DNA of 64,000 nt from contig NZ_JAJQXA010000004.1 of NCBI RefSeq assembly GCF_021245985.1, positions 124,001 to 188,000 on the forward strand, written 5' to 3'. Source of the stretch: Flavobacterium soyae. GTDB taxonomy: Bacteria > Bacteroidota > Bacteroidia > Flavobacteriales > Flavobacteriaceae. This document shows, one piece after another, positions 1-64,000 of the stretch; the first letter of the stretch is position 1; every line of letters starts with the position of its first letter. The notes beneath the pieces are model-generated. The model was not told the DNA's origin. It saw nothing but the letters and a program-made list of their open reading frames with translations, and did no database searches. The translations under genes were made by a program, and so were the position numbers.

Positions 1-588
1 GTTAAAATATTCTGAAGAATTTAAATATTTTAGTAACGGTTCTATAAAATCTTTTTCACCAACTAATTCACTTGAAATAAGAGATATGGTATGATAAGTA
101 TAATTTTTACTTACAACATTATCAATTAAAATTTTATTGATGTCACCCTCATCAGCCATTAACTTTATAAGTTCAAAATTTTGTTCTCTATCTTCTACAA
201 ACTTAAAAGCATCAGAAACAGGTTTAATTTCAATTTTTTTAATTGCTTTAGGATGAGAAATTCCAACCACATTTTTTAGAAAAGCGGTATCACCGGCATT
301 AATTTTTGCATCAATTAAATCAATTTTCGAATACAAATAATCAACGCTTCCAAAATTTGGTGTTACAATAATCTCATTTTGAAATGATTTTTTACTTGAG
401 TCCAAATACCAACCCAATCCAAATCCTAATAAAAGTAATGTTACAACAATAATCCAATTTCGAATTAAAAACTGAATTGATCTAAAAATAGCAGTATTTA
501 TTCTATCAAAAAACCTGCCTATACTTTTTGAAATCAGAAATAGATCAATCTCTTGATCAGTATTATGTTGTGGTACTTTTGTACTCAT
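1..588 (-). CDS. Wzz-like inner-membrane protein (partial, C-terminus outside window)
   Basis: Open frame of 196 codons running off the left edge, starting at the ATG complementary to 586-588. The N-terminus (MSTKVPQHNTDQEIDLF) is followed by one hydrophobic segment at about residues 44-62 and then a hydrophilic region. This layout, a short cytoplasmic tail, one membrane helix and a periplasmic domain, is that of chain-length-determinant (Wzz-like) proteins, but the second membrane helix expected at the C-terminus lies outside the window, so the assignment is tentative. The start is 9 bp after the stop of the gene at 598-2277, so the two are probably co-transcribed. Confidence 0.6.
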   Translation of the reverse strand, partial: MSTKVPQHNTDQEIDLFLISKSIGRFFDRINTAIFRSIQFLIRNWIIVVTLLLLGFGLGWYLDSSKKSFQNEIIVTPNFGSVDYLYSKIDLIDAKINAGDTAFLKNVVGISHPKAIKKIEIKPVSDAFKFVEDREQNFELIKLMADEGDINKILIDNVVSKNYTYHTISLISSELVGEKDFIEPLLKYLNSSEYFN

Positions 589-597
589 TTTTGGTTT

Positions 598-2277
598 TTA
601 TTTGATGTTGAAAATCTGCTCTAAAATCTTAATTGTGATCAAATAAGTTGGTTTTACACCTGTTGTTCCCAATCCGCCTGAGGCTAATGTACTTCCTGTT
701 TCTAATGGATTATCTGATGCATAATAAGCATATCGAACTTTAATATCGTGCGGCACGCTTTTTCTAATTTTTGAAGCCGACTGAATCGCTTTTTGATAAT
801 ATGAACCTTCCATTTCAAGACCAATTACTCCCCATGTTGATTCATGGAAAAATTTCAATAAGTCTCTATTTTGCAGTGACGTTCCTAAAACGGTAACCAT
901 TGCGCCTTCATAAACGTCAATGTCATTTCCCTCGAACATTGCTCCTGTTAATTCATTTTCGAAGAAATAATTATCTGCTGTTCCCTCATTTATATGTGCC
1001 GAAGGAATCATGATATCGCCTTTTCCGCCTTCCAAAATTCCGGCTTTACCCATAATCGAAACTGATTTTACGTTTAGTAACGTTTCTTTTTTAAATGGTT
1101 TTAAAAGTTCGTCGATTGTTTCATAAGCCTGTTCTCCAAAAGCATAATCCATAACTATAATAACTGGATTTTCTTCTTCTGATTTTGTTTTTGGAAATGC
1201 GGTTTTAGACCAGTCAATTTTGACCGTATCAAAAATTTGAACGTCGATGTTTGTTCCTGAAGTGTCCGGCAAAGAAATCATTCCGTTTTTTAACGCCAGT
1301 TCTTCAACCTGGCTTCTAATTTCTTTTGATCCCGAATTGCTCAGTTCTTCATAAATAAAGAAATCTGTTTTTCCTTTAAATTTTGATGTTAATAAAGGTG
1401 TTGCAAAAATCGAATTCATCACACTGTGCATATTCGCACTTATTACGTGAATTGGACGTTTTAAAAGATCGTTTGCTTTTAGAACTTCTTTGATGTTTGT
1501 TGCCCAGATTTCTCCGTGAATATGATGTCCAAGACGTTCACGTAAAACCGGACTAAAAGTTATCGTTCTTTTGTTGTTTTCTACAATTTCTTCGATCGCT
1601 AATTTTCCTAACCAATAGATAACATGCAGGAAACGATCTGGAGCATTTTCTGAACCAAAGGCATCATAGATATCTAAAACTTCTTCAAAAGTTCTGGCCA
1701 AAATATTAGCAACGTGTGAAATCGCTTTTTCTTTTTCAATCTGCGAAAGCTTTTTTGTCTGCGTAACGGCTTGTTCTAATTTTAACCAGTCTCTCGAAAC
1801 TTCTCCTCCGTCGTCAATTAAAACTCTGTTTTTAATTTTGTGAGATTCGATGAAAATAAAAGTCAAATGCGTTAGAATATCATAAATGTCCGAACGTCCA
1901 CGTGTAATTTCAACATTCATTTGTTCTTCGTCGATTCTGTAGCAGTTTCTTCTTCTTTTTGGAGGAACAATTGGCTGGAAATGAGATTTAGAATATCCTT
2001 CGTCTGAAGTTAAGTTGATGAATCTACATTGTTCAATTCCTATCGGAAGACGTTCTATAACGTACAAGAGTCCGTTTAGTTCTACTTTTTCTTCGGCGAT
2101 ATTTCCGTAGATTTCCGGACGTAATGCTAATAATGATTCGCGTAAACTGTCACCAGAAACTCCCATTGGTTTGTAAAAACCACGGTTAAATAAATGGCGC
2201 ATTGTAATGTACATTTTTTCTATCGCTGCAGATGATTCCTGAGCTCTTGATCTTGATATATGTTTGGTTTCTTTCAT
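598..2277 (-). CDS. Uncharacterised protein with nucleoside-phosphorylase-like C-terminal domain (DUF6909-like)
   Basis: 559 residues. The N-terminal half (about 1-370) is hydrophilic and unrecognised; I associate it with a Bacteroidota family catalogued as DUF6909, from memory only. The C-terminal part from about residue 370 resembles the nucleoside phosphorylase/hydrolase fold: a hydrophobic strand followed by DYAFGEQAYE, then a glycine-rich stretch with GKGDIMIPSA, and near the end VIGLEMEGSYY, which looks like the family's E-M-E ribose-binding motif. A role in nucleoside or nucleotide turnover is therefore possible but unproven. No signal peptide is seen. It lies 136 bp after the GH3-family gene on the same strand. 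Confidence 0.8.
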   Translation of the reverse strand: MKETKHISRSRAQESSAAIEKMYITMRHLFNRGFYKPMGVSGDSLRESLLALRPEIYGNIAEEKVELNGLLYVIERLPIGIEQCRFINLTSDEGYSKSHFQPIVPPKRRRNCYRIDEEQMNVEITRGRSDIYDILTHLTFIFIESHKIKNRVLIDDGGEVSRDWLKLEQAVTQTKKLSQIEKEKAISHVANILARTFEEVLDIYDAFGSENAPDRFLHVIYWLGKLAIEEIVENNKRTITFSPVLRERLGHHIHGEIWATNIKEVLKANDLLKRPIHVISANMHSVMNSIFATPLLTSKFKGKTDFFIYEELSNSGSKEIRSQVEELALKNGMISLPDTSGTNIDVQIFDTVKIDWSKTAFPKTKSEEENPVIIVMDYAFGEQAYETIDELLKPFKKETLLNVKSVSIMGKAGILEGGKGDIMIPSAHINEGTADNYFFENELTGAMFEGNDIDVYEGAMVTVLGTSLQNRDLLKFFHESTWGVIGLEMEGSYYQKAIQSASKIRKSVPHDIKVRYAYYASDNPLETGSTLASGGLGTTGVKPTYLITIKILEQIFNIK

Positions 2278-2413
2278 TCTATTTTATTTTAAAAATCTTC
2301 AAAATAGTGAAGATCATTCTAACTTTTGACAAGCGAAAGTAGGAATTATATATGTAATTTCAGTAAAATGGTATTTAACAAATTGTTAGAAGAGATTAAT
2401 AAAATTGGTGATT

Positions 2414-3898
2414 CTATTTCAAATTATCCGCAATCTTTCTGTCATTCGACAATCTCGGAATTTTATTTTGTCCGCCTAATTTTCCTTGCGATTTCATGTA
2501 TTCCTGAAATCCATTTTTTGAAACTTTGCTGACAACAACTTTTCTTAAAACATTTCCGGTAATTAAATCGTCATAATAAATATTTTGCTTTCGCATCGAA
2601 TCATCGATCGCTTCTGCAAAAGTTTCTATATTTTCCGGTTCTTTTTCAAATTCAATTAACCATTCATGATATGGCAATCCCTTTGCTGGCGTGATTTGCG
2701 GCGCAACGGTAAATTCGTTTATTACTATGTTGGTTCCTGCAGTTGCTTCTTTCATTGCATTCTCTACTTCATTTGCAATAACATGTTCTCCAAAAGCAGA
2801 AATATAATGTTTGATACGTCCTGAAACTATGACACGATACGGAGCCAAAGAGGTGAATTGAATCGTATCGCCAATATTATAACCCCAAAGTCCGGCATTC
2901 GTAGAAACTATTAAAGCATAATTTACGCCTAATTCAACTTCGCCGATTGTATATCTTTTTGGATTTTCGGTAAAGAATTCATCGGCTTTAATAAATTCGT
3001 AGAAAATTCCGGAATTCAGCAATAAAAGCATTCCTTTTTCTTTTTGAGAATCCTGATATGCAAAAAATCCTTCAGAAGCCGGAAACAGCTCAATGCTGTC
3101 AACTTTTTTTCCAATCATCTGCTCAAACTTAGCGCGGTAAGGCTCGTAATTTACGCCTCCGTAAATGAACAAATTAAAGTTTTTAAATATTTCGCTTATC
3201 TTCTTTCCTCCGCTTTTTTCCTGTAAACGCTCAAAGTACATTTGTACCCAGGATGGAATTCCGGAAATCACTGACATATTTTCATTAATCGTTTCGTCTA
3301 CAATTGTATTTACTTTCGTTTCCCAGTCATCAATACAATTGGTTTCCCAAGAAGGCATTCGGTTTTTTTGCAAATATTTCGGAACAAAATGCGCTACAAT
3401 ACCGGAAAGTCTTCCAAATTTAATTCCGTGTTTTTCAGTCAAAATGGGGCTTCCTTGTAAAAAGATCATTTTACCATCAACAAAATCTGCATTTCCAGTC
3501 TCGTTTATATAATGCAGGATTGCATTTCGAGCGGCATTGACATGCGTAGGCATTGATTCTTTTGTAAGCGGAATATATTTGGCGCCAGAAGTTGTTCCAG
3601 ATGTTTTGGCAAAATAAATCGGTTTCCCTTTCCACAGAATATTTTCCTCACCAGCCTTAACCTTTTCGATATAATTTTTTAAATCTTCATAATCCCGAAT
3701 AGGAACGTTTTTTTGAAAATCTTCAAATGTTTTTATCTTTTCAAAATGGTGGTCTTTTCCAAATTCGGTTTCCTTTGCATTTTCAATCAGACTTTTAAAA
3801 ACTTCTAGTTGAGTTTCAACCGGTTTATTGGCCCAGGAAAGAGTTTGGTTATATATTTTGCGGGCAAATATTTTTGCTGCTATCGATTTAATTGACAT
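2414..3898 (-). CDS. GH3-family acyl-adenylate-forming enzyme
   Basis: 494 residues, typical of the GH3 family of acyl-adenylate-forming acyl-acid amido synthetases (ANL superfamily relatives). Visible motifs: the Ser/Thr/Gly-rich ATP-binding loop AKTSGTTSGAKYIPL at about residues 97-111, FIYGGVNYEPY and FPASEGFFAYQ in the middle, and GLWGYNIGDTIQF followed by SGRIKHYISAFGEHV near the C-terminal domain. Plant members conjugate amino acids to auxin or jasmonate. The substrate of bacterial members is generally unknown and nothing here identifies it. It lies 11 bp downstream of the membrane-protein gene at 3910-4410, so the two probably form an operon. Confidence 0.9.
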   Translation of the reverse strand: MSIKSIAAKIFARKIYNQTLSWANKPVETQLEVFKSLIENAKETEFGKDHHFEKIKTFEDFQKNVPIRDYEDLKNYIEKVKAGEENILWKGKPIYFAKTSGTTSGAKYIPLTKESMPTHVNAARNAILHYINETGNADFVDGKMIFLQGSPILTEKHGIKFGRLSGIVAHFVPKYLQKNRMPSWETNCIDDWETKVNTIVDETINENMSVISGIPSWVQMYFERLQEKSGGKKISEIFKNFNLFIYGGVNYEPYRAKFEQMIGKKVDSIELFPASEGFFAYQDSQKEKGMLLLLNSGIFYEFIKADEFFTENPKRYTIGEVELGVNYALIVSTNAGLWGYNIGDTIQFTSLAPYRVIVSGRIKHYISAFGEHVIANEVENAMKEATAGTNIVINEFTVAPQITPAKGLPYHEWLIEFEKEPENIETFAEAIDDSMRKQNIYYDDLITGNVLRKVVVSKVSKNGFQEYMKSQGKLGGQNKIPRLSNDRKIADNLK

Positions 3899-3909
3899 TT
3901 TTTGCGGTA

Positions 3910-4410
3910 TTATTTTTTGTCACTTTTGTTTTTATTGCCCTTTTTTGGGCTAGTCTCCTTCTCTATTTTTGCCACTTCTTCCCTTAGCTTAATTTCTTCT
4001 TCAGAAGCTTTCATATTTAAATCTGACGGTTCATCTGCTTCACCTATAATAGAATCTTTATTAAATTTTGCATATTCTAATTGACCATTCAATACTTTTT
4101 GAACTCCTTTAATATATGCTTCATTTTTTTTGAGTGCTCTTTCTAATGAATCAGATTTTATCGCCAATTCTGTTGCATTTTTTTTTAACTGCGATGAAGA
4201 ATAACCCGGAATAAACTCGCGCAAAGGAGTAAAAGCAATAATGAAAGTTGTTACCAGAATTAGAAATATTCCGCCTAAAGTAAACATTACAAACACATTC
4301 ATTAGCGTAAGCCTGAAGGAAAAAATTTCTTCAAAAGTATCTTCATTCAAAATTACCAGTCGGTTTTTGATGAATAATTTTTTCCTAAAGTCTCTCTTTT
4401 TCTTAGCCAT
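3910..4410 (-). CDS. Small membrane protein resembling the N-terminus of M23-family peptidase-like proteins
   Basis: 166 residues. A basic N-terminus (MAKKKRDFRKKLFIKNRLVI) is followed by LNEDTFEEIFSFRL, one membrane helix at about 36-60, then a short coiled-coil and a highly charged Lys/Glu tail. The beginning resembles the membrane anchor of Bacteroidota M23 (LytM-type) peptidases, but there is no peptidase domain, so it looks like an anchor-only relative. A consensus -7 box (TATATTTG on the minus strand, 4429-4436) sits about 19 bp before the start and probably drives this gene and the GH3 gene. Confidence 0.7.
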   Translation of the reverse strand: MAKKKRDFRKKLFIKNRLVILNEDTFEEIFSFRLTLMNVFVMFTLGGIFLILVTTFIIAFTPLREFIPGYSSSQLKKNATELAIKSDSLERALKKNEAYIKGVQKVLNGQLEYAKFNKDSIIGEADEPSDLNMKASEEEIKLREEVAKIEKETSPKKGNKNKSDKK

Positions 4411-4548
4411 TTTGGTTATTTATACAAGCAAATATAGTAATTAATCGCATTGTTGATGCTTGCGAAAAATGAGCATTTGCAGTAATATAATGATTTTATA
4501 AAATATTTAACGCACTTAAAAAGAAATTTTTTGACTCAAAAACCATTC

Positions 4549-4574
4549 TTGTTCGTATATTCTATATACCTTTG
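4549..4574 (+). promoter_or_regulatory. Probable tatA promoter
   Basis: TACCTTTG at 4567-4574 matches the Bacteroidota -7 element TAnnTTTG. A TTG at 4549-4551 is only 15 bases upstream, shorter than the usual 17-23, so the upstream element is uncertain. Confidence 0.55.
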
Positions 4575-4622
4575 CGGTGAAAATAAAAATCAATTTGCTT
4601 CGGCATTAAATATATAATAGTC

Positions 4623-4805
4623 ATGGGAAGATTAGGTCTTACAGAAATCCTTGTTATCGTAGGTATTGTGATATTACTTTTTGGAGGTAAAAAAATTCCA
4701 GAATTAATGAAAGGTTTAGGAAGTGGAATTAAGGAATTTAAAAACGCTGCTAAAGACGATCAATCTGCTCCTGCTAAAAAACAAGAAGAAGAAACAAAAG
4801 AGTAA
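4623..4805 (+). CDS. tatA: Sec-independent protein translocase subunit TatA/TatE
   Basis: 60 residues, the usual length for a compact TatA. An N-terminal membrane helix ([23 protein letters not shown]) is followed by the hinge and amphipathic helix [14 protein letters not shown] and a charged tail. TatA oligomers form the translocation path for folded twin-arginine substrates. No tatB or tatC lies next to it, so the gene stands alone between divergent and convergent neighbours, followed by a clear terminator. Confidence 0.95.
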
Positions 4806-4822
4806 CCTTCAAACTTATTATT

Positions 4823-4861
4823 AAAAATCCCAGATTACAAATTGTAGTCTGGGATTTTTTT
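4823..4861 (+). terminator. Intrinsic terminator after tatA, probably bidirectional
   Basis: The stem AAAATCCCAGA / TCTGGGATTTT encloses a short loop and is followed by a T run. The A run on the left side would also give a U tract for tex arriving on the minus strand. Confidence 0.85.
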
Positions 4862-4907
4862 GTTTTATCTTCAATTGGATTTTGGTGTTTCAAAAATTGG
4901 ATTTTTT

Positions 4908-7031
4908 CTAAAGTACCATCGTCAACTGAATTCTCTTTCTATCCTCATCAATATCAGTAACCTTAACATCAACATGCTGATGTAATTTTACCACTTCGTT
5001 TACGTCGCTTACAAATCCGGCTTTTAACTGCGAAATGTGAACCAATCCGCTTTCTTTAATTCCGATATCAACAAAACAGCCAAAGTTGGTAATGTTATTA
5101 ACAATTCCCGGAAGAATCATTCCGGTTCTCAAATCTTTGATTGATTTTACATTTGCATCAAATTCAAAAACCTTAGCCGACTTTCTTGGATCTAATCCAG
5201 GCTTTTCAAGCTCTTTTATGATATCTTTCAGTGTAAGTAAACCTATTTCAGGCGTTACATATTTTTCTGGCTTAATAAGCGCCGTTTTCTCTTTATTTGC
5301 AATTAAGTCATTTAACGAAATATTCAAATCCTTCGCCATCTTTTCTACAACCGGATAAGCCTCTGGATGCACCGCCGAATTATCAAGCGGATTTTTAGCA
5401 TTTGTAATTCTAATAAATGCTGCTCCTTGCTGATATGCTTTATCACCCAAACGAGGAACTTTTTTCAGCTGTTCTCTGTCTTCAAAAGGCCCGTTTTCAG
5501 AACGGTATTGTACAATATTTTCAGCCAGCTTCTCTCCTATTCCACTCACATAACTTAATAAATGTTTACTTGCTGTGTTGATGTTAATTCCAACCGAGTT
5601 TACGCAGCGAATTACTGTGCTGTCTAATTCTTCTTTTAATTTAGTCTGGTCAACGTCGTGTTGATATTGTCCAACTCCAATTGCTTTTGGATCGATTTTC
5701 ACCAATTCGGCTAATGGATCTGAAAGTCTTCTTCCTATAGAAACTGATCCACGGACTGTTACATCATAATTTGGAAATTCTTCTCTCGCAATTTTTGACG
5801 CCGAATAAACAGAAGCTCCCGCTTCTGAAACGATAAAAACCTGCACTGGTTTGTCGAACGCGATTTTTTTTATGAAAAATTCCGTTTCTCTTGAAGCCGT
5901 TCCATTTCCAATAGAAATCGCATCTATTTGATACGCATTTACCATCGAACGGATTTTTTTAATCGCCATTGATTCCTCATTTTGAGGCGCGTGCGGATAA
6001 ATCGTTTCGTTGTATAATAAATCGCCTTTTTCGTCCAGACACACTACTTTACAACCGCTTCTAAATCCCGGATCGATTGCCAAAATTCGTTTTTCTCCTA
6101 AAGGCGGAGCCAATAATAGCTGTCCTAAATTGTTAGCAAAAACCTGAATTGAATTAGCATCGGCTTTTGCTTTTGCTTCCTGTAAAGTTTCATTTCCAAT
6201 TGCCGGATTCAACAAACGTTTGTAACTATCCTCAATTGCTAATTGCAAGTGGGCTGTTGTATTATTTTGTTTTTTAATGATGATTTCGTCAATAACATCG
6301 TAAGCATCGTCGATATCAACATCTATTTTCATTTTTATAAAACCTTCATTTTCTGCACGAAGCATTGCTAATAATCGATGCGCAGGCGCTTTTGTTAAAG
6401 GTTCTTCCCAATCAAAATATTGACTGAATTTTTGTGCTCCTTCTTCTTCGGCTTTCTTTTTTACAACTTTAGTTCCAATTGTTGCTTTACGCTGAAACAA
6501 TCTACGAAGCTGTTTACGAACGTAAATATTTTCGTTAATCCATTCGGCTACAATATCTCTTGCACCCTGAATTGCTGCTTCTTCGTTGATAACATTTTCA
6601 TTGATGTATTGTGTAGAAAGAAAATCAATATCAACATCACTTTCAGATATAATCAATTTTGCCAAAGGCTCTAAACCAAATTCGCGGGCAACATCGGCTT
6701 TTGTTTTTTTCTTCTTTTTGTACGGAAGATAAAAATCCTCTATTTCCTGTAAATCAAAACTTTCTTCAATTTTTTTCTTCAAATCTGGCGTAAGTGCTTT
6801 TTGTTCTTCAATAGATTTCAGAACTGCTTCTTTACGTTTTACAAGTGTATCATAATCTTTTTGCAATTTTGCAATCAGCTCAATTACAGTTTCATCAAGA
6901 TTTCCGGTTGCGTCTTTTCGGTAACGCGAAATAAACGGAATAGTACAATCTTCCTCTAATAATTTTACAGTGTTTTGAATACTTACTGCAGGCGCCTGAA
7001 CTGACTTGGCAATGAATTGAATATTTGTCAT
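4908..7031 (-). CDS. tex: Tex-family RNA-binding transcription accessory protein
   Basis: 707 residues, close to the usual Tex length. Recognisable parts in order: N-terminal helical region with TIPFISRYRKDATGNLDE; YqgF/RuvC-like fold around ILAIDPGFRSGCKVVCLDEKG; HhH region around SVGININTASKHLLSYVSGIG; and a C-terminal S1 RNA-binding domain (GMILPGIVNNITNFGCFVDIG ... GLVHISQL ... VDVKVTDIDEDRKRIQLTM). Tex proteins bind nucleic acids and act in transcription and RNA metabolism. It follows fic on the same strand, with 57 bp between them that contain an inverted repeat shared with the fic upstream region. Confidence 0.95.
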   Translation of the reverse strand: MTNIQFIAKSVQAPAVSIQNTVKLLEEDCTIPFISRYRKDATGNLDETVIELIAKLQKDYDTLVKRKEAVLKSIEEQKALTPDLKKKIEESFDLQEIEDFYLPYKKKKKTKADVAREFGLEPLAKLIISESDVDIDFLSTQYINENVINEEAAIQGARDIVAEWINENIYVRKQLRRLFQRKATIGTKVVKKKAEEEGAQKFSQYFDWEEPLTKAPAHRLLAMLRAENEGFIKMKIDVDIDDAYDVIDEIIIKKQNNTTAHLQLAIEDSYKRLLNPAIGNETLQEAKAKADANSIQVFANNLGQLLLAPPLGEKRILAIDPGFRSGCKVVCLDEKGDLLYNETIYPHAPQNEESMAIKKIRSMVNAYQIDAISIGNGTASRETEFFIKKIAFDKPVQVFIVSEAGASVYSASKIAREEFPNYDVTVRGSVSIGRRLSDPLAELVKIDPKAIGVGQYQHDVDQTKLKEELDSTVIRCVNSVGININTASKHLLSYVSGIGEKLAENIVQYRSENGPFEDREQLKKVPRLGDKAYQQGAAFIRITNAKNPLDNSAVHPEAYPVVEKMAKDLNISLNDLIANKEKTALIKPEKYVTPEIGLLTLKDIIKELEKPGLDPRKSAKVFEFDANVKSIKDLRTGMILPGIVNNITNFGCFVDIGIKESGLVHISQLKAGFVSDVNEVVKLHQHVDVKVTDIDEDRKRIQLTMVL

Positions 7032-7053
7032 TGTTAATAACTATGTTTGTGAG

Positions 7054-7087
7054 TTCTTGCCAATTTTATAAGAATTGGCAAGAATTG
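7054..7087. repeat. Palindrome between fic and tex, copy 1
   Basis: Perfect 12-bp arms TTCTTGCCAATT (7054-7065) and AATTGGCAAGAA (7073-7084) around a 7-base loop. Bases 7056-7087 match 8426-8457 upstream of fic at 30 of 32 positions in the same orientation. No U tract follows on the minus strand, so it is not an ordinary fic terminator. Confidence 0.8.
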
Positions 7088-7088
7088 T

Positions 7089-8381
7089 TTATTTTTTAAT
7101 TAAGTTGCTAAAATTCGCAGATCTAATATAATTTTGTTTTACTTTATTTACTGAGATCATTTCCATGTATCCCATATTTACAAGATTATTTAAATCCGTA
7201 CGTGCTGTATAATTGGCAATAGAAAATCTATTTTGCACCTCCTTTACAGAAAATACACATTCAGGCTCATCATATAATGTTTTTAAAATTTGAGCTTGAC
7301 GCTCATTAATGTTTGGTATTTTAATGAAACTCACAATTTGTAAATTTTCTTGCTGTTTTTCCTGAATATAATTTTTTAAAGACTCAAAGGCTTTATGCAT
7401 AACTTCAATATGATATGTTATAAAATAAGATAAATCATTTGAATCATTTTCTGTATATAAATAAGCCTTTTCGTATTGATTTTTAGATTCTTGTATTATC
7501 TTTGATATAGATAAATATTCTGTTAACCAATATCCTTTTTTCAAAAGATACCAATAAAACAAAGCTCTTGCCGTTCTTCCGTTTCCGTCTGTAAAAGGGT
7601 GAATCCATCCTATCATAAAATGAATTATAATTCCCTTTACTATAGGATGTATAAAATCTTCTTTTTCTGAGTTAAAAAATTGACAAAGTTCTTTAATTAA
7701 TTTATTTATATCTCCAAAATTTGGTGGTGTATGAACTATTTCACTTGTAGAATAATTAATAACATATATATCATTTGATTCTCTAAAGGTTCCCTCTTCA
7801 TTTTCATTTTTTAAAGTATTCTTTGTCATTAACTTATGAATCTGCAAAAGATTTTCAGGAGTTAATTCTTCACTTTTATTTTTTAAAATATGTTTTATAG
7901 TTGAATAATTATTCACAATCATCTGCTCAGATTTATTTATAGGTTTTGTATCCTTTCTAAGCATATCTTTTGCTTTTTTTCGAGTAGTATTTGCTCCTTC
8001 CATTATACTACTTGAAATAGCTTCTTCCATTATTGAACTTACTAAATATCTAGCTTTATCAGATTCAGGAATTATTTTTTGTGATCCCATATATCCGCCG
8101 ATATTCATATCAAATTCATGCAATGATTTTTGAATGTAATCCGTGTTAAAATAATTAAAAATTACATTTGAAAATTTTATTTGTTTATAATTAATATTTC
8201 TAACTAATTTAATAGTATTCCATAATTCTTCGGGCGATAGTCCATCAACTTTCTTATATTTGACTTTATCCCAATATAAATAACTATTATTCATATCTTT
8301 AATTTTTGCCATAATTTTTGGCTCATTAAGATTTGAAATAATTGAATTATCTAAAACTATTCCTGGTGTACTTTCAATCAT
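7089..8381 (-). CDS. Fic-domain protein (class II, putative AMP transferase) with C-terminal winged helix
   Basis: 430 residues. The Fic core has the catalytic motif HPFTDGNGR at 261-269 and the upstream flap around EGTFRESNDIYV. Residues 124-129 (SSIMEG) fit the class II inhibitory motif [S/T]xxxE[G/N], whose Glu blocks the active site, so this is probably an autoinhibited enzyme. Fic enzymes usually transfer AMP from ATP to a hydroxyl side chain; the target is unknown. The C-terminal 70 residues (INERQAQILKTLYDEP ... FSIANYTARTDLNNLVNMGYM) look like a winged-helix DNA-binding domain. A -7 box (TACATTTG on the minus strand, 8402-8409) lies 20 bp before the start, and a palindrome overlaps the -33 region, which suggests autoregulation. 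No separate antitoxin gene adjoins it. Confidence 0.93.
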   Translation of the reverse strand: MIESTPGIVLDNSIISNLNEPKIMAKIKDMNNSYLYWDKVKYKKVDGLSPEELWNTIKLVRNINYKQIKFSNVIFNYFNTDYIQKSLHEFDMNIGGYMGSQKIIPESDKARYLVSSIMEEAISSSIMEGANTTRKKAKDMLRKDTKPINKSEQMIVNNYSTIKHILKNKSEELTPENLLQIHKLMTKNTLKNENEEGTFRESNDIYVINYSTSEIVHTPPNFGDINKLIKELCQFFNSEKEDFIHPIVKGIIIHFMIGWIHPFTDGNGRTARALFYWYLLKKGYWLTEYLSISKIIQESKNQYEKAYLYTENDSNDLSYFITYHIEVMHKAFESLKNYIQEKQQENLQIVSFIKIPNINERQAQILKTLYDEPECVFSVKEVQNRFSIANYTARTDLNNLVNMGYMEMISVNKVKQNYIRSANFSNLIKK

Positions 8382-8420
8382 AAGTAAATTTGTTTAGGAA
8401 ACAAATGTAAAACTTTATTT

Positions 8421-8457
8421 CAATTCTTGCTAATTTTAAAAGAATTGGCAAGAATTG
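8421..8457. promoter_or_regulatory. Putative fic operator: palindrome copy 2
   Basis: 15-bp arms 8421-8435 and 8443-8457, with one mismatch (CAATTCTTGCTAATT versus AATTGGCAAGAATTG). The palindrome starts 12 bp upstream of the fic -7 box at 8402-8409 and covers the -33 region, a repressor-operator position. The same palindrome recurs after fic. Confidence 0.55.
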
Positions 8458-8556
8458 AAAAGAACATATATTGTTTTTTATAGGTTTTTTTAAAAATTAA
8501 TATATTTTTCTTATTAAAATTAACTAGAAAATCCCTCAATGATTCGGCTAAAATAA

Positions 8557-8564
8557 TATCTTTG
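8557..8564 (+). promoter_or_regulatory. -7 promoter element of the DUF1294 gene
   Basis: TATCTTTG is a perfect TAnnTTTG box ending 12 bp before the ATG at 8576, so the mRNA would have almost no leader. No TTG is seen at the expected -33 distance. Confidence 0.6.
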
Positions 8565-8575
8565 TTTTGAATATT

Positions 8576-8851
8576 ATGCCCATGGAAATTTTTTTACTCT
8601 ATTTTTTATTTATAAATACCATCGTTTTTATTCTTGCCGGATATGATAAACATCAAGCTCGAAAAAATAAACGAAGAATTCCCGAAAATACTTTGTTTTT
8701 TCTTGAAGCGATTGGAGGAACACCTGGTTTATTAACAGCGATGTTTTTCTACAAACATAAAACGAGTAAAACTTCATTTATTGTCAAATTCTCGCTGATT
8801 TTTTTGATTCAGGTTGTTTTGGTTTACTTCTACTTCACTAACAAAAGATAG
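8576..8851 (+). CDS. DUF1294 small membrane protein
   Basis: About 91 residues from ATG 8576 (another ATG is at 8582). A TTG further upstream at 8567 would extend the frame but lies only 3 bases from the -7 box, so it is unlikely to be used. Two membrane helices (FLLYFLFINTIVFILAG near the N-terminus, FIVKFSLIFLIQVVLVYFYF at the end) flank the family signature: YDKHQARKNKRRIPENTLF, then a Gly-rich AIGGTPGLLTAMFFYKHKT. The function of DUF1294 proteins is unknown. Monocistronic. Confidence 0.88.
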   Translation: MPMEIFLLYFLFINTIVFILAGYDKHQARKNKRRIPENTLFFLEAIGGTPGLLTAMFFYKHKTSKTSFIVKFSLIFLIQVVLVYFYFTNKR

Positions 8852-9007
8852 ATATTAACATTGTTAATAACCTAAATTTCTACTGATTACATCTAACTTA
8901 ATTAGCTGTATTTTAAATAATTAAACAAAAAACCGGATGAATTTTAATAAATCCGCCCGGTGTATTTTTATTTATTTGGTGCGAAGCACCCGATTTTTTT
9001 TGACTTT

Positions 9008-9439
9008 TTAAGAGCAAGCTATTTTATTAACTCGGTTTTGGTGTCTTCCGCCTTCAAATACTGTTGTTAAAAATGTTTCGACAATTTCAACCGCTTGCGG
9101 AATAGAAGTAAAACGCGCCGGAATACTCACAATGTTAGCATCATTATGTAAACGGGTTAAATACGCAATTTCTTTAGTCCAGCATAATCCAGCTCTCACT
9201 TTAGGGTGTTTATTAACCGTCATTGCAATTCCATTTCCACTTCCGCAGATAACAATTCCAAAATCAGCTTTTCCATCAGATACATCATTCGCAACCGGAT
9301 GTCCAAAATCAGGATAATCAACAGAAGCATCAGTATCAGTTCCATAATTCGTTACTTCATATCCTTTTGCTTCAAGCATTGCAACAATTGCTTTTTTATA
9401 TTCTGGTCCTGCGTGGTCGTTTCCTATCGAAATTTTCAT
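9008..9439 (-). CDS. rpiB: Ribose-5-phosphate isomerase B
   Basis: 143 residues, the family's normal length. It interconverts ribose 5-phosphate and ribulose 5-phosphate in the pentose phosphate pathway. Visible features are the N-terminal GNDHAG (residues 6-11), the active-site Cys in CGSGNGIAM (65-73) and the RLHNDANI motif (96-103) that closes the phosphate site. A -7 box (TAAATTTG on the minus strand, 9467-9474) is 27 bp upstream. The gene borders the large AT-rich non-coding segment. Confidence 0.96.
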   Translation of the reverse strand: MKISIGNDHAGPEYKKAIVAMLEAKGYEVTNYGTDTDASVDYPDFGHPVANDVSDGKADFGIVICGSGNGIAMTVNKHPKVRAGLCWTKEIAYLTRLHNDANIVSIPARFTSIPQAVEIVETFLTTVFEGGRHQNRVNKIACS

Positions 9440-10256
9440 TTTTTTATACTATTAAGTTCTGTAATGCAAATTTACTTAATTAATGAATGTTTGTCACGAA
9501 TTTCACCAATTTTCACGAATTTCTTTTTAGTCGTTATTTTAAATCTTACTGTTAGAAAATCATTATAATAATTAGTGTACATCGTAACTCGAGCGATAGC
9601 GAACAGGCGAAGCAAATTCGTGACAAAAAATGTATCATTTTACAACTATCTTGATATCAAAACCTTATCACTTATCAACATTTTTGATAAGTATATAAGT
9701 ATCTCATAATCAATAAATAATAAACATAACATTTGTTAAAATTTTAGAATGTTAATACCAATTCGTAATTCGTTGATATTCAATTAACTTTAAGTTAACA
9801 TTATTTGTTGATAAGTTCGAAAAGAAAATTAGAAGTTTTTTTTGGTTGTTTGAAAAAAATACCTAATCCAAAACTGGAATTAAATATGCAAGAAAAGTTA
9901 CAGGAATTTTTAGAAAAGTTATCAATATCAAAAATGCCATTTTCAACAAATAGCAGCATATGAACTTATCTACAAAATGAATTCATTTTTGGTTGTCAAC
10001 CGTTGTTAATTAAAATACAAAAAGTCTTATAAATTAATCTTTTAGCTAAAAATAACTATGTTGATAACTCCCAATAACTAAAAGAAACTTCATTTCAATA
10101 CTTTTAAAAATAAATTTATTCGACATATTAACAAGCTATAATAACCATCAAAAATTAATTAAATTTAAAATTTCTTTTTTGTTGTATTTAATATATGTTG
10201 AAAACTAAAAAAGTTGAAAAGGAAAAAAAAATTTTTAGTTTGAAAAAAGAAAGAGT
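9440..10256. other. oriC: Candidate chromosomal replication origin (AT-rich gene-free segment)
   Basis: Non-coding 817 bp, very AT-rich. DnaA-box-like 9-mers: TTATCAACA at 9672-9680 (+), 9806-9814 (-) and 10059-10067 (-); TTATCTACA at 9966-9974 (+); TTATCAATA at 9919-9927 (+). The first lies in an inverted repeat CTTATCAA/TTGATAAG (9671-9691). Genes to the left run mainly on the minus strand (7 of 9) and those to the right mainly on the plus strand (26 of 39), as expected for bidirectional forks leaving this point. A parS cluster lies 17 kb away. dnaA is not adjacent and no perfect TTATCCACA box was seen, so this is an inference. The left part also has a 14-bp inverted repeat, TTTGTCACGAATTT at 9490-9503 and its complement at 9614-9627. 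Confidence 0.5.
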
Positions 10257-10490
10257 TTAAACGATTTTAAGAGGATTGTTTAGATTGTCCAAAATTTCCT
10301 GAACTTGTTCAAAATCGTTTGGATGAACTTTGAGTTTAATCCCGCCGAGCGCATTTGAGTAAAACGGCATAACAGAAAGTGTTACTTCGTTTTCGAAAAA
10401 ATATGGGATTTCATCTTGTTCTAGTAAGTGTTTGAGAACCACTGTTTCGTGCAGATAATTGAATACGGCGATCGTCTTAAAGCTTTCCAT
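10257..10490 (-). CDS. DUF2007-type small protein
   Basis: 77 residues. It begins MESFKTIAVFNYLHETVVLKHLLEQDEIPYFFENE and ends with GGIKLKVHPNDFEQVQEIL. This is the short alpha/beta fold of DUF2007 (putative signal-transducing) proteins: a strand, a helix that follows a switched chain, and a final V-P-x-x-x-x-x-A-x-x-x-L helix. No signal peptide or membrane helix. It is divergent from rnr, 110 bp away. Function unknown. Confidence 0.85.
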   Translation of the reverse strand: MESFKTIAVFNYLHETVVLKHLLEQDEIPYFFENEVTLSVMPFYSNALGGIKLKVHPNDFEQVQEILDNLNNPLKIV

Positions 10491-10600
10491 ATGAGGTGTT
10501 TTTGTAAATGTACGAAAAGTTATATTTTTAATAATTCTAATTATTAAAAAGAATTATCTGATTTCTTATTTGTAATTTTAAACCTTATAAGAAAAGATAT

Positions 10601-12781
10601 ATGAGTAAGAAAATTAGAAAGCCGATAAAAAAAGAGAAAGATTTCTCTGGGAAGATCCTTAAGATTTTATCGCAAAATGCCAATAAGCCATTTAATTATA
10701 AACAAATAGGAGCGAAGTTAGAACTTGACGATACAAATAGCAGAAACCAGATTATAAAAGATTTAAAAATTCTGGCAGCTCAAAAGAAAATTATAGAAAC
10801 AGAACCTGGAAAATATTTAGTCAAAGCAATTAGTCAGGATTATTACGAAGGAACGATAGATATGACGAGCAGAAAAACGGCATATTTTATTTGTGATGAG
10901 TTCGAAGAAGATGTTTTTATTCCAACTAATAATTTGAATCGTGCCTTAGATAAAGATAAAGTAAAAGTTTACGTTTATAACCGCAGAAAAGGTAAAAGAC
11001 CTGAAGGTGAAGTTATTGAAGTTATAGAAAGAGATAAAACTGAATTTGTTGGAGTAATTGATATTCAGGCAAATTTTGCTTTTGTTTCGACTGCAAATCC
11101 TAAAATGTATACCGATATTTTTATTGCGAAAGATAAAATTGGAGGGGCAGAAAATGGAGATGTAGTTTTAGTTAAAATTGATGAATGGCCAAAAAGAGCT
11201 GATAGTCCTTTTGGGACTGTAATTCGTGTTCTAGGAAAACCTGGAGAACATAATACTGAGATTCATGCGATTTTAGCAGAATACGGACTCCCTGCAGATT
11301 TTCCGGTTGAAGTAGAAGTTTTTGCACAAAAACTGGATACATCTATTCAGGAATCTGAAATTGCAAAACGTCGTGATATGCGTGATACGCTTACGTTTAC
11401 GATAGATCCAAAAGATGCAAAAGATTTTGATGATGCGTTGTCTTTTAAAAAGTTAGAGAATGGAAATTTTGAAATCGGAATCCACATTGCCGATGTTTCG
11501 TATTATCTCGAAGAAGGAACAATCCTGGATGATGAAGCTTATCAACGTGCAACTTCGGTTTATTTAGTAGATAGAGTAGTGCCAATGCTTCCTGAAGTAT
11601 TGTCTAATTTTGCGTGTTCGCTTCGACCAAATGAAGAAAAATATACATTCTCTGCAGTATTTGAAGTTTCTCCAGCTTCTCAGGTTATTAACCAATGGTT
11701 TGGAAGAACAGTAATTTATTCAGATCAGCGTTTTGCTTATGAAGAAGCACAATATATCATTGAAACAAAAGACAATACAATTCCGGCTGATATTTCAATT
11801 ACCGGAGAATCTTATGTTGTTTCAGATGAAATCGTAGAGGCAACTTTAAAATTAGATGAATTAGCGAAGATTTTAAGAAAGAAAAGAATGCAGCAAGGCG
11901 CTATTTCTTTTGATAAAGTTGAAGTAAAATTTAACTTGAATGAAGAAGGAGAACCGGAAGGTGTATATTTTAAAATTTCAAAAGATGCCAATCATTTGAT
12001 TGAAGAATTTATGCTTTTGGCCAATAGAAAAGTGGCTGAATATATTGGCAAACAAAAGAAAACCTTTGTTTACCGTATTCACGACGAACCAAACGAAGAC
12101 AAATTGATTGCGATGCAAACCGTAATTGCTAAATTTGGTTATAAAATTGATTTTAGAAATAAAGGCGATATTGCAAAATCATTGAATTCTTTAATGGAAG
12201 AAGTAAATGGTAAAAAAGAGCAAAACTTAATTGATACTCTTGCTATTAGAAGTATGAGTAAAGCTAAATATTCGACAGATAATATTGGTCATTATGGTTT
12301 AGCTTTTGATTATTACAGCCATTTTACATCGCCAATTCGTCGTTATCCAGACGTTATGGTACACCGTTTGTTACAGTATTATCTGGATGGCGGAGCTTCT
12401 GTAGACGAAGAAACATATGAAACAAAAAGTCTGCATTGTTCTAATATGGAAAATTTAGCAACTAATGCTGAAAGAGATAGTATTAAATACATGCAGGTTA
12501 AATATATGCAGGATCATCAGGATGAAGAATTTCTTGGTGTTATTTCTGGTGTTACAGAATGGGGAATTTATGTTGAAATCGTTTCTAATAAATGCGAAGG
12601 AATGGTAAGAATCAGAGAAATAAAAGATGATTATTATACTTTTGATGAAAAACAATATGCATTGGTTGGAGCTACTTCAAACAGCATTTTGCAACTTGGG
12701 GACGAAATTTATGTGAAAGTAAAAAATGCCGATTTAGTTAAAAAACAACTAGATTTTCATTTTTTGCGACGAGCAGAATAA
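10601..12781 (+). CDS. rnr: Ribonuclease R
   Basis: 726 residues, typical of RNase R, a 3'-to-5' exoribonuclease that degrades structured RNA. Domains in order: N-terminal winged helix (1-75), cold-shock domains (about 85-240), the RNB catalytic domain with the metal-binding DPKDAKDFDDAL (about 265-276) and HIADVSYYLEEGT, then FDYYSHFTSPIRRYPD, and a C-terminal S1 domain (EEFLGVISGVTEWGIYVEI). It is the first gene of a probable operon with the genes at 12806 and 13486 (24 and 11 bp gaps). Confidence 0.97.
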   Translation: MSKKIRKPIKKEKDFSGKILKILSQNANKPFNYKQIGAKLELDDTNSRNQIIKDLKILAAQKKIIETEPGKYLVKAISQDYYEGTIDMTSRKTAYFICDEFEEDVFIPTNNLNRALDKDKVKVYVYNRRKGKRPEGEVIEVIERDKTEFVGVIDIQANFAFVSTANPKMYTDIFIAKDKIGGAENGDVVLVKIDEWPKRADSPFGTVIRVLGKPGEHNTEIHAILAEYGLPADFPVEVEVFAQKLDTSIQESEIAKRRDMRDTLTFTIDPKDAKDFDDALSFKKLENGNFEIGIHIADVSYYLEEGTILDDEAYQRATSVYLVDRVVPMLPEVLSNFACSLRPNEEKYTFSAVFEVSPASQVINQWFGRTVIYSDQRFAYEEAQYIIETKDNTIPADISITGESYVVSDEIVEATLKLDELAKILRKKRMQQGAISFDKVEVKFNLNEEGEPEGVYFKISKDANHLIEEFMLLANRKVAEYIGKQKKTFVYRIHDEPNEDKLIAMQTVIAKFGYKIDFRNKGDIAKSLNSLMEEVNGKKEQNLIDTLAIRSMSKAKYSTDNIGHYGLAFDYYSHFTSPIRRYPDVMVHRLLQYYLDGGASVDEETYETKSLHCSNMENLATNAERDSIKYMQVKYMQDHQDEEFLGVISGVTEWGIYVEIVSNKCEGMVRIREIKDDYYTFDEKQYALVGATSNSILQLGDEIYVKVKNADLVKKQLDFHFLRRAE

Positions 12782-12805
12782 GTATTAATTTTTAAAAATA
12801 AAAGT

Positions 12806-13474
12806 ATGAAAAAGCTAATTATTGGAGCAGCAATTTTATTTGTACAAATGTCTTTTAGTCAGGTTACTAAAACGTTAGGTGATTTTGATACCGTAAAAGT
12901 TTACGACAAATTAAGTGTAAAATTAGTTCCGTCATCTGAAAATAAAGTTGTTATAAAAGGAGCAAGAGAAGCAGAGCTGGAAGCTGTTAATAAAAATGGT
13001 GTATTAAAATTAAGAATGCCTTTTCCTAAACTTCTATCAGGAAATGATCTTGAAGTTACTTTGTATTATAAGCATATTGAATTGATTGATGTTAATGAAG
13101 GAGCAGAAATTATAAGTAAGGAAGCTATAAAAGCAACTTCATTTAAAGTAAGTGCACAGGAAGGTGGTAAAATTAACGTAGATTTGAATGTTGATAAACT
13201 AAAAGTAAGTTCGGTTTCAGGTGGAGAAATTACTGCGACTGGTAAAGCAGATAACCTTGATGCCAGTTTAGGAGCCGGCGGGTATTTCCTTGGAAGTAAA
13301 TTAGCCACGTCTCAGACTAAAGTAAGCGTTTCTGCAGGCGGAAAAGCCGATGTTAATGCTTCAACTCTCGTAGATGCAAAAGTAAGTGCAGGAGGCTCTA
13401 TTTACATTTATGGTAAACCAAAGCAAATAAATCAAAAAACAGTTTTTGGAGGTAAAATCGAAGAAGTAAAATAA
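12806..13474 (+). CDS. Exported head-GIN-domain (DUF2807) protein
   Basis: 222 residues with a signal peptide (MKKLIIGAAILFVQMSFSQ). The remainder is a beta-rich, Gly/Ser/Val repeat pattern (VSAQEGGKINVDLNVDKLKVSSVSGG...) typical of the head-GIN/DUF2807 beta-solenoid common in Bacteroidota. It is presumably periplasmic or outer-membrane associated; its function is unknown. It sits between rnr and a LysE-type exporter on the same strand with short gaps, so it is probably co-transcribed. Confidence 0.88.
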   Translation: MKKLIIGAAILFVQMSFSQVTKTLGDFDTVKVYDKLSVKLVPSSENKVVIKGAREAELEAVNKNGVLKLRMPFPKLLSGNDLEVTLYYKHIELIDVNEGAEIISKEAIKATSFKVSAQEGGKINVDLNVDKLKVSSVSGGEITATGKADNLDASLGAGGYFLGSKLATSQTKVSVSAGGKADVNASTLVDAKVSAGGSIYIYGKPKQINQKTVFGGKIEEVK

Positions 13475-13485
13475 CAAGTCGTATT

Positions 13486-14169
13486 TTGATGATAAATGAT
13501 ATTCTGGCTGGACTGCCATGGGGACTTTTTCTAAGCTTTATGGTAGGTCCGGTATTTTTTATACTATTAGAAACCAGTATTACAAAAGGATTCAGAGCAG
13601 CAATTGTCTTTGATCTTGGTGTAGTTCTAGGTGATATTTTTTTTATAGCAATTGCTTATTTAGGAAGTTACAGATTAATTCAGAGTTTAAAAGATAAACC
13701 TGCCCTGTTTATTTTTGGGGGAATAATTATGCTGGCTTATGGTATAATTTCTTTTTTAAAATTAAAAAAAGAAGAAAAAATTAATGATGAAGAAATTGAC
13801 CGTGATATTATAAAAAGAAACTATGCAAGTTTGTTTGTAAAAGGTTTTTTACTCAACGTTATTAACATTGGAGTTTTGGGTTTCTGGTTAGCCGTTATTA
13901 TTTCAGTTGGACCAAAATTAGAAATGCAAAACACAAGAATGATTACTTTTTTTACTTCAGTAATTATTATTTATTTGTTAGTTGACTGTATTAAAATTCT
14001 ATTAGCCAAGCAGTTAAAAAGTAGAATGACCCCAACGAATATCTTAAAAATTAAAAAAGGTATTAGTATTGTTTTAATGGTTTTTGGAGTTGTTTTAATA
14101 ACTCAAGGCTGGTTTCCAAAAGAAAAAGAAATGGTTAAAAACGCTTTCGAGAAGATTGAAAATAAGTAG
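13486..14169 (+). CDS. LysE-family amino-acid exporter
   Basis: 227 residues with about six hydrophobic helices and the N-terminal family signature GLPWGLFLSFMVGPVFFILLETSITKGFRAA, followed by FDLGVVLGDIFFI. LysE/RhtB exporters remove amino acids or related metabolites from the cytoplasm; the substrate cannot be read from sequence. Last gene of the rnr operon, followed by an intrinsic terminator. Confidence 0.9.
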   Translation: MMINDILAGLPWGLFLSFMVGPVFFILLETSITKGFRAAIVFDLGVVLGDIFFIAIAYLGSYRLIQSLKDKPALFIFGGIIMLAYGIISFLKLKKEEKINDEEIDRDIIKRNYASLFVKGFLLNVINIGVLGFWLAVIISVGPKLEMQNTRMITFFTSVIIIYLLVDCIKILLAKQLKSRMTPTNILKIKKGISIVLMVFGVVLITQGWFPKEKEMVKNAFEKIENK

Positions 14170-14199
14170 TTGTTAATAAGTCAAAAATATAAAATTAAG

Positions 14200-14223
14200 C
14201 CTCTGAATTTCAGAGGTTTTTTT
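14200..14223 (+). terminator. Intrinsic terminator of the rnr-lysE operon
   Basis: Hairpin CCTCTGAA/TTTCAGAGG followed by seven T residues. Confidence 0.85.
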
Positions 14224-14280
14224 GTGTTTATAAGTCATTGCGAGGAACGAAACAATTTCAAAAAGTTATTCACGCAAAGT

Positions 14281-14386
14281 TTGTCATTTCGACCGTAGGG
14301 AGAAATCGCACTAGCATATCGACAAAGATTGGCGATCATAGTTACGGAATTACTTGTGCGATTTCTCCCTACGGTCGAAATGACAA
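14281..14386. repeat. Perfect 31-bp inverted repeat (MITE/REP-like element)
   Basis: Arms 14281-14311 and 14356-14386 are exact reverse complements, beginning TTGTCATTTCGACCGTAGGG. They enclose 44 bases. The preceding text GTCATTGCGAGGAACGAAAC (14233-14252) has the look of a dispersed repeat found in many genomes. The open frame crossing it is an artefact of the repeat. Confidence 0.8.
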
Positions 14387-14406
14387 GATTGTGGAAAGTT
14401 TTAAGT

Positions 14407-14425
14407 CATCGTCTGGATTCGAACC
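14407..14425 (-). pseudogene. 3'-end fragment of a tRNA (tRNA-Cys remnant)
   Basis: 19 bases match the T-arm and 3' end of the adjacent tRNA-Cys (14499-14517) at 18 positions. The rest of a tRNA is absent. It lies about 70 bp beyond the 3' end of the intact gene, past its terminator. Such partial copies are left by elements that integrate at tRNA 3' ends, but no integrase is present. Confidence 0.5.
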
Positions 14426-14462
14426 AATATATTTATCTAATTTTTTCTAAAAATTAAACATA

Positions 14463-14492
14463 AAAAAAACCTCCAAGTTTCCTTGAAGGTTT
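14463..14492 (-). terminator. Terminator after tRNA-Cys
   Basis: On the minus strand, AAACCTTCAAG and CTTGGAGGTTT pair as an 11-bp stem with one G-U pair, followed by a T run. Confidence 0.8.
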
Positions 14493-14495
14493 TAG

Positions 14496-14566
14496 AGGCA
14501 TCGTCCGGATTCGAACCGGAGTAGGAGCTTTTGCAGAGCCCAGCCTAGCCGCTCGGCCACGACGCC
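14496..14566 (-). tRNA. tRNA-Cys (anticodon GCA)
   Basis: Minus-strand cloverleaf: acceptor arm GGCGTCG/CGATGCC, D-arm GCCGAGCGGCTAGGC, anticodon stem GGGCT/AGCTC with loop CTGCAAA (anticodon GCA), and T-arm containing GGTTCGAATCC. The discriminator base is U, as expected for tRNA-Cys. CCA is not encoded. A promoter lies just upstream. Confidence 0.93.
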
Positions 14567-14583
14567 ATTGCTTGAACGGATGG

Positions 14584-14612
14584 CAAAAGTAACTAAAATC
14601 TTTAAAATTCAA
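14584..14612 (-). promoter_or_regulatory. tRNA-Cys promoter
   Basis: On the minus strand, TTG (14610-14612), 18 bases, then TACTTTTG (14584-14591), ending 17 bp before the tRNA 5' end. It matches the Bacteroidota consensus well. Confidence 0.75.
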
Positions 14613-14660
14613 AAGTTTCATATGAACTATTTTGAAAAAATACGATTTTAATAAAAATAA

Positions 14661-15020
14661 TTACTTTCTAATTTCCATCATTTTTATAGTAACTGATTCA
14701 ACATCACCACCAATAGGAGGATTTATTTTAGAAACCCAAACTGTTGTTTTTTCTACAGTTTCTATCTCTGCAAGTACACGATTATTGATTCTTTTAGCCA
14801 CATGTTCTAATAAATGCGAACGAATTGCCATTTCTTCAGTCACAATTTTGTTCAAATGTACATAGTCAACAGTATCTAAAAGATGATCTGTATCTGCTGA
14901 TTTTTGAAGATTAGTTTTCACTTTTAGATCGACTGTATAATCAGATCCAATTTTTCCTTCTTCAATTAAACATCCGTGGTAAGAAAAAGTACGGATATTT
15001 TTTAGTTTAATAACTCCCAT
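14661..15020 (-). CDS. folB: Dihydroneopterin aldolase
   Basis: 119 residues, the usual FolB length. It converts dihydroneopterin to 6-hydroxymethyl-dihydropterin in folate synthesis. Visible motifs: KNIRTFSYHGCLIEEGKIG at the N-terminus with the substrate-binding YHG, DTVDYVHLNKIV in the middle, LLEHVAKRI, and VWVSKINPPIGGDVESVTI near the end. Its start is only 2 bp after the stop of the toxin gene upstream, so it appears to be carried on the toxin-antitoxin transcript. Confidence 0.95.
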   Translation of the reverse strand: MGVIKLKNIRTFSYHGCLIEEGKIGSDYTVDLKVKTNLQKSADTDHLLDTVDYVHLNKIVTEEMAIRSHLLEHVAKRINNRVLAEIETVEKTTVWVSKINPPIGGDVESVTIKMMEIRK

Positions 15021-15022
15021 TT

Positions 15023-15334
15023 TTATAGTTTTATTCTTGTAGTGTTTGGATTTTGGTAATTTGAAATTACAGCATGAACAGCAACTATTTTGTTAATTTC
15101 ATCAACTGTAAAATGAATGGTGTAGGGGAATTTCTTTAAAGGTAAAGTACGAACAATGTTGTATTTTTCTTCAAAAAGAGGAAATGTTTTTAATGTTAGA
15201 GCATAGTTTTTAAACTCTTTATAAAATAATTTGCCTAAACCTTTTTTTGTAGATTCATAATAAAAAGCAGCTTCGTCTACTTCTATTTTTGCTCTAGGAA
15301 GAATTATGGTTTTATAATTTTCTTCTACAGCCAT
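15023..15334 (-). CDS. RelE/ParE-family toxin
   Basis: 103 residues. The sequence shows the RelE/ParE pattern: a first strand (YKTIILPRAKIEVDEAAFYYE), two helices with KGLGKLFYKEFKNYALTLK, then FPYTIHFTVDEINKIVAVHAVI, where the P-Y-x-I-x-F strand and the following V-x-x-I complete the sheet. ParE acts on gyrase and RelE on ribosome-bound mRNA; which applies cannot be told. Its start overlaps the antitoxin gene by 10 bp. Confidence 0.88.
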   Translation of the reverse strand: MAVEENYKTIILPRAKIEVDEAAFYYESTKKGLGKLFYKEFKNYALTLKTFPLFEEKYNIVRTLPLKKFPYTIHFTVDEINKIVAVHAVISNYQNPNTTRIKL

Positions 15335-15540
15335 TTTTTATCTAATTCTTTTAAAGCATCATCCAGAGGAATATAATCTTCAGGCTTAGCATTTTTTATA
15401 CGATCTAAAACCATTTCTTGCTGCCATAGAGGAATTTCATTCTCAACATTTTCATCTATAGAAACATCTGGAATGTGTTTAAAAAAACTAATAAAAGTTT
15501 CGTAAAAATCATCTGGAATTGTAACAGTTAATTGTCTCAT
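15325..15540 (-). CDS. Antitoxin of the RelE/ParE-type module
   Basis: 71 residues from the ATG at 15540 (MRQLTVTIPDDFYETFISFF); an in-frame ATG at 15549 is closer to the promoter and less likely. The N-terminal strand resembles a ribbon-helix-helix start, and the C-terminal half is acidic and flexible (NAKPEDYIPLDDALKELDKKWL), as expected for the toxin-wrapping part. It comes first in the operon. A -7 box (TATTTTTG on the minus strand, 15558-15565) lies 18 bp before the start. Confidence 0.8.
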   Translation of the reverse strand: MRQLTVTIPDDFYETFISFFKHIPDVSIDENVENEIPLWQQEMVLDRIKNAKPEDYIPLDDALKELDKKWL

Positions 15541-15655
15541 AATTCTCAATATTTATACAAAAATACTAATTAAATTAATTTATAGTTTCAGGTTTAACGT
15601 TTCATGTTTTGTGCCACTTAAATAACTTTAAACCTGAAACCTGAAACCTTTTTTT

Positions 15656-15663
15656 TATCTTTG
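15656..15663 (+). promoter_or_regulatory. -7 element of the glnS promoter
   Basis: TATCTTTG, a perfect TAnnTTTG, ends 19 bp before the glnS ATG. The inverted repeat GTTTCAGGTTT/AAACCTGAAAC (about 15586-15646) precedes it. Confidence 0.6.
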
Positions 15664-15682
15664 CTAAAATTACTATAAAATA

Positions 15683-17800
15683 ATGGCATCAGAAGAGAAA
15701 TCACTCAATTTTATTGAACAAATCATAGAGGAAGATTTAAAATCAGGTCTTTCACAAACTAAACTTCATTTTCGTTTTCCACCAGAACCAAATGGTTATT
15801 TACACATTGGACATGCAAGTTCTATTGCATTAAATTTTGGATTAGGTATTGATTATCAGTCACCTGTAAACTTGCGTTTTGATGATACAAACCCAGAAAA
15901 AGAAGAGCAGGAATTTGTTGACGCTATTAAAAAAGATGTAGAATGGCTGGGTTATACTTGGGCGGAAGAACGTTATGCATCCGATTATTTTCAACAATTA
16001 TACGATTGGGCCGTTTTATTAATTAAAAAAGATAAAGCATATGTTGACAGCCAGTCTTCAGAAGATATGGCGATTCAAAAAGGAACACCGTCTACAACTG
16101 GAACGGATAGTCCATACAGAAATCGTTCTGTTGAAGAAAATTTAGATTTATTCGAAAGAATGAAAAATGGTGAATTTGAGGCTGGTACACATATTCTTCG
16201 TGCAAAAATTGACATGAAATCAACAAACATGTTAATGCGTGATCCTATTATGTACAGAATTTTACACAAACATCACCATAGAACCGGAGATACCTGGAAA
16301 ATATATCCAATGTACGATTGGGCACATGGTCAAAGTGATTATTTAGAAGCCATTTCACACTCATTTTGTACACTTGAATTCTTGCCTCACCGTGAATTAT
16401 ATGATTGGTTTTTAGATCAAATTTTAGATGAAAATAAACTGCGTCCAAAGCAAAGAGAATTTGCAAGACGTAACTTATCACATACTGTTGTTAGTAAAAG
16501 AAAATTACAGCAACTAGTTAAGGAAAAGCATGTTAACGGTTGGGATGATCCAAGAATGTCAACCATTTCTGGATTAAGAAGACGTGGTTACACAGCTGCT
16601 TCTTTGCGTAATTTTGCCAATACAATTGGTATTGCAAAACGTGATAATTTGATTAATGTATCGGTTTTAGAGTTTTGTATTCGTGAAGATTTAAACAAGA
16701 TTGCACCTCGTGTAATGGCTGTTTTAGATCCTGTAAAACTAGTAATTACCAATTATCCTGAGGGAAAAGAAGAATGGCTTGAAGCCGAAAATAATCAGGA
16801 AGATGAAAATGCAGGATTCAGAAAAGTACCTTTTTCTCGTGAATTATACATCGAAAGAGAAGACTTTTTAGAAGAAGCTCCAGCTAAATTTTTCCGATTA
16901 ACTTTAGGAAAAGAAGTTCGCCTTAAAAATGCATATATCATTAAAGGTGAATCTGTTATAAAAGATTCTGAAGGAAATATTACAGAAATTCATGTAACAT
17001 ATGATACTGATTCTTTAAGCGGAAGCGGGACAGAAGCAAGCCAAAGAAAAGTATCTGGAACATTGCATTGGGTTTCAATAAAACATGCATTAAAAGCAGA
17101 AGTTCGTTTGTACGATCGTTTGTTTACAGATGAAGCGCCGGACAGTTATAAAGAGAAAAATTTCTTAGATTTCGTGAACCCAAACTCGTTAGAAATTGTA
17201 ACCGGATATGTTGAACCAAGTTTAGCAAATGTTCAAAATGAAGACAAATTTCAGTTTCAACGTTTAGGTTATTTTACTGTTGATAAAGACTCAACTCCTT
17301 CAAAATTAGTATTTAACAAAACTGTTGGACTAAAAGATGCCTGGGAAGAAAAAGGTAAAAAAGAAGAAAACAGCATCAATAATTCTTTAAAAGAAATCAA
17401 CAAATATTTTAAAGTTGAAACTAAACCGGAACGTATTGCAATTGAAAGTGCAATAGGAGAGAACATCAAAAATGTTTCTAGTTTTTCACTTTTACAAAAT
17501 TCTTTAAAGAAGAATATCAACAATAATAAGGCTTCGCTGTTGTTTTCTCAGTTTATTTTGAAATATTCAAACTGGAAATCTACAGATTTTGAAGAAGAAG
17601 ATATTAAGAAATTATATTCAATGTCTCTAAAAAGTGAATCGACTTATGTTAGATCAAAAGCACTTTTGAATTTAAGAGATATTGTAAGTGAAGATTTGAG
17701 AAATCAGTTTTCAGACGAAATTTTGAAATTATATTCAAATCCTCCAAAAAATGCATCGGAGAGAGAATTTGAAATTTTATCTGAAATGGTAAAAAAGTAA
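15683..17800 (+). CDS. glnS: Glutamine-tRNA ligase with C-terminal YqeY domain
   Basis: 705 residues: GlnRS (1 to about 555) fused to a YqeY/GatB-tail-like domain (about 560-705). GlnRS charges tRNA-Gln with glutamine. The class I signature HIGH is at 41-44 in PNGYLHIGHASSIALNFGL, and the KMSKS equivalent is VVSKRKLQQLV. The tail starts about ENSINNSLKEINKYF and ends SEREFEILSEMVKK. YqeY tails are thought to increase tRNA affinity. The fusion is known in Bacteroidota. Monocistronic, with a strong terminator. Confidence 0.96.
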   Translation: MASEEKSLNFIEQIIEEDLKSGLSQTKLHFRFPPEPNGYLHIGHASSIALNFGLGIDYQSPVNLRFDDTNPEKEEQEFVDAIKKDVEWLGYTWAEERYASDYFQQLYDWAVLLIKKDKAYVDSQSSEDMAIQKGTPSTTGTDSPYRNRSVEENLDLFERMKNGEFEAGTHILRAKIDMKSTNMLMRDPIMYRILHKHHHRTGDTWKIYPMYDWAHGQSDYLEAISHSFCTLEFLPHRELYDWFLDQILDENKLRPKQREFARRNLSHTVVSKRKLQQLVKEKHVNGWDDPRMSTISGLRRRGYTAASLRNFANTIGIAKRDNLINVSVLEFCIREDLNKIAPRVMAVLDPVKLVITNYPEGKEEWLEAENNQEDENAGFRKVPFSRELYIEREDFLEEAPAKFFRLTLGKEVRLKNAYIIKGESVIKDSEGNITEIHVTYDTDSLSGSGTEASQRKVSGTLHWVSIKHALKAEVRLYDRLFTDEAPDSYKEKNFLDFVNPNSLEIVTGYVEPSLANVQNEDKFQFQRLGYFTVDKDSTPSKLVFNKTVGLKDAWEEKGKKEENSINNSLKEINKYFKVETKPERIAIESAIGENIKNVSSFSLLQNSLKKNINNNKASLLFSQFILKYSNWKSTDFEEEDIKKLYSMSLKSESTYVRSKALLNLRDIVSEDLRNQFSDEILKLYSNPPKNASEREFEILSEMVKK

Positions 17801-17819
17801 AAATAATTAGAATCTATTG

Positions 17820-17848
17820 AAAGCGCTTTTTATAAGCGCTTTTTTTAT
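17820..17848 (+). terminator. glnS terminator
   Basis: Stem AAAGCGCTT/AAGCGCTTT with a short loop, followed by a T run. Confidence 0.88.
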
Positions 17849-17849
17849 T

Positions 17850-18629
17850 ATTTATATTTTCTATTAAAATTAATATTTTTATAAAAATTTTAAATTAAAA
17901 GTGACTTTCATAAATTAATTTTAAGGCAATTTTTAATTTTATCCATCTCTTGAATCCTTTTTTTTGAAATTTCTTTTTAAAACTCTTTATTTTAAGTTTC
18001 GTCTTTTTTTGTCAATTTTTGTTTTTTCACTTCATAAAAATGGAAAATGAACCAATTTTTATTTATTAATATAGTTTATTAAATTTTTAATATTATTAAT
18101 TTTAATTATTATTTATAAAATCTATTTAAATATTAAAAACAATAGTTTTTATAGATTAATTTCGACCTTCATAAATTGATTTTAAGGTAATATTTAATTT
18201 AAGGCGACATATAACTCGTTTTTTGAATTATTGTTTATTTATGGCTTTAATTTAAAGTTTTACCGTTGTTTTTGTCAGTTTAACGGGTTATTAACATACA
18301 ATTGTTTATAAAGTTGCTATTTTTATCTCAATACCAAAAGTCAGAAATGATTTTATAAAAATTGATATTTCCGAGCAGATTCTAAACTGAATTTCTTAAA
18401 ACTAAAAATGATGCTTTTTTATTTTAAGATCATTTCTAATTTGAATTTTAGAAACAACAAATTTTATGTTCTAATTTTTATTATGATTTAGTTTTGATAA
18501 TATTTCGCGTAAAAGGTATTTTTCAAATTACTTTATAATTATAAAATTTCATAGCATTAGTTTTAGGTAATTATTGTTTTTGTATTTCAATAGGACAAAT
18601 TTTAATTATAAATATTAGATTCAATTATT
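17850..18629. repeat. AT-rich gene-free segment with a diverged direct repeat
   Basis: 780 bp with no plausible gene. Bases 17904-17940 and 18165-18200 are diverged copies of one sequence (CTTCATAAATTGATTTTAAG in the second copy), about 260 bp apart. The bases after each copy also resemble each other weakly. Function unknown; it may contain the promoter of the gene at 18630. Confidence 0.5.
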
Positions 18630-19109
18630 ATGAAAATTTTTTATTTTACGCTGGCAATGTTATTTGCAAACATTGCAATTTCACAAACACATCAAATGAC
18701 AAAACATAATGGAGAACAACTTGATGTTAATTTTATTAAAAACGAAAACGGTTTAATTTATTATTCATTGAATGGGAGTTCTGAAGAAATTAAAATTAGC
18801 AAATATGCTGTTTCATCAATTACAAATAAGCAGACAAAACAAACTCAAAAAATTTCTGATAAAATAATAGTTGATTCAAAAGACGATTACAAAATGGTAA
18901 CTGTTCTGCCTCGGGAAAAGACAATAGGGCTGAAGCAGGCAGCAAGTTTTACCGGAGTCTCGACAAGGACAAAAGGTGAACCGCCAATTGCAAATCAAAA
19001 GCAGACTGCTATGAGAATCAAAACGAAGTCAGCTTCAAATGGTTATCCTTTTGTGAGTATTATTGAAAATGCTGATGGAAAATATGAAGCCGTTGCTTAT
19101 GTGTATTAA
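18630..19109 (+). CDS. Exported hypothetical protein
   Basis: 159 residues with a signal peptide (MKIFYFTLAMLFANIAISQ) and a polar mature part. The pattern after cleavage (MTKHNGEQLDVNFIKNENGLIYYSLNGSSEEIKISKYAVSSI) suggests a small beta domain found in other exported Bacteroidota proteins. I do not recognise the family. It stands alone behind a long AT-rich region; the next gene is 81 bp downstream on the same strand. Confidence 0.7.
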   Translation: MKIFYFTLAMLFANIAISQTHQMTKHNGEQLDVNFIKNENGLIYYSLNGSSEEIKISKYAVSSITNKQTKQTQKISDKIIVDSKDDYKMVTVLPREKTIGLKQAASFTGVSTRTKGEPPIANQKQTAMRIKTKSASNGYPFVSIIENADGKYEAVAYVY

Positions 19110-19190
19110 TTATATTGTTAAATTTTACATTTTACAATTTATCATTTTAAAAAATAAGTATCTTTATTAATCACTTAAAATAGAAATATC

Positions 19191-19517
19191 ATGTCAAATA
19201 ATTCAAATACAATTGCAGCAATTTTAGCTGGTGCTGCTGTAGGAGCAGCGTTAGGAATTTTATTTGCTCCAGATAAAGGATCAAAAACCCGTGCTAAAAT
19301 TAAAGAAGGAATTGATGATGCAAAACATAATCTGCAGGATTCTTTTCAGGCAAGTTCTGAAGTGCTGCGTGAAAAATTCACGGGTGCAACACAAAATCTT
19401 GATGGAACTTTAAATGATTTACTTTCAAATGTAAGCCATAAAACAGAAGAAGTAATCACTTTTTTAGAATCTAAATTGGCTGATTTAAAAGCACAAAACG
19501 CTAAACTTCAAAAATAA
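19191..19517 (+). CDS. YtxH-domain protein
   Basis: 108 residues. A Gly/Ala-rich membrane segment (IAAILAGAAVGAALGILFAPDKGSKTRAKI, about residues 8-37) is followed by a long amphipathic helix (DDAKHNLQDSFQASSEVLREKFTG...). This is the YtxH arrangement, often induced by envelope or general stress. The downstream genes at 19594 and 19950 form a cluster with it, although a hairpin with a T run lies between this gene and the next. Confidence 0.88.
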   Translation: MSNNSNTIAAILAGAAVGAALGILFAPDKGSKTRAKIKEGIDDAKHNLQDSFQASSEVLREKFTGATQNLDGTLNDLLSNVSHKTEEVITFLESKLADLKAQNAKLQK

Positions 19518-19524
19518 TATTTGA

Positions 19525-19576
19525 ACAGGAAGCACATTACTTGCTTATTTTTATAAGTGAGTTTTGTGCTTTTTTT
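19525..19576 (+). terminator. Terminator or attenuator between the YtxH gene and the next gene
   Basis: AAGCACA pairs with TGTGCTT, with inner pairing of TTACTTGC/TAAGTGA-type arms, followed by seven T residues. The start of the next gene is 18 bp later, so partial read-through is likely. Confidence 0.6.
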
Positions 19577-19593
19577 ATTTTAAAAAACTAATT

Positions 19594-19944
19594 ATGGCTT
19601 TTGAAGAGTTAAAAGAAAATACCGAAAAAATCCAGGAGCAAACTAAAGTTTACATTGACAGTCATTTAGCTTACTATAAACTTTGGGGTTTTAAAGTAGC
19701 AATGAAATCAACAACTTTAATTTTCAAATTTACTTTGATATTATTGTGTTTTAGTATGGTTTTACTTTTTGGATCTTTTGCAGCAGCTTATGCTTTTGGA
19801 GATTTATTAGGAAGCAATGCTTTGGGATTTTTGGCAGTAGGAGGGATCTATCTTTTGTTCACCATTTTACTTTTTCTGATAAAAGATAAGATTGTTGAAG
19901 GTCCAATTTTGGAGAAGTTTTCAGAAATATTTTTTAACGATTAA
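19594..19944 (+). CDS. Small membrane protein, phage-holin-family-like
   Basis: 116 residues from ATG 19594 (MAFEELKENTEKIQEQTKVYIDSHLAYYKLWGFKVAMK). The upstream ATG at 19564 lies inside the terminator T run and is unlikely. Two membrane helices (about 45-70 and 78-98) follow an amphipathic N-terminus; the arrangement matches the small holin-superfamily proteins that accompany YtxH genes. A lytic role is not implied. Five bp separate it from the next gene. Confidence 0.78.
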   Translation: MAFEELKENTEKIQEQTKVYIDSHLAYYKLWGFKVAMKSTTLIFKFTLILLCFSMVLLFGSFAAAYAFGDLLGSNALGFLAVGGIYLLFTILLFLIKDKIVEGPILEKFSEIFFND

Positions 19945-19949
19945 GAATT

Positions 19950-20204
19950 ATGGAAAAGAAAAAATACTCTTCTTATGCTGAAATCGACAGAGATTTAGAA
20001 ATTCTAAAACTGGAAAAAGATATCAATTATCAGAAATTAGTTTTGAGTTTTCAGAGAACTAAAGAAAGCATAACACCACAAAATATTGTAAACGGATTCG
20101 TTTCATCTTATACAGATTACTTTAAAAATTCGTATCCGCAAATTTTGCAATCCATTTTACCTTATGTAATTGGCTGGTTTATAAATAAAAAAAGAGGCAG
20201 TTAA
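19950..20204 (+). CDS. Small YtxH-cluster protein (DUF6327-like)
   Basis: 84 residues: a charged N-terminus (MEKKKYSSYAEIDRDLEILKLEKDINYQKL), an amphipathic middle and a short hydrophobic end (ILPYVIGWFINKKRGS). I associate this with DUF6327, from memory. It overlaps functionally with the two genes before it by position only. A terminator follows immediately. Confidence 0.75.
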   Translation: MEKKKYSSYAEIDRDLEILKLEKDINYQKLVLSFQRTKESITPQNIVNGFVSSYTDYFKNSYPQILQSILPYVIGWFINKKRGS

Positions 20205-20218
20205 GCCTCTTTTTTTAT
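20190..20218 (+). terminator. Terminator of the YtxH cluster
   Basis: AAAGAGGC/GCCTCTTT hairpin around AGTTA, then a T run. It begins inside the last codons of the preceding gene. Confidence 0.85.
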
Positions 20219-20225
20219 TTTAGAA

Positions 20226-21209
20226 TTATGATTGAACTTCTGGTTGAACGTCATCTTCATATCCAGATTGTGGCTGAATTGGTTTTGGTTTCTCTACTTT
20301 TTTATTATATTTTTTCATCATTTCACCAACTTGGTTTGATGCTGAAAATGAAGCAACCATGTTATTCAACATATCACTTCCGGCTTGTGGAGAATTTGGC
20401 AGCAAAATTAAATTAGAATTTGTATCAGCTCCAATTGCCTGCAAAGTATCATAATGCTGCGTAACGACAATTAGGGCAGAAGCCTCTTGAGAATTAATCC
20501 CAACATTGTTTAAAACTTCAACACTTTCTACAAGACCTCTTGCAATTTCACGACGTTGATCTGCAATACCTTGACCTTGTAAACGTTTACTTTCAGCCTC
20601 AGCTTTTGCTTTTGCAACGATTCTGATTCTTGAACTTTCAGCTTCAAATTCTGCAGCTGTTTTTTCTCTGTCAGCAGCATTGATTCTGTTCATGGCATTT
20701 TTAACCTGAATGTCCGGGTCAATATCCGTTACCAAAGTATTAATGATATCGTAACCATAAGTAGTCATCGCTTCGTTCAATTCTCTTTTTACTGCAATTG
20801 CGATATCGTCTTTTCTTTCAAAAACATCATCCAATTTTAGTTTAGGAACTTCGGCACGAACTACGTCAAATACATAAGCAGTAATCTGATCGTGCGGATA
20901 TTCTAGTTTATAAAAAGCATCATATACTTTATCCTGAATAACTTTAAACTGAACAGAAACTTTCATTTTAATGAAAACGTTGTCTCTAGTTTTAGTTTCA
21001 ATGATAACATCAAGCTGTTGAATTTTAAGATTTACACGTCCGGCCAATCTGTCCACTAATGGAATTTTTAACTGTAATCCTGAATTTCTAACACTATGAA
21101 ATTTTCCAAATCTTTCTATAATCACAGAACTTTGTTGTTTTACTGTAAAGAAAGAAGACATGAAAATAAAGAATGCTAGTACTAATAAGATAATAAATGC
21201 TGTACTCAT
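20226..21209 (-). CDS. SPFH/band-7 membrane protein (QmcA/stomatin type)
   Basis: 327 residues. One N-terminal membrane helix (TAFIILLVLAFFIFMSSFF) is followed by the band-7 domain (KQQSSVIIERFGKFHSVRNSGLQLKIPLVDRLAGRVNLKIQQLDV) and a coiled-coil with DREKTAAEFEAESSRIRIVAKAKAEAESKRLQGQGIADQRREIARGL, the usual stomatin/QmcA sequence. Such proteins form large membrane-associated assemblies, often with proteases. The C-terminus is Pro/Gln-rich. No NfeD-type partner is adjacent. Confidence 0.92.
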   Translation of the reverse strand: MSTAFIILLVLAFFIFMSSFFTVKQQSSVIIERFGKFHSVRNSGLQLKIPLVDRLAGRVNLKIQQLDVIIETKTRDNVFIKMKVSVQFKVIQDKVYDAFYKLEYPHDQITAYVFDVVRAEVPKLKLDDVFERKDDIAIAVKRELNEAMTTYGYDIINTLVTDIDPDIQVKNAMNRINAADREKTAAEFEAESSRIRIVAKAKAEAESKRLQGQGIADQRREIARGLVESVEVLNNVGINSQEASALIVVTQHYDTLQAIGADTNSNLILLPNSPQAGSDMLNNMVASFSASNQVGEMMKKYNKKVEKPKPIQPQSGYEDDVQPEVQS

Positions 21210-21279
21210 GGTGATATAGTTTATATTTTTGATCTTGGTAAATTACGAAAATTCTTCTAAAATAAAATTTTTAAACATT

Positions 21280-21321
21280 AAAAAAACGCTAAGAACATTT
21301 ATTAGATATTTCTTAGCGTTT
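21280..21321 (-). terminator. gltX terminator
   Basis: AAACGCTAAGAA (21284-21295) pairs with TTCTTAGCGTTT (21310-21321). On the minus strand it runs into a T tract. Confidence 0.85.
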
Positions 21322-21342
21322 CTATTTTGAATTTTATTTTGA

Positions 21343-22848
21343 TTATAAAGTAGCTATCGCTTTCTGAATTCTCGAAATAGTTTCTTCTTTTCCAATGATT
21401 TCTACAATGTCAAATAGGTGAGGTCCTTTTAAAGCTCCAACCAAACTCAAACGAAAAGGCTGCATAACTTTACCCATTCCAATTTCGTTTTTCGTCAACC
21501 AATCTTTCACGATTGCTTCGATATTTGCAGAATCAAAACCATCAATATATTCTAGAGTCGAAATCAATTCCTGCATTAAAGCCGGAGTTTCTTCCTTCCA
21601 GTTTTTGCTTGCTTTTTCATCATAAGATGTTGGAGCCTGGAAAAAGAAATCAGTTAAATCCCAAAATTCAGAAACGAAATGAGCTCTTTCTTTAATCAAA
21701 GAAACAATACGAGTTGTCACTTCGAGTGGAGTCGAGAAGCCTTTTTCTTCTAAAATAGGAGAGAAGCTTTTCGCTAAATCAGCATCATTTTGTTTAATTA
21801 AATATTGATGATTAAACCATTTGTTCTTTTCAGGATCAAATTTTGCTCCCGCTTTATGAACTCGGTTTAAGTCAAAAGTTTCAACTAATTCTTCAAGAGA
21901 AAATAATTCTTTATCAGTTCCGTCATTCCAGCCTAACAAAGCAAGGAAATTTACAACTGCTTCCGGGAAAAATCCTTTCTCTCTGTATCCAGATGAAATG
22001 CCTTCTTCCGTTTTCCATTCTAATGGAAACACAGGAAATCCTAATTTATCACCATCTCTTTTAGATAATTTTCCGTTACCAACAGGTTTTAAAATCAAAG
22101 GTAAATGTGCAAATTCCGGTGCATCCCAACCAAAAGCTCTGTATAATAAAACATGAAGTGGCATAGATGGTAACCATTCTTCACCACGAATAACATGTGA
22201 AGTTTCCATTAAATGATCATCAACAATATTCGCTAAATGGTAGGTTGGCATTCCGTCACTTTTAAATAAAACTTTATCGTCAAGAAGATTAGTTTCAAAC
22301 TTAACATCTCCACGAATAATATCTTTTAAATGTAATGTTTCATCAACCGGAGTTTTAAAACGAATCACATAATGTTCTCCATTTGCAATTCTTTTAGAAA
22401 CTTCTTCTGCAGAAATTACTAACGAAGTATCTAACTTTTCACGGTTGTGATGATTGTATATAAAAGTTTTTCCTTCAGCTTCGTGTTGTTTTCTATGTGC
22501 ATCAAGAGCTTCCGGAGTATCAAAAGCATAATATGCCCAGCCTGAATTGATCAGTTGATCTGCATATTTTTGGTATATTTCTTTACGATCACTTTGTCTG
22601 TACGGACCAAATTTTTCATTTTTTCCAACGGTTTCTTCAGGAGAAATTCCTAACCATTCCAGCGCTTCCATAATATAAGCTTCGGCACCCGGAACAAAAC
22701 GAGTCTGATCTGTATCTTCAATTCTCAGATAAAAAACACCGTTATGTTTTTTTGCAAATAAATAATTAAATAGGGCCGTACGAACTCCGCCAATATGTAA
22801 TGGTCCAGTCGGACTTGGTGCAAAACGCACTCGAACTTGCTTTGACAT
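21343..22848 (-). CDS. gltX: Glutamate-tRNA ligase
   Basis: 501 residues. It attaches glutamate to tRNA-Glu. The class I signature HIGG is at 18-21 in FAPSPTGPLHIGGVRTALF, and the KMSKS loop is GKLSKRDGDKLGF at about 255-267. The C-terminal anticodon-binding region ends KGPHLFDIVEIIGKEETISRIQKAIATL. The cell also has glnS in this window, so a non-discriminating role is not required. Its promoter is 18 bp from the start. Confidence 0.97.
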   Translation of the reverse strand: MSKQVRVRFAPSPTGPLHIGGVRTALFNYLFAKKHNGVFYLRIEDTDQTRFVPGAEAYIMEALEWLGISPEETVGKNEKFGPYRQSDRKEIYQKYADQLINSGWAYYAFDTPEALDAHRKQHEAEGKTFIYNHHNREKLDTSLVISAEEVSKRIANGEHYVIRFKTPVDETLHLKDIIRGDVKFETNLLDDKVLFKSDGMPTYHLANIVDDHLMETSHVIRGEEWLPSMPLHVLLYRAFGWDAPEFAHLPLILKPVGNGKLSKRDGDKLGFPVFPLEWKTEEGISSGYREKGFFPEAVVNFLALLGWNDGTDKELFSLEELVETFDLNRVHKAGAKFDPEKNKWFNHQYLIKQNDADLAKSFSPILEEKGFSTPLEVTTRIVSLIKERAHFVSEFWDLTDFFFQAPTSYDEKASKNWKEETPALMQELISTLEYIDGFDSANIEAIVKDWLTKNEIGMGKVMQPFRLSLVGALKGPHLFDIVEIIGKEETISRIQKAIATL

Positions 22849-22865
22849 TTGTATAAATTTTGATG

Positions 22866-22893
22866 CAAAGATACAATATTAGTCAAAAGCCAA
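22866..22893 (-). promoter_or_regulatory. gltX promoter
   Basis: On the minus strand, TTG (22891-22893), 17 bases, then TATCTTTG (22866-22873): a full match to the Bacteroidota consensus. The -33 element lies inside the left arm of the inverted repeat at 22881-22963. Confidence 0.75.
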
Positions 22894-22963
22894 AAGTCGA
22901 AAGTCCGAAAGGTTTATAGCTGCGTGCTAAACTTTTCGGACTTTCGACTTTTGACTTTTAGAC
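22881..22963. repeat. Long inverted repeat between gltX and the DUF4175 gene
   Basis: Arms at about 22881-22916 and 22927-22963 pair over about 35 bases with a few mismatches; the core GTCGAAAGTCCGAAA is matched by TTTCGGACTTTCGAC. It sits between divergent genes, so it is not a terminator for either. Confidence 0.75.
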
Positions 22964-23014
22964 TTATCATTATAATTACTACTTTTATGGGTTATAATTA
23001 AAAGAGATTTTATT

Positions 23015-26000
23015 TTGAAAACATCATCTGCAATATATCAGAAGTTAGAAGGATTTATAAAGAAATATTACATGAATGAATTGATAAAAGGAGCACTTCT
23101 TTTTATTGGTTTTGGACTTTTGTATTTCCTGTTTACACTTTTTATAGAGTATTTTCTTTGGCTGAAACCATTAGGAAGAACACTTTTATTCTGGATATTT
23201 ATTGCAGTAGAAGTTTTTCTGTTGTTTCGTTTTATCTTATTTCCAATTTTTAAGTTGTTCAAACTTCAAAAAGGAATCGATTATAATCAGGCTTCGGCAA
23301 TTATTGGAAATCATTTTACAGAAGTAAGTGATAAACTAACGAACTTTTTACAGCTTTCTTCAAATGAAAATTCTGCAGAAAGTTCAGAATTGATGTTGGC
23401 TTCGATCGAACAAAAAGCAAATTCATTGCAGCCAATTCCGTTTGGAAATGCCATCAATTATAAATCAAATAAAACGTATTTACCGTTAGCTTTAATTCCG
23501 GTTTTGCTATTTGCAGTTTTTTTTGTTTCTGGAAACAGCAATATAATTTCCCAAAGTTTTAATAGAGTAGTACATTTTAATGCTTCTTTTTTGCCACCGG
23601 CTCCTTTCAAATTTGTGATTCTAAATAACAAACTTCAAACAGAACAAAACAAAGATTTTATTGTAAAAGTTGAAACAGAAGGAAACGTAGTTCCAGAAAA
23701 TGTAATGATCCATATTGGTAACGAAAGCTATTTTATGGAATCTTCTCAAACTGGAAAGTTCGAATTCAAGATTGAAAAACCAACAACAGATATGCAGTTT
23801 TCATTTGAAGGAAATTCAGTTTCATCAAATGAATATGAATTAAAAGTTATTACAGTTCCATCGATTGCCAACTTCGAAATGGTTTTGAATTTTCCATCTT
23901 ACCTAAAAAAGAAATCAGAAACGATTCAGGGAACCGGAAATGCAATCGTACCAGAAGGAACAATTGTAACCTGGAAAATGAAAACGCAGTCAACTCAAGA
24001 GGTAGTTTGGAAAGATGAAAACTCAATTTTGAAGTTTAATAAGGCAGAAAACGAGTTTAAATTAGCTAAAAATATTAATCAAAATACAGAATATCAAATT
24101 CTTACTTCGAATAATAAGGTTAAAAACTACGAGAAATTAGACTATCAGCTGTCAGTTATCAAAGATCAGCATCCAACAATTACAGTTTCACCAGCTCCGG
24201 ATAGTTTAAAATTAGATAAGAATTATGTTTTAGGAAGGCTTGGCGATGACTACGGTTTGTCAAAATTACAAGTTGTTTATTACGAACATGGGAAACCACA
24301 AACTGCAAAACGCGGAACCATTCCTGTTAAGCAAGCCGTGTTTGATCAGTTCGTTTTTAACTTTCCAAGTAATCTTGCAGTTGAAGAAGGAGTATCATAT
24401 GAATACTATTTTGAGATTTTTGATAACGATGCATTGCACGGATTTAAGAGTACAAAATCTTCTACATTTTCAGATCGAGTTGCTACAACAGATGAAATTC
24501 AGGATGCAGAATTGCAACAGCAAAATGCCAATATTAATAGTTTATCTAAATCATTAAAGAATCAGGAAAAGCAATTTTCTGAAATGGATAAACTAAAAAA
24601 TACAGGAAAAGAAAAAGATAATTTAGAGTTTAAAGATCAGCAAAAAGTAAATGATTTTATCAAACGTCAGAAACAACAAGACGAAATGATGAAGCAGTTT
24701 GCTGAAAAAATGAATAAGAATTTAGATAAATTTAATACAGATAAGAAAGATAAAACTGCCGAAGATTTACAAAAGCGTTTAGATAATGCCGAGAAAGATT
24801 TAGAGAAAAATCAGAAATTGATGGATGAGTTGAAAAACCTAAACGATAAATTAAACAGCGAAGAGTTGTTTGATAAGATGGAAAAGTTTAAACAAATCAG
24901 CAAAAACCAATCTCGTAATTTAGAACAATTAGTTGAATTAACGAAGCGTTTTTATGTAGAAAAGAAAGCAGAGCAAGTTGCAGAGAAACTAAATAAGTTA
25001 GCAGAAAAGCAAGAACAGCTTTCTAATAAAGATGCTGAAAACACAAAAGAGAAGCAGGACGATATCAATAAATCATTTGATAAAATTCAGGAAGACCTTA
25101 AAGATTTAAAAGAGGAAAACAATAGTTTAAAATCTCCATTGGATATTCCTAAAGATGCCTCAAAAGAAAAAGATGTAGAGAATGATTTGAATAAAGCATC
25201 AGAAGAATTAAATAAAAAGAACACTTCTTCGGCTAAGCCAAAACAAAAAAGTGCTTCAAAGAAAATGAAGTCAATGGCTGAGCAAATGAGTTCAAGTATG
25301 GAAGGAGGAGAACAAGATCAATTAGAAGAAGATGTTGCGATGCTTCGTCAAATTCTGGATAACCTTTTAGCATTTTCATTATCGCAGGAAGATGTAATGA
25401 AACAATTTAAATCGATGAAATTAGGTTCTTCTGCGTATACGAAGAACATAAAAATTCAACAGAATTTAAAACAACAGTTCCGTCATGTCGATGATAGTTT
25501 GTTTGCAATGTCTTTAAGAAATCCAAAAATTGCTGAAGATGTAACGAAGGAAATTGGAAACGTACAATATAATATGGATAAAGCGATTGAAGTTTTAACC
25601 GATGTTCAAATCCCAAAAGGAGTTTCACATCAACAATACGCTGTTTCATCTGCAAACAAATTAGCCGATTTTTTAAGTGATCTTTTAAATAATATGCAGA
25701 TGCAAATGTCTAAACCGGGAATTGGAAAACCAAAACAAGGAGATGGACAAGGAATGCAATTACCAGATATTATTCAAAAACAAAAAGGTCTGGCAGATAA
25801 AATGAAAGAAGGAATGAAGCCGGGAGATAAACCGGGAAGTGGTCAGCAAGGAAAAAGTGGAGAAGGAAAACAAGGACAAGGTCAGGGTAAAGAAAGCGGA
25901 GAAGGAAAAGATGGACAAGGTAAAGACGGAAAAAATGGTCAGGGTAAAAATGGACAAGGTGGTAAAGAAGGAGGAAAAGGTAACGAAGGAAATGATGGTG

Positions 26001-26419
26001 AAGATGGAGAAGGAGATGCTGAAAAGATAATGGAGATTTACAAAGAGCAGGTTAAACTTCGTGAAGCTTTACAAAAAGAGTTAGCTAAAAAAGGATTAGA
26101 CATGCAAGGAAGATCTGCAATCGAACAAATGAAAGCTTCAGAAAAACAGATTTTAAATAAAGGATTTAAGAATGAGAACCTGCAGAGAATTTTAAATATT
26201 CAGCAAGAACTATTAAAATTAAACAATGCAGTTCAGGAACAAGGTCAAGATACGAAGCGTCAATCTGAAACAAACAAGGCTGAATTTTCTAATCGTTCAA
26301 ACGCGTTACCAAGCTCATTAACTGATTATTTAAATAGTGTAGAAATTTTAAATAGACAATCGCTACCTTTGCGCTCGAATTTTAATCAAAAGGTTCAAGA
26401 ATATTTTAATACAAAATGA
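23015..26419 (+). CDS. DUF4175 membrane protein
   Basis: 1134 residues with TTG start (MKTSSAIYQKLEGFIKKYYMNELIKG); the ATG at 23072 is an alternative but would lose a conserved-looking amphipathic helix. Three membrane helices at about 25-45, 52-75 and 153-172 are followed by an Ig-like periplasmic part (280-500), a long coiled-coil (500-740), and a Gly/Lys/Gln-rich low-complexity stretch (about 905-1005, GQGKESGEGKDGQGKDGKNG). This is the Bacteroidota DUF4175 architecture; its function is unknown. Its stop overlaps the ybeY start (ATGA), so the two are translationally coupled. Confidence 0.9.
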   Translation: MKTSSAIYQKLEGFIKKYYMNELIKGALLFIGFGLLYFLFTLFIEYFLWLKPLGRTLLFWIFIAVEVFLLFRFILFPIFKLFKLQKGIDYNQASAIIGNHFTEVSDKLTNFLQLSSNENSAESSELMLASIEQKANSLQPIPFGNAINYKSNKTYLPLALIPVLLFAVFFVSGNSNIISQSFNRVVHFNASFLPPAPFKFVILNNKLQTEQNKDFIVKVETEGNVVPENVMIHIGNESYFMESSQTGKFEFKIEKPTTDMQFSFEGNSVSSNEYELKVITVPSIANFEMVLNFPSYLKKKSETIQGTGNAIVPEGTIVTWKMKTQSTQEVVWKDENSILKFNKAENEFKLAKNINQNTEYQILTSNNKVKNYEKLDYQLSVIKDQHPTITVSPAPDSLKLDKNYVLGRLGDDYGLSKLQVVYYEHGKPQTAKRGTIPVKQAVFDQFVFNFPSNLAVEEGVSYEYYFEIFDNDALHGFKSTKSSTFSDRVATTDEIQDAELQQQNANINSLSKSLKNQEKQFSEMDKLKNTGKEKDNLEFKDQQKVNDFIKRQKQQDEMMKQFAEKMNKNLDKFNTDKKDKTAEDLQKRLDNAEKDLEKNQKLMDELKNLNDKLNSEELFDKMEKFKQISKNQSRNLEQLVELTKRFYVEKKAEQVAEKLNKLAEKQEQLSNKDAENTKEKQDDINKSFDKIQEDLKDLKEENNSLKSPLDIPKDASKEKDVENDLNKASEELNKKNTSSAKPKQKSASKKMKSMAEQMSSSMEGGEQDQLEEDVAMLRQILDNLLAFSLSQEDVMKQFKSMKLGSSAYTKNIKIQQNLKQQFRHVDDSLFAMSLRNPKIAEDVTKEIGNVQYNMDKAIEVLTDVQIPKGVSHQQYAVSSANKLADFLSDLLNNMQMQMSKPGIGKPKQGDGQGMQLPDIIQKQKGLADKMKEGMKPGDKPGSGQQGKSGEGKQGQGQGKESGEGKDGQGKDGKNGQGKNGQGGKEGGKGNEGNDGEDGEGDAEKIMEIYKEQVKLREALQKELAKKGLDMQGRSAIEQMKASEKQILNKGFKNENLQRILNIQQELLKLNNAVQEQGQDTKRQSETNKAEFSNRSNALPSSLTDYLNSVEILNRQSLPLRSNFNQKVQEYFNTK

Positions 26420-26835
26420 TAAACTTTAATTACGAAACCGAATTTTCTTTAGATAATGAACAAGCTTTTACAGATTGGTTGAGCGCTGTTATTGTTTCTG
26501 AAAAGAAGAATGAGGGAGAAATAAATTATATTTTTTGTGACGATGAATACCTGCATAAAATAAACGTAGAGTATTTAGATCACGATACACTAACAGATAT
26601 TATCAGTTTTGATTATACAGTTGGTAACGAAATCAGCGGAGATATTTTTGTTTCTGTAGAAAGAGTTGAAGATAATGCTAAAGATTTTAATGTTTCTTTC
26701 GAAGAAGAATTGAAACGTGTATTGGTTCACGGCATATTACATTACTGTGGATACAAAGATAAAAGTGATGCAGATGCAGAACTTATGCGTTCAAAAGAAG
26801 ATGAAAAGATTGCGATGTTTCACGTGGAACAGTAG
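26416..26835 (+). CDS. ybeY: Endoribonuclease YbeY (16S rRNA maturation)
   Basis: 139 residues, of family length. It processes the 3' end of 16S rRNA and takes part in ribosome quality control. The metal-binding motif is HGILHYCGYKDKSDADAE, in which the third His of the HxxxHxxxxxH pattern is Asp; I believe this substitution is usual in Bacteroidota. LTDIISFDY precedes it. The last codons (MFHVEQ, 26815-26835) contain a parS-like palindrome, so the C-terminus is constrained by the DNA site. Confidence 0.95.
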   Translation: MINFNYETEFSLDNEQAFTDWLSAVIVSEKKNEGEINYIFCDDEYLHKINVEYLDHDTLTDIISFDYTVGNEISGDIFVSVERVEDNAKDFNVSFEEELKRVLVHGILHYCGYKDKSDADAELMRSKEDEKIAMFHVEQ

Positions 26836-27190
26836 AAAATTTGTTTCAGGTTTTTATTGTTTCAGGTTTTACGTTTCATGTTCAAAACGCAATTACACGA
26901 TAATAAAAGTTGTTCCACGTGAAACACTTTTAATTTAAAATATTTTTAAAAAAAAGTGTTTCACGTGGAACATATAAAACAGATTTAAATAAAGTATAAT
27001 ACTCAAAAGATGTTTCACGTGGAACATGAGATTTAGATTTATTTTGAGTTCGGTTTATATGTTTCACGTGAAATATTATTTATTAGGTTTCGGGTTTTGA
27101 AATAAAACATGAAGTGTTCCACGTGGAACTTTTAAGTTTGGTTCTGAAACTTGAAACTTGAAACAAAATAAAACCGTTCCACGTGGAACA
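26816..27190. other. parS: Cluster of seven parS-like ParB-binding sites
   Basis: 16-mers of the form TGTTNCACGTGNAACA centred on CACGTG: 26816-26831 (TGTTTCACGTGGAACA), 26911-26926 (TGTTCCACGTGAAACA), 26957-26972, 27011-27026, 27060-27075 (last half AAATA), 27115-27130 and 27175-27190 (first base C). They agree with the parS consensus known from ParB-ParS chromosome segregation. The non-coding 418 bp between ybeY and mnmG consist largely of these sites separated by AT-rich text. parA/parB are not in the window. Confidence 0.88.
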
Positions 27191-27253
27191 AAAGAAAAAT
27201 AAAGTTAATTCTGAGAACCGCCTTAAACGGTTTGCAGAGAATAATAAAACAAA

Positions 27254-29125
27254 ATGTTTTTAGAAGAATACGATGTTATTGTAGTTGGTGCTGGACATGC
27301 AGGATCTGAAGCCGCGGCAGCGGCCGCAAATTTAGGATCCAAAACTTTGTTGGTTACAATGAGTTTGCAGAACATAGCCCAGATGTCTTGCAATCCTGCA
27401 ATGGGAGGAATTGCAAAAGGACAAATTGTTCGTGAGATCGACGCGCTTGGAGGTTACTCCGGAATTGTTTCAGATCGAACTGCAATTCAGTTTAAGATGT
27501 TGAACAAATCAAAAGGGCCAGCAATGTGGTCGCCGAGAGTTCAAAGTGATCGAATGCGTTTTGCAGAAGAATGGAGATTGATGTTGGAGGGAACTCCAAA
27601 TTTAGATTTTTATCAAGAAATGGTAAAAGGTCTGATTATCGAGAACGGAAAGATAAAAGGAATTAGAACTTCGCTTGGAGTTGAGATTCGTTCCAAATCG
27701 GTTGTGTTGACAAACGGAACTTTTTTGAACGGATTAATTCATGTTGGAGAAAAACAATTTGGTGGAGGTAGAGCAGGCGAAAGTGCCGCAACCGGAATTA
27801 CCGAAGATTTGATCAAAGCAGGATTTGAAGCCGGAAGAATGAAAACAGGAACGCCGCCACGAGTTGATGGACGTTCTTTGGATTATTCTAAAATGAACGA
27901 AGAAAAAGGAGATGCAGTTCCAGATAAGTTTTCTTATTCGGATTTAACGGTTCCGTTAACGCATCAAAGATCTTGTCACATGACATACACTTCGCTTGAA
28001 GTTCATGATATTTTGAGAGAAGGTTTTGATCGTTCGCCAATGTTCAACGGAAGAATAAAAAGTTTAGGTCCGAGATATTGCCCATCGATCGAAGATAAGA
28101 TTAATCGTTTTGCAGATAAAGAACGCCACCAGCTTTTTGTTGAACCAGAAGGATGGAATACTTGTGAAGTTTATGTAAACGGATTTTCAACTTCACTTCC
28201 GGAGGATATTCAATTTAAAGCATTGAGTTCTGTTGCCGGTTTTGAGAAAGTGAAATTCTTCCGTCCGGGTTATGCAATCGAATATGATTATTTCCCGCCG
28301 ACGCAATTGAAACATACTTTGGAAACAAAGTTAGTTGAAGGATTATATTTTGCCGGACAAATTAATGGAACGACAGGATATGAAGAAGCAGCTTCGCAAG
28401 GTTTGATGGCTGGAATAAATGCGCATTTAAAAGTGCACGAAAAAGCGCCATTAATTTTAAAACGTGATGAAGCGTATATCGGAGTTTTGATCGACGACTT
28501 AATTACGAAAGGAACGGAAGAACCTTATCGTATGTTTACATCAAGAGCAGAATATAGAACATTGTTGCGACAAGATAATGCCGATTTCAGATTGACACCA
28601 ATGTCGCATGAAATTGGTCTTGCATCTGAAGCTCGTTTGCGAAGAATGGAAAAGAAATTAAATGAGTCTGAAAAGATGGTTGCGTTCTTCAAAGAAACAA
28701 GTGTTTCGGTTGCTGAAACAAATCCAATTTTAGAAGCAAAAGAAACTGCCCCAATTACGCAAGGCGATAAAATGTTTAAAGTATTCTCACGTCCGCAAAT
28801 TGATTTAGAGGATATGCTGAAATTTGAAAAAGTAAAAGCATATGTTGAAGAAAATGATTTAGACAAAGAGATTTTAGAGCAAGCCGAAATCCAGGTTAAA
28901 TATTCTGGTTATATCGAAAAGGAAAGAAATAACGCCGATAAACTAACTCGTTTAGAAGAAGTAAAAATTCCAGAGAATTTCGATTATAATAAAATCAAAT
29001 CAATGTCGATTGAAGCGAAACAAAAATTAAGTAAAATTCGACCAGTTACAATTTCTCAGGCATCAAGAATCAGCGGTGTATCACCAAGTGATATTTCTGT
29101 GCTTTTGATTTATATGGGAAGGTAG
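27254..29125 (+). CDS. mnmG: tRNA uridine-5-carboxymethylaminomethyl modification enzyme MnmG
   Basis: 623 residues. With MnmE it makes the cmnm5 modification at wobble U34 of several tRNAs, using FAD and methylene-THF. Visible: FAD-binding GAGHAGSEAAAAAANLG at 12-28, MSCNPAMGGIAKGQIVREIDALGG, TGTPPRVDGRSLDY and the catalytic Cys region GPRYCPSIEDKINRF. The C-terminus (SIEAKQKLSKIRPVTISQASRISGVSPSDISVLLIYMGR) is the MnmE-binding domain. A hairpin AACCG/CGGTT (27213-27229) lies in its leader. The ATG at 27254 follows the parS cluster. Confidence 0.97.
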   Translation: MFLEEYDVIVVGAGHAGSEAAAAAANLGSKTLLVTMSLQNIAQMSCNPAMGGIAKGQIVREIDALGGYSGIVSDRTAIQFKMLNKSKGPAMWSPRVQSDRMRFAEEWRLMLEGTPNLDFYQEMVKGLIIENGKIKGIRTSLGVEIRSKSVVLTNGTFLNGLIHVGEKQFGGGRAGESAATGITEDLIKAGFEAGRMKTGTPPRVDGRSLDYSKMNEEKGDAVPDKFSYSDLTVPLTHQRSCHMTYTSLEVHDILREGFDRSPMFNGRIKSLGPRYCPSIEDKINRFADKERHQLFVEPEGWNTCEVYVNGFSTSLPEDIQFKALSSVAGFEKVKFFRPGYAIEYDYFPPTQLKHTLETKLVEGLYFAGQINGTTGYEEAASQGLMAGINAHLKVHEKAPLILKRDEAYIGVLIDDLITKGTEEPYRMFTSRAEYRTLLRQDNADFRLTPMSHEIGLASEARLRRMEKKLNESEKMVAFFKETSVSVAETNPILEAKETAPITQGDKMFKVFSRPQIDLEDMLKFEKVKAYVEENDLDKEILEQAEIQVKYSGYIEKERNNADKLTRLEEVKIPENFDYNKIKSMSIEAKQKLSKIRPVTISQASRISGVSPSDISVLLIYMGR

Positions 29126-29134
29126 AGATTTTAA

Positions 29135-29290
29135 ATTTTAGATTTCTGAGTTTAGATTTTAGATTTTAGATTTTTCTTGGATCGATTACTAGTAATTTAT
29201 TTGATTTGTTTCACGTGAAACAAATTGAAGGGAATTAAAATTTTAGATTCTAATAAAACAATCTAAAATCTAAACTCAGAAATCTAAAAT
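29135..29290. repeat. Perfect 31-bp inverted repeat around a parS-like site
   Basis: Arms 29135-29165 and 29260-29290 are exact reverse complements (the left starts ATTTTAGATTTCTGAGTTTA). They are built from GATTTTA-type heptamers also found at 34436-34468. The parS-like site 29207-29222 lies in the loop. Confidence 0.75.
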
Positions 29291-29312
29291 GGTATTTGTT
29301 CCACGTGAAACT
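29207..29312. other. parS: Two parS-like sites downstream of mnmG
   Basis: 29207-29222 is TGTTTCACGTGAAACA, identical to the classical B. subtilis-type parS; 29297-29312 is TGTTCCACGTGAAACT, with one off-consensus base. Together with the seven sites before mnmG they bracket the gene. Confidence 0.88.
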
Positions 29313-29376
29313 ATTTAATTTTTTTGATCTTTTAGGTAATCTAAAATCATCAATTTAAAATCTAAAATTCATTTAT

Positions 29377-29841
29377 ATGAAGATTGTTGAAAAAGAAATT
29401 TTATCTGAAGAAGAAAAATAAGTTTTAAGAGAACTTTGGAATGAGGAATATCCGGCAAGATTAAATTGTAAAACAATGCAGGATTTTGAATTGTACTTAA
29501 ATGGTCTTTCAAACACAAAACATTATTTGCTGTTTGATGTGTTAGATAAAATTAACGGCTGGGCATTTACTTTTTTGAGAGAAGATGAAAATTGGTTTGC
29601 TATAATTTTAGATCATCAAATTCAGGGAAAAGGAAATGGCACACTTTTGATGAATGAATTAAAAAAGAATAATACAAGTTTAAATGGCTGGGTTGTGGAT
29701 CATGAAAATGAAGTAAAACAAAACGCCGCACATTATAGATCTCCAATACCATTTTACATTAAAAATGATTTTACGATTTTGACAGAAATCAGAATTGAAA
29801 ATGAAAAAATGTCAGGAGTAAAAATTAATTGGAAACGATAA
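29377..29841 (+). pseudogene. GNAT-family acetyltransferase gene interrupted by a stop codon
   Basis: The frame from ATG 29377 (MKIVEKEILSEEEK) meets a TAA at 29419-29421 and continues in the same frame to a stop at 29841. The remainder carries YLLFDVLDKINGWAFTFLREDENWFAIILDHQIQGKGNGTLLMNELKK, with the acetyl-CoA loop Q-x-x-G-x-G-x-G/T (QGKGNGT). The first ATG after the stop is at 29476, which would lose the N-terminal strand and helix. It is a probable recent pseudogene unless a downstream start gives a functional 121-residue protein. Confidence 0.65.
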
Positions 29842-29858
29842 AAAATAAATAAAACAAA

Positions 29859-29893
29859 AAACCCTAAAAGTGAAATTTTGACTTTTAGGGTTT
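29859..29893 (+). terminator. Hairpin terminator after the GNAT gene
   Basis: AAACCCTAAAAGT pairs with ACTTTTAGGGTTT over 13 bp. The T tract after it is short, so termination may be weak. Confidence 0.6.
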
Positions 29894-29929
29894 GTTATGA
29901 ATTCAACTAAAAATACTTATAATTAAAAA

Positions 29930-30778
29930 ATGGACGTTTTAAACAAAAAACATTTTCTTACTGTAAAAGACCATTCTGTTTCAAAAGAAATTTTCGATTT
30001 GTACTATGATGAAAATCTGGATATGCTGATAACTTCTCCGCAGCCGGATTTAGAAAATTTAGGAAGATATTACGAAAGCGAAGATTATATTTCGCACACA
30101 GATAACAAACGTTCTGTTTTTGAAAAAGCATATCATTTTGTAAAAAGTATCGCTTTAAAAAATAAACTGAATTTGATTAATTCAGAACAATCTAAAAAAG
30201 GAAAAATTTTAGACATAGGTGCCGGAACCGGTGATTTTTTGTTAACAGCAAAAAATGACGGCTGGAATGTAATTGGAGTTGAACCAAGCGAACGAGCAAA
30301 AAATATTGCAAAGCAAAAAGGAATTTCATTTGTTGAAGAAATCAGCGAACTCGAAAATAATTCTTTTGATGTAATTACAATGTGGCACGTTTTAGAACAC
30401 GTTCCAAATTTAGAACTTCAAATTCAGGAATTGAAGCGATTATTAAAACCAACTGGAACATTAATTGTTGCGGTTCCAAATTTCAAATCATTCGACGCAA
30501 AACATTACGGAGAATTTTGGGCAGCTTTTGATGTGCCAATTCATTTTTGGCATTTTTCAAAAAAAGCGATAAAATCACTTTTCGAAAAAGTCGACATGAA
30601 ATTAGAAAAAGTGCTTCCAATGAAATTTGATTCATTTTATGTGAGTCTTCTTTCTGAAAAATACAAAACCGGAAAAATGAATTTTATTAAAGCATTTTTC
30701 ATCGGTTTAAAATCAAATTTAAAAGCGTCGAGTACAAAAGAGTATTCATCTCACATTTACGTGCTAAAAAACAGCTAA
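29930..30778 (+). CDS. Class I SAM-dependent methyltransferase
   Basis: 282 residues. The SAM-binding motif I is KILDIGAGTGDFLLTAKNDG (about 88-107), motif II GVEPSERAKNIAKQKGI, and FDVITMWHVLEHVPNLELQIQELKRLLKPTGTLIVAVPNF resembles Methyltransf_23-type enzymes. The substrate is unknown; the N-terminal 70 residues (YYDENLDMLITSPQPDLENLGRYYESEDYISH) resemble the pattern seen in enzymes of surface polysaccharide or small-molecule modification. Monocistronic, with its own terminator. Confidence 0.9.
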   Translation: MDVLNKKHFLTVKDHSVSKEIFDLYYDENLDMLITSPQPDLENLGRYYESEDYISHTDNKRSVFEKAYHFVKSIALKNKLNLINSEQSKKGKILDIGAGTGDFLLTAKNDGWNVIGVEPSERAKNIAKQKGISFVEEISELENNSFDVITMWHVLEHVPNLELQIQELKRLLKPTGTLIVAVPNFKSFDAKHYGEFWAAFDVPIHFWHFSKKAIKSLFEKVDMKLEKVLPMKFDSFYVSLLSEKYKTGKMNFIKAFFIGLKSNLKASSTKEYSSHIYVLKNS

Positions 30779-30932
30779 AACGCAAAATAAACGCATTTAA
30801 GACGCTTTCTTTGGTTAGACGAGGCTTTGTGTTGTCTTTTCCGAGAAAAAGACTCTAATGAAAGCTATGAAAGTCACTTTTAATAGTGATATTTTATAGC
30901 TTTTTTTGCATCCATAAAGAAAACTAATACCT
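30777..30932. repeat. Non-coding direct repeat, copy 1
   Basis: About 155 bp starting AAAACGCAAAATAA are repeated at 31215-31372 with about 80-85% identity by eye. This copy contains a complete terminator hairpin. Confidence 0.7.
30858..30908 (+). terminator. Methyltransferase terminator
   Basis: AAAGCTATGAAAGTCACT and AGTGATATTTTATAGCTTT form a long imperfect stem, followed by a T run. The hairpin belongs to the first copy of the direct repeat at 30777-30932. Confidence 0.75.
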
Positions 30933-31214
30933 TGAAATTGCTGCTATTTTTGGAATTTTTTCTTGTTTTTTTCGATTTTTAAATTTTGAATTTCGTTGAA
31001 CAAAAAATGAAAGGAATTTTTGTTTTTTGCGTTTCCGGATTTTTATTTTCAAAAATGGAAATTTCAAAAAATCTTCAAAAAAATTTTTCACTTTGAATTT
31101 TTCAAAAAAAAGCAAAAATTTTTAAATAAGCATTTTTCACTCATTTTTTTATCAAATTCAAAACGGAGATTTTGAAAAAAGTTTTAGACACAGATTAAGC
31201 ACTTAAAAAGGGTA

Positions 31215-31372
31215 AAAACGTAAAATAAGCGCATTTAAGACGTTTTCTTAGGTAAATTGAGGTTTTGTGTTGTCTTTTTTGAGAAAATTGTTCAAACAAA
31301 AGCTATGAAAGCCACTTTTAATAGTGATATTTTATAATAGTATTTTTGTCCATAAATAAAACCAATATCATA
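31215..31372. repeat. Non-coding direct repeat, copy 2
   Basis: Second copy of 30777-30932. The distal hairpin arm is altered (TTTTATAATAG), so the terminator is lost. The 280 bp between the copies (30933-31214) is A/T-rich and shows no gene. A -7 box TATTTTTG (31421-31428) follows for the gene at 31464. Confidence 0.7.
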
Positions 31373-31463
31373 AAATTATAGCATTTTTTAAACTTTATGT
31401 CGATGCTATTTATTTTTTTATATTTTTGTCTTCAATACAATAAAAAAATTAGAAATTTAAAAA

Positions 31464-32039
31464 ATGAAAAAAGCATTAGTAATTACCGCACTTTCAATTT
31501 TGGTTGTTTCGTGTAATAAAGCGACAGAAGCTAAAGAAGTAAAAACAGCTTACGTGGATACTTCAGTTTTGATGAAAGAGTACACTGAGGCAAAAGACCT
31601 TGAAGCTAAATACAAAGCTCAGGCAGAAGAAAAAGGAAGACAACTGCAAGCTGAGATTACTCGTTTTAAACAAGACGCTGCTAATTTTCAAAGTCAGGCA
31701 CAAGCAAATGGACAAGCTTGGGCGCAGCAAAGAGGGGCTGAATTGCAAAAGAGAGAGCAGCAATTGGGTTATGCTCAACAAGCTTTATCACAGCAATTAC
31801 AGCAAGAAAGTGGTGTAGAAATGGATTCTCTTGTAAGCGGAGTTAAAAAATTCATCAAAGATTACGGAAAGAAAAACGGATATTCTTATATCTACGGGAC
31901 AGGTGATGCGGCTACAGTTTTATACGCTGAAGACAAGTACGATATCACTAAAGTTATTATTAAAGAGTTGAACGATAAGTACAAAGCATCTCCAAAAGCA
32001 GAAGATAAACCAGCTGCAAAAGAAGAGGCTAAAAAATAA
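31464..32039 (+). CDS. OmpH/Skp-family lipoprotein
   Basis: 191 residues. A lipoprotein signal peptide (MKKALVITALSILVVSCNKA) ends in a lipobox with Cys-17. The mature part begins with the Skp strand KTAYVDTSVLMKEY, then a long coiled-coil (KDLEAKYKAQAEEKGRQLQAEITRFKQD...QQL) and ends YSYIYGTGDAATVLYAEDKYDITKVIIKELNDKY, the family's closing strand-helix. Skp proteins chaperone outer-membrane proteins in the periplasm. Lipidation would keep this version at a membrane. Confidence 0.9.
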   Translation: MKKALVITALSILVVSCNKATEAKEVKTAYVDTSVLMKEYTEAKDLEAKYKAQAEEKGRQLQAEITRFKQDAANFQSQAQANGQAWAQQRGAELQKREQQLGYAQQALSQQLQQESGVEMDSLVSGVKKFIKDYGKKNGYSYIYGTGDAATVLYAEDKYDITKVIIKELNDKYKASPKAEDKPAAKEEAKK

Positions 32040-32066
32040 TAAACTGCCAAACTAACTAAACTAAAT

Positions 32067-32104
32067 GAAAAACCTAAATCCAGATCTGGATTTAGGTTTT
32101 TTTC
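32067..32104 (+). terminator. Terminator of the OmpH/Skp gene
   Basis: AAACCTAAATCCAGA/TCTGGATTTAGGTTT stem followed by a T run. Confidence 0.88.
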
Positions 32105-32120
32105 TTTTATGAAAATGCGA

Positions 32121-32128
32121 TATTTTTG
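32121..32128 (+). promoter_or_regulatory. -7 element of the helicase gene
   Basis: TATTTTTG, a perfect consensus, ends 18 bp before ATG 32147. It rules out upstream start codons inside the box. Confidence 0.6.
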
Positions 32129-32146
32129 ACGTTTAATACCTGCCTA

Positions 32147-34438
32147 ATGCAAAACGTTTCAGAAGCTGCAGCTTACACCTTACAATTCATCAATCAAACG
32201 CAAAAGTCAATATTCCTTACAGGCAAAGCCGGTACAGGAAAAACCACTTTATTGCGCGAAATCATTGCCACAACGCACAAAAATACCGTAGTCGTGGCGC
32301 CTACAGGTATTGCGGCTCTAAATGCAGGCGGTGTAACCATTCATTCGATGTTTCAACTGCCATTTTCGGCATTTTTACCCACTTATGAAGAGAGTTCTCA
32401 GTTTACAGAAACAGTAAAATTTGAGAACAAAGAATCACTTCGCCGACATTTCAAAATGAACAATGTGAAGCGAAATGTGATCCGCAATATGGAATTGCTG
32501 ATTATCGATGAAGTCAGTATGCTTCGCGCTGATTTACTGGACGCTATTGACTTTATGATGCAGACAGTTCGCAGAAACACAAAAGCTTTTGGAGGCGTTC
32601 AGGTGCTTTTTATTGGCGATTTATTGCAGCTTCCACCTGTAATTCGAGATGAAGAATGGCGAACTTTGCGTAATTATTACAAAGGAAAATTCTTTTTTCA
32701 TTCGCATGTAATACAGCATAATCCGCCATTGTATATTGAATTATCTAAGATTTACCGCCAGAGCGATGACACTTTTATTTCGGTTTTAAACAATCTTCGA
32801 AACAATCAGATTACAAAAGAAGATGTTCAGGTTTTAAACCAATACGTAAAACCAGATTTTGATCTAAAAATGAATCCGGGTTTTATAACCTTAACCACAC
32901 ATAATGCTAAAGCAGATACAATCAACGAACAGGCAATCAATGATTTATCTGGAAATGAATTTGCTTACCAGCCCTTTGTTGTGGGGGATTTTCCGGAGAA
33001 AATTTTTCCGGTTGAAGAAAATCTGAAGCTAAAAGTTGGCGCTCAGGTTATGTTTGTAAAAAACGATTTATCTTTTGATAAGAGATATTTCAACGGAAAA
33101 ATGGGCGTTATCAAATCACTTTCGCCAGAAGAAATCTTCGTTCATTTTCCCGAAGAAAACAAAACAATCGAAGTCGAAAAATACGAGTGGAAAAACATTC
33201 GCTACAAAGTAAACGAACTCACAAAAGAGATTGAAGAAGAAGTTTTAGGCACATTTGCACATTATCCAATCAAATTGGCGTGGGCCATTACGGTACATAA
33301 AAGCCAGGGATTAACTTTTGAAAAAGCTGCGCTCGATGTATCGCAAGTTTTTTTGCCCGGGCAGGCTTATGTAGCACTTTCTCGTTTAACGTCTTTAAAT
33401 GGGCTTATTTTGCTTTCTCCGATACAAATGAACGGACTGTCGAACGATCAGGATGTAATGGATTATGCTTTAAACAAAGCAACCGAAGACGATTTGAAAA
33501 ATTCGCTTCATTTTGAAACGAAAAACTTTATTCATAACTATTTGATTAACAGTTTTAACTGGACAGATTTAGCGCAGGAATGGAGAAACCACCGTTTTAG
33601 TTATAACGAAAATGCGGCGGCATCAGAAAAATCAAAACATTCTGCCTGGGCGCATAAACGTTTAGAAATTATAGACGGACTTGCAGATCCTTCGCAGAAA
33701 TTCGTGCAGCAGCTTAATAAAATTTTCAATAAAGAAACAGTCGATTTGTTATTTGTGAAGGAAAGAGTAGAGGCGGCTTACGATTACTTTTTTAAACCGA
33801 TGGACAAATTGGTTACGGATCTTTTGAGTAAAATGGCTGAAATTCAGAAATTTAAAAAAGTAAAAGAATTTTATGAAGAATTAGCTTTTTTGGATGATTT
33901 GCAGACCAAAGCGGTTTTGCGTTTGATGAAAGCCAAACTGCTTGTTGAAATTGTGGTTTCCCGTGAAACAATCAGCAAAGAAAGCCTGACTTCTCCAGCA
34001 ATAAAAAATTACAAAACCGAAAAGATTTCCAGAACCAAAGAAGAGTTCAAAATGACGAATACTGACATGTTTCAGGTTGATGAGCCTGTTACGCGTTATT
34101 CGTATAAAAAGGCAGATAAGATGGAAGAAAAAGTAGAAAAAAAAGCAGAAAAAAAGACCACTGTTGAAGAGACGCACGAACTTTGGATGGTAAAAAATTC
34201 TATTGAAGACATTGCCCGAATGCGAAAGCTGACCGTTCAAACGATCGAATCACATTTAATAAAATTAATCCAAGCCAAGAAAGTTGAGATAACAGATGTG
34301 CTGCCGTACGATAAAATCCTCGCGCTGCGTGAAGCATTTGAATTTTACGCAGAAGAATCTTTAAGTCCGCTGAAAGAAAAATACGGAGATGAATTTACCT
34401 GGGATGAACTTAAGATGTTCAAAGCCAGTATTAATTGA
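32147..34438 (+). CDS. PIF1/RecD-like helicase with C-terminal helix-turn-helix
   Basis: 763 residues from ATG 32147. Walker A FLTGKAGTGKTTLLREI is at about residues 24-40 and Walker B ELLIIDEVSMLRADLLDAI at about 122. The second RecA-like domain has KLAWAITVHKSQGLTFEKAALDVSQVFLPGQAYVALSRL. The C-terminus has a charged linker (about 645-680) and a helix-turn-helix-like segment (HELWMVKNSIEDIARMRKLTVQTIESHLIKLIQ). Such ATP-driven 5'-3' DNA helicases act in genome maintenance; the exact role is unknown. Downstream heptamer repeats GATTTTA (34436-34468) follow the stop. Confidence 0.92.
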   Translation: MQNVSEAAAYTLQFINQTQKSIFLTGKAGTGKTTLLREIIATTHKNTVVVAPTGIAALNAGGVTIHSMFQLPFSAFLPTYEESSQFTETVKFENKESLRRHFKMNNVKRNVIRNMELLIIDEVSMLRADLLDAIDFMMQTVRRNTKAFGGVQVLFIGDLLQLPPVIRDEEWRTLRNYYKGKFFFHSHVIQHNPPLYIELSKIYRQSDDTFISVLNNLRNNQITKEDVQVLNQYVKPDFDLKMNPGFITLTTHNAKADTINEQAINDLSGNEFAYQPFVVGDFPEKIFPVEENLKLKVGAQVMFVKNDLSFDKRYFNGKMGVIKSLSPEEIFVHFPEENKTIEVEKYEWKNIRYKVNELTKEIEEEVLGTFAHYPIKLAWAITVHKSQGLTFEKAALDVSQVFLPGQAYVALSRLTSLNGLILLSPIQMNGLSNDQDVMDYALNKATEDDLKNSLHFETKNFIHNYLINSFNWTDLAQEWRNHRFSYNENAAASEKSKHSAWAHKRLEIIDGLADPSQKFVQQLNKIFNKETVDLLFVKERVEAAYDYFFKPMDKLVTDLLSKMAEIQKFKKVKEFYEELAFLDDLQTKAVLRLMKAKLLVEIVVSRETISKESLTSPAIKNYKTEKISRTKEEFKMTNTDMFQVDEPVTRYSYKKADKMEEKVEKKAEKKTTVEETHELWMVKNSIEDIARMRKLTVQTIESHLIKLIQAKKVEITDVLPYDKILALREAFEFYAEESLSPLKEKYGDEFTWDELKMFKASIN

Positions 34439-34468
34439 TTTTAGATTTTAGATTTTAGATTTTAGATT
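34436..34468. repeat. GATTTTA heptanucleotide repeat
   Basis: Five near-perfect tandem copies of GATTTTA overlap the helicase stop codon. The same heptamer makes up the arms of the inverted repeat at 29135-29290. Confidence 0.75.
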
Positions 34469-34570
34469 TTTTCGGCGATGCCCCGAATTCAATTTTGATT
34501 TTGTAACTTAGGGTTTAATAGACTGAAATTTTAAATCAACTCTATAAAACATTTTGTAAAATAGAAAATT

Positions 34571-35329
34571 ATGAAAAAGCTTATATACATCACATTGGTT
34601 ATTTTTTCTGTCACGAATTTGAGCGGACAGGAACTAAAAAAAGAATATCAAAAATTCATTCAAACCTTTATCAACAACGTAAAAGGGGATAAGAAAGAAG
34701 CAATTGCAAACATGATTTCTTATCCGCTAAAAAGAGAAAATCCCATTCCTGTAATCAAAAATAAAACGGAATTTGTAAAGAGATATTCGGAGATTTTTGA
34801 TGCCGTTTTAAAAGAAGAAATAACATCGTCAAAACCCGATAAAGACTGGTCAGAAGTGGGATGGAGAGGAATTATGCTGAATAAGGGAAATGTCTGGTTC
34901 GATTCAAACGGAAAATTGATAGCTATTAATTATCATTCGAAATTCGAAGAAGACTTGAAAACAAAACTTGTTTCCTCTCAAAAGCAAAACGTTCATTCGA
35001 GTATAGCAAAGTTCAAAAGTCCGGTTTGTGTTTTAGAAACTTCAAAATTCAAAATTAGGATTGATGATTTAGGAAATGATAATTACCGTTATGCATCTTG
35101 GTCTGTAAAGCAGAAGATGAGTGAGAAACCGGATTTAATTATTCAAAACGGTAAGCTTATAGCTGATGGTACGGGAGGAAACCACAGTTACGAATTCAAA
35201 AAAGGAAATTATATTTACACTTGCGACATTATAGTTTTGGGAGAAAAAGGTTCTCCGCCAGCAAGATTAATAATTACTCAAAACGGAAAAGAAATCCTTT
35301 CTCAAAATACCAAAATTGTTTCACTATAA
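34571..35329 (+). CDS. Exported hypothetical protein
   Basis: 252 residues with a signal peptide (MKKLIYITLVIFSVTNLSGQ). Two parts can be guessed: residues 20-125 contain alpha/beta text (FIQTFINNVKGDKKEAIANMISYPLKRENPIPVIKNKTEFVKRYSEIFD) that resembles small NTF2-like secreted domains, and the rest is beta-rich and includes KNDNYRYASWS-like text (NDNYRYASWSVKQK). I cannot name the family. It converges on the coiled-coil gene at 35367, sharing a terminator. Confidence 0.7.
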   Translation: MKKLIYITLVIFSVTNLSGQELKKEYQKFIQTFINNVKGDKKEAIANMISYPLKRENPIPVIKNKTEFVKRYSEIFDAVLKEEITSSKPDKDWSEVGWRGIMLNKGNVWFDSNGKLIAINYHSKFEEDLKTKLVSSQKQNVHSSIAKFKSPVCVLETSKFKIRIDDLGNDNYRYASWSVKQKMSEKPDLIIQNGKLIADGTGGNHSYEFKKGNYIYTCDIIVLGEKGSPPARLIITQNGKEILSQNTKIVSL

Positions 35330-35371
35330 ACATAAAACCCAATTCTATATGAATCGGGTTTTATGTTTATA
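35325..35371. terminator. Bidirectional terminator
   Basis: ATAAACATAAAACCC and GGGTTTTATGTTTAT pair over 15 bp between convergent genes; the ends overlap the last codons of both. Confidence 0.8.
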
Positions 35372-35810
35372 GTGATGACATTACCTTATCGAGGTCTTTT
35401 TGCTGGCTTATAAGCGTTAATTTTAATTTCTGGATAGCAAGTTCATTTTTTTTCGTTTTTACTCTCTGCTTTTGAATTTCTTCGTCAGAAACTGAAGTCG
35501 TTGTTATTTTGTTTTCAATTTTTTGATTGGCAGCTTCCAGTTTACTGATTTTTTCTCTTGTTGAGTTAAAGTTATTTTCAGATTTAACCAGATTTTTCTT
35601 TTTAGTTTCTACCTCTTTTGTTTCTTTCTTGAGTTCCTTTAATTTATCATCAAGTTTTTTGTGATGCTCGGCAGAAGATTTTCTATAATCATTTTCGATT
35701 TTTTTAAATTCGATTTCTTCAGCTTTTTGATTCGCATTTGTTTGAGCAAAAAAATACTGCGAGTTCATAATTAGCACTATAAGTGCTATTAATTTGAATG
35801 TCTTTTTCAT
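35367..35810 (-). CDS. Exported coiled-coil protein
   Basis: 147 residues with a signal peptide (MKKTFKLIALIVLIMNSQYFFAQ) and a mature part that is almost wholly a Lys/Glu-rich coiled coil (KKIENDYRKSSAEHHKKLDDKLKELKKETKEVETKKK). The mature part is presumably a periplasmic helical rod. I do not recognise a family. It is convergent with the gene at 34571. Confidence 0.72.
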   Translation of the reverse strand: MKKTFKLIALIVLIMNSQYFFAQTNANQKAEEIEFKKIENDYRKSSAEHHKKLDDKLKELKKETKEVETKKKNLVKSENNFNSTREKISKLEAANQKIENKITTTSVSDEEIQKQRVKTKKNELAIQKLKLTLISQQKDLDKVMSSL

Positions 35811-35895
35811 TTACAATACAATTAAATTTTGGCGAAATTATATGTTGAAAAAGATAAAAAATACCAGCTTAATTTTTTATAATGACAGAATAAGA

Positions 35896-35930
35896 CAAAA
35901 AAAATCCTATTCGGTAAGGAATAGGATTTT
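35896..35930 (-). terminator. Terminator of the SPOR-domain gene
   Basis: AAAATCCTATTC (35901-35912) pairs with GAATAGGATTTT (35919-35930); the T run on the minus strand lies at 35897-35904. Confidence 0.85.
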
Positions 35931-35937
35931 GAGGATT

Positions 35938-36903
35938 TTATAAGTTTTCGACCAGAATCCATGCATCTGGATTTTCGCCTTTTTGAATTTCTTTCTGTGC
36001 TTTTTCGGCTTCTCCCATTGTAGCATAACTTCCGTACAAAACCGGGAATAAACCATGCTTGTTTTCGCCAAGCATTCGCGCATTATAACCATCTTTAATT
36101 AATTGGTTATAGGCTTTTTTTGCATTTGCTTCGCTTCTAAAAGCGCCTGCCATAATATGATACGGCATAAGTTTTACTTCTGCAGTTTCTACTTTTGCAG
36201 AATCAACGGCTAAAGTTACAGCTGGCAGGGGATTTTGAATTACGAATGTTGCTTCCTGAATCTTGTTCTGAACTTTTTTCTGAACATTGCTTTCTACAAC
36301 AAGTGTTTGTGCAGCAATTTGGTTTTGGTATAAAGGATAACCGATACTTCCGGTAACTCCTAAACCAAGAACAAAAATTGCAGCATACCTTAGATAAGGT
36401 CTTGACGATCTAACTTCTTCATCTTCATATAATGCAGTAGTTTCTCTTTCTGCGATTTGTTCGATTTTCTTTTCGAAAATTTCTCTTTTCACCATTGGAG
36501 AAACAAACGGACTTAATCCGAATGAAGTCGATAAATAGTTAATTTGATCGTTTGGTGAAAAAATAATATTGTTCTCAGAATTTAGACGAAGATCTCCAAT
36601 ATTTTTCAGGCTGATAACGCCATTTTCTTCAAGTGTCTGTCTCCAGTTTTGTACTTCAAAAGCGATACCATTTACAGCAGTTCCGTAAGATATGTTTTCT
36701 GCCTGGGCAACATGATTTGCCAGCAGTCCGTCATTGTTTTTTAAGCGGCTGTTGAAAAAAACCGTTTTCTTCGGTGGAAAAAACGAATTCGTACTTTCAT
36801 TCAGCTGTGCTGATTGAATTTCGGTTAAAAATGCCCCAAATCCAGGAACCGTTACACACTGATAACGATATAATAATTGCGCGATATAAGTTTCGATTTT
36901 CAT
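35938..36903 (-). CDS. HU-CCDC81 and SPOR domain protein
   Basis: 321 residues. The N-terminal HU-like/CCDC81 domain (MKIETYIAQLLYRYQCVTVPGFGAFLTE ... LISLKNIGDLRL-like text at 90-110) is followed by a membrane helix (about 176-196, RYAAIFVLGLGVTGSIGYPLY) and a C-terminal SPOR domain (YHIMAGAFRSEANAKKAYNQLIKDGYNARMLGENKHGLFPVLYGSYATMGEAEKAQKEIQ). SPOR domains bind denuded peptidoglycan glycans, and this architecture is common in Bacteroidota. It probably localises to septal or remodelled peptidoglycan. A promoter lies directly before the start. Confidence 0.9.
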   Translation of the reverse strand: MKIETYIAQLLYRYQCVTVPGFGAFLTEIQSAQLNESTNSFFPPKKTVFFNSRLKNNDGLLANHVAQAENISYGTAVNGIAFEVQNWRQTLEENGVISLKNIGDLRLNSENNIIFSPNDQINYLSTSFGLSPFVSPMVKREIFEKKIEQIAERETTALYEDEEVRSSRPYLRYAAIFVLGLGVTGSIGYPLYQNQIAAQTLVVESNVQKKVQNKIQEATFVIQNPLPAVTLAVDSAKVETAEVKLMPYHIMAGAFRSEANAKKAYNQLIKDGYNARMLGENKHGLFPVLYGSYATMGEAEKAQKEIQKGENPDAWILVENL

Positions 36904-36908
36904 AACAA

Positions 36909-36937
36909 CAAAGTTATGTAATGAATATAGTTATCAA
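36909..36937 (-). promoter_or_regulatory. Promoter of the SPOR-domain gene (near leaderless)
   Basis: On the minus strand, TTG (36935-36937), 18 bases, then TAACTTTG (36909-36916). Only 5 bases separate the box from the ATG. Confidence 0.72.
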
Positions 36938-37141
36938 AATTTTATTCACAATTTTTATTAACAATTGCAAGATTTTTATATACAATTAATTTTCAGTATT
37001 TTAAAAGACACTTTATAAGCATTGTTTATTTTGTTTTTGCATAAACTCTAATTTTTATTAAGAAATTACTTTGTTTTTAGCATATTTGCACTATTATTTG
37101 AGTACAGTTTTTATTTCTATTTTACATAATATTTTAACACA

Positions 37142-38242
37142 ATGTCAGATCAGGATTTGTTTTATTTATTGGCCTTAATGAAAGTGGACGGAGTGGGAGA
37201 TATTATGGCAAAAAAATTATTGAACCATTGCGGAAATGCAGAAGCAATTTTTAAATCGAAAATAAATCAAATTGCTGCAATTGATGGAGTTGGCACAGTT
37301 TTGCTGAAAAATATAAAGGATAAAACCATTTTCGAAAAAGCCAATCAGGAACTTGAATTTATTAGAAAAAATGATATCAATGTTTCTTTTTTTCAGGATG
37401 AAACTTATCCGGATCGTTTAAAACATTGTATAGATTCGCCGGTTTTAATTTTTACTGGGGGAAATATAAATTTACAAAACAAAAAGATTATTAGTATTGT
37501 CGGCACACGTCAGATCACATCGCATGGAACTGAATTTTGTCGAAAACTTATCGAAGATCTGGCACCGCTTGATCCTGTAATTGTAAGCGGTTTTGCGTAT
37601 GGAGTTGATATAGCCGCACATCAATTTGCAATAGATTGCAAATTGCAGACTATTGGCGTTTTAGCTCATGGATTAAATCAGGTTTATCCCCGAACGCACA
37701 AAAAGTACATGGCAAAAATGGAAGAAAACGGAGGTTTTATTACTGAGTTTTGGAGTACTTCTAATCCGGATAAAGAGAATTTTGTTCGTCGAAATCGTAT
37801 TGTTGCCGGAATAAGTGAAGCTACAATAGTAATAGAATCTGCAGATAAAGGCGGATCGCTTATTACGGCCAATTTAGCCAACGATTATAATAGGGATGTT
37901 TTTGCCGTTCCGGGCAGGGTTACAGACAGATACAGTCAGGGTTGTAATGATTTAATTAAAACCCAAAAAGCAAGTTTGCTAACCAGCGCCGCCGATTTGA
38001 TTTACGTGCTCAATTGGGATATCGAGAAGAAACCCAAAGCGATTCAAAAACAGTTGTTTATTGACCTAGAACCTGATGAACAAAAGATCTATGATTTTCT
38101 TTTAAAAAGCGGAAAAGAACTGCTTGATATTATTGCACTCGAATGTGATTTTCCTGTTTTTAAAATTTCAGGAATTCTTTTAAACATGGAACTTAAAGGA
38201 GTTATTAGGCCTTTGCCGGGAAAATTATTTGAAGCGATTTAA
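37142..38242 (+). CDS. dprA: DNA-processing protein DprA
   Basis: 366 residues. DprA loads RecA on incoming single-stranded DNA during transformation. The Rossmann-like core has ISIVGTRQITSHGTEF, VSGFAYGVDIAAHQFAID, GVLAHGLNQVYPRTHKK and FVRRNRIVAGISEATIVIESADKGGSLITA followed by VFAVPGRVTDRYSQGCNDLIK. N-terminal HhH-like (about 8-65) and C-terminal winged-helix (about 300-366, DML1-like) domains flank it. Monocistronic. Confidence 0.96.
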   Translation: MSDQDLFYLLALMKVDGVGDIMAKKLLNHCGNAEAIFKSKINQIAAIDGVGTVLLKNIKDKTIFEKANQELEFIRKNDINVSFFQDETYPDRLKHCIDSPVLIFTGGNINLQNKKIISIVGTRQITSHGTEFCRKLIEDLAPLDPVIVSGFAYGVDIAAHQFAIDCKLQTIGVLAHGLNQVYPRTHKKYMAKMEENGGFITEFWSTSNPDKENFVRRNRIVAGISEATIVIESADKGGSLITANLANDYNRDVFAVPGRVTDRYSQGCNDLIKTQKASLLTSAADLIYVLNWDIEKKPKAIQKQLFIDLEPDEQKIYDFLLKSGKELLDIIALECDFPVFKISGILLNMELKGVIRPLPGKLFEAI

Positions 38243-38368
38243 TATTTATTAAGAATAAAGATATTTCATATTTAAATTTAAGATAATTTAAATATTAATT
38301 CATTGTAAATTATATTCAGTTATTTAACATTTATGCTAAAATAAATTAGGCAAAGTGTAATAAAAGTA

Positions 38369-38376
38369 TATTTTTG
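38369..38376 (+). promoter_or_regulatory. -7 element before the gene at 38396
   Basis: TATTTTTG, perfect TAnnTTTG, 19 bp before the ATG at 38396. Confidence 0.55.
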
Positions 38377-38395
38377 CTCTACCAAAACCTTAAAA

Positions 38396-39256
38396 ATGAA
38401 TATAATAGAACTATTAGAAAACGCTGGGATTTATAAAGAAAACCGAAGTGCGTTTAGCATTGAAGACTCCGAAAAAGTCAGGAAGCAATTTGAAATTGAG
38501 CGATCTCAAAGCCCAAATTTAAACCCAAATCTTGCAGATAATTTGATTACAGCATTTAACGAATTTCCAAAAGAGCTTTTGTTTATTTCAAATAATCGAA
38601 TCCTTTACAACTTCTTTGCCAGAAAAAATTACTCCCGAAACAGATTTATTACAGATTACTCCGTTTCTGTTAATGAAGAAAACATTAAATCATTTATAGA
38701 TAGATTTTTATCTAAAGATTTAGATACTTTTTTCGATCAAAACATAACGCAGAATAGGTTTGATGTTATTGATGATCTTCTGAATGTTAAAGAATATCTG
38801 CCTCAAAATTCATTAGACAGCTTGAGTCAAAGGGTGAGTACAAAACTTGATTTTGTTGGAAATAAATTTGATGAAAATCCATCTTTATCTTCTGGTGCTG
38901 AAACAATTGAATTTATAAAATACAGAAGTTTTTATACCTTGCTTTCTCATTTTAGATCTACAGAAAACGACAAGAAAATAAGGGCAATTTATAGCAAAAT
39001 GTCAGGTTCAATTGTTAGTGCAGGTGTACGAAATGAGTTTTTAGAACCAATGGTATCTTCAATGGTTAATTATAAACCAATTGATTACGAATTAAGCAAT
39101 TCAATTAGATCTCATAAAGACCGAATTGATGCCGCAAAAGAAAGAGAGTATAGCAGCAGTAGTTCCTCTGGCGGAATGTCTACTTGGTCTATAGTTATTA
39201 TTATCATCGTTGTATTACGATTGATTTTATTATTGGCCAGATTAGGAAGAGCTTAA
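38396..39256 (+). CDS. Hypothetical protein with C-terminal membrane anchor
   Basis: 286 residues, soluble and helical up to about 250, then a Ser/Gly linker (YSSSSSSGGMS) and a C-terminal membrane helix (WSIVIIIIVVLRLILLLARL). This is a tail-anchored layout. No signal peptide; the body (NPNLADNLITAFNEFPKELLFISNNRILYNFFARKNYSRNRFI) is not one I recognise. Monocistronic with its own promoter and terminator. Confidence 0.72.
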   Translation: MNIIELLENAGIYKENRSAFSIEDSEKVRKQFEIERSQSPNLNPNLADNLITAFNEFPKELLFISNNRILYNFFARKNYSRNRFITDYSVSVNEENIKSFIDRFLSKDLDTFFDQNITQNRFDVIDDLLNVKEYLPQNSLDSLSQRVSTKLDFVGNKFDENPSLSSGAETIEFIKYRSFYTLLSHFRSTENDKKIRAIYSKMSGSIVSAGVRNEFLEPMVSSMVNYKPIDYELSNSIRSHKDRIDAAKEREYSSSSSSGGMSTWSIVIIIIVVLRLILLLARLGRA

Positions 39257-39269
39257 AGAAATTTTATAT

Positions 39270-39300
39270 AAAAAAGCCTGCTAATTTAGCAGGCTTTTTT
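39270..39300. terminator. Bidirectional terminator between convergent genes
   Basis: AAAAAAGCCTGCTAA/TTAGCAGGCTTTTTT; flanking A and T runs serve the gene at 38396 and trpS. Confidence 0.87.
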
Positions 39301-39310
39301 ATTTCTCGTT

Positions 39311-40285
39311 TTATTTCCCAAATCCAAGAACTTCTCGAACTTTTGCTAAAACTCCATCAGCAATAACAGAAGCTTTTGCTGCTCCTTTTTTCAAGAGAGC
39401 ATCTACTTCGTCAAGATTGTTCATGTAGTAATTATATTTTTCTCTTTCGGTTTTGAATTTTTCTGTAATCAATTCAAAAAGAGCTTGTTTTGCGTGACCA
39501 TAACCATAATTTCCGCCAAGATAATTTGCTCTCATTTCGGCAATCTGAGTTTCATTTGCTAATAAAGAATAGATGGCGAAAGCGTTGCAGGTATCTGGAT
39601 TTTTTGGATCTTCCAAAGGAGTACTATCTGTTTCAATACTCATAACCTGCTTGCGTAACACTTTATCATCAAGGAAAATATTGATGATATTGTTGGCAGA
39701 TTTACTCATTTTTCCACCATTCGTTCCCGGAATTAACATACTGTCTTCCTGAATTTTAGCTTCTGGAATTACAAAGGTTTCTCCCATTTGGTGGTTAAAT
39801 CTTGAAGCTACGTCGCGTGTTATTTCTAAATGCTGCAATTGGTCTTTTCCAACCGGAACAAACTCCGCATCATATAGCAAAATATCAGCAGCCATTAACA
39901 TCGGATAAGTAAAAAGGCCGGCATTAACATCGTCTAAACGATCGGCCTTATCTTTGAAAGAATGTGCCAAAGTCAGACGCTGGAACGGAAAAAAACAGCT
40001 TAAATACCAAGTCAATTCAGCAGTTTGAACCACATCAGATTGTCTGTAGAAGGTAACTTTATCAGGATTTAAACCGCAGGCAAGCCATGCCGCTGCCGTG
40101 CTGTATGTGTTTTCTCTTAATGTTTTGCCATCTTTAATTTGTGTAATCGAATGTAAATCAGCAATAAACAAAAATGATTCATTTGCCGGATTATTCGATA
40201 ATTCAATTGCAGGGATAATAGCTCCCAATAGATTGCCTAAGTGTGGCGTTCCAGTACTCTGAACACCAGTAAGTATTTTTGCCAT
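39311..40285 (-). CDS. trpS: Tryptophan-tRNA ligase
   Basis: 324 residues, standard for bacterial TrpRS. It charges tRNA-Trp. The class I HIGH-like motif is TPHLGNLLGAI (about 13-23) and the KMSKS loop is GGKMSKSANNIINIF. FPVGKDQLQHLEITRDVASRFN-like text in the centre (PVGKDQLQHLEITRDVA) binds the substrates. It converges with the gene at 38396. Confidence 0.97.
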   Translation of the reverse strand: MAKILTGVQSTGTPHLGNLLGAIIPAIELSNNPANESFLFIADLHSITQIKDGKTLRENTYSTAAAWLACGLNPDKVTFYRQSDVVQTAELTWYLSCFFPFQRLTLAHSFKDKADRLDDVNAGLFTYPMLMAADILLYDAEFVPVGKDQLQHLEITRDVASRFNHQMGETFVIPEAKIQEDSMLIPGTNGGKMSKSANNIINIFLDDKVLRKQVMSIETDSTPLEDPKNPDTCNAFAIYSLLANETQIAEMRANYLGGNYGYGHAKQALFELITEKFKTEREKYNYYMNNLDEVDALLKKGAAKASVIADGVLAKVREVLGFGK

Positions 40286-40362
40286 TCTCGTTTTTTCTTA
40301 TTCTTTAACCACAAAGGTCGTGATGTTTTTTTTAACCGCAAAGCACACGATGATTTTGCTTA

Positions 40363-40475
40363 AAGTTTGGAAGTTCTTTGGCGCTTTTAACGCAAAGTGC
40401 GCGAAGGATTTTCGCAAAGGAAAGAAGTTGTTTTTTTGAGATTTGCTTTGCAATGAGTTCGCAAAGCTTTGTCTA
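40363..40475. repeat. Left arm of inverted repeat flanking the GxxExxY gene
   Basis: Bases 40384-40475 are about 90% identical to the reverse complement of 40937-41028; similarity weakens but persists to about 40363. The core contains ACGCAAAGTGCGCGAAGG and TTCGCAAAGGAAAGAAGTTG. Confidence 0.8.
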
Positions 40476-40560
40476 GAAGGATTAATATTTTTAAAACTTT
40501 TAGAGTTAAGATTATTGTGTTAATTATAAGAATATATTTATAAATTTGATGTTTTTTAAT

Positions 40561-40938
40561 ATGACAGAAAACGAAATATCAAATATTATAATTGGAATTG
40601 CTATTGAAATTCATAAAAAACTTGGTCCGGGTTTATTAGAGAATGTTTACAAAGAATGCTTGTTCTATAAAATTACGCAGCGAGGACTTCTAGTTGAAAA
40701 AGAGAAAGCTTTACCATTAGTTTTTGAAGAAGTGAAGCTTGATTGTGGATACCGAATTGATTTGCTTGTAGAGAACAAGTTTTTAATCGAAATAAAAACT
40801 GTTGAATCACTCACCGTTAACCATTTGGCACAAACTTTAACCTATTTAAAACTAGGAAATTATAAACTAGGCTTACTTGTAAATTTCAATGAAAGCCTCT
40901 TGAAAAACGGAATAAGAAGAGTCATAAACAACTTATAG
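40561..40938 (+). CDS. GxxExxY-family protein (PD-(D/E)XK nuclease-like)
   Basis: 126 residues from ATG 40561 (MTENEISNIIIGIAIEIHKKLGPGLLENVYKECL); an in-frame ATG at 40549 is too close to the -7 box TAAATTTG (40541-40548). The name motif is G-P-G-L-L-E-N-V-Y (GxxExxY). RIDLLVENKFLIEIKTVESLT fits the D...E-x-K active site of PD-(D/E)XK nucleases. No function is established. The gene lies between two long inverted repeats, and its last 40 codons are duplicated in tandem downstream. Confidence 0.9.
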   Translation: MTENEISNIIIGIAIEIHKKLGPGLLENVYKECLFYKITQRGLLVEKEKALPLVFEEVKLDCGYRIDLLVENKFLIEIKTVESLTVNHLAQTLTYLKLGNYKLGLLVNFNESLLKNGIRRVINNL

Positions 40939-41028
40939 ATAAAGCTTTGTGAACTTATTGCAAAGCAAATCTCAAAAAAAACAACTTCTTTCCTTTGCGA
41001 AAATCCTTTGCGCCCTTTGCGTTAAAAA
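40937..41028. repeat. Right arm of inverted repeat flanking the GxxExxY gene
   Basis: Complement of 40384-40475; starts one base before the end of the stop codon. Weaker similarity continues to about 41049. Confidence 0.8.
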
Positions 41029-41046
41029 CCACCGTAGAAACTCCCC

Positions 41047-41166
41047 AACCATTTGGCACAAACTTTAACCTATTTAAAACTAGGAAATTATAAACTAGGC
41101 TTACTTGTAAATTTCAATGAAAGCCTCTTGAAAAACGGAATAAGAAGAGTTATAAACAACTTATAG
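41047..41166 (+). pseudogene. Duplicated 3' end of the GxxExxY gene
   Basis: Last 40 codons of the intact gene repeated in frame to a stop at 41164-41166 without a start. Only one silent change (GTC to GTT) was seen in the coding part. Confidence 0.85.
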
Positions 41167-41263
41167 ATAAAGCTTTGCGAACTCATTGCAAAGCAAATCT
41201 TAAAAAAAATAACTTCTTTCCTTTGCGAAAAACCTTTGCGCACTTTGCGTTAAAAAACCTAAA
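41047..41263. repeat. Tandem duplicate of the gene end plus right arm
   Basis: Near-identical to 40819-41035 at an offset of 228 bp, joined at an AACC microhomology. It repeats the last 40 codons of the GxxExxY gene and the right inverted-repeat arm. Few differences, so the event is recent. Confidence 0.85.
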
Positions 41264-41296
41264 GACTTAGTGTAAAATTATTCATCAAATAAATTC

Positions 41297-41330
41297 TTGC
41301 TTAAAATTCATTTCGGTTTTCTTACATTTG
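41297..41330 (+). promoter_or_regulatory. plsC promoter (near leaderless)
   Basis: TTG (41297-41299), 23 bases, TACATTTG (41323-41330); the ATG follows after 5 bases. Confidence 0.7.
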
Positions 41331-41335
41331 AAACC

Positions 41336-42091
41336 ATGAAAGGATTAAAGATTGTTTTTTGGATTATTTGGCGCATTTGGTTTTACGTTTTAATGGCGGT
41401 TCCAATATTGATTATGCTGCCGTTTTTACTGATTTCTATTATCTCGGAGAGAGGATACCCTTATTTTTTCAAAATGGCCCGCATTTGGGCTAAATTTATC
41501 CTTTTCGGGATGGGTTTTTATTACAAAGTAAAACGCGAACAAAAGCTTATCAAAAATACAAGTTATATGATCGTGGCAAACCATACTTCAATGACAGATA
41601 TTATGCTTATGCTTGCCATTATAAAAAATCCGTTTGTTTTTGTTGGAAAGAAAGAGCTTGTGAAGATTCCGCTATTTGGATTTTTCTACAAAAGAACCTG
41701 TATTTTGGTAGACAGAAATTCTTCAAAAAGCAAAAATGAAGTTTTCAAACGTGCGCAAGATCGTTTAAATCAGGGTTTAAGTATTTGTATTTTCCCAGAA
41801 GGGGGAGTTCCTGATGACGAATCTATTTTACTGGACGAATTTAAAGATGGTGCTTTTAGATTGGCAATTGAGCATCAAATCCCTATTGTGCCAATCGTTT
41901 TTGCCGATAATAAAGAACGTTTCTCTTATACTTTTTTAAGCGGAAGTCCCGGAAAAATGCGGGGAAAAATCCTGCCTTTTGTAGAAACAAATGGTTTAAA
42001 ACCGGATAACAGAAAAGACCTCAGAGACAATGTAAGACAATTGATTTATAAAGATTTACTTGAGTTTAAAAGGAAAGATTTAAAAGAGTAA
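41336..42091 (+). CDS. plsC: 1-acyl-sn-glycerol-3-phosphate acyltransferase
   Basis: 251 residues from ATG 41336; the frame stays open upstream to a TTG at 41297 that is the -33 element. The family motif I is VANHTSMTDIMLML (H-x4-D), motif III is FPEGGVPDDESILLDEFKDGAFRLA, and an N-terminal hydrophobic helix (about 5-33) anchors the protein in the inner membrane. It converts lysophosphatidic acid to phosphatidic acid. A CCGGGTTTT-type terminator follows. Confidence 0.93.
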   Translation: MKGLKIVFWIIWRIWFYVLMAVPILIMLPFLLISIISERGYPYFFKMARIWAKFILFGMGFYYKVKREQKLIKNTSYMIVANHTSMTDIMLMLAIIKNPFVFVGKKELVKIPLFGFFYKRTCILVDRNSSKSKNEVFKRAQDRLNQGLSICIFPEGGVPDDESILLDEFKDGAFRLAIEHQIPIVPIVFADNKERFSYTFLSGSPGKMRGKILPFVETNGLKPDNRKDLRDNVRQLIYKDLLEFKRKDLKE

Positions 42092-42101
42092 TTAAAATAA
42101 C

Positions 42102-42135
42102 AAACCCGGCAGGATTTTACACTTGCCGGGTTTTC
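42102..42135 (+). terminator. plsC terminator
   Basis: AACCCGGCA/TTGCCGGGTT hairpin followed by T residues. Confidence 0.87.
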
Positions 42136-42585
42136 TTTCGAAATAAAAACCCCCGTTTATATTCAAAAAGCTTATCGGTGAATTATTTTCTCTGAGATAA
42201 AACGCAATATTTTTCTAATTTTTAATTTGGTTTTTTTTAGTTTTTTACCCCGCTGCATTTCTCTTTTTTCCTTCATGGTTAAATATTTATGGCTTGATAA
42301 TAAAGAGTTTGGTTAAAACTCAGGTTAGTGTCATAATATATTAGATCGAAAAAAACTAAAAAGGTTGGTATCGATTAGATAATTTTTTTTTCAAAAACCA
42401 GTAAAAACCCGTTAGAACCATGAGCGAAACTAACGGACTTTTAATGAATCAACCAACCAAATTTATTATAAAAAAAATGTTGAATTAAGTATTTATGGCC
42501 AATACCAATTAAACATTATGTCTATTTGTATAGATGCGATAGTTTTAAAAAGGTTGCGTCTTTTTTTTATTTTTTTTCAAATAAA
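42136..42585. other. Non-coding segment between plsC and recA
   Basis: About 450 bp, A/T-rich. It contains the small minus-strand frame at 42172-42276 and a weak hairpin CCGTTAG/CTAACGG at about 42410-42436 with a T-rich tail. Nothing else was identified. Confidence 0.5.
42172..42276 (-). CDS. Possible small basic peptide
   Basis: 34 codons from an ATG complementary to 42274-42276 to a TAA: MKEKREMQRGKKLKKTKL followed by KIRKILRFISEKIIHR. Strongly basic, amphipathic and without acidic clusters. No good promoter box was seen directly upstream, so it could be chance in A-rich sequence. Confidence 0.22.
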   Translation of the reverse strand: MKEKREMQRGKKLKKTKLKIRKILRFISEKIIHR

Positions 42586-42615
42586 AAACCCGGAAGGTTT
42601 AAAAACTTCCGGGTT
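42586..42615 (-). terminator. recA terminator
   Basis: AAACCCGGAAG/CTTCCGGGTTT; on the minus strand the stem runs into a T tract. Confidence 0.87.
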
Positions 42616-42654
42616 TATAATGCAAAGTATTGATTTTTAAATACTTTTAAAATT

Positions 42655-43662
42655 TTAAGCATCAGCTAATTCTTTCATGTGAGCTTTAATTTTAGCTTCT
42701 AATTCATCAGCCAATTCTGGGTTATCTTTAATTAAAGCTTTTACTGCATCACGACCCTGACCTAATTTAGTGTCTCCGTAGCTAAACCAAGATCCTGCTT
42801 TTTTAACGATTTCAAATTCAACCGCTAAATCAAGAATTTCACCTGTTTTAGAAACACCTTCTCCGTACATAATGTCAAATTCGGCAGTTTTAAACGGTGG
42901 GGCAACTTTGTTTTTAACGATTTTAACTTTAGTTCTGTTACCAATTACGTTTTCTCCATCTTTAATTTGAGACGAACGACGAATATCTAAACGTACAGAA
43001 GCGTAGAATTTTAATGCGTTACCACCGGTTGTTGTTTCAGGATTTCCGAACATAACACCAATTTTTTCACGCAGCTGGTTGATAAAGAAAACAGTACAAT
43101 TTGTTTTGCTGATTGTTCCGGTTAATTTTCTTAGTGCCTGAGACATCAAACGTGCGTGAAGACCCATTTTTGAATCTCCCATTTCACCCTCAATTTCACT
43201 TTTTGGCGTTAAAGCCGCAACAGAGTCAATTACAACAATGTCGATAGCGCCTGAACGAATTAAGTTTTCGGCAATTTCTAAAGCCTGTTCACCATTGTCT
43301 GGCTGCGAGATAATTAAATTTTCGATATCAACACCTAATTTTTCAGCATAATTTCTATCAAAAGCGTGTTCCGCATCAATAAAAGCAGCAATACCGCCAG
43401 CTTTTTGAGCTTCGGCAATTGCATGCAATGTTAATGTAGTCTTACCAGATGATTCCGGCCCGTATATTTCTATAATTCTTCCTTTCGGATATCCATTTAC
43501 TCCAAGAGCTAAATCAACGCCAAGAGAACCCGAAGAAATCGTTTCTACCTCTACAATGGCTCTGTCGCCCATTTTCATTACGGTTCCTTTTCCGTAGGTT
43601 TTGTCAAGTTTATCAAGCGTTAATTGCAGCGCTTTTAATTTGGCTTCTTTGTCTGAACTCAT
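42655..43662 (-). CDS. recA: Recombinase RecA
   Basis: 335 residues. It forms ATP-dependent filaments on single-stranded DNA for recombination and SOS induction. Walker [20 protein letters not shown] is at about 65-83; Walker B-like [38 protein letters not shown] (about 139-176) includes DNA-binding loop L1, and the [20 protein letters not shown]-type stretch ([16 protein letters not shown]) is L2. The C-terminus ends [16 protein letters not shown]. Monocistronic. Confidence 0.98.
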
Positions 43663-43820
43663 CTTTTCTTAAATATCTAAAAATTGTTATTTTCTGCCTT
43701 TCAAAAACCAAATAGTGGAATAACTTCCTGAATTTTTATTTGGCGAATTAGAATGTGTAAAAATACTTCTTTTTTTGAAGTTTGATTGCTTCAAATTGTT
43801 TCAAATTGTAACAATTTGTA

Positions 43821-44330
43821 TTACAAAAATAAAGCCTTCAATTCGGTAGCATCAGAAGGTTTTAATTTTCCAGCCAATACTAAACTTAGTTGTTTACGAC
43901 GTAAAGCAGCTTCAAAACGTTGTATTTCTAATTCCGTTTCAGGAACAATTGCCGGTACTTCAACAGGTCTTCCGGTATCATCGACAGCTACAAAAGTATA
44001 AATAGCTTCGTTTGCCTTGGTTCTGTTTCCAGATTCGCGGTCTTCTACCCAAACGTCTATAAAAACTTCCATAGAACTTTTGAATGATCTTGAAACTTTT
44101 GCTTCTACGGTAACAACACTTCCAAGAGAAATTGCTCTGTTAAAAGCAACGTGATTTACAGATGCCGTAACTACAATTCGACGCGAATGTCTGCGTGCTG
44201 CAATACTTGCTGCGCGATCCATTCGGGCTAATAATTCGCCGCCGAAAAGATTGTTTAAAGGATTTGTTTCACTTGGTAAAACTAAATCAGTTAATATTGT
44301 CAGCGATTCTGAAGGGTGTTTTGGATTCAT
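43821..44330 (-). CDS. Hotdog-fold acyl-CoA thioesterase
   Basis: 169 residues from the ATG at 44330 (MNPKHPSESLTILTDLVLPSETNPLNNLFGGELLARMDRAA). A longer reading to 44399 would pass through a hairpin and is unlikely. The hotdog motif N-P-L-N-N-L-F-G-G-E-L-L is followed by AASIAARRHSRRIVVTASVNHVAF. Acyl-CoA thioesterases of this group hydrolyse medium- or long-chain acyl-CoA. It is probably the last gene of the holB operon. Confidence 0.9.
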   Translation of the reverse strand: MNPKHPSESLTILTDLVLPSETNPLNNLFGGELLARMDRAASIAARRHSRRIVVTASVNHVAFNRAISLGSVVTVEAKVSRSFKSSMEVFIDVWVEDRESGNRTKANEAIYTFVAVDDTGRPVEVPAIVPETELEIQRFEAALRRKQLSLVLAGKLKPSDATELKALFL

Positions 44331-44379
44331 TTTTTTAATAATAAATTTTATTTTTATGTCCGTTTTGCGGACGTTTCTT

Positions 44380-44421
44380 GCCACAGATTTTTTAATCATT
44401 TTAATCTGTGAAATCTGTGGC
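44380..44421 (-). repeat. Hairpin CCACAGAT/ATCTGTGG between DoxX and thioesterase genes
   Basis: GCCACAGATT and AATCTGTGAAATCTGTGGC form a stem with alternative pairing (two ATCTGTG copies). A second hairpin GTCCG/CGGAC lies at about 44358-44372. These sit in the 116 bp between the two genes and may be RNA-processing signals or repeat remnants. Confidence 0.5.
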
Positions 44422-44446
44422 TGATTTTTAAATTAATTGCGGTTAA

Positions 44447-44830
44447 TTAATTCATCCAGTTAACTAACATAACGGCAGGAATTAAATAAATAACAATGGT
44501 TCTTGCACCATCGTAGTCTTTGGCTAATCGTTGTCCGAAAAGCATCATTAACAAACAGATACATGAAAATATTCCGGCATAAAAACCATAATCACGACCG
44601 CTGTTTGTTAGTAATTGAATCGCACCCACAACACTTAAAATTCCAGAAATTAATTCTAAAACCAACAAGTGTAAAAGAGCAAGCGGCACTTGGTTTTTTA
44701 ATGGCGTTTTAGCAAAATGTTCTTTAAGCCAGGCAACATTATCTTTCCAGTAAAAAATCTTTTCATAGCCTGACTGTAAAAAAGTTAAGGCTAAAAATGC
44801 TAATATTAAAATAGAGGCAACATTGTTCAT
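44447..44830 (-). CDS. DoxX-family membrane protein
   Basis: 127 residues with four membrane helices (about 5-22, 47-68, 79-98 and 108-126). The N-terminus FLQSGYEKIFYWKDNVAWLKEHFAKTPL and the middle helix LELISGILSVVGAIQLL resemble DoxX/DUF417-type proteins. These are often linked to redox or stress functions; the specific role is unknown. 8 bp lie between it and holB, in an operon. Confidence 0.85.
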   Translation of the reverse strand: MNNVASILILAFLALTFLQSGYEKIFYWKDNVAWLKEHFAKTPLKNQVPLALLHLLVLELISGILSVVGAIQLLTNSGRDYGFYAGIFSCICLLMMLFGQRLAKDYDGARTIVIYLIPAVMLVNWMN

Positions 44831-44838
44831 TTCGAGGA

Positions 44839-45987
44839 CTATTTTTTATGAATTAAACGAGTCAGTTTTATAGATAAATCGGTTAAGATTATTTTCGCAT
44901 TTCCGTTTCTTTCAATGTGATACATCGCATCTGAAAGCTCTTTGAAAATTTCGTGAATATTATTTCCGTTTACAAAAGGGGCAAAATTTTCGAGTTTAAA
45001 TTTGTCGACTTTTGGCTCAATGTAAACTAAAGCTGGCGTTTGATAATTAAGCAATAATGCCTGCCTGAACATTTCGATACAAAACTGAATGAACTTTTTC
45101 TGACTTTCGCGGCCAAGTCCGGCAATTTCTTCACTCCAGGAAATTAAATCCTGAATTGCTGCGGCATTCCCTTTTGCCCTAAATGCGGCGCGAACCCAAT
45201 TAACAAACCATTGCTCAAAAGGATATTCAGAATCATCTTCTTTTAACAGATGTAAAGCTTTATTAAAATTTCCCTGCGCCTGATGGGCAATTTTTTTGGC
45301 TAAATTCGAATCTATATTTTCTTTAGAAACCAATGCTTCTGCAATTACTTTTTCTGGAAGTCCGTTAAAATGAATTACCTGACAGCGAGAACGTATGGTT
45401 TGAATAATATCTTCTTCATTTTCAGAAATCAGAATAAAAATTGTTTTATCTGATGGTTCTTCGAGCAGTTTTAAAAGTTTATTCGAAGCCGCAATATTCA
45501 TCTTATCTGCCATCCAGATAATCATGATTTTATAACCGCCTTCGTATGATTTCAGCGCAAGCGACTTTAAAACTTCCTGTGCATCTTCAACCCTGATTTC
45601 GCCCTGTTTGTTTTGAACGCCTAAAGTTTTATACCAGTCAAATAATCCGCCGTAAGGCATTTCCTGAATAAAGTTTCGCCAGTCCTGAATAAAGTCTAAA
45701 CTTTTGGGTTTGGTTTTTACATCTTCTGTGGTAACGGTTGGGTAAATAAAATGCAGATCGGGATGCGAAATATTTTGAAATTTCAAATTACACGAATCAT
45801 TTCCATTTTCGTTTTCATTTCCCGTATTACTGCACAAAATGTACTGAGCATAAGCAATTGCTGTAGATAATGTGCCGCTTCCTTCAGGCCCAATAAATAA
45901 TTGTGCATGAGGAATTCGCCCGGAAGATGCACTTTTTATCAAGTGACTTTTGATGTAATCCTGACCTAAAATTTGAGAAAATTGCAT
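44839..45987 (-). CDS. holB: DNA polymerase III subunit delta-prime
   Basis: 382 residues, AAA+ clamp-loader fold. N-terminus: FSQILGQDYIKSHLIKSASSGRIPHAQLFIGPEGSGTLSTAIAYAQYIL; the P-loop (GPEGSGTLST) is degenerate, as usual for delta-prime. NKLLKLLEEPSDKTIFILISENEEDIIQTIRSRCQVIHF contains the sensor 1 and SRC motif. C-terminal part (about 250-382) is the collar. First gene of the holB-DoxX-thioesterase operon, with a promoter 5 bases from the start. Confidence 0.94.
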   Translation of the reverse strand: MQFSQILGQDYIKSHLIKSASSGRIPHAQLFIGPEGSGTLSTAIAYAQYILCSNTGNENENGNDSCNLKFQNISHPDLHFIYPTVTTEDVKTKPKSLDFIQDWRNFIQEMPYGGLFDWYKTLGVQNKQGEIRVEDAQEVLKSLALKSYEGGYKIMIIWMADKMNIAASNKLLKLLEEPSDKTIFILISENEEDIIQTIRSRCQVIHFNGLPEKVIAEALVSKENIDSNLAKKIAHQAQGNFNKALHLLKEDDSEYPFEQWFVNWVRAAFRAKGNAAAIQDLISWSEEIAGLGRESQKKFIQFCIEMFRQALLLNYQTPALVYIEPKVDKFKLENFAPFVNGNNIHEIFKELSDAMYHIERNGNAKIILTDLSIKLTRLIHKK

Positions 45988-45991
45988 GAAG

Positions 45992-46019
45992 CAAAGATAG
46001 AAGAAAATGATGTAGTCAA
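45992..46019 (-). promoter_or_regulatory. holB promoter (near leaderless)
   Basis: On the minus strand, TTG (46017-46019), 17 bases, then TATCTTTG (45992-45999). Only 4 bases separate the box from the ATG. Confidence 0.75.
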
Positions 46020-46209
46020 AAATTTTCGATTAAAGATTATTGAGCGGTATTTCATTTATGTGAATATGACTATTTTTTGCCAAAAAATTTGCCCCATCTT
46101 AACCAACTTTTGTTAATAAATTACTTCACACGAGCAGATATCAAGACTTTTTTGTTAATATTTTTTTGTTCAAAACGATAAACGTATGGTTTTTTTGGCT
46201 ATTTAAAGT

Positions 46210-46255
46210 AAAACAAAAAACGTTTTTATAGATAATATCTTACGTTTTTTGTTTT
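46210..46255. repeat. 14-bp inverted repeat upstream of the sprB operon
   Basis: AAAACAAAAAACGT (46210-46223) and ACGTTTTTTGTTTT (46242-46255) are exact complements. The loop contains the palindrome AGATAATATCT. It lies about 140 bp before the predicted transcription start. Confidence 0.6.
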
Positions 46256-46358
46256 GACGGTTTTAACAAAAAGCCCGTTAAAACGCACAATTTCTCGACA
46301 TAAAGCAGGTTTTTAAGCTTGTTTTAAGCTTTTTTTTTGAAAAAAGAATTCAATAAAG

Positions 46359-46388
46359 TTGCAGTTTAAGTTAATTTCTATATTTTTG
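46359..46388 (+). promoter_or_regulatory. Promoter of the sprCDB operon
   Basis: TTG (46359-46361), 19 bases, TATTTTTG (46381-46388): full match to the Bacteroidota consensus, 34 bp before the first start codon. Confidence 0.78.
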
Positions 46389-46422
46389 TTTTCATCAACA
46401 ACCAATTATATAATAAGAATTT

Positions 46423-46875
46423 ATGAAAGGGAAAATTATTTTATTTAGTGCATTTTTTATCATGACAACTGCAGCTGTTTCTGCGCAGGCAAAAAACGCT
46501 CCAAGAAGTATTATTAGTACAACGGCTCTTATTCGTAAATACCATGATCAAAAAGAATTGAGTGGTATGCAAAAAGGAGAACTTTTGGAATTGTATATTG
46601 AGCGAATTAAAGTATTAGTAAAAACTCTCCCTTACATTGCTTTGGTTACAAAGCCTGGTGTTACGATGGCAGACTTAGGTATTCCGGACGATGGTGACCA
46701 CAAAAAAATATTAGATAATCAGGCGATTGGTACAACAACTTTCTTAGATACTACAGTAGAGTTTCAAAGAAAAATGATGCCATACTCTGATAAAGGAAAT
46801 CTTATCGCGGCAATCTTATTTTACGAAAACACATTAAAATCTTTACACGAGTTCAATGACTTGAACGAAATGTAA
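46423..46875 (+). CDS. Exported hypothetical protein, first gene of the sprB operon
   Basis: 150 residues with a signal peptide (MKGKIILFSAFFIMTTAAVSAQA). The mature part is helical (YHDQKELSGMQKGELLELYIERIKVLVKTLPYIALVTKPG...). I recognise no family. By position it probably corresponds to a small gene that starts the F. johnsoniae sprB operon. A hairpin with a T run follows the stop, so read-through may control the downstream genes. Confidence 0.78.
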   Translation: MKGKIILFSAFFIMTTAAVSAQAKNAPRSIISTTALIRKYHDQKELSGMQKGELLELYIERIKVLVKTLPYIALVTKPGVTMADLGIPDDGDHKKILDNQAIGTTTFLDTTVEFQRKMMPYSDKGNLIAAILFYENTLKSLHEFNDLNEM

Positions 46876-46968
46876 GATTTAAAAAAATATTTTAAAGCCT
46901 TTTTTGAAGTGGTTATACAGATGATTTAGATTTCTGCATCATTTTGAAAAAGTAAAACAAAACAACTC

Positions 46969-47018
46969 GTTCTCGATTTATTCTGAATAATATTAGAAAA
47001 ACCGAGAACAGTTTTTTT
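46969..47018 (+). terminator. Possible attenuator within the sprB operon
   Basis: GTTCTCG (46969-46975) pairs with CGAGAAC (47003-47009), followed by seven T residues. The stem is 7 bp with a 27-base loop. A direct repeat GCATACCCAAATT occurs twice (about 47027 and 47046) afterwards. Confidence 0.45.
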
Positions 47019-47086
47019 CATTTACGCATACCCAAATTATTTAAAGCATACCCAAATTTATTATTAACCTAATACACACCTTTATC

Positions 47087-48379
47087 ATGAAAAAAATTAC
47101 TCAAATGATCTGTGTTCTTTTGACAGTTACGAGTATGAGTGCTCAACAAGAGAAAGGAATTATGGGCTACACTAACTGGTTAAATAACTGGACTGAATTT
47201 AAGCCTAACAAAGTAGAGTATGGAGAAGCAAATCAAATTTTAGCAGGAAATATTTCTGTTAATACTAAATTGCTTAAAAGGAATATCTATGTTTTGCAGG
47301 GCAACGTTTATGTTACTAACAATGCAGTTTTAACAATTGAGCCTGGAACGTTAATTATTGGTGATTTCGAAACAAAAGGAACATTAGTAGTTACAAAAGG
47401 TGCACAACTTGTTGCAGATGGTTTAGAAACTGACCCAATCGTATTTACATCTAACCGCAGCCAGAAAAAAGCTGGAGACTGGGGAGGCGTTGTAATTCTT
47501 GGAGATGCACCAATCAATAAATTCGGTAACGTAGGTTCTTACAATATGGACCTTGATCCAACTTTAACAACTTATGGTGGTGATAATGTTGCTTCAAATT
47601 CTGGTATTTTAAGATATGTAAGAATCGAATTTGCTGGTAAAAAAGTAAAAGGTGTTGATACTTTCAACGGTTTAACGATTGCTGGTGTTGGTAACAAAAC
47701 AATTCTTGAAAACGTTATGGTGAGCTACTCTGGAGGAGATTCATTTGCTTTTTTCGGTGGAGACGTAAACGTTACAAAATTTGTTTCTTATAAATCAATC
47801 AACGACGATTACAAGTTTACTCAAGGTGTACAATGTCGTTTATTCAACTCATTAGCTGTTAGATCTTCTTACTTATCAAGTAACAAAGACGGTTCTCGCT
47901 GTATGGAAGTAAAATCGTTTGAAAAGAAAAACGAAACAGATTTTACTAAAAAAACTACTTTAGTTGTTGCGACTAACATTACAATGTTAAACGATAGTGA
48001 AAACATTAAAGCGGATATTCAGGCTGGTTTAGTTAAAGAAGCAATTTATGTTGCTGAAACAGCTTCTCTTGAATTGAAACGTAGTGTAGTCTCTGGATTT
48101 AATCCTGCAGTATTATTAGACAGTAAAACTGAGATCAACGATGCCAATCTTAAAAAGATCAAGTTTGAAGAAATGTATTTCAATCTTTGTAATGGAAACA
48201 TCTTTACAGAATACAATTCAAACAATGAAGATTTAGAGAGCTGGTACGGTAATAGTGTATTCTTTAACGTGTATTCACAAAGTGATAACAAAGAAACTTT
48301 CATAGATATTTCTAATCCTAAGAAACCAGACTTTAGATTACAATTAGGGAAAATTACAGCTTCAAGCGGCAATAGATAA
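47087..48379 (+). CDS. Exported beta-helix-like protein
   Basis: 430 residues with a signal peptide (MKKITQMICVLLTVTSMSAQ). Repeating short hydrophobic strands (LLKRNIYVLQGNVYVTNNAVLTIEPGTLIIGDFETKGTLVVTKGAQLVADG...DPIVFTSNRSQKKAGDWGGVVILGDAPINKFG...) indicate a right-handed parallel beta-helix, as in many adhesins and polysaccharide-binding proteins. No type IX sorting tail is seen at the C-terminus. It precedes sprC in the operon; its role in gliding is unproven. Confidence 0.8.
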   Translation: MKKITQMICVLLTVTSMSAQQEKGIMGYTNWLNNWTEFKPNKVEYGEANQILAGNISVNTKLLKRNIYVLQGNVYVTNNAVLTIEPGTLIIGDFETKGTLVVTKGAQLVADGLETDPIVFTSNRSQKKAGDWGGVVILGDAPINKFGNVGSYNMDLDPTLTTYGGDNVASNSGILRYVRIEFAGKKVKGVDTFNGLTIAGVGNKTILENVMVSYSGGDSFAFFGGDVNVTKFVSYKSINDDYKFTQGVQCRLFNSLAVRSSYLSSNKDGSRCMEVKSFEKKNETDFTKKTTLVVATNITMLNDSENIKADIQAGLVKEAIYVAETASLELKRSVVSGFNPAVLLDSKTEINDANLKKIKFEEMYFNLCNGNIFTEYNSNNEDLESWYGNSVFFNVYSQSDNKETFIDISNPKKPDFRLQLGKITASSGNR

Positions 48380-48481
48380 ATAGATTTCGATTTTTATTTC
48401 AAAGCGTAAATTTTATTAATAAAGTCCCCAGACACAATTTATGTATCCGTCTTAAAAGGACCAAATAAAGATCAAAACATA

Positions 48482-48892
48482 ATGGCTCTATCTACAAAAA
48501 AATATTTATATATATTCTTTTTGGTTTCTCCTATTTCGTTAAGTCTGTATGCACAAAGTCCAGCAATTGAAAAACCTGCGTTTTCTGCCGTTTCTGACTG
48601 CAAATTAACGACAATTGAGATAAATCAAAACAACGAATCAGCGGATAAATGTATCGGCAAATTAGATAATTCTAATCAGTTAATAGTAGGGCTGTCCACC
48701 CCCAAGGACAGCCTTACTATGGCAGCTGATGTGAAAGATCAGTCTTCGGATTGTGAAGAAAATTCATTGATTGGTTCTACTTCAATTCTTGCAAAAGATA
48801 TTATTGAGAACTATAAATATGATTTTTCGGAAACATTCATAGATATCTTGTTTTTTGAGCGTATAGACTTAGCAAGAACACGTACTATATGA
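48482..48892 (+). CDS. Exported hypothetical protein preceding sprC
   Basis: 136 residues with a signal-peptide-like start (MALSTKKYLYIFFLVSPISLSLYAQ) and no recognisable domain. Its TGA overlaps the sprC ATG (ATGA, 48889-48892), so translation is coupled. Residues 68-80 (LIVGLSTPKDSLT) are encoded by a strong GC-rich hairpin. Confidence 0.72.
   Translation: MALSTKKYLYIFFLVSPISLSLYAQSPAIEKPAFSAVSDCKLTTIEINQNNESADKCIGKLDNSNQLIVGLSTPKDSLTMAADVKDQSSDCEENSLIGSTSILAKDIIENYKYDFSETFIDILFFERIDLARTRTI
48683..48720 (+). other. GC-rich RNA hairpin inside the gene before sprC
   Basis: ATAGTAGGGCTGTCC (48683-48697) pairs with GGACAGCCTTACTAT (48706-48720) with one mismatch, around the 8-base loop ACCCCCAA. 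It is much more GC-rich than its AT-rich surroundings. Confidence 0.65.
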
Positions 48893-50367
48893 TTCGAAAA
48901 ACTACTTTATCTTTTTTTAAAGTTTTCATTTTATTTAGTATAATTCTCTTTACTAAATCGCGTACCTATGCTCAAACAGCAATAGTTGGGCAGCAGCTTC
49001 CTTTCGATAGAATTTGTGCTGGTTTAATAGTAAACGGAACACCTTTTAATGAATACTACGCCACATTCAGCTACTTAAATTTTCCGGCAGGTACTACTTT
49101 TGAAGTAGAACTTTCAGATGATTTGGGAAGTTTTACAACCCCTACTGCTACAACAAAAATTTCGTTTGTAGATGATCCTTCAGCGCAGCAGCAAACCATA
49201 AAGTTTGCTATTCCTACAGATTTAAAAGGATCAAACACATACAGCCTTCGCGTTAAAAGTAATACAGCAACGCCTGTTTACAGTCAGAGGTTTAAGAATT
49301 TCCAGGATCAGACATCGTTTCCTGCTTTTTACAGAATTTATACAGATAAATTTTTTATTAATAATAAAGAAGCCAATGCAACTATTTGTTCAGGCGGAAA
49401 TTTAAGTCTTTCAGTTTACAACCCAACACCTGCAGATGTACCTTCATCTCCTGCCAATTATCCAAATTTAACGTATAAATGGTATAAAGATGATGTATTA
49501 ATTGCTGGACAAAGTGGTACAACGTTAGTGGCAAATGCCCCGGGGGTTTATTATGCCCAGATAAATTATGGAGGCTGTGATGATGATAACTTTAGTTCTA
49601 ATCGTGTTACAGTAGTATCTTCAAGCGGAGGATCTGCAGTAACGGTAGATTCCAGCTTAGGAAATCCTTTTTGTTCAAACGGATCAGGGACTGTTTTAAC
49701 GGCAACATCGGGTAACAGTTACGTTTGGAAAAAAGATGGTGTTGTAATTGCACAAACATCTCGCAGTATTACTACAAATGAATCCGGTATTTATTCAGTT
49801 GAGGTTGATTTTGGCGGTTGTAAAGCAACAGGAAGTATTGATTTAAAAAGCAATAGTTTCACGGCGAGTATAGATGTTCCGGATACTTATGAGCTTAAAG
49901 AAGGAGAAACATTAAATGTATCTGTAACTACTGATGCAGTGACTCCAAAATTCGAATGGTTTTTAAATAATAATGCAATAAGCGGAGCCAGCAGCGCAAG
50001 TTATCTGGTAGCCGTAAGAGGTCTTTATAAAGTTAAAATTTCACAGGAATCAGGATGTATAGCTTCAAAAGAATTTACATTTAGAGTTACTTCAGAAAAT
50101 GATGCAAAAACCTCAGTTATTCCAAATATTGTTAAGCTGGGCGGCACTTATCCTTACTGGAATATCCCAGATGTTTATAAAACGGCGTCGACCAAACTAA
50201 TAATTTTAAGTTCAAATGGAGAGGTGATGTATGATGATGTTGGCAGCAATTACGATCCGGAAAGCAGCTTTTTAATAAAAGATTTTAAAAATGTAAATCC
50301 AGTTTATTACTATGTCATTCAATCAGACACAGGTGAAAAAAAAGGATCAATAACTGTGATTAAATAA
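48889..50367 (+). CDS. sprC: SprC-like gliding protein with Ig-like repeats and CHU_C-type tail
   Basis: 492 residues. A signal peptide (about 1-28, ending TYAQ) precedes Ig-like beta domains that carry TYKWYKDDVLIAGQSGTTLVANAPGVYYAQI and SYVWKKDGVVIAQTSRSITTNESGIYSVEVDF, a PKD/Ig pattern. The C-terminal 80 residues (VIPNIVKLGGTYPYWNIPDVYKTASTKLIILSSNGEVMYDDV ... YYYVIQSDTGEKKGSITVIK) match the type B (CHU_C-like) sorting domain of type IX secretion. In F. johnsoniae sprC is needed for full SprB display. Overlaps sprD by one base (TAATG). Confidence 0.85.
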   Translation: MIRKTTLSFFKVFILFSIILFTKSRTYAQTAIVGQQLPFDRICAGLIVNGTPFNEYYATFSYLNFPAGTTFEVELSDDLGSFTTPTATTKISFVDDPSAQQQTIKFAIPTDLKGSNTYSLRVKSNTATPVYSQRFKNFQDQTSFPAFYRIYTDKFFINNKEANATICSGGNLSLSVYNPTPADVPSSPANYPNLTYKWYKDDVLIAGQSGTTLVANAPGVYYAQINYGGCDDDNFSSNRVTVVSSSGGSAVTVDSSLGNPFCSNGSGTVLTATSGNSYVWKKDGVVIAQTSRSITTNESGIYSVEVDFGGCKATGSIDLKSNSFTASIDVPDTYELKEGETLNVSVTTDAVTPKFEWFLNNNAISGASSASYLVAVRGLYKVKISQESGCIASKEFTFRVTSENDAKTSVIPNIVKLGGTYPYWNIPDVYKTASTKLIILSSNGEVMYDDVGSNYDPESSFLIKDFKNVNPVYYYVIQSDTGEKKGSITVIK

Positions 50368-53300
50368 TGAAGAAAATTTTACTATTCATAACTTTATTTT
50401 ACGGTTTTTCTAATGTACTCTATTCTCAGGACCAAAATGAGAATGGAGTTGTTTCGTTTTCATTACCTATCAGAAATTCATTAAAGTTTAATAGATATTT
50501 AATAAACCCTGCATTTAGTTTTGTTCGCGAAACAAACGCATATGCAAGTTTCTATAATAAAAGACAATGGGTGCAGTTTGACAATGCACCGCAAACATAT
50601 TTAGCCAATTACTCTGGACGATTCAGAGAAAATGAAGCTTTTGCAATTGGTTTATTCCAGCAAAATTATGGTTTAATGACCGTTTTTGGCGGAGTTGTCA
50701 ATTTTGCTCATAATATCGTTTTGCAGGAAGACAGTAACCTTACTTTTGGTTTAAACGCGGGCGTATACCAAAGCGGTTTAGACAAAGGAAAAATTATATC
50801 TGATGATACGGATATTTTAAACGGGGATTATCCCTCAAATACAATGCTTACCGTAAATCCGGGGATTAACTACGGAACAGCGTTTATGGATTTTGGATTA
50901 TCGGTAAACAATTTAATTCTTTACAATTTTGGTTCAGGTGTTGTAAAAGAAGATCCGGAAAGAGCAATCGAATTACATGCCATGTACACCGGCTACATTG
51001 ACAGTTATGGTTTTTTTGAACAAAGTAAATTTTCAGGAATTGTAAAAACAGAAATTAAAAAAGATAAAACGGTTCTTTCAGGGCTTGCAATGCTTTCGCT
51101 GAAACAAGGAGTTTGGGCGCAGGCAGGTTACAATACTCTATATGGAGTTTCTGCAGGTTTAGGGGTTAATATTTCACCTAGCATTGCAATCGAATATAAC
51201 TATGAAAGAGGAATGGGCAATTTTACAAATATGGGAGGTTCTCATGAATTTGCAATTGCTTATAAATTTAAAAATAGAAATTACTATTATGGTGATGATG
51301 AAGAGGGAGCATTAATAGATCCTTCGAGAACGACATCTAAACCAGTAATTGCCAAACCAAAAACAAATGCGGCTCCGGTAACAAGAGTAGATGGAGCTGA
51401 GAAAACGAGACTAGCAGCAGAAGCAAAAGCAAAAGCCGATGCCGAAGCAAAACAAGCCAGACTTGCCGCTGCAGAAAAAGTGAAGGCTGATGCCGATGCT
51501 GCTGCAAAAGCAAAATTAGAAGCAGATAACAAAGCTAAAGCTGATGCCGAAGCTCTTAAGATAAAATTAGCCGCCGATGCTAAAGCTAAAGCTGATGCAG
51601 CAGCAGCAGCAAGAGCGCAGACAGCAACAACAAACAGAGCCGTTGCTGCACAACAAAAAACACAAGCACAATTAGCTGCAGATAAAGCAAGAGCTGATGC
51701 TGAGGCAAGAAGAATAAAATTAGCTGCAGATAATAAAGCCAGAGTGGACGCTGCTGCCGCTGCGAGAGTACAAGCTCAAGCAAACAAACCATCAGCAACA
51801 GCTGCACAAAAAACACAAGCACAATTAGCTGCAGATAAAGCAAGAGCTGATGCTGAAGCATTAAAAATAAAACTTGCGGCCGATGCGAAAGCTAAGGCAG
51901 ATGCAGAAGCTAAAGCGAAACAAGCAACTGCTGCAACGCCGCCGGCTCCGCAAAAAACACAAGCACAATTAAATGCTGAAAAAGCTAAGGCAGATGCAGA
52001 GGCACTTAAAATAAAGCTAGCTGCAGATGCGAAAGCTAAAGCTGATGCTGCAGAGGCAAAACGTAAAGCAGATGCTAAAGCAAAAGCAGAAGAGGCAGAC
52101 TTACAATCAATCTTGGCTGCAGATGCTAAAGCAAAAGCAGATTCTGATGCGCTTCAGGCTAGATTAGCCGCAGAAGCTAAAGCAAAAGCCGCTTCTGAAG
52201 CAAAAACAAAAGCTTCGATTGATGCTGCAAATAGAGCTAAAGCGGCAGCTGCTGCTAAAGCAAAAGCTGCAGAAGAAGCAGCCCTAAAAGAAAAATTAGC
52301 AGCTGATGCAAAAGCGAAAGCAGATGCAGAAGCTAGACAAGCAATAATAGCTGCAGAAGCTAAAGCAAAAGCCGATGCTGAAGCATTAAAAATAAAATTA
52401 GCTGCCGATGCAAAAGCGAAAGCCGACGCAGAAGCCCAGGCTAAGTTAGCTGCAGAAGCAAAAGCAAAAGCAGATGCAGAAGCACTTCAAGCTAAATTAG
52501 TTGCTGATGCAAAAGCGAAAGCAGATGCAGAGGCTCAGGCAAAACTTGATGCAGAAGCAAAAGCAAAAGCAGATGCAGAAGCACTTCAGGCTAAACTAGC
52601 AGCCGACGCCAAAGCAAAAGCCGATGCTGAAGCATTACAGGCAAAACTTGTAGCAGAAGCAAAAGCTAAGGCTGACGCAGAAGCTCTACAAGCAAAACAA
52701 GCTGCCGATGCAAAAGTGAAAGCTGACGAAGAGGCACGTCAGGCTAAATTAGCAGCTGATGCAAAAGCAAAAGCTGATGCTGAAGCAGAAAAAACGAGAT
52801 TAGCTGCAGAAGCGAAAGCAAAAGCAGATATGGAAGCTTTACAAGCGAAATTAATTGCTGACGCAAGAGTTAAAGCCGATGCAGAAGCAACTGCAAAAGC
52901 AAAAGCAGAAGCAGAAGAAAAACAATTAAGAGAAGCTGAAGAAGCACGTCAGGCTAAATTAGCGGCTGACGCAAAAGCTAAGGCCGATGCAGAAGCACTT
53001 CAAGCGAAATTAGCAGCCGACGCAAAAGCTAAGGCCGATGCAGAAGCACTTCAAGCGAAATTAGCAGCCGACGCAAAAGCTAAGGCAGATGCAGAAGCAT
53101 TACAAGCTAAACTTGCTGCAGACGCAAAAGCAAAAGCCGATGCAGAAGCATTACAGGCTAAGTTAGCTGCGGAGGCAAAAGCTAAGGCCGATGCAGAAGC
53201 ACTTCAAGCAAAATTAGCTGCTGATGCCAAAGCAAAAGCCGACGCAGAAGCACTTCAAGCAAAATTAGCAGCAGACGCCAAAGCAAAAGCTGATGCAGAA

Positions 53301-54914
53301 GCATTACAGGCTAAGTTAGCTGCGGACGCAAAAGCAAAGGCTGATGCAGAAGCATTACAGGCTAAGTTAGCTGCGGACGCAAAAGCTAAGGCCGATGCAG
53401 AAGCACTTCAAGCAAAATTAGCTGCTGATGCCAAAGCTAAAGCTGACGCAGAAGCATTACAAGCTAAGTTAGCAGCTGATGCCAAAGCAAAAGCCGACGC
53501 AGAAGCACTTCAAGCAAAACTAGCAGCTGACGCCAAGGCAAAAGCTGACGCAGAAGCATTACAAGCTAAGTTAGCAGCTGATGCCAAAGCAAAAGCCGAC
53601 GCAGAAGCATTACAGGCTAAGTTAGCTGCTGATGCCAAAGCAAAAGCCGACGCAGAAGCACTTCAAGCAAAATTAGCAGCTGATGCCAAAGCAAAAGCTG
53701 ACGCAGAAGCACTTCAAGCAAAATTAGCAGCTGATGCCAAAGCAAAAGCTGACGCAGAAGCACTTCAAGCAAAATTAGCAGCTGATGCCAAAGCAAAAGC
53801 CGACGCAGAAGCACTTCAAGCAAAATTAGCTGCTGATGCCAAAGCAAAAGCTGACGCAGAAGCATTACAAGCTAAGTTAACGGCAGATGCAAAAGCTAAG
53901 GCAGATGCAGAAGCGGCAGAAAAACAAAAAGCTGACGAAGAAGCAAGAAAATTAAAAGAAGAAGAAGAACGTCAGGCAAGACTAGCCGCAGAGAAAGCAA
54001 AAGCTGATGCAGAAGCAGCAGCGGCCAGAGCTGCAGCAGCGTCAAAAGATGAAACAGCAAAAGCTATTGAAAGCTTAACTCAGTCAATTGAAAGTTCAGG
54101 TAAAACACAAAATGATTTATTAGATCAGTTTAAATCGACGATAGCTAATAAACAAAAAGACCTGAATGATTTAAAAGAAGAGAACGACTTAAGTGAAAAA
54201 GGTATTTATAAAGAACCAAAACCTTTCAAAAGTGTAGCTGCAGAAAACAGTCAGATAGAAGCTTTAAAATCACAGCTGGCAGATGCTAGTAAAGCACAGA
54301 AAGACGAGATTGCTAAGCTGACGAATTTATATAACGAAAGACTTAAAAAAGTTCCAAACAAAAATGATGCTTTAAACAAAGCTTATCTTGAGAAGATAAA
54401 CGAATTGAAAGCAGCGCAGTTAAAAATGGAACTGGAAGGTGCAGCATTACTTGCCGATTTAGAGCGTATTAAAGCTGAAACTGAAATTGAGAAAAAACGT
54501 AGAATTAAGCGTGCGGCATACGAAAATGATCAAGGTAGATATGCTCAGGATTTAGCTGCCCTTAAACGTATTAAGGAAACAACGAAAGTAAGCAGTACAC
54601 CGCTCACAGCTGCAGATTTTGATTTTGGTGAAGACCAGTCAAATATGCAGATTATTAAGAATATTAAAAATTCTGAAAGTGGTTATTATATGATTCTTGC
54701 AGTACACAGCAGTGTTGAAAAACGTGATGAGTTCTTAACGAAAGCTGTTGCATCTGGAGTTTCAAATATTAATTTCTTTTACAATATAACAACAAGTAAA
54801 TATTATATCTATTACGAGAAATTCGATGGTCTGCAAGAAGCAACTAAGGCATTAGAAGCTAAAGGAAAATCACCATACAACGGAAAAATGGCAATCGTAA
54901 AAGTGGAGAATTAA
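50367..54914 (+). CDS. sprD: SprD-like protein: PorP/SprF barrel, Ala/Lys-rich helix, SPOR-like end
   Basis: 1515 residues. After a signal peptide, residues 25-315 resemble the PorP/SprF outer-membrane family (FNRYLINPAFSFVRETNAYASFYNKRQW ... HEFAIAYKF). Residues about 343-1222 are an Ala/Lys/Asp/Glu-rich TolA-like helix; 860-1186 hold about 19 near-identical 17-residue units (DAKAKADAEALQAKLAA). The C-terminal 300 residues form a coiled coil (about 1225-1390) and a SPOR-like domain (YYMILAVHSSVEKRDEFLTKAV...). In F. johnsoniae SprD supports SprB display in gliding. A straight single helix of this length would reach about 130 nm, far beyond periplasm thickness, so it must fold back or lie sideways. 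Confidence 0.88.
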   Translation: MKKILLFITLFYGFSNVLYSQDQNENGVVSFSLPIRNSLKFNRYLINPAFSFVRETNAYASFYNKRQWVQFDNAPQTYLANYSGRFRENEAFAIGLFQQNYGLMTVFGGVVNFAHNIVLQEDSNLTFGLNAGVYQSGLDKGKIISDDTDILNGDYPSNTMLTVNPGINYGTAFMDFGLSVNNLILYNFGSGVVKEDPERAIELHAMYTGYIDSYGFFEQSKFSGIVKTEIKKDKTVLSGLAMLSLKQGVWAQAGYNTLYGVSAGLGVNISPSIAIEYNYERGMGNFTNMGGSHEFAIAYKFKNRNYYYGDDEEGALIDPSRTTSKPVIAKPKTNAAPVTRVDGAEKTRLAAEAKAKADAEAKQARLAAAEKVKADADAAAKAKLEADNKAKADAEALKIKLAADAKAKADAAAAARAQTATTNRAVAAQQKTQAQLAADKARADAEARRIKLAADNKARVDAAAAARVQAQANKPSATAAQKTQAQLAADKARADAEALKIKLAADAKAKADAEAKAKQATAATPPAPQKTQAQLNAEKAKADAEALKIKLAADAKAKADAAEAKRKADAKAKAEEADLQSILAADAKAKADSDALQARLAAEAKAKAASEAKTKASIDAANRAKAAAAAKAKAAEEAALKEKLAADAKAKADAEARQAIIAAEAKAKADAEALKIKLAADAKAKADAEAQAKLAAEAKAKADAEALQAKLVADAKAKADAEAQAKLDAEAKAKADAEALQAKLAADAKAKADAEALQAKLVAEAKAKADAEALQAKQAADAKVKADEEARQAKLAADAKAKADAEAEKTRLAAEAKAKADMEALQAKLIADARVKADAEATAKAKAEAEEKQLREAEEARQAKLAADAKAKADAEALQAKLAADAKAKADAEALQAKLAADAKAKADAEALQAKLAADAKAKADAEALQAKLAAEAKAKADAEALQAKLAADAKAKADAEALQAKLAADAKAKADAEALQAKLAADAKAKADAEALQAKLAADAKAKADAEALQAKLAADAKAKADAEALQAKLAADAKAKADAEALQAKLAADAKAKADAEALQAKLAADAKAKADAEALQAKLAADAKAKADAEALQAKLAADAKAKADAEALQAKLAADAKAKADAEALQAKLAADAKAKADAEALQAKLAADAKAKADAEALQAKLTADAKAKADAEAAEKQKADEEARKLKEEEERQARLAAEKAKADAEAAAARAAAASKDETAKAIESLTQSIESSGKTQNDLLDQFKSTIANKQKDLNDLKEENDLSEKGIYKEPKPFKSVAAENSQIEALKSQLADASKAQKDEIAKLTNLYNERLKKVPNKNDALNKAYLEKINELKAAQLKMELEGAALLADLERIKAETEIEKKRRIKRAAYENDQGRYAQDLAALKRIKETTKVSSTPLTAADFDFGEDQSNMQIIKNIKNSESGYYMILAVHSSVEKRDEFLTKAVASGVSNINFFYNITTSKYYIYYEKFDGLQEATKALEAKGKSPYNGKMAIVKVEN
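52949..53926 (+). repeat. 51-bp tandem repeat array inside sprD
   Basis: About 19 units of 51 bp, each encoding ADAKAKADAEALQAKLA with mostly silent third-position changes. More diverged copies run on both sides. Multiple of 3, so unit gain or loss keeps the frame. Confidence 0.9.
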
Positions 54915-54985
54915 TAGATATTAGACGGCAGCTTCTTTGAAAAAAGAAGAAGGAAAGTAAAACATAAATTTAAATTAAGATTGAA

Positions 54986-55019
54986 TGTTGTTTTTTGAAT
55001 GCCCCTTCAAAAAACAACA
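54986..55019 (+). other. Hairpin between sprD and sprB
   Basis: TGTTGTTTTTTGAA and TTCAAAAAACAACA (14 bp, perfect) around TGCCCC, ending 22 bp before the sprB ATG. No T run follows, so it is not a terminator; likely an mRNA stability or processing element. Confidence 0.65.
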
Positions 55020-55041
55020 GTTAAACTGAAACCATAGTAAT

Positions 55042-58000
55042 ATGAAAAAACCTACTACTTTAAAATTAGTTTTAACTGTATTATTTTTTATACAGAGTTT
55101 TATTATGTTCTCTCAAAAGAATTTCGCCCCTCGTTTTGACACGAGTTTAAAAGGTGACATGCTTTTGATAGGTAATAATATTTTGAATAGAGATAACAAT
55201 AGTAATGGCCAACGACCAAACGATGCCTTTAATTCTACGAACCAGAACAATAACGACCTTAATATGCAATATATTGATGTCGATAGTGATAATACCACTT
55301 TTAGTTCAAGTTCTGCTACTTTAGCTATTCCACAAACAAGTAGAGAATGTTATAAGATTGTTTACGCGGGGCTTTATTGGGCTGGTGTTTACAGTCAAGC
55401 TTCTGTAACTAATGGGACTGTAAATCGTGCCAATTTAGGTTCGATTAAGTTTAAGCTTCCTGGCCAGACTACTTATAATGATATTACAGGGTCGTTAATT
55501 TACGATTACTATCCTACAACGTCAAACGGTAGTCAGATGCCGTATGCATATTACTATGATGCAACAGCATTAGTGCAGGCATTAGCAAATCCTGAAGGAG
55601 TTTACACCGCAGCAAATATTATTTCAGGAAGAGGTGGTATAAATGGTGGTTTTGCAGCGGGCTGGAATTTATTTATAGTATATGAGGATCCAAAATCGTC
55701 TGCAAAATATATTACATCTTTTGACGGTCTTAGTTGGATCCAGGCATCCAGCGCACCGGTAACTTATGATATTTCTGGATTCAAAACTATTCCAACAGGA
55801 GTTGTAAAAGCAAAATTAGCTTTTGCTGCTTTAGAGGGAGATGTTAATCTTACAGGAGATAAATATTCTATAAATAATACAGATATTTTTACTGCAGAGC
55901 GCCCAGTTAATAACTTCTTCAATAGTACAATTAATGACACTAACGGGCCTTATACAGCGAGAACTCCAAACAGCGGTAATACACTTGGTTTTGAAGCAGG
56001 TATTATAAACCTTAATAATGCTTCAAATTCAATTATTAAAAACAACGATACTTCGGCACAATTAAAGCTTAGTACTGTAGGAGATGGTTATGGACTTTTC
56101 TTCAATGCTTTTAACGTTGAAATTATTGAACCGAAAATTGTTTTAACTAAAATTGTAAAAAATAATGCCGGGGTAGATATTGGAGGCCAAAATGTTACTT
56201 TAGGCCAGCAGTTAAATTATGAAATTGGTTTTAAAAATACAGGTAATGATAATGCCACCGAGTTTACGATTAGAGACCAGCTGCCTATTAATATTATTTT
56301 TAATTATCCGGCAGATATTGTTTCGTTACCTACAGGGGTAACGGTACAAAGTTATAATGCTGCAACAAGAAATATTGTTTTTGCAGTAAACAACAACGTT
56401 GTTAAAGTTGGTGATCCTGAAAAAATTATTAGTTTCAAGGTTCAGGTTGTTCCTGATTGTCAAAGTTTAAGCGAGGCTTGTTCTAACAGTATTGACAACT
56501 CTGCTTATGCTACATACAAAGGGCAGCAAAACACTAGTTTTATAATTTCTGATGACCCGAGTGTTAATACCAATACAGGATGTATTTTAGTTCCAAAAGC
56601 TACAAACTTTTTAGTTGGGGTAGATGGTTGTAAATATACTTCGAATGTTACTTTATGTGGGGAGAACATTAATTTAACAGCTGCTAATGGTTATACATCT
56701 TATACGTGGTATAGTGATGAAGCAAGAACAAATCAAATAGGTACAGGACAAACATTAAATGTAAAAGATCCTGGAACGTATTATGTTTACAATCTTGCAG
56801 CTGCACCTTGTAGATCAATTTATCAATCATTTGTTGTAACAAGATTTGGAAGCACAGTAGAGAATCCGGTAATACCATTTGCAGATCAGGTAGTAACTTG
56901 TTCTAATGATGGAAAAAAATTACCAAATATTTTCTTGTGCGGTTCAAATGCAGTCAGACAAATTACTACAAGCATTTCTGATGCAACAAGTATTGTTTGG
57001 GAAAAATTAGATGAAGGAAGCTGTGCTGCTGTAACGAATCAGAATTGTGCCAACGAAAATACAGCCTGTACGTGGGCCAGTGTAGGTACCGGACAAAATT
57101 ATACAGCAAACCAGGCGGGACAATTTCGAGTAACATTAAATTATGCGGGAGGATGTTTCAACCGTTTTTATTTTAATGTTTATACGAATTTGTTAACTCC
57201 AACAGAAACGCATAAGGATATTATTTGTGGTGTTTCCGGAAGTATTACGATTGGCGGAGTGCCGGCAGGGTACGAATATGCTATCAGTACAGATCCTAAT
57301 GGAACGATTGGAGCATATCAGGCAAGTAATACTTTTAATATTACAAACCCAAATTCATATACTGTTCACATTAGACAAGTAGGTGTAACTACTAATCCAT
57401 GTATTTTTACTGTTCCAAATATTCTTATTAGAAAAGTAGATTTACAGATTAGCACAGCTGTTACGCAGCCAACTTGTTATGGAGATAAAGGAAGTATAAA
57501 AGTTGGCGCTCTTAATATTGATCCGCAATATTATTATTACTTATATAATAATGCGACAAATGTCCTTGTTAACAGTGCTGGTCCTATTGCGGCTTCAGAT
57601 TATACTTTTGCAAATTTAAATCCCGGAATTACATATAGGGTAAGAGTTACAAATGCAGCTGTTGGTGGTACACCATCCCCGACTTGTGATGTGTCAAGTG
57701 TTATTCCTATAAATAATATTGCCGCTCCTCTAGTTGCAACGGCTGCCTTAACAACTCCGCTTACGGCATGCAGCGATGGTAAAATTACTTTATCAGGTTC
57801 TGGAGGAACAGCTCCATATTTCTTCTTTGTAAACGGGTCTGCTACTTTCCTTACTTCAAATGAAATTACTTTTACAACAGCAGGAACATACAATATTCGT
57901 TTAGTTGATTCTAATAACTGTGAGGCAACAACATCGATTACAGTTACAGGAAATCCTAAACCAGTTTACACTGTAACAAATACTGAAATTAATTGTAACG

Positions 58001-61000
58001 GTGGTACAGCTCAAATAAACATTAATGTTACAAACGCAAACGGATATACTTTACAATATAGTATTGATAATGGGGCTACATTTAGCAGTACTCCAGTTTT
58101 CTCTAATCTAACAGGCGGAACTTACAATGTTGTAGTTAGATATACTTTATCAGGAACAACTTGTACTGACCCTGCTACGAATATAACAATTACAGCTCCT
58201 GCAAATGCATTAAGTGCTTCTGCGGGTGTTTCTGAATTAGCAGGTTGTGATCCTTCTGGTAATGGTTTTGGTAAAGTACGTATTACAAACCCTCAAGGAG
58301 GAACTCCACCTTATACTTATAGTTTTGATGGAGGTACAACTTACGGAACTTCGAATGAAGCTTACGTAGCACCGGGAACTTATACACTTTATGTTAGAGA
58401 TTCAAAAGGCTGTACATTCGCAATGCCGGGTGTTGTTTTAGATCCAAAACCGGCAGACCCTACAATTTCAGTTGACCCTCCGGTATTTAATTGTAACGGA
58501 ACTGCAACAAGTACAGTAACGGTAACAAATGGAAGCGGAGCAAATTATAGTTATGAATATTATTTAGATAATGTTTTAAATACAAATACTCCTCCGAATG
58601 TTTTCTTAAATGTTCCATCGGGATCACATACGGTAAGCGTAAAATATAATTTGATTTCAGTACCAACTTATAGTAATTTATTACAAGAAGATTTTGGTTC
58701 TGGAGGAACTACAACAACTCCGGGTATTGCGGCGGCTTACTGTTTCAACGACCAAAGAGTAAACCCGCCATATACTTGTTCTTTAAATGGAACTCCAACT
58801 CGTTCTGTTGAAGATAACCAATATTCAGTTACGAGTTTCTTTTGGAGAAGTGATGATCCTGCTAGTAATAACACAGGAGCATGGTACCACTTTAAAGATC
58901 ATACAACAAACCCTAATAACTTAGCAGGTGTTGGAGATGCAAACGGAAGATATTTATTAGTAAACATTGGAGGAGCAGCTGGACCTTACGGAGTTTTATA
59001 TAGCAAACCAATTATTGATGTTATCCCAAATCAGCCGGTAATGGTCTCTTTGTATGTGGGTAACTTATTAAATACTGGTGCTAGTGGAGCAGCTCCAATT
59101 GTAAGATTTGAGCTGGTTGATGGTTCTGGTAATGTTGTAGCTACTCAGGATACGGGTAAAATTGCCGAAGCAGCAAATGACCCAAATAGAACAAAATGGG
59201 TTCCGATAAACATTTCACTAAACCCTGGAAATAACACAAACCTTACTTTTAGAATTCGTTCCGGAAGTATTGAATATGGTGGAAATGACTTAGTAATTGA
59301 TGATATCTGGGTACGTCAGATTCCAAAATCGTGTATTACTCAAAAAGATTTCCCTATTGTTATCGACAGTAATAAAGCATTTTCGGCTTCTATAACAGGA
59401 GTTAAAAATGTTACTTGTAATGGAGGAAACAATGGAGAAATTACATTGGCAGCACAAAACTTTAATCTTCCTTATGGATTCGATTATTCTATGAATAATG
59501 GAGCTACTTGGGTGAACTCTAAAGTATCTCCTGTAACAGTAACAGGTTTAACAAGTCAAACATACGCAATTCAGATACGTTTCAACAATAGCGCATCGAC
59601 TTGTAGTTTCCCATTTTCGCAGCCTATTACTGCGCCTGCAGCATTAGCGGTTACAGCACAGGTTACGGCTCAGCCTACTTGTACAAACGGTGCTTCGATT
59701 ACGGCTGCAGTAACTGGAGGAACACCAAGTTATCAATATGAGTTGAGACAATCTAACGGAACTACAGTTGTAGTACCATTTCAAACTTCAAATGTATTTA
59801 CAAATGTTGCTTCAGGAACTTATACTGTGGTGGTTAGAGATACAAACTCTTGTACTTCTCCAGCTTCTGCAACTGTAAATATTACTTCTCCAATAGCGCC
59901 TACAGCTTCTTTGGCAGCGAGTTCAGATTTATGTTATGATACTACTAATCAATCAACACTTGTTGTTACAGCTACAGGAACAGGAACTTTAACTTATAGT
60001 TTAGACGGCGGGGCTGCACAAACATCAAATACATTTACGAATGTAGGCCCTGGTACACATAACATTGTTGTAACAGACAGTAATAATTGTACAGCAGCAG
60101 TTAGCAATATTATAATTGCCCCAGAATTACAAGGAAGTGCAACAATATCTAAAACTTTAGATTGTACTACATCTCCAAACGCTGCTATTACAGTTTCTAT
60201 TACTGGAGGTACAAGTGCCTTTACTTATAAAGTTAAAAAAGGCTCTGCAGCTTACGGCTCCAGTAATCCTGTAACCGGTAATTCATTTGTTTATACTGCT
60301 ACATCAGCAGATACTTATACTTTCGAAATTACAGACTCAAAAGGTTGTGTTACTACTGTTAATGCAATAGTCAGCCCTATTACAAATCCTACCGTTACTG
60401 CCAACCCAACACAAATTACTTGTAATGGTTTAACAAATGGAAGTGTACAGTTAATAGGTGCTGGTGGTTCAGGAGGATATCAATATAATTTTAATAATGC
60501 AGGCTGGTCATCAACTTCTTTATACTCTAATTTAAGTCCAAATGTTGATTATACTTATTTGGTTAGAGATAGTAAAGGATGTACTTCTACAAGTGCTATT
60601 ATAAGATTAACTCAACCAACTGCTGTATCAGGAACAATAACTGCTACAACTATTAAATGCAGCGGTACAGGTACAGTACCTGCAGTAGTTACGGTTAATG
60701 GCGCTGGGGGAACAGGTGCTTATAGTTATAGCTTTAATGGAACAGCAAACTTTACTAGTACAAATACATTTTCTACATCTACGGCTGGTGTAGTTACTGC
60801 TTATATTAGAGACGCAAATAATTGTCAGATAGGGCCTCTATCGGTTACTATTGATGCTTTAGACAGAATTACAGGAATTAACATAACAGATAGCGGATAT
60901 GATTGTTCTACAAATCCTCCTGGAGGTCATGTAAATATCGCTGCAGTAAAAGTAGATGTTTCTGCACCAATTCGTTATCAGATAATTTCTGGTCCTGCAG

Positions 61001-64000
61001 GATATGATTCTGCTATAAATTCAGATGGCGAATTTAAATCGTTAACACCTGGTAATTATGTTTTTCAGGCAACTGATATTAAAACAGGCTGTTCTTTCAC
61101 ATTGCCTTACACAGTAAATGGAACTCCGGATATTATAACTGGTGGTTCTGCGTTAACAAATATTCAATGTAATGGAGGAACAGGAACACTTCAGTTTACT
61201 GTAAACGGTGTTAAAAACAGAGGTTATGATTACGCTATAACAAATGCGGGAGGAACTATTATTCAATCAGGAAATAACGTTTCTGAAACAACTACAGTAA
61301 TAAATGTTACTGCTGCTCAGCCAGCAGGTACATATACAATTACTGCAACAGACAGATTAACTAAATGTCAGTCAGCATTTTCAGTTACAATAACTCAGCC
61401 AAGTTCTCTTGTAGATTTTACTGCGGTTTCAACTAATGTAAATTGTAATAATGATAATTCACAAATTACGGTTACAGCAACTGGCGGTACACCAAATTAT
61501 ACTTACGCTTTTGCGAAAAACCCATCAACAGTTCCAACATCAACTTACGGAAATAGTGCTGTTTTAACAGTAGATACTAATTCTGGAGCTGATTTAGTTT
61601 GGGACGTTTATGTAAAAGACGTAAATGGCTGTACAACGAAAAAGACTGTTACTATTGTTAGTGATAATTTACCAAGTGTAACTGCGACAAACAATAATCA
61701 ATGTACAGGTTCAGGAAATTCATTTACGATTACTGCTTCGGGAACAGGATTGGCTCCGTTGACATACAGCATTGATGGAACTTCTTTCCAGACATCAAAT
61801 ACATTTACAGTACCAGCAGGAACTTATACAGTAACTGTAAAAGATAAAAATGGATGTACAGCAGCAACAGCAGCGGCATTAGTTATTTATCCGCAATTAA
61901 CGGCTGTAGGTTCTGTTACAAAAGAATTAGATTGTACAGTTACTCCAAACGCAACAATTACAGTTACAATTGGCGGCGGAAGATCTACATATACTTACAC
62001 AGTACAAAAAGGGGCAGGAGCTCCAAGTGCAGCAAGCACACCTATTACCGGACCAACATTTACTTATACAGTTACTTCTGCAAATGCAGATACTTATACA
62101 TTTGTAATTACAGATGCTAATGGATGTCAGGCTACAGCGGTAACTAAGGTAGACCCTATTACAAGTCCAACAGTTACGGCTGTTCAGACCAATGCAAGCT
62201 GTAATGGTGCTGCAGATGGTTCAGTTACTTTAACAGGTGCTGGAGGATCAGGCGGATTCACATACAGCAACAATGCGACGACAGGATTTACTACTAATCC
62301 GGTATTCAACGGATTGGCAGCTGGTTCATATACTTTTTATGTAAAAGACAGTAAAGGATGTACAGGATCAGCAGTGGTTACAATTACACAGCCAAGTACT
62401 TTGGCCGCAACAGTTGCTGTAGTTCCATTTACATGTAATGCTTCAAATGCTAAAGCAGCAGGAACAGTTACAATTAATGTTACTGCAGGTACAGGAACCG
62501 CTCCTTATGAATATAGTTTTAACGGAAGCGGATACAGCTCAAATAATGTATTAACATTAAATGACAACGGAGCTAATCAGACATATACATACGCTGTTAG
62601 AGATGCAAAAGGCTGTCCGGTAACAGGTTCAGGAACTTTATTGAGACTAAACCCTCCAACAGATTTAACTTTTGCTTCGCCAGCGGTTACTTGTACAGCT
62701 ACAACTACTACAGTTACAGTAACGGCTGTAAACGGAGTTGGAGCTTTACAATATGAGACAATTGCTCCATCGACAGTAATCATTGCTAAACAAACATCAA
62801 ACTCATTTGCAAACCTTGCACCTGGATCTTATACTTTCAGAGTTACAGATGCAAACGGATGTTATTATACAGAACCTTACATTGTAAATCCGGTTACTCC
62901 AATTGCAATTACAGGAAATAAAACAAGTGATGTTTTATGTAGAGGAGGTTCAACAGGATCTGGAATTTATACAGTTTCTGGTAATGCCACAGTTGGTGCT
63001 TATACATTTACTTTAACAGCAGGAACTTTAGGTTCAGGAACATTAACACAATCAGGAAATACATTAACATTATCAAATGTTGCTGCAGGAACTTATACTG
63101 TTCAGGTTACAGATACTGCAACAGGATGTACTAATTCTGCAAGTATTGTTATTGGCCAGCCAGCGGCTGCTCTAGCAATTACTACAGCAGTAGGAACTAA
63201 TGTAAATTGTAATAATGATAATTCACAAATTACAATTACTGCAACAGGCGGCACACCAAATTATACATACGCTTTCGCGAAAAGCCCGTCAACAGTACCG
63301 TCATCGGCTTATGGCGCTAGTAATGTTTTAACAGTAGATACTAATTCTGGAGCTGATTTAGTTTGGGATGTTTACGTGAAAGATGCAAATGGCTGTATTG
63401 CTAAATCTACAGTTACAGTTATTTTGGATGCAATGCCGGCAATAACTAACGTAACGGTTAATAATCAATGTACTGCTTCTGGAAGCGGATTCACTATTAC
63501 TGCAACGGCTACAGGTTTAGCACCATTAACTTATGGAATTGCCGGTTCAACAGGAGCATTCCAGACAAGTAATATTTTTACCGTAGCTGCAGGAACTTAT
63601 ACAGTTTATGTAAAAGATAAAAACGGTTGTATTACTTCGGCTCCGGCTGCAACAGTAGTTTACCCGCAATTAACAGCAGCAGGTACAGTTACAAAAGAAC
63701 TAGATTGTACAGCTGCTCCAAACGCAACAATTACAGTTACAATTGGCGGCGGTAGATCTACATATACTTACACAGTACAAAAAGGTGCTGGTACACCAAG
63801 TGCTGCAAGTGCACCTATTACGGGGCCTACATTTACATACACAGTAACGCCTGCAAATGCAGATACTTATACATTTGTAATTACAGACTCTAACAGCTGT
63901 ACAAGAACTGCAGTTGTTACAGTTTCTCCAATTACAAATCCAACAGTTACGGCTGTTCAGGTAAATGCAAGCTGTAATGGCGCTGCAGATGGTTCAGTTA
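55042..64000 (+). CDS. sprB: SprB-like giant surface adhesin (partial, runs past window end)
   Basis: Open for 2986 codons to the window edge. ATG 55042 (MKKPTTLKLVLTVLFFIQSFIMFSQ) gives a signal peptide. Residues 25-360 are a beta-rich N-terminal part; 362-480 look DUF11-like (ALTKIVKNNAGVDIGGQ); about 530-590 an Ig-like domain; from about 800 come SprB-type repeats of roughly 70-90 residues, each with Cys and text such as CNGG...YTYSIDNG...TYTVTVKD. Residues about 1211-1433 (58676-59340) form a non-repeat jelly-roll-like domain (FGSGGTTTTPGIAAAYCF). SprB is the adhesin moved on the cell surface during gliding, exported by the type IX system. The C-terminal tail and sprF lie outside. Confidence 0.93.
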   Translation, partial: MKKPTTLKLVLTVLFFIQSFIMFSQKNFAPRFDTSLKGDMLLIGNNILNRDNNSNGQRPNDAFNSTNQNNNDLNMQYIDVDSDNTTFSSSSATLAIPQTSRECYKIVYAGLYWAGVYSQASVTNGTVNRANLGSIKFKLPGQTTYNDITGSLIYDYYPTTSNGSQMPYAYYYDATALVQALANPEGVYTAANIISGRGGINGGFAAGWNLFIVYEDPKSSAKYITSFDGLSWIQASSAPVTYDISGFKTIPTGVVKAKLAFAALEGDVNLTGDKYSINNTDIFTAERPVNNFFNSTINDTNGPYTARTPNSGNTLGFEAGIINLNNASNSIIKNNDTSAQLKLSTVGDGYGLFFNAFNVEIIEPKIVLTKIVKNNAGVDIGGQNVTLGQQLNYEIGFKNTGNDNATEFTIRDQLPINIIFNYPADIVSLPTGVTVQSYNAATRNIVFAVNNNVVKVGDPEKIISFKVQVVPDCQSLSEACSNSIDNSAYATYKGQQNTSFIISDDPSVNTNTGCILVPKATNFLVGVDGCKYTSNVTLCGENINLTAANGYTSYTWYSDEARTNQIGTGQTLNVKDPGTYYVYNLAAAPCRSIYQSFVVTRFGSTVENPVIPFADQVVTCSNDGKKLPNIFLCGSNAVRQITTSISDATSIVWEKLDEGSCAAVTNQNCANENTACTWASVGTGQNYTANQAGQFRVTLNYAGGCFNRFYFNVYTNLLTPTETHKDIICGVSGSITIGGVPAGYEYAISTDPNGTIGAYQASNTFNITNPNSYTVHIRQVGVTTNPCIFTVPNILIRKVDLQISTAVTQPTCYGDKGSIKVGALNIDPQYYYYLYNNATNVLVNSAGPIAASDYTFANLNPGITYRVRVTNAAVGGTPSPTCDVSSVIPINNIAAPLVATAALTTPLTACSDGKITLSGSGGTAPYFFFVNGSATFLTSNEITFTTAGTYNIRLVDSNNCEATTSITVTGNPKPVYTVTNTEINCNGGTAQININVTNANGYTLQYSIDNGATFSSTPVFSNLTGGTYNVVVRYTLSGTTCTDPATNITITAPANALSASAGVSELAGCDPSGNGFGKVRITNPQGGTPPYTYSFDGGTTYGTSNEAYVAPGTYTLYVRDSKGCTFAMPGVVLDPKPADPTISVDPPVFNCNGTATSTVTVTNGSGANYSYEYYLDNVLNTNTPPNVFLNVPSGSHTVSVKYNLISVPTYSNLLQEDFGSGGTTTTPGIAAAYCFNDQRVNPPYTCSLNGTPTRSVEDNQYSVTSFFWRSDDPASNNTGAWYHFKDHTTNPNNLAGVGDANGRYLLVNIGGAAGPYGVLYSKPIIDVIPNQPVMVSLYVGNLLNTGASGAAPIVRFELVDGSGNVVATQDTGKIAEAANDPNRTKWVPINISLNPGNNTNLTFRIRSGSIEYGGNDLVIDDIWVRQIPKSCITQKDFPIVIDSNKAFSASITGVKNVTCNGGNNGEITLAAQNFNLPYGFDYSMNNGATWVNSKVSPVTVTGLTSQTYAIQIRFNNSASTCSFPFSQPITAPAALAVTAQVTAQPTCTNGASITAAVTGGTPSYQYELRQSNGTTVVVPFQTSNVFTNVASGTYTVVVRDTNSCTSPASATVNITSPIAPTASLAASSDLCYDTTNQSTLVVTATGTGTLTYSLDGGAAQTSNTFTNVGPGTHNIVVTDSNNCTAAVSNIIIAPELQGSATISKTLDCTTSPNAAITVSITGGTSAFTYKVKKGSAAYGSSNPVTGNSFVYTATSADTYTFEITDSKGCVTTVNAIVSPITNPTVTANPTQITCNGLTNGSVQLIGAGGSGGYQYNFNNAGWSSTSLYSNLSPNVDYTYLVRDSKGCTSTSAIIRLTQPTAVSGTITATTIKCSGTGTVPAVVTVNGAGGTGAYSYSFNGTANFTSTNTFSTSTAGVVTAYIRDANNCQIGPLSVTIDALDRITGINITDSGYDCSTNPPGGHVNIAAVKVDVSAPIRYQIISGPAGYDSAINSDGEFKSLTPGNYVFQATDIKTGCSFTLPYTVNGTPDIITGGSALTNIQCNGGTGTLQFTVNGVKNRGYDYAITNAGGTIIQSGNNVSETTTVINVTAAQPAGTYTITATDRLTKCQSAFSVTITQPSSLVDFTAVSTNVNCNNDNSQITVTATGGTPNYTYAFAKNPSTVPTSTYGNSAVLTVDTNSGADLVWDVYVKDVNGCTTKKTVTIVSDNLPSVTATNNNQCTGSGNSFTITASGTGLAPLTYSIDGTSFQTSNTFTVPAGTYTVTVKDKNGCTAATAAALVIYPQLTAVGSVTKELDCTVTPNATITVTIGGGRSTYTYTVQKGAGAPSAASTPITGPTFTYTVTSANADTYTFVITDANGCQATAVTKVDPITSPTVTAVQTNASCNGAADGSVTLTGAGGSGGFTYSNNATTGFTTNPVFNGLAAGSYTFYVKDSKGCTGSAVVTITQPSTLAATVAVVPFTCNASNAKAAGTVTINVTAGTGTAPYEYSFNGSGYSSNNVLTLNDNGANQTYTYAVRDAKGCPVTGSGTLLRLNPPTDLTFASPAVTCTATTTTVTVTAVNGVGALQYETIAPSTVIIAKQTSNSFANLAPGSYTFRVTDANGCYYTEPYIVNPVTPIAITGNKTSDVLCRGGSTGSGIYTVSGNATVGAYTFTLTAGTLGSGTLTQSGNTLTLSNVAAGTYTVQVTDTATGCTNSASIVIGQPAAALAITTAVGTNVNCNNDNSQITITATGGTPNYTYAFAKSPSTVPSSAYGASNVLTVDTNSGADLVWDVYVKDANGCIAKSTVTVILDAMPAITNVTVNNQCTASGSGFTITATATGLAPLTYGIAGSTGAFQTSNIFTVAAGTYTVYVKDKNGCITSAPAATVVYPQLTAAGTVTKELDCTAAPNATITVTIGGGRSTYTYTVQKGAGTPSAASAPITGPTFTYTVTPANADTYTFVITDSNSCTRTAVVTVSPITNPTVTAVQVNASCNGAADGSV
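61432..64000 (+). repeat. Higher-order repeat of about 1.77 kb in sprB
   Basis: 61432 onward recurs at 63196 onward (offset 1764), and 61891 onward recurs at 63664 (offset 1773). Each block includes several SprB repeats. The copies are nearly identical in places and the array continues past the window. Confidence 0.85.

What the first reader, a model, noticed from the sequence alone, without database searches (positions are those of the whole stretch)
9440..10256. Candidate oriC away from dnaA
A gene-free AT-rich segment holds five TTATCNACA-like or TTATCAATA words, including an inverted pair. Coding strand bias switches here from minus to plus, and parS lies 17 kb to the right.
Basis: inference. 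Interest (0 to 1): 0.7.

Follow-up and report, generated by a model that had tools for sequence, protein, structure and literature searches.

The report
Flavobacterium chromosome origin, far from dnaA
This short gene-free stretch is very probably the place where this Flavobacterium starts copying its chromosome; it is well supported but of an already known kind, since in this phylum the origin usually lies far from the dnaA gene.

Summary
The gap between rpiB and a small DUF2007 gene upstream of rnr (9440-10256, 77.5% AT) holds four exact TTATCNACA words and one TTATCAATA; shuffles of the same DNA give 0.11 on average, never five in 5000. Most of the gap is a non-coding block of about 550 bp conserved across 35 Flavobacterium species. 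It carries ten positionally fixed DnaA-box-like sites on both strands, against 0.4 for permuted patterns. In complete Flavobacterium genomes the block sits at the minus-to-plus GC-skew switch. Sampling round two whole chromosomes shows that switch here and none at dnaA, which lies about 0.6-1.3 Mb away. All five exact parS palindromes of this genome lie 16.6-19 kb to the right, around mnmG. Published software calls in two related genera put the origin at mnmG. In Flavobacterium mnmG has no DnaA-box cluster and never the skew minimum, so it looks like the ParB centromere. Verdict: the chromosomal oriC, most likely DnaA-dependent and bidirectional, with the AT-rich stretch about 10080-10200 as best unwinding candidate. 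An oriC far from dnaA is already reported as common in Bacteroidetes, so this is a well-resolved member of a known kind. DnaA binding and initiation in cells are untested.

The parts
9650..10220 (.). Candidate oriC core: conserved non-coding block
   Evidence: Conserved at roughly 70-95% per 25-bp bin across 30 genus loci while flanking 9526-9625 is 23-49%; aligned in 12 more distant species, most at 72-77% over about 500 bp
9672..9680 (+). DnaA box TTATCAACA
   Evidence: position kept, mostly as TTATTAACA, in relatives
9750..9758 (-). DnaA-box-like site GTATTAACA
   Evidence: positionally conserved, mean 1.0 mismatch to TTATYAACA in 35 species (whose coordinates are 1 too low)
9806..9814 (-). 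DnaA box TTATCAACA
   Evidence: mean 0.26 mismatch in 35 species
9919..9927 (+). DnaA box TTATCAATA
   Evidence: conserved
9940..9948 (+). DnaA-box-like site TTTTCAACA
   Evidence: conserved; TTATCAACA in some relatives
9966..9974 (+). DnaA box TTATCTACA
   Evidence: conserved
10004..10012 (-). DnaA-box-like site TAATTAACA
   Evidence: conserved, mean 1.17 mismatches
10059..10067 (-). DnaA box TTATCAACA, the best conserved box
   Evidence: mean 0.11 mismatch in 35 species
10080..10200 (.). Candidate DNA-unwinding element (AT 83-85%)
   Evidence: lowest nearest-neighbour stability of the segment, 99.6th percentile of the 64-kb window; holds a block about 10125-10148 conserved in distant species; assignment is inference
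10125..10133 (+). DnaA-box-like site ATATTAACA inside the AT-rich stretch
   Evidence: conserved
10196..10204 (-). DnaA-box-like site TTTTCAACA
   Evidence: conserved
9008..9439 (-). rpiB, left neighbour (landmark)
   Evidence: PF02502, E 8.6e-57
10257..10490 (-). DUF2007-like small gene, right neighbour
   Evidence: PF09413, 24.0 bits, just under the 25.7 cut-off
10601..12781 (+). rnr (RNase R), first plus-strand gene to the right (landmark)
   Evidence: PF00773, E 8.5e-110
26816..27190 (.). parS cluster upstream of mnmG: exact palindromes at 26816, 26911, 26957, 27011; near-copies at about 27060, 27115, 27175
29207..29312 (.). parS downstream of mnmG: exact at 29207, near-copy at about 29297

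Best explanation
The segment is the chromosomal replication origin (oriC) of this Flavobacterium. Inferred mechanism: DnaA, made from a gene about a megabase away, binds an array of about ten boxes on both strands of a 550-bp block and oligomerises. It melts the adjoining AT-rich stretch (best candidate about 10080-10200), and two replisomes leave in opposite directions. The origin region is then segregated by ParB loaded on the parS cluster around mnmG, 17 kb away. Shown here: the box array, its positional conservation, its place at the skew switch, parS proximity and distance from dnaA. Inferred: DnaA binding, the site of melting, initiation in cells and ParB loading.
For: Five words against 0.11 expected. 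Ten box-like sites fixed in position across 35 species: permuted patterns give 0.42 on average and at most 6, and none of 300 reach 10 (at 1.6 mean mismatches). The triplet TTATCAATA-TTATCTACA-(inverted)TTATCAACA occurs once in each of 28 of 150 genus genomes, never twice, with no hits to the reversed control. The sustained minus-to-plus skew switch round G218 (20 samples) falls at this locus; the same switch lies at this block in G198. The 40-kb local skew minimum is at the gap in 9 of 11 complete genomes. In this genome the window minimum is at 10174. parS lies about 13-50 kb from rnr, on the rnr side, in 25 of 25 complete genomes. dnaA lies about 0.6-1.3 Mb away with no skew switch and, in this genome, no box cluster. 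In G102 and G173 extra DNA separates the block from rnr, yet the block stays intact.
Against: No binding or replication data exist here. The window's own genome is a draft, so its whole-chromosome skew could not be drawn, and contig C44 has a plus-skew block at 40-80 kb on the left arm. Local skew partly follows gene orientation: fourfold-site skew of minus genes at 14-23 kb is still negative. G227 shows no local minimum and G149's lies about 1.4 kb off. In ten other genera the local skew at rnr is mostly unclear.
Confidence: 0.95

Rival explanations
1. The origin is at mnmG (gidA), 17 kb to the right, as Ori-Finder 2022 calls in the related genera Mariniflexile and Algorimicrobium suggest; the DnaA-box cluster here would be a secondary DnaA-binding locus.
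For: PMC11278836 and PMC12843772 give mnmG-adjacent oriC for Flavobacteriaceae chromosomes. mnmG is a classic origin neighbour in other phyla. Fourfold-site skew of minus genes between 14 and 23 kb is negative.
Against: No exact TTATCNACA or TTATCAATA lies near mnmG in this window, and there are 0-2 scattered boxes within 1.5 kb of mnmG in 11 relatives. The local skew minimum is never at mnmG in those 11. The gaps around mnmG hold parS copies instead. One of the two papers labels mnmG as oriC in the text and as ter in the figure legend. Ori-Finder scores indicator genes, so a nearby mnmG can pull a call (PMC10225481; that mnmG is such an indicator for this lineage is inference).
Confidence: 0.03
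2. The block is a transcriptional control region for rpiB, DUF2007 or rnr, with DnaA boxes acting as DnaA regulatory sites.
For: It lies between genes and some promoters must be here; DnaA regulates some promoters in other bacteria (general knowledge).
Against: Extra DNA between the block and rnr in G102 and G173 leaves the block intact. The block is at the chromosome-wide skew switch. About 550 bp of conserved non-coding DNA with ten boxes is far more than a promoter needs.
Confidence: 0.02
3. A chance or low-complexity cluster in AT-rich DNA.
For: The segment is 77.5% AT and the box is AT-rich.
Against: No shuffle of the segment reaches the count, and the sites are conserved in position across 35 species.
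Confidence: 0.001

Closest known systems
Predicted chromosomal oriCs of Bacteroidetes in DoriC / Ori-Finder (e.g. Prevotella intermedia OMA14, PMC4755523; Elizabethkingia meningoseptica, PMC8994065)
   Same: Intergenic DnaA-box cluster at the GC-skew switch, far from dnaA; PMC4755523 states this is common in the phylum.
   Different: Those rest on software prediction in single genomes. Here the block is delimited by cross-species conservation, about ten fixed boxes, neighbour genes rpiB / DUF2007 / rnr, and parS proximity. Whether those oriCs share the rpiB-rnr neighbourhood was not tested.
Ori-Finder calls at mnmG in Flavobacteriaceae (Mariniflexile, PMC11278836; Algorimicrobium, PMC12843772)
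   Same: Same family, same wider neighbourhood (mnmG lies 17 kb from the block here), away from dnaA.
   Different: In Flavobacterium the DnaA boxes and skew minimum are at rpiB-rnr, and the gaps around mnmG hold parS copies.
E. coli oriC (between gidA/mnmG and mioC)
   Same: Multiple DnaA boxes in both orientations in an intergenic region, an AT-rich unwinding stretch, away from dnaA.
   Different: Box consensus here is TTAT(C/T)AACA-like rather than TTATNCACA; the neighbours differ. The E. coli details are from general knowledge and were not tested.

Membership tests
DnaA-dependent bacterial chromosomal oriC | Cluster of DnaA boxes well above chance | tested here: met
   5 words against 0.11 expected, 0 of 5000 shuffles; ten positionally conserved sites
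DnaA-dependent bacterial chromosomal oriC | Located at the chromosome-wide minus-to-plus GC-skew switch | tested here: met
   Met in complete relatives G218 and G198 and locally in 9 of 11; the window's own chromosome is a draft, where only contig C44 was sampled
DnaA-dependent bacterial chromosomal oriC | AT-rich, easily melted DNA-unwinding element next to the boxes | tested here: inconclusive
   Stretch at about 10080-10200 is at the 99.6th percentile of instability in the window; melting not measurable here
DnaA-dependent bacterial chromosomal oriC | Conserved block and genomic position among relatives | tested here: met
DnaA-dependent bacterial chromosomal oriC | A dnaA gene in the genome | tested here: met
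   Intact 482-codon frame on C33, E 4.8e-62
DnaA-dependent bacterial chromosomal oriC | Adjacency to dnaA/dnaN (usual, not required) | tested here: not met
   dnaA lies on another contig, and about 0.6-1.3 Mb away in complete relatives
DnaA-dependent bacterial chromosomal oriC | parS cluster within the origin region | tested here: met
DnaA-dependent bacterial chromosomal oriC | DnaA binds and replication starts here in cells | not testable with these tools
   Needs footprinting and marker-frequency sequencing
oriC at mnmG (rival location) | DnaA-box cluster and skew minimum at mnmG | tested here: not met

The most novel reading that the evidence does not exclude
Across Flavobacterium, and perhaps the whole family, the true origin is one conserved block of about ten boxes between rpiB and rnr. 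It would use a shifted DnaA box, TTAT(C/T)AACA, that default software underscores, and the published mnmG-adjacent origins in Flavobacteriaceae would really be the ParB centromere about 15 kb away.
Probability: 0.5. Interest if true: 0.35.

Novelty: new member of a known kind. Interest (0 to 1): 0.28.

Why it matters
A precise origin lets growth-rate estimates from coverage, replichore analysis, oriC plasmids and cell-cycle work be done properly in Flavobacterium, where several complete genome records start at dnaA instead. It also warns that mnmG-based origin calls in this family may mark the centromere rather than the origin.

Tried and rejected
Strict TTATCNACA counting understates the origin in distant species because position 5 drifts to T; permuted-pattern tests on the alignment replaced it. 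Fourfold-site skew was tried to separate replication from transcription effects near mnmG; counts are small and follow gene strand, so it decides little. Local skew at rnr in ten other genera was mostly uninformative; sampling round two of them fits an origin near rnr for G011 and leaves G045 unresolved. Alignment coordinates printed are one base too low. Loci L003 and L036 at first seemed to lack the boxes; longer stretches showed extra DNA between the block and rnr. DnaA-trio motifs were not scored because they are too common in such AT-rich DNA. No paper mapping a Flavobacterium origin by experiment was found in the searchable library, which does not hold most subscription journals.

Full report
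What is there. The window is bases 124001-188000 of contig C44 of a 5.21-Mb, 84-contig draft. The RNase R gene shows it to be Flavobacterium, 99% identical to that of Flavobacterium sp. CF108. The finding covers the gap between rpiB (9008-9439, minus strand) and a small DUF2007-like gene (10257-10490, minus), followed by rnr (10601-12781, plus). The gap is 77.5% AT.

The words. Four exact TTATCNACA (9672+, 9806-, 9966+, 10059-) and one TTATCAATA (9919+) are present. Shuffles of the same 817 bases that keep dinucleotides average 0.11 such words; none of 5000 reach five. Genome-wide there are 391 TTATCNACA, so four in 396 bp is expected about 0.002 times. The inverted pairs extend beyond the 9-mer, e.g. 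9804-9818 with 9962-9976.

Conservation. In 30 genus loci the non-coding stretch from about 9650 to 10220 is about as conserved as the coding DNA beside it, while 9526-9625 is not. In 12 complete genomes of more distant Flavobacterium species the block still aligns, in most at 72-77% over about 500 bp. Ten positions keep a match to TTATYAACA within 1.6 mean mismatches across 35 species; 300 permuted patterns average 0.42 such positions, with a maximum of 6. Drift is often C to T at position 5. The triplet at 9919/9966/10059 occurs exactly once in each of 28 of 150 genus genomes, with no hit to the reversed control. In G102 and G173 extra DNA lies between the block and rnr, but the block and its boxes are still there. 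So the block is a unit of its own and not simply the rnr leader.

Replication geometry. The window's cumulative GC-skew minimum is at 10174. Twenty 20-kb samples round the complete 6,096,872-bp relative G218 are minus on the left arm and plus on the right, with the sustained minus-to-plus switch in the interval holding this locus (one sample at 4.8 Mb is at zero). One-kb bins put the switch at 1162-1163 kb, where the box triplet lies (1162653-1162801). The reverse switch is at about 3.3-3.6 Mb. In G198 the switch is at 2100332, again in the block. In 11 complete genomes, 40 kb round the locus, the minimum is at the gap in nine, 1.4 kb away in G149 and unclear in G227; it is never at mnmG. dnaA lies about 0.6-1.3 Mb from rnr, in DNA without a skew switch, and in this genome without a box cluster.

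Centromere. All five exact parS palindromes of the genome are at 26816-29222, on both sides of mnmG, with near-copies beside them. In 25 of 25 complete relatives exact parS sites lie about 13-50 kb from rnr on the rnr side; one genome (G144) has an extra site elsewhere.

Mechanism. Best reading: a DnaA-dependent bidirectional origin. DnaA would load on the box array and melt the least stable stretch (about 10080-10200, 99.6th percentile of instability in the window), which holds a strongly conserved segment at about 10125-10148. The box array, conservation, skew position and parS proximity are shown; binding, melting, initiation and ParB loading are inferred.

Rivals. Two papers on related genera, using Ori-Finder 2022, name mnmG as the origin neighbour (PMC11278836, PMC12843772). 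In Flavobacterium that site has parS copies, no box cluster and no skew minimum. A purely regulatory role and chance are much weaker.

Novelty. PMC4755523 states that in Bacteroidetes oriC is commonly far from dnaA, and E. meningoseptica has a predicted oriC 1.9 Mb in coordinates from dnaA (PMC8994065). So the kind is known. The additions are the precise block, its fixed box array and the likely correction of mnmG-based calls.

Limits. The own chromosome could not be drawn whole. Local skew is partly a gene-orientation effect. Outside the genus the location is only suggestive. The box search used a consensus recognised by resemblance, not a measured Flavobacterium DnaA specificity.

Noticed in passing
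window 26816-27190 and 29207-29312: Dense parS cluster on both sides of mnmG: five exact palindromes and at least four near-copies, the only exact ones in the genome; probably the ParB centromere.
   Followed up: yes
window 9490-9627: Species-specific insert of about 100 bp, absent from relatives, flanked by the perfect inverted repeat TTTGTCACGAATTT / AAATTCGTGACAAA; looks like a small palindromic repeat element beside the origin block.
   Followed up: no
G000 contig C44:40001-80000 (L082, L083): Plus-skew block on the otherwise minus-skew left arm, 55-95 kb from the origin; possible inversion or acquired island.
   Followed up: no
window 50367-54914: 1515-aa protein with a long Ala/Lys/Asp/Glu-rich 17-residue repeat (51-bp tandem unit, 32.6 copies, 52248-53914), N-terminal part resembling the PorP/SprF type by eye.
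   Followed up: no
window 55042-64000: Giant repetitive secreted protein, more than 2986 aa, running off the window; adhesin-like by eye.
   Followed up: no
G000 contig C10:5466-7032: Six TTATCGACA words in one orientation at spacings of about 250-520 bp, probably a coding repeat rather than DnaA sites.
   Followed up: no
G189:C1:1660812-1661296 and G241:C1:583464-583948: The dnaA domain hit is split by stops or a frameshift in two complete Flavobacterium genomes; probably sequencing error in an essential gene.
   Followed up: no
window 7089-8381: Fic/DOC-family protein with a DeoR-like HTH, near the origin on its left.
   Followed up: no

Follow-up and report, generated by a model that had tools for sequence, protein, structure and literature searches.

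How surface proteins are coupled to a moving track is a central question of gliding in Bacteroidota. In the literature we searched, one such coupling alone has been worked out, the cysteine link of SprF and PorG. SprF carries a CxC motif that forms a disulfide bond with GldK, a protein of the moving track (PMC12635249). PorP is partnered by PorE, a peptidoglycan-binding protein. Carriers coupled to PorE were proposed by Gorasia et al. to be immobile, and those lacking it to be mobile (PMC9143113). For the surface protein SprC, labeled with HaloTag, movement along the gliding track has been reported (PMC12635249, which cites a thesis for it). Here we describe the protein encoded directly downstream of sprC, whose architecture differs from both types of carrier.

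The window analyzed is a stretch of 64,000 nucleotides from Flavobacterium soyae, and all features given below lie on its + strand. The source genome is near F. panici and Flavobacterium sp. CF108. A 136-aa secreted protein without any family match (48482..48892) overlaps by four bases with sprC (48889..50367), which encodes a 492-aa Ig-like surface protein with an Ig_7 match. The stop codon of sprC in turn overlaps the start of sprD by one base. The latter gene (50367..54914) begins with ATG and encodes 1515 residues with zero cysteine. It is followed by sprB (55042..63999), encoding a giant gliding adhesin of 7006 aa in total that runs past the window end. Last in the order sprC, sprD, sprB, sprF along the strand, sprF lies outside the window, and its protein ends in NCPCTQSPVHD, which contains a CPC motif. 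For F. johnsoniae, a sprC-sprD-sprB-sprF operon was reportedly described by Rhodes et al. in 2011. The original prediction had named the open reading frame at 50367-54914 SprD, and this identification holds. It is the already-known gliding-motility protein, placed between sprC and sprB, with a conserved barrel and a conserved C-terminal region, in which named relatives show 81-99% identity.

SprD starts with a putative signal peptide, read from the sequence (residues 1-20, 50367..50426, MKKILLFITLFYGFSNVLYS-Q), and continues into an outer-membrane barrel of the PorP/SprF type (residues 37-299, 50475..51263). This region covers positions 10-273 of the 273 positions of Pfam PF11751 (E 8.1e-44, 150.6 bits, cut-off 22.3) and reaches 183.8 bits against TIGR03519 (cut-off 90.55); judged by these profiles, the barrel is complete and of the type that had been predicted. 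A lolA1 mutant has only 0.05-fold SprD among its outer-membrane proteins (PMC11885536).

The barrel is followed by a spacer of 914 aa dominated by Ala, Lys, Asp and Glu (residues 311-1224, 51297..54038; 42% Ala, 19% Lys/Arg, 18% Asp/Glu, net charge slightly positive). A helix of about 880 residues had been proposed here. The spacer is indeed very long and helix-forming, but helix-breaking Pro and Gly occur at residues 309-343, which takes in the first ~35 residues of the spacer, at residue 475 and at residues 525-528, and the longest run free of both is 716 aa (residues 529-1244, 51951..54098). At 0.15 nm per residue a straight helix would measure ~137 nm for the 914 aa and ~107 nm for the 716-aa run, and a straight helix of this kind could not simply cross the periplasm, in agreement with the earlier claim. 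Lys or Arg is followed by Asp or Glu at i+4 136 times as against 31 in shuffles, and the reverse order occurs 64 times, again against 31. A canonical coiled-coil stripe, that is, a hydrophobic period of ~3.5-3.67, shows no power in its band in the window's spacer. Read from the sequence, dense opposite charges at i/i+4 without a hydrophobic stripe point to a single charged α-helix.

Within this spacer, a 51-bp tandem array of 32.6 copies (52248..53914) encodes the 17-aa unit ADAKAKADAEALQAKLA. Among 18 consecutive units (residues 867-1172), 16 are identical in protein despite 16 distinct DNA versions, and the 18 units give a pS of 0.59 against a pN of 0.006 (pN/pS ~0.01). The conservation of the repeat is far beyond chance. 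As the protein is near-invariant while synonymous sites have strongly diverged, the array is old and constrained and not a fresh product of slippage. Helix formation and charge may be what is constrained, and exchange between repeat copies may contribute to the identity of the units.

Between the spacer and the end of the protein lies a conserved segment that was absent from the original prediction (residues 1225-1422, 54039..54632), with three predicted helices, which extend to about residue 1405, and the motifs ENDLSEKGI and EKKRRIKRA. The remaining 93 residues (1423-1515, 54633..54911) had been called SPOR-like, and structure prediction agrees: AF2 yields a b-a-b-b-a-b arrangement with a pLDDT of 81.4, in models of single chains built from shallow alignments (81-99% identity). 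Foldseek returned weak matches to this model, none with E < 0.001, the SPOR domains of CwlC and DedD coming first. On realignment with VIA-align, the SPOR structures reached Z-scores of 6.6 (DamX), 6.3 and 6.2 (RlpA), 6.0 (DedD) and 4.9 (CwlC); the top chain was a Burkholderia protein (6ozd, Z 8.4, aligned over residues 83-167), and the next, unrelated chain had a Z of only 3.9. Comparing profiles with hhalign, the SprD end domain matches the Flavobacteriales Pfam SPOR profile over its full length with E 3.6e-9, a value for a single pair. Pfam SPOR (PF05036) gives no match for the window's SprD, which falls below the cut-off, and 3 of 16 relatives match it with a best E of 0.17. PDB sequence searches returned chance helical matches only for the C-terminal alignment and zero matches for the SPOR-like domain alone. 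In other Flavobacteriales families, however, distant SprD homologs unite a barrel and a spacer with a SPOR domain that scores above the Pfam cut-off, all within a single chain. Taken together, the end domain of SprD is SPOR-related and, by prediction, SPOR-folded.

In RlpA, Q270 and F274 are glycan-contacting SPOR residues (PMC6895207). The position of the Gln is occupied by Ile or Val in all 53 SprD sequences and that of the Phe by His in 51 of them; relatives of SprD with other spacers retain the aromatic (17/17). The loss is not decisive against glycan binding, since the Gln is also missing in 13 of 18 Pfam SPOR domains of these bacteria. Adjoining guaA, the window's genome encodes a protein of 634 aa that combines four LysM domains with the SprD-type C-terminal region. 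This arrangement may hint at another partner for the shared region, and peptidoglycan could already be bound by the LysM domains of that protein.

In total, the window's genome encodes eight PorP/SprF proteins. Five have a PRFF end and an adjoining PorE-like gene (TPR, PD40, CarboxypepD_reg), and two end in CxC. SprD has no CxC, and beside its gene there is no PorE-like gene, the neighbors being sprC and sprB. Among 37 carriers from seven genomes, 25 have PorE next door, eight have CxC, two are of the SprD type, which is under-counted in this survey of best-scoring loci, and two are other; a CxC and a PorE neighbor are mutually exclusive. The presence of GldJ was considered as a discriminator and dropped, GldJ being found in 121/121 genomes. 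While SprD is known, neither the barrel-spacer-SPOR architecture nor the three-way split of carriers was found in the literature searched; open-access literature on SPOR together with SprF and PorP contained no such paper, and other papers could hold the idea.

In every one of the 66 named complete loci, SprC lies directly upstream of SprD with a gap of -1 to 1 bp, and SprD has no cysteine. The spacer varies from 618 to 1310 aa while the barrel and the end domain are conserved; repeat lengths from draft genomes may be collapsed, with contigs ending inside the repeat in L227, L230 and L231, for example, and complete single-contig genomes give 608-1009 aa. Spacers measure 263-1190 aa in the wider genus Flavobacterium and mostly 140-290 aa in other genera, for an overall range of about 70 to 1310 aa. 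The repeat unit of helical spacers differs by lineage (10, 14, 15, 16, 17 or 38 aa); a match of the 17-aa repeat (2.55 nm) to the spacing of track subunits was rejected on this ground. In some SprD lineages, the spacer is Asn/Gly-rich or mixed instead of helical. A second group, made up of other genera, joins the barrel to between one and three SPOR-like domains by spacers of other kinds. Among these are a spacer of 437 aa with much Asn and Ser (L286) and an independently gained helix of 14-aa repeats several hundred residues long (L165). As the spacer type is interchangeable between lineages, the giant helix is a lineage-specific expansion and not a fixed strut, and the architecture does not depend on it.

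The pairing of SprC and SprD also extends to other genera and other Flavobacteriales families. Within Flavobacterium, both occur in the same 42 of 121 genomes, according to two listings compared by eye; in another three genomes, a giant SprC is accompanied by a SprD with the second type of tail. The conserved unit across Flavobacteriales is SprC followed by a barrel-spacer-SPOR protein with an interchangeable spacer, and selection keeps the barrel, some spacer and the SPOR-fold end, plus SprC. We also evaluated, and rejected, the spacer as a ruler for the length of SprB. The raw correlation (Spearman 0.73, 43 loci) mostly reflects shared ancestry: independent contrasts (42) give r 0.29 and p 0.06, and trends within subgroups are opposite. 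The lengths of SprD and SprC show no significant correlation (Spearman -0.12, p 0.39).

SprD most likely holds its neighbor SprC at the surface of the cell. In an alignment of SprC proteins, 17 of 18 members match CHU_C and 15 match TIGR04131; the SprC of the window is degenerate and matches neither. SprC is a probable type B T9SS substrate, and its pairing with SprD, as the probable cargo, is based on the order of the genes, their joint occurrence and the rule for type B proteins. We propose, with about as much confidence as doubt, that SprD is a dedicated outer-membrane carrier and anchor of SprC whose SPOR-fold end makes a non-covalent periplasmic contact. In this model, SprD would serve SprC as SprF serves SprB, the long spacer, the helical segment and the SPOR-fold domain replacing the short cysteine tail of SprF. 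By analogy with the topology of SprF, the tail of SprD would lie on the periplasmic side. There the spacer, in this clade mostly a charged Ala-rich helix, would have to run along the envelope, acting as an adjustable tether instead of a precise ruler. We infer that the end domain would most likely contact the gliding track itself or some protein associated with it and, with less likelihood, peptidoglycan, in that case only transiently. If SprC moves as reported, its cysteine-free carrier would be coupled to the track by other means than a cysteine link. Rails are present in each spr mutant (PMC9870892); we therefore discarded SprD as a building block of the rails, which form without it. A more specific version remains tentative, namely a third, non-covalent type of track coupling in which a SPOR-fold wall binder was turned into a binder of the track or a track partner, with a lineage-variable spacer of up to ~200 nm if fully helical.

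SPOR domains are known peptidoglycan binders, which is a point against a track partner and leads to the reading already put forward in the original prediction: SprD as a tether between outer membrane and cell wall, its SPOR end bound to peptidoglycan, its helix a leash, and the whole a one-chain equivalent of PorP plus PorE. The predicted fold is of a type used for wall binding, distant homologs exceed the Pfam SPOR cut-off, and sprD lacks an adjoining gene for PorE, the peptidoglycan-binding partner of PorP. The barrel, the spacer and the SPOR-fold end are in place; peptidoglycan binding is putative, and the missing Gln and Phe speak against it, with the caveat that 13 of the 18 Pfam SPOR domains of these bacteria also lack the Gln. 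The reported travel of SprC on the track weighs further against the tether. If SprC moves, SprD cannot be permanently bound to peptidoglycan, because travel along the cell covers micrometers and is out of reach for a leash of ~107-137 nm. We consider such a wall tether, the main rival of our proposal, possible but doubtful.

Other readings place the function in the spacer itself, or deny it one. The helix could run along the GldJ/K/N track and hold on to it multivalently, with numerous weak contacts taking the place of the disulfide of SprF. The slightly positive net charge of the spacer and the protein-level conservation of the 17-aa unit would fit, as would the reported movement of SprC with a cysteine-free probable carrier. 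A track-binding surface would, however, be expected to be better conserved than a spacer whose length ranges so widely, whose repeat length and unit are lineage-specific and which is Asn/Gly-rich or mixed in some lineages, making this quite improbable. Alternatively, the giant spacer could be a nearly neutral expansion of a linker, with any long enough tail sufficing and length carrying no information. Its variation over the 66 loci between a conserved barrel and end domain is in line with this, and so is the lack of significant tracking of SprB length after phylogenetic correction. The strong amino-acid-level constraint within the repeat speaks against it, as does the composition of the spacer, which is stable throughout the genus, both Pro and Gly staying at ~2% or below; we regard neutral expansion as unlikely. 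Returning to SprD as the carrier of SprC, the interchangeable spacers provide a clean test of what a giant helix does inside a much thinner envelope. The division into carriers with a PorE neighbor, a CxC tail or a spacer plus SPOR domain furthermore yields a sequence rule for telling the surface proteins expected to be fixed from those expected to be mobile.

Among described proteins, SprD of F. johnsoniae is the same gene in the same operon order. The CI04 locus of this species is 91% identical to the window's SprD in the C-terminal region, while its spacer has 1310 aa in place of 914 aa. Domain II of TolA is a long periplasmic helix rich in Ala, Lys, Glu and Asp and anchored in the inner membrane; it resembles the SprD spacer in composition, but is several times shorter and belongs to the other membrane. 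DamX, DedD, FtsN, RlpA and CwlC share with SprD the SPOR fold, in its case predicted, and a disordered or low-complexity linker ahead of this domain (PMC6895207). Unlike these proteins, SprD is anchored by a barrel, lacks the key Gln and Phe, and gives no indication of acting in division. In PorP/PorE of P. gingivalis and the PorE-coupled carriers, a type B protein is likewise anchored by a barrel with a possible connection to the wall, but there a separate protein binds the wall through an OmpA-like domain, whereas SprD has a SPOR-fold domain in its own chain. SprF is another PorP/SprF barrel, and its operon likewise places it beside a type B surface protein. SprF ends in a short CPC tail with a disulfide to GldK (PMC12635249), SprD in a giant tail with zero cysteine, which makes it a natural counter-example: a cysteine-free carrier whose probable cargo is reported to be mobile.

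The C-terminal region of SprD is shared with a LysM protein of 634 aa (locus L040:2023-3927, genome G000, C83), which combines it with four LysM domains and a helical region. The gene is flanked by guaA on one side and by a second LysM-type protein on the other, and a counterpart is present in most SprD-bearing Flavobacterium genomes. In the window, a SPOR-domain protein is encoded at 35938-36903 on the minus strand, with a Pfam-level SPOR match of 47.7 bits.

The sprC-sprD-sprB set occurs twice in genome G430 (loci L174, L345 and L346): one set pairs a long SprD spacer with an SprB of 5897 aa, the other a spacer of 285 aa with an SprB of 2955 aa. Among relatives, SprB ranges from 1505 to 11173 aa, the largest being found in genome G112 (loci L310 and L316). 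SprC reaches about 2000-2250 aa in three Flavobacterium genomes (loci L285, L286 and L287), where it is a giant protein with many Ig-like repeats. In the window, sprC is overlapped by 4 bases by the gene of a small secreted protein (48482-48892, 136 aa) that gave no family matches.

A second PorP/SprF protein with a CxC tail, ending in ...DCNCPAIN, is encoded at locus L006/L291:3524-4513 next to a carbonic-anhydrase-like gene, and close counterparts were found in other genomes (loci L383, L389 and L394). It is a candidate for a second carrier linked to the gliding track.
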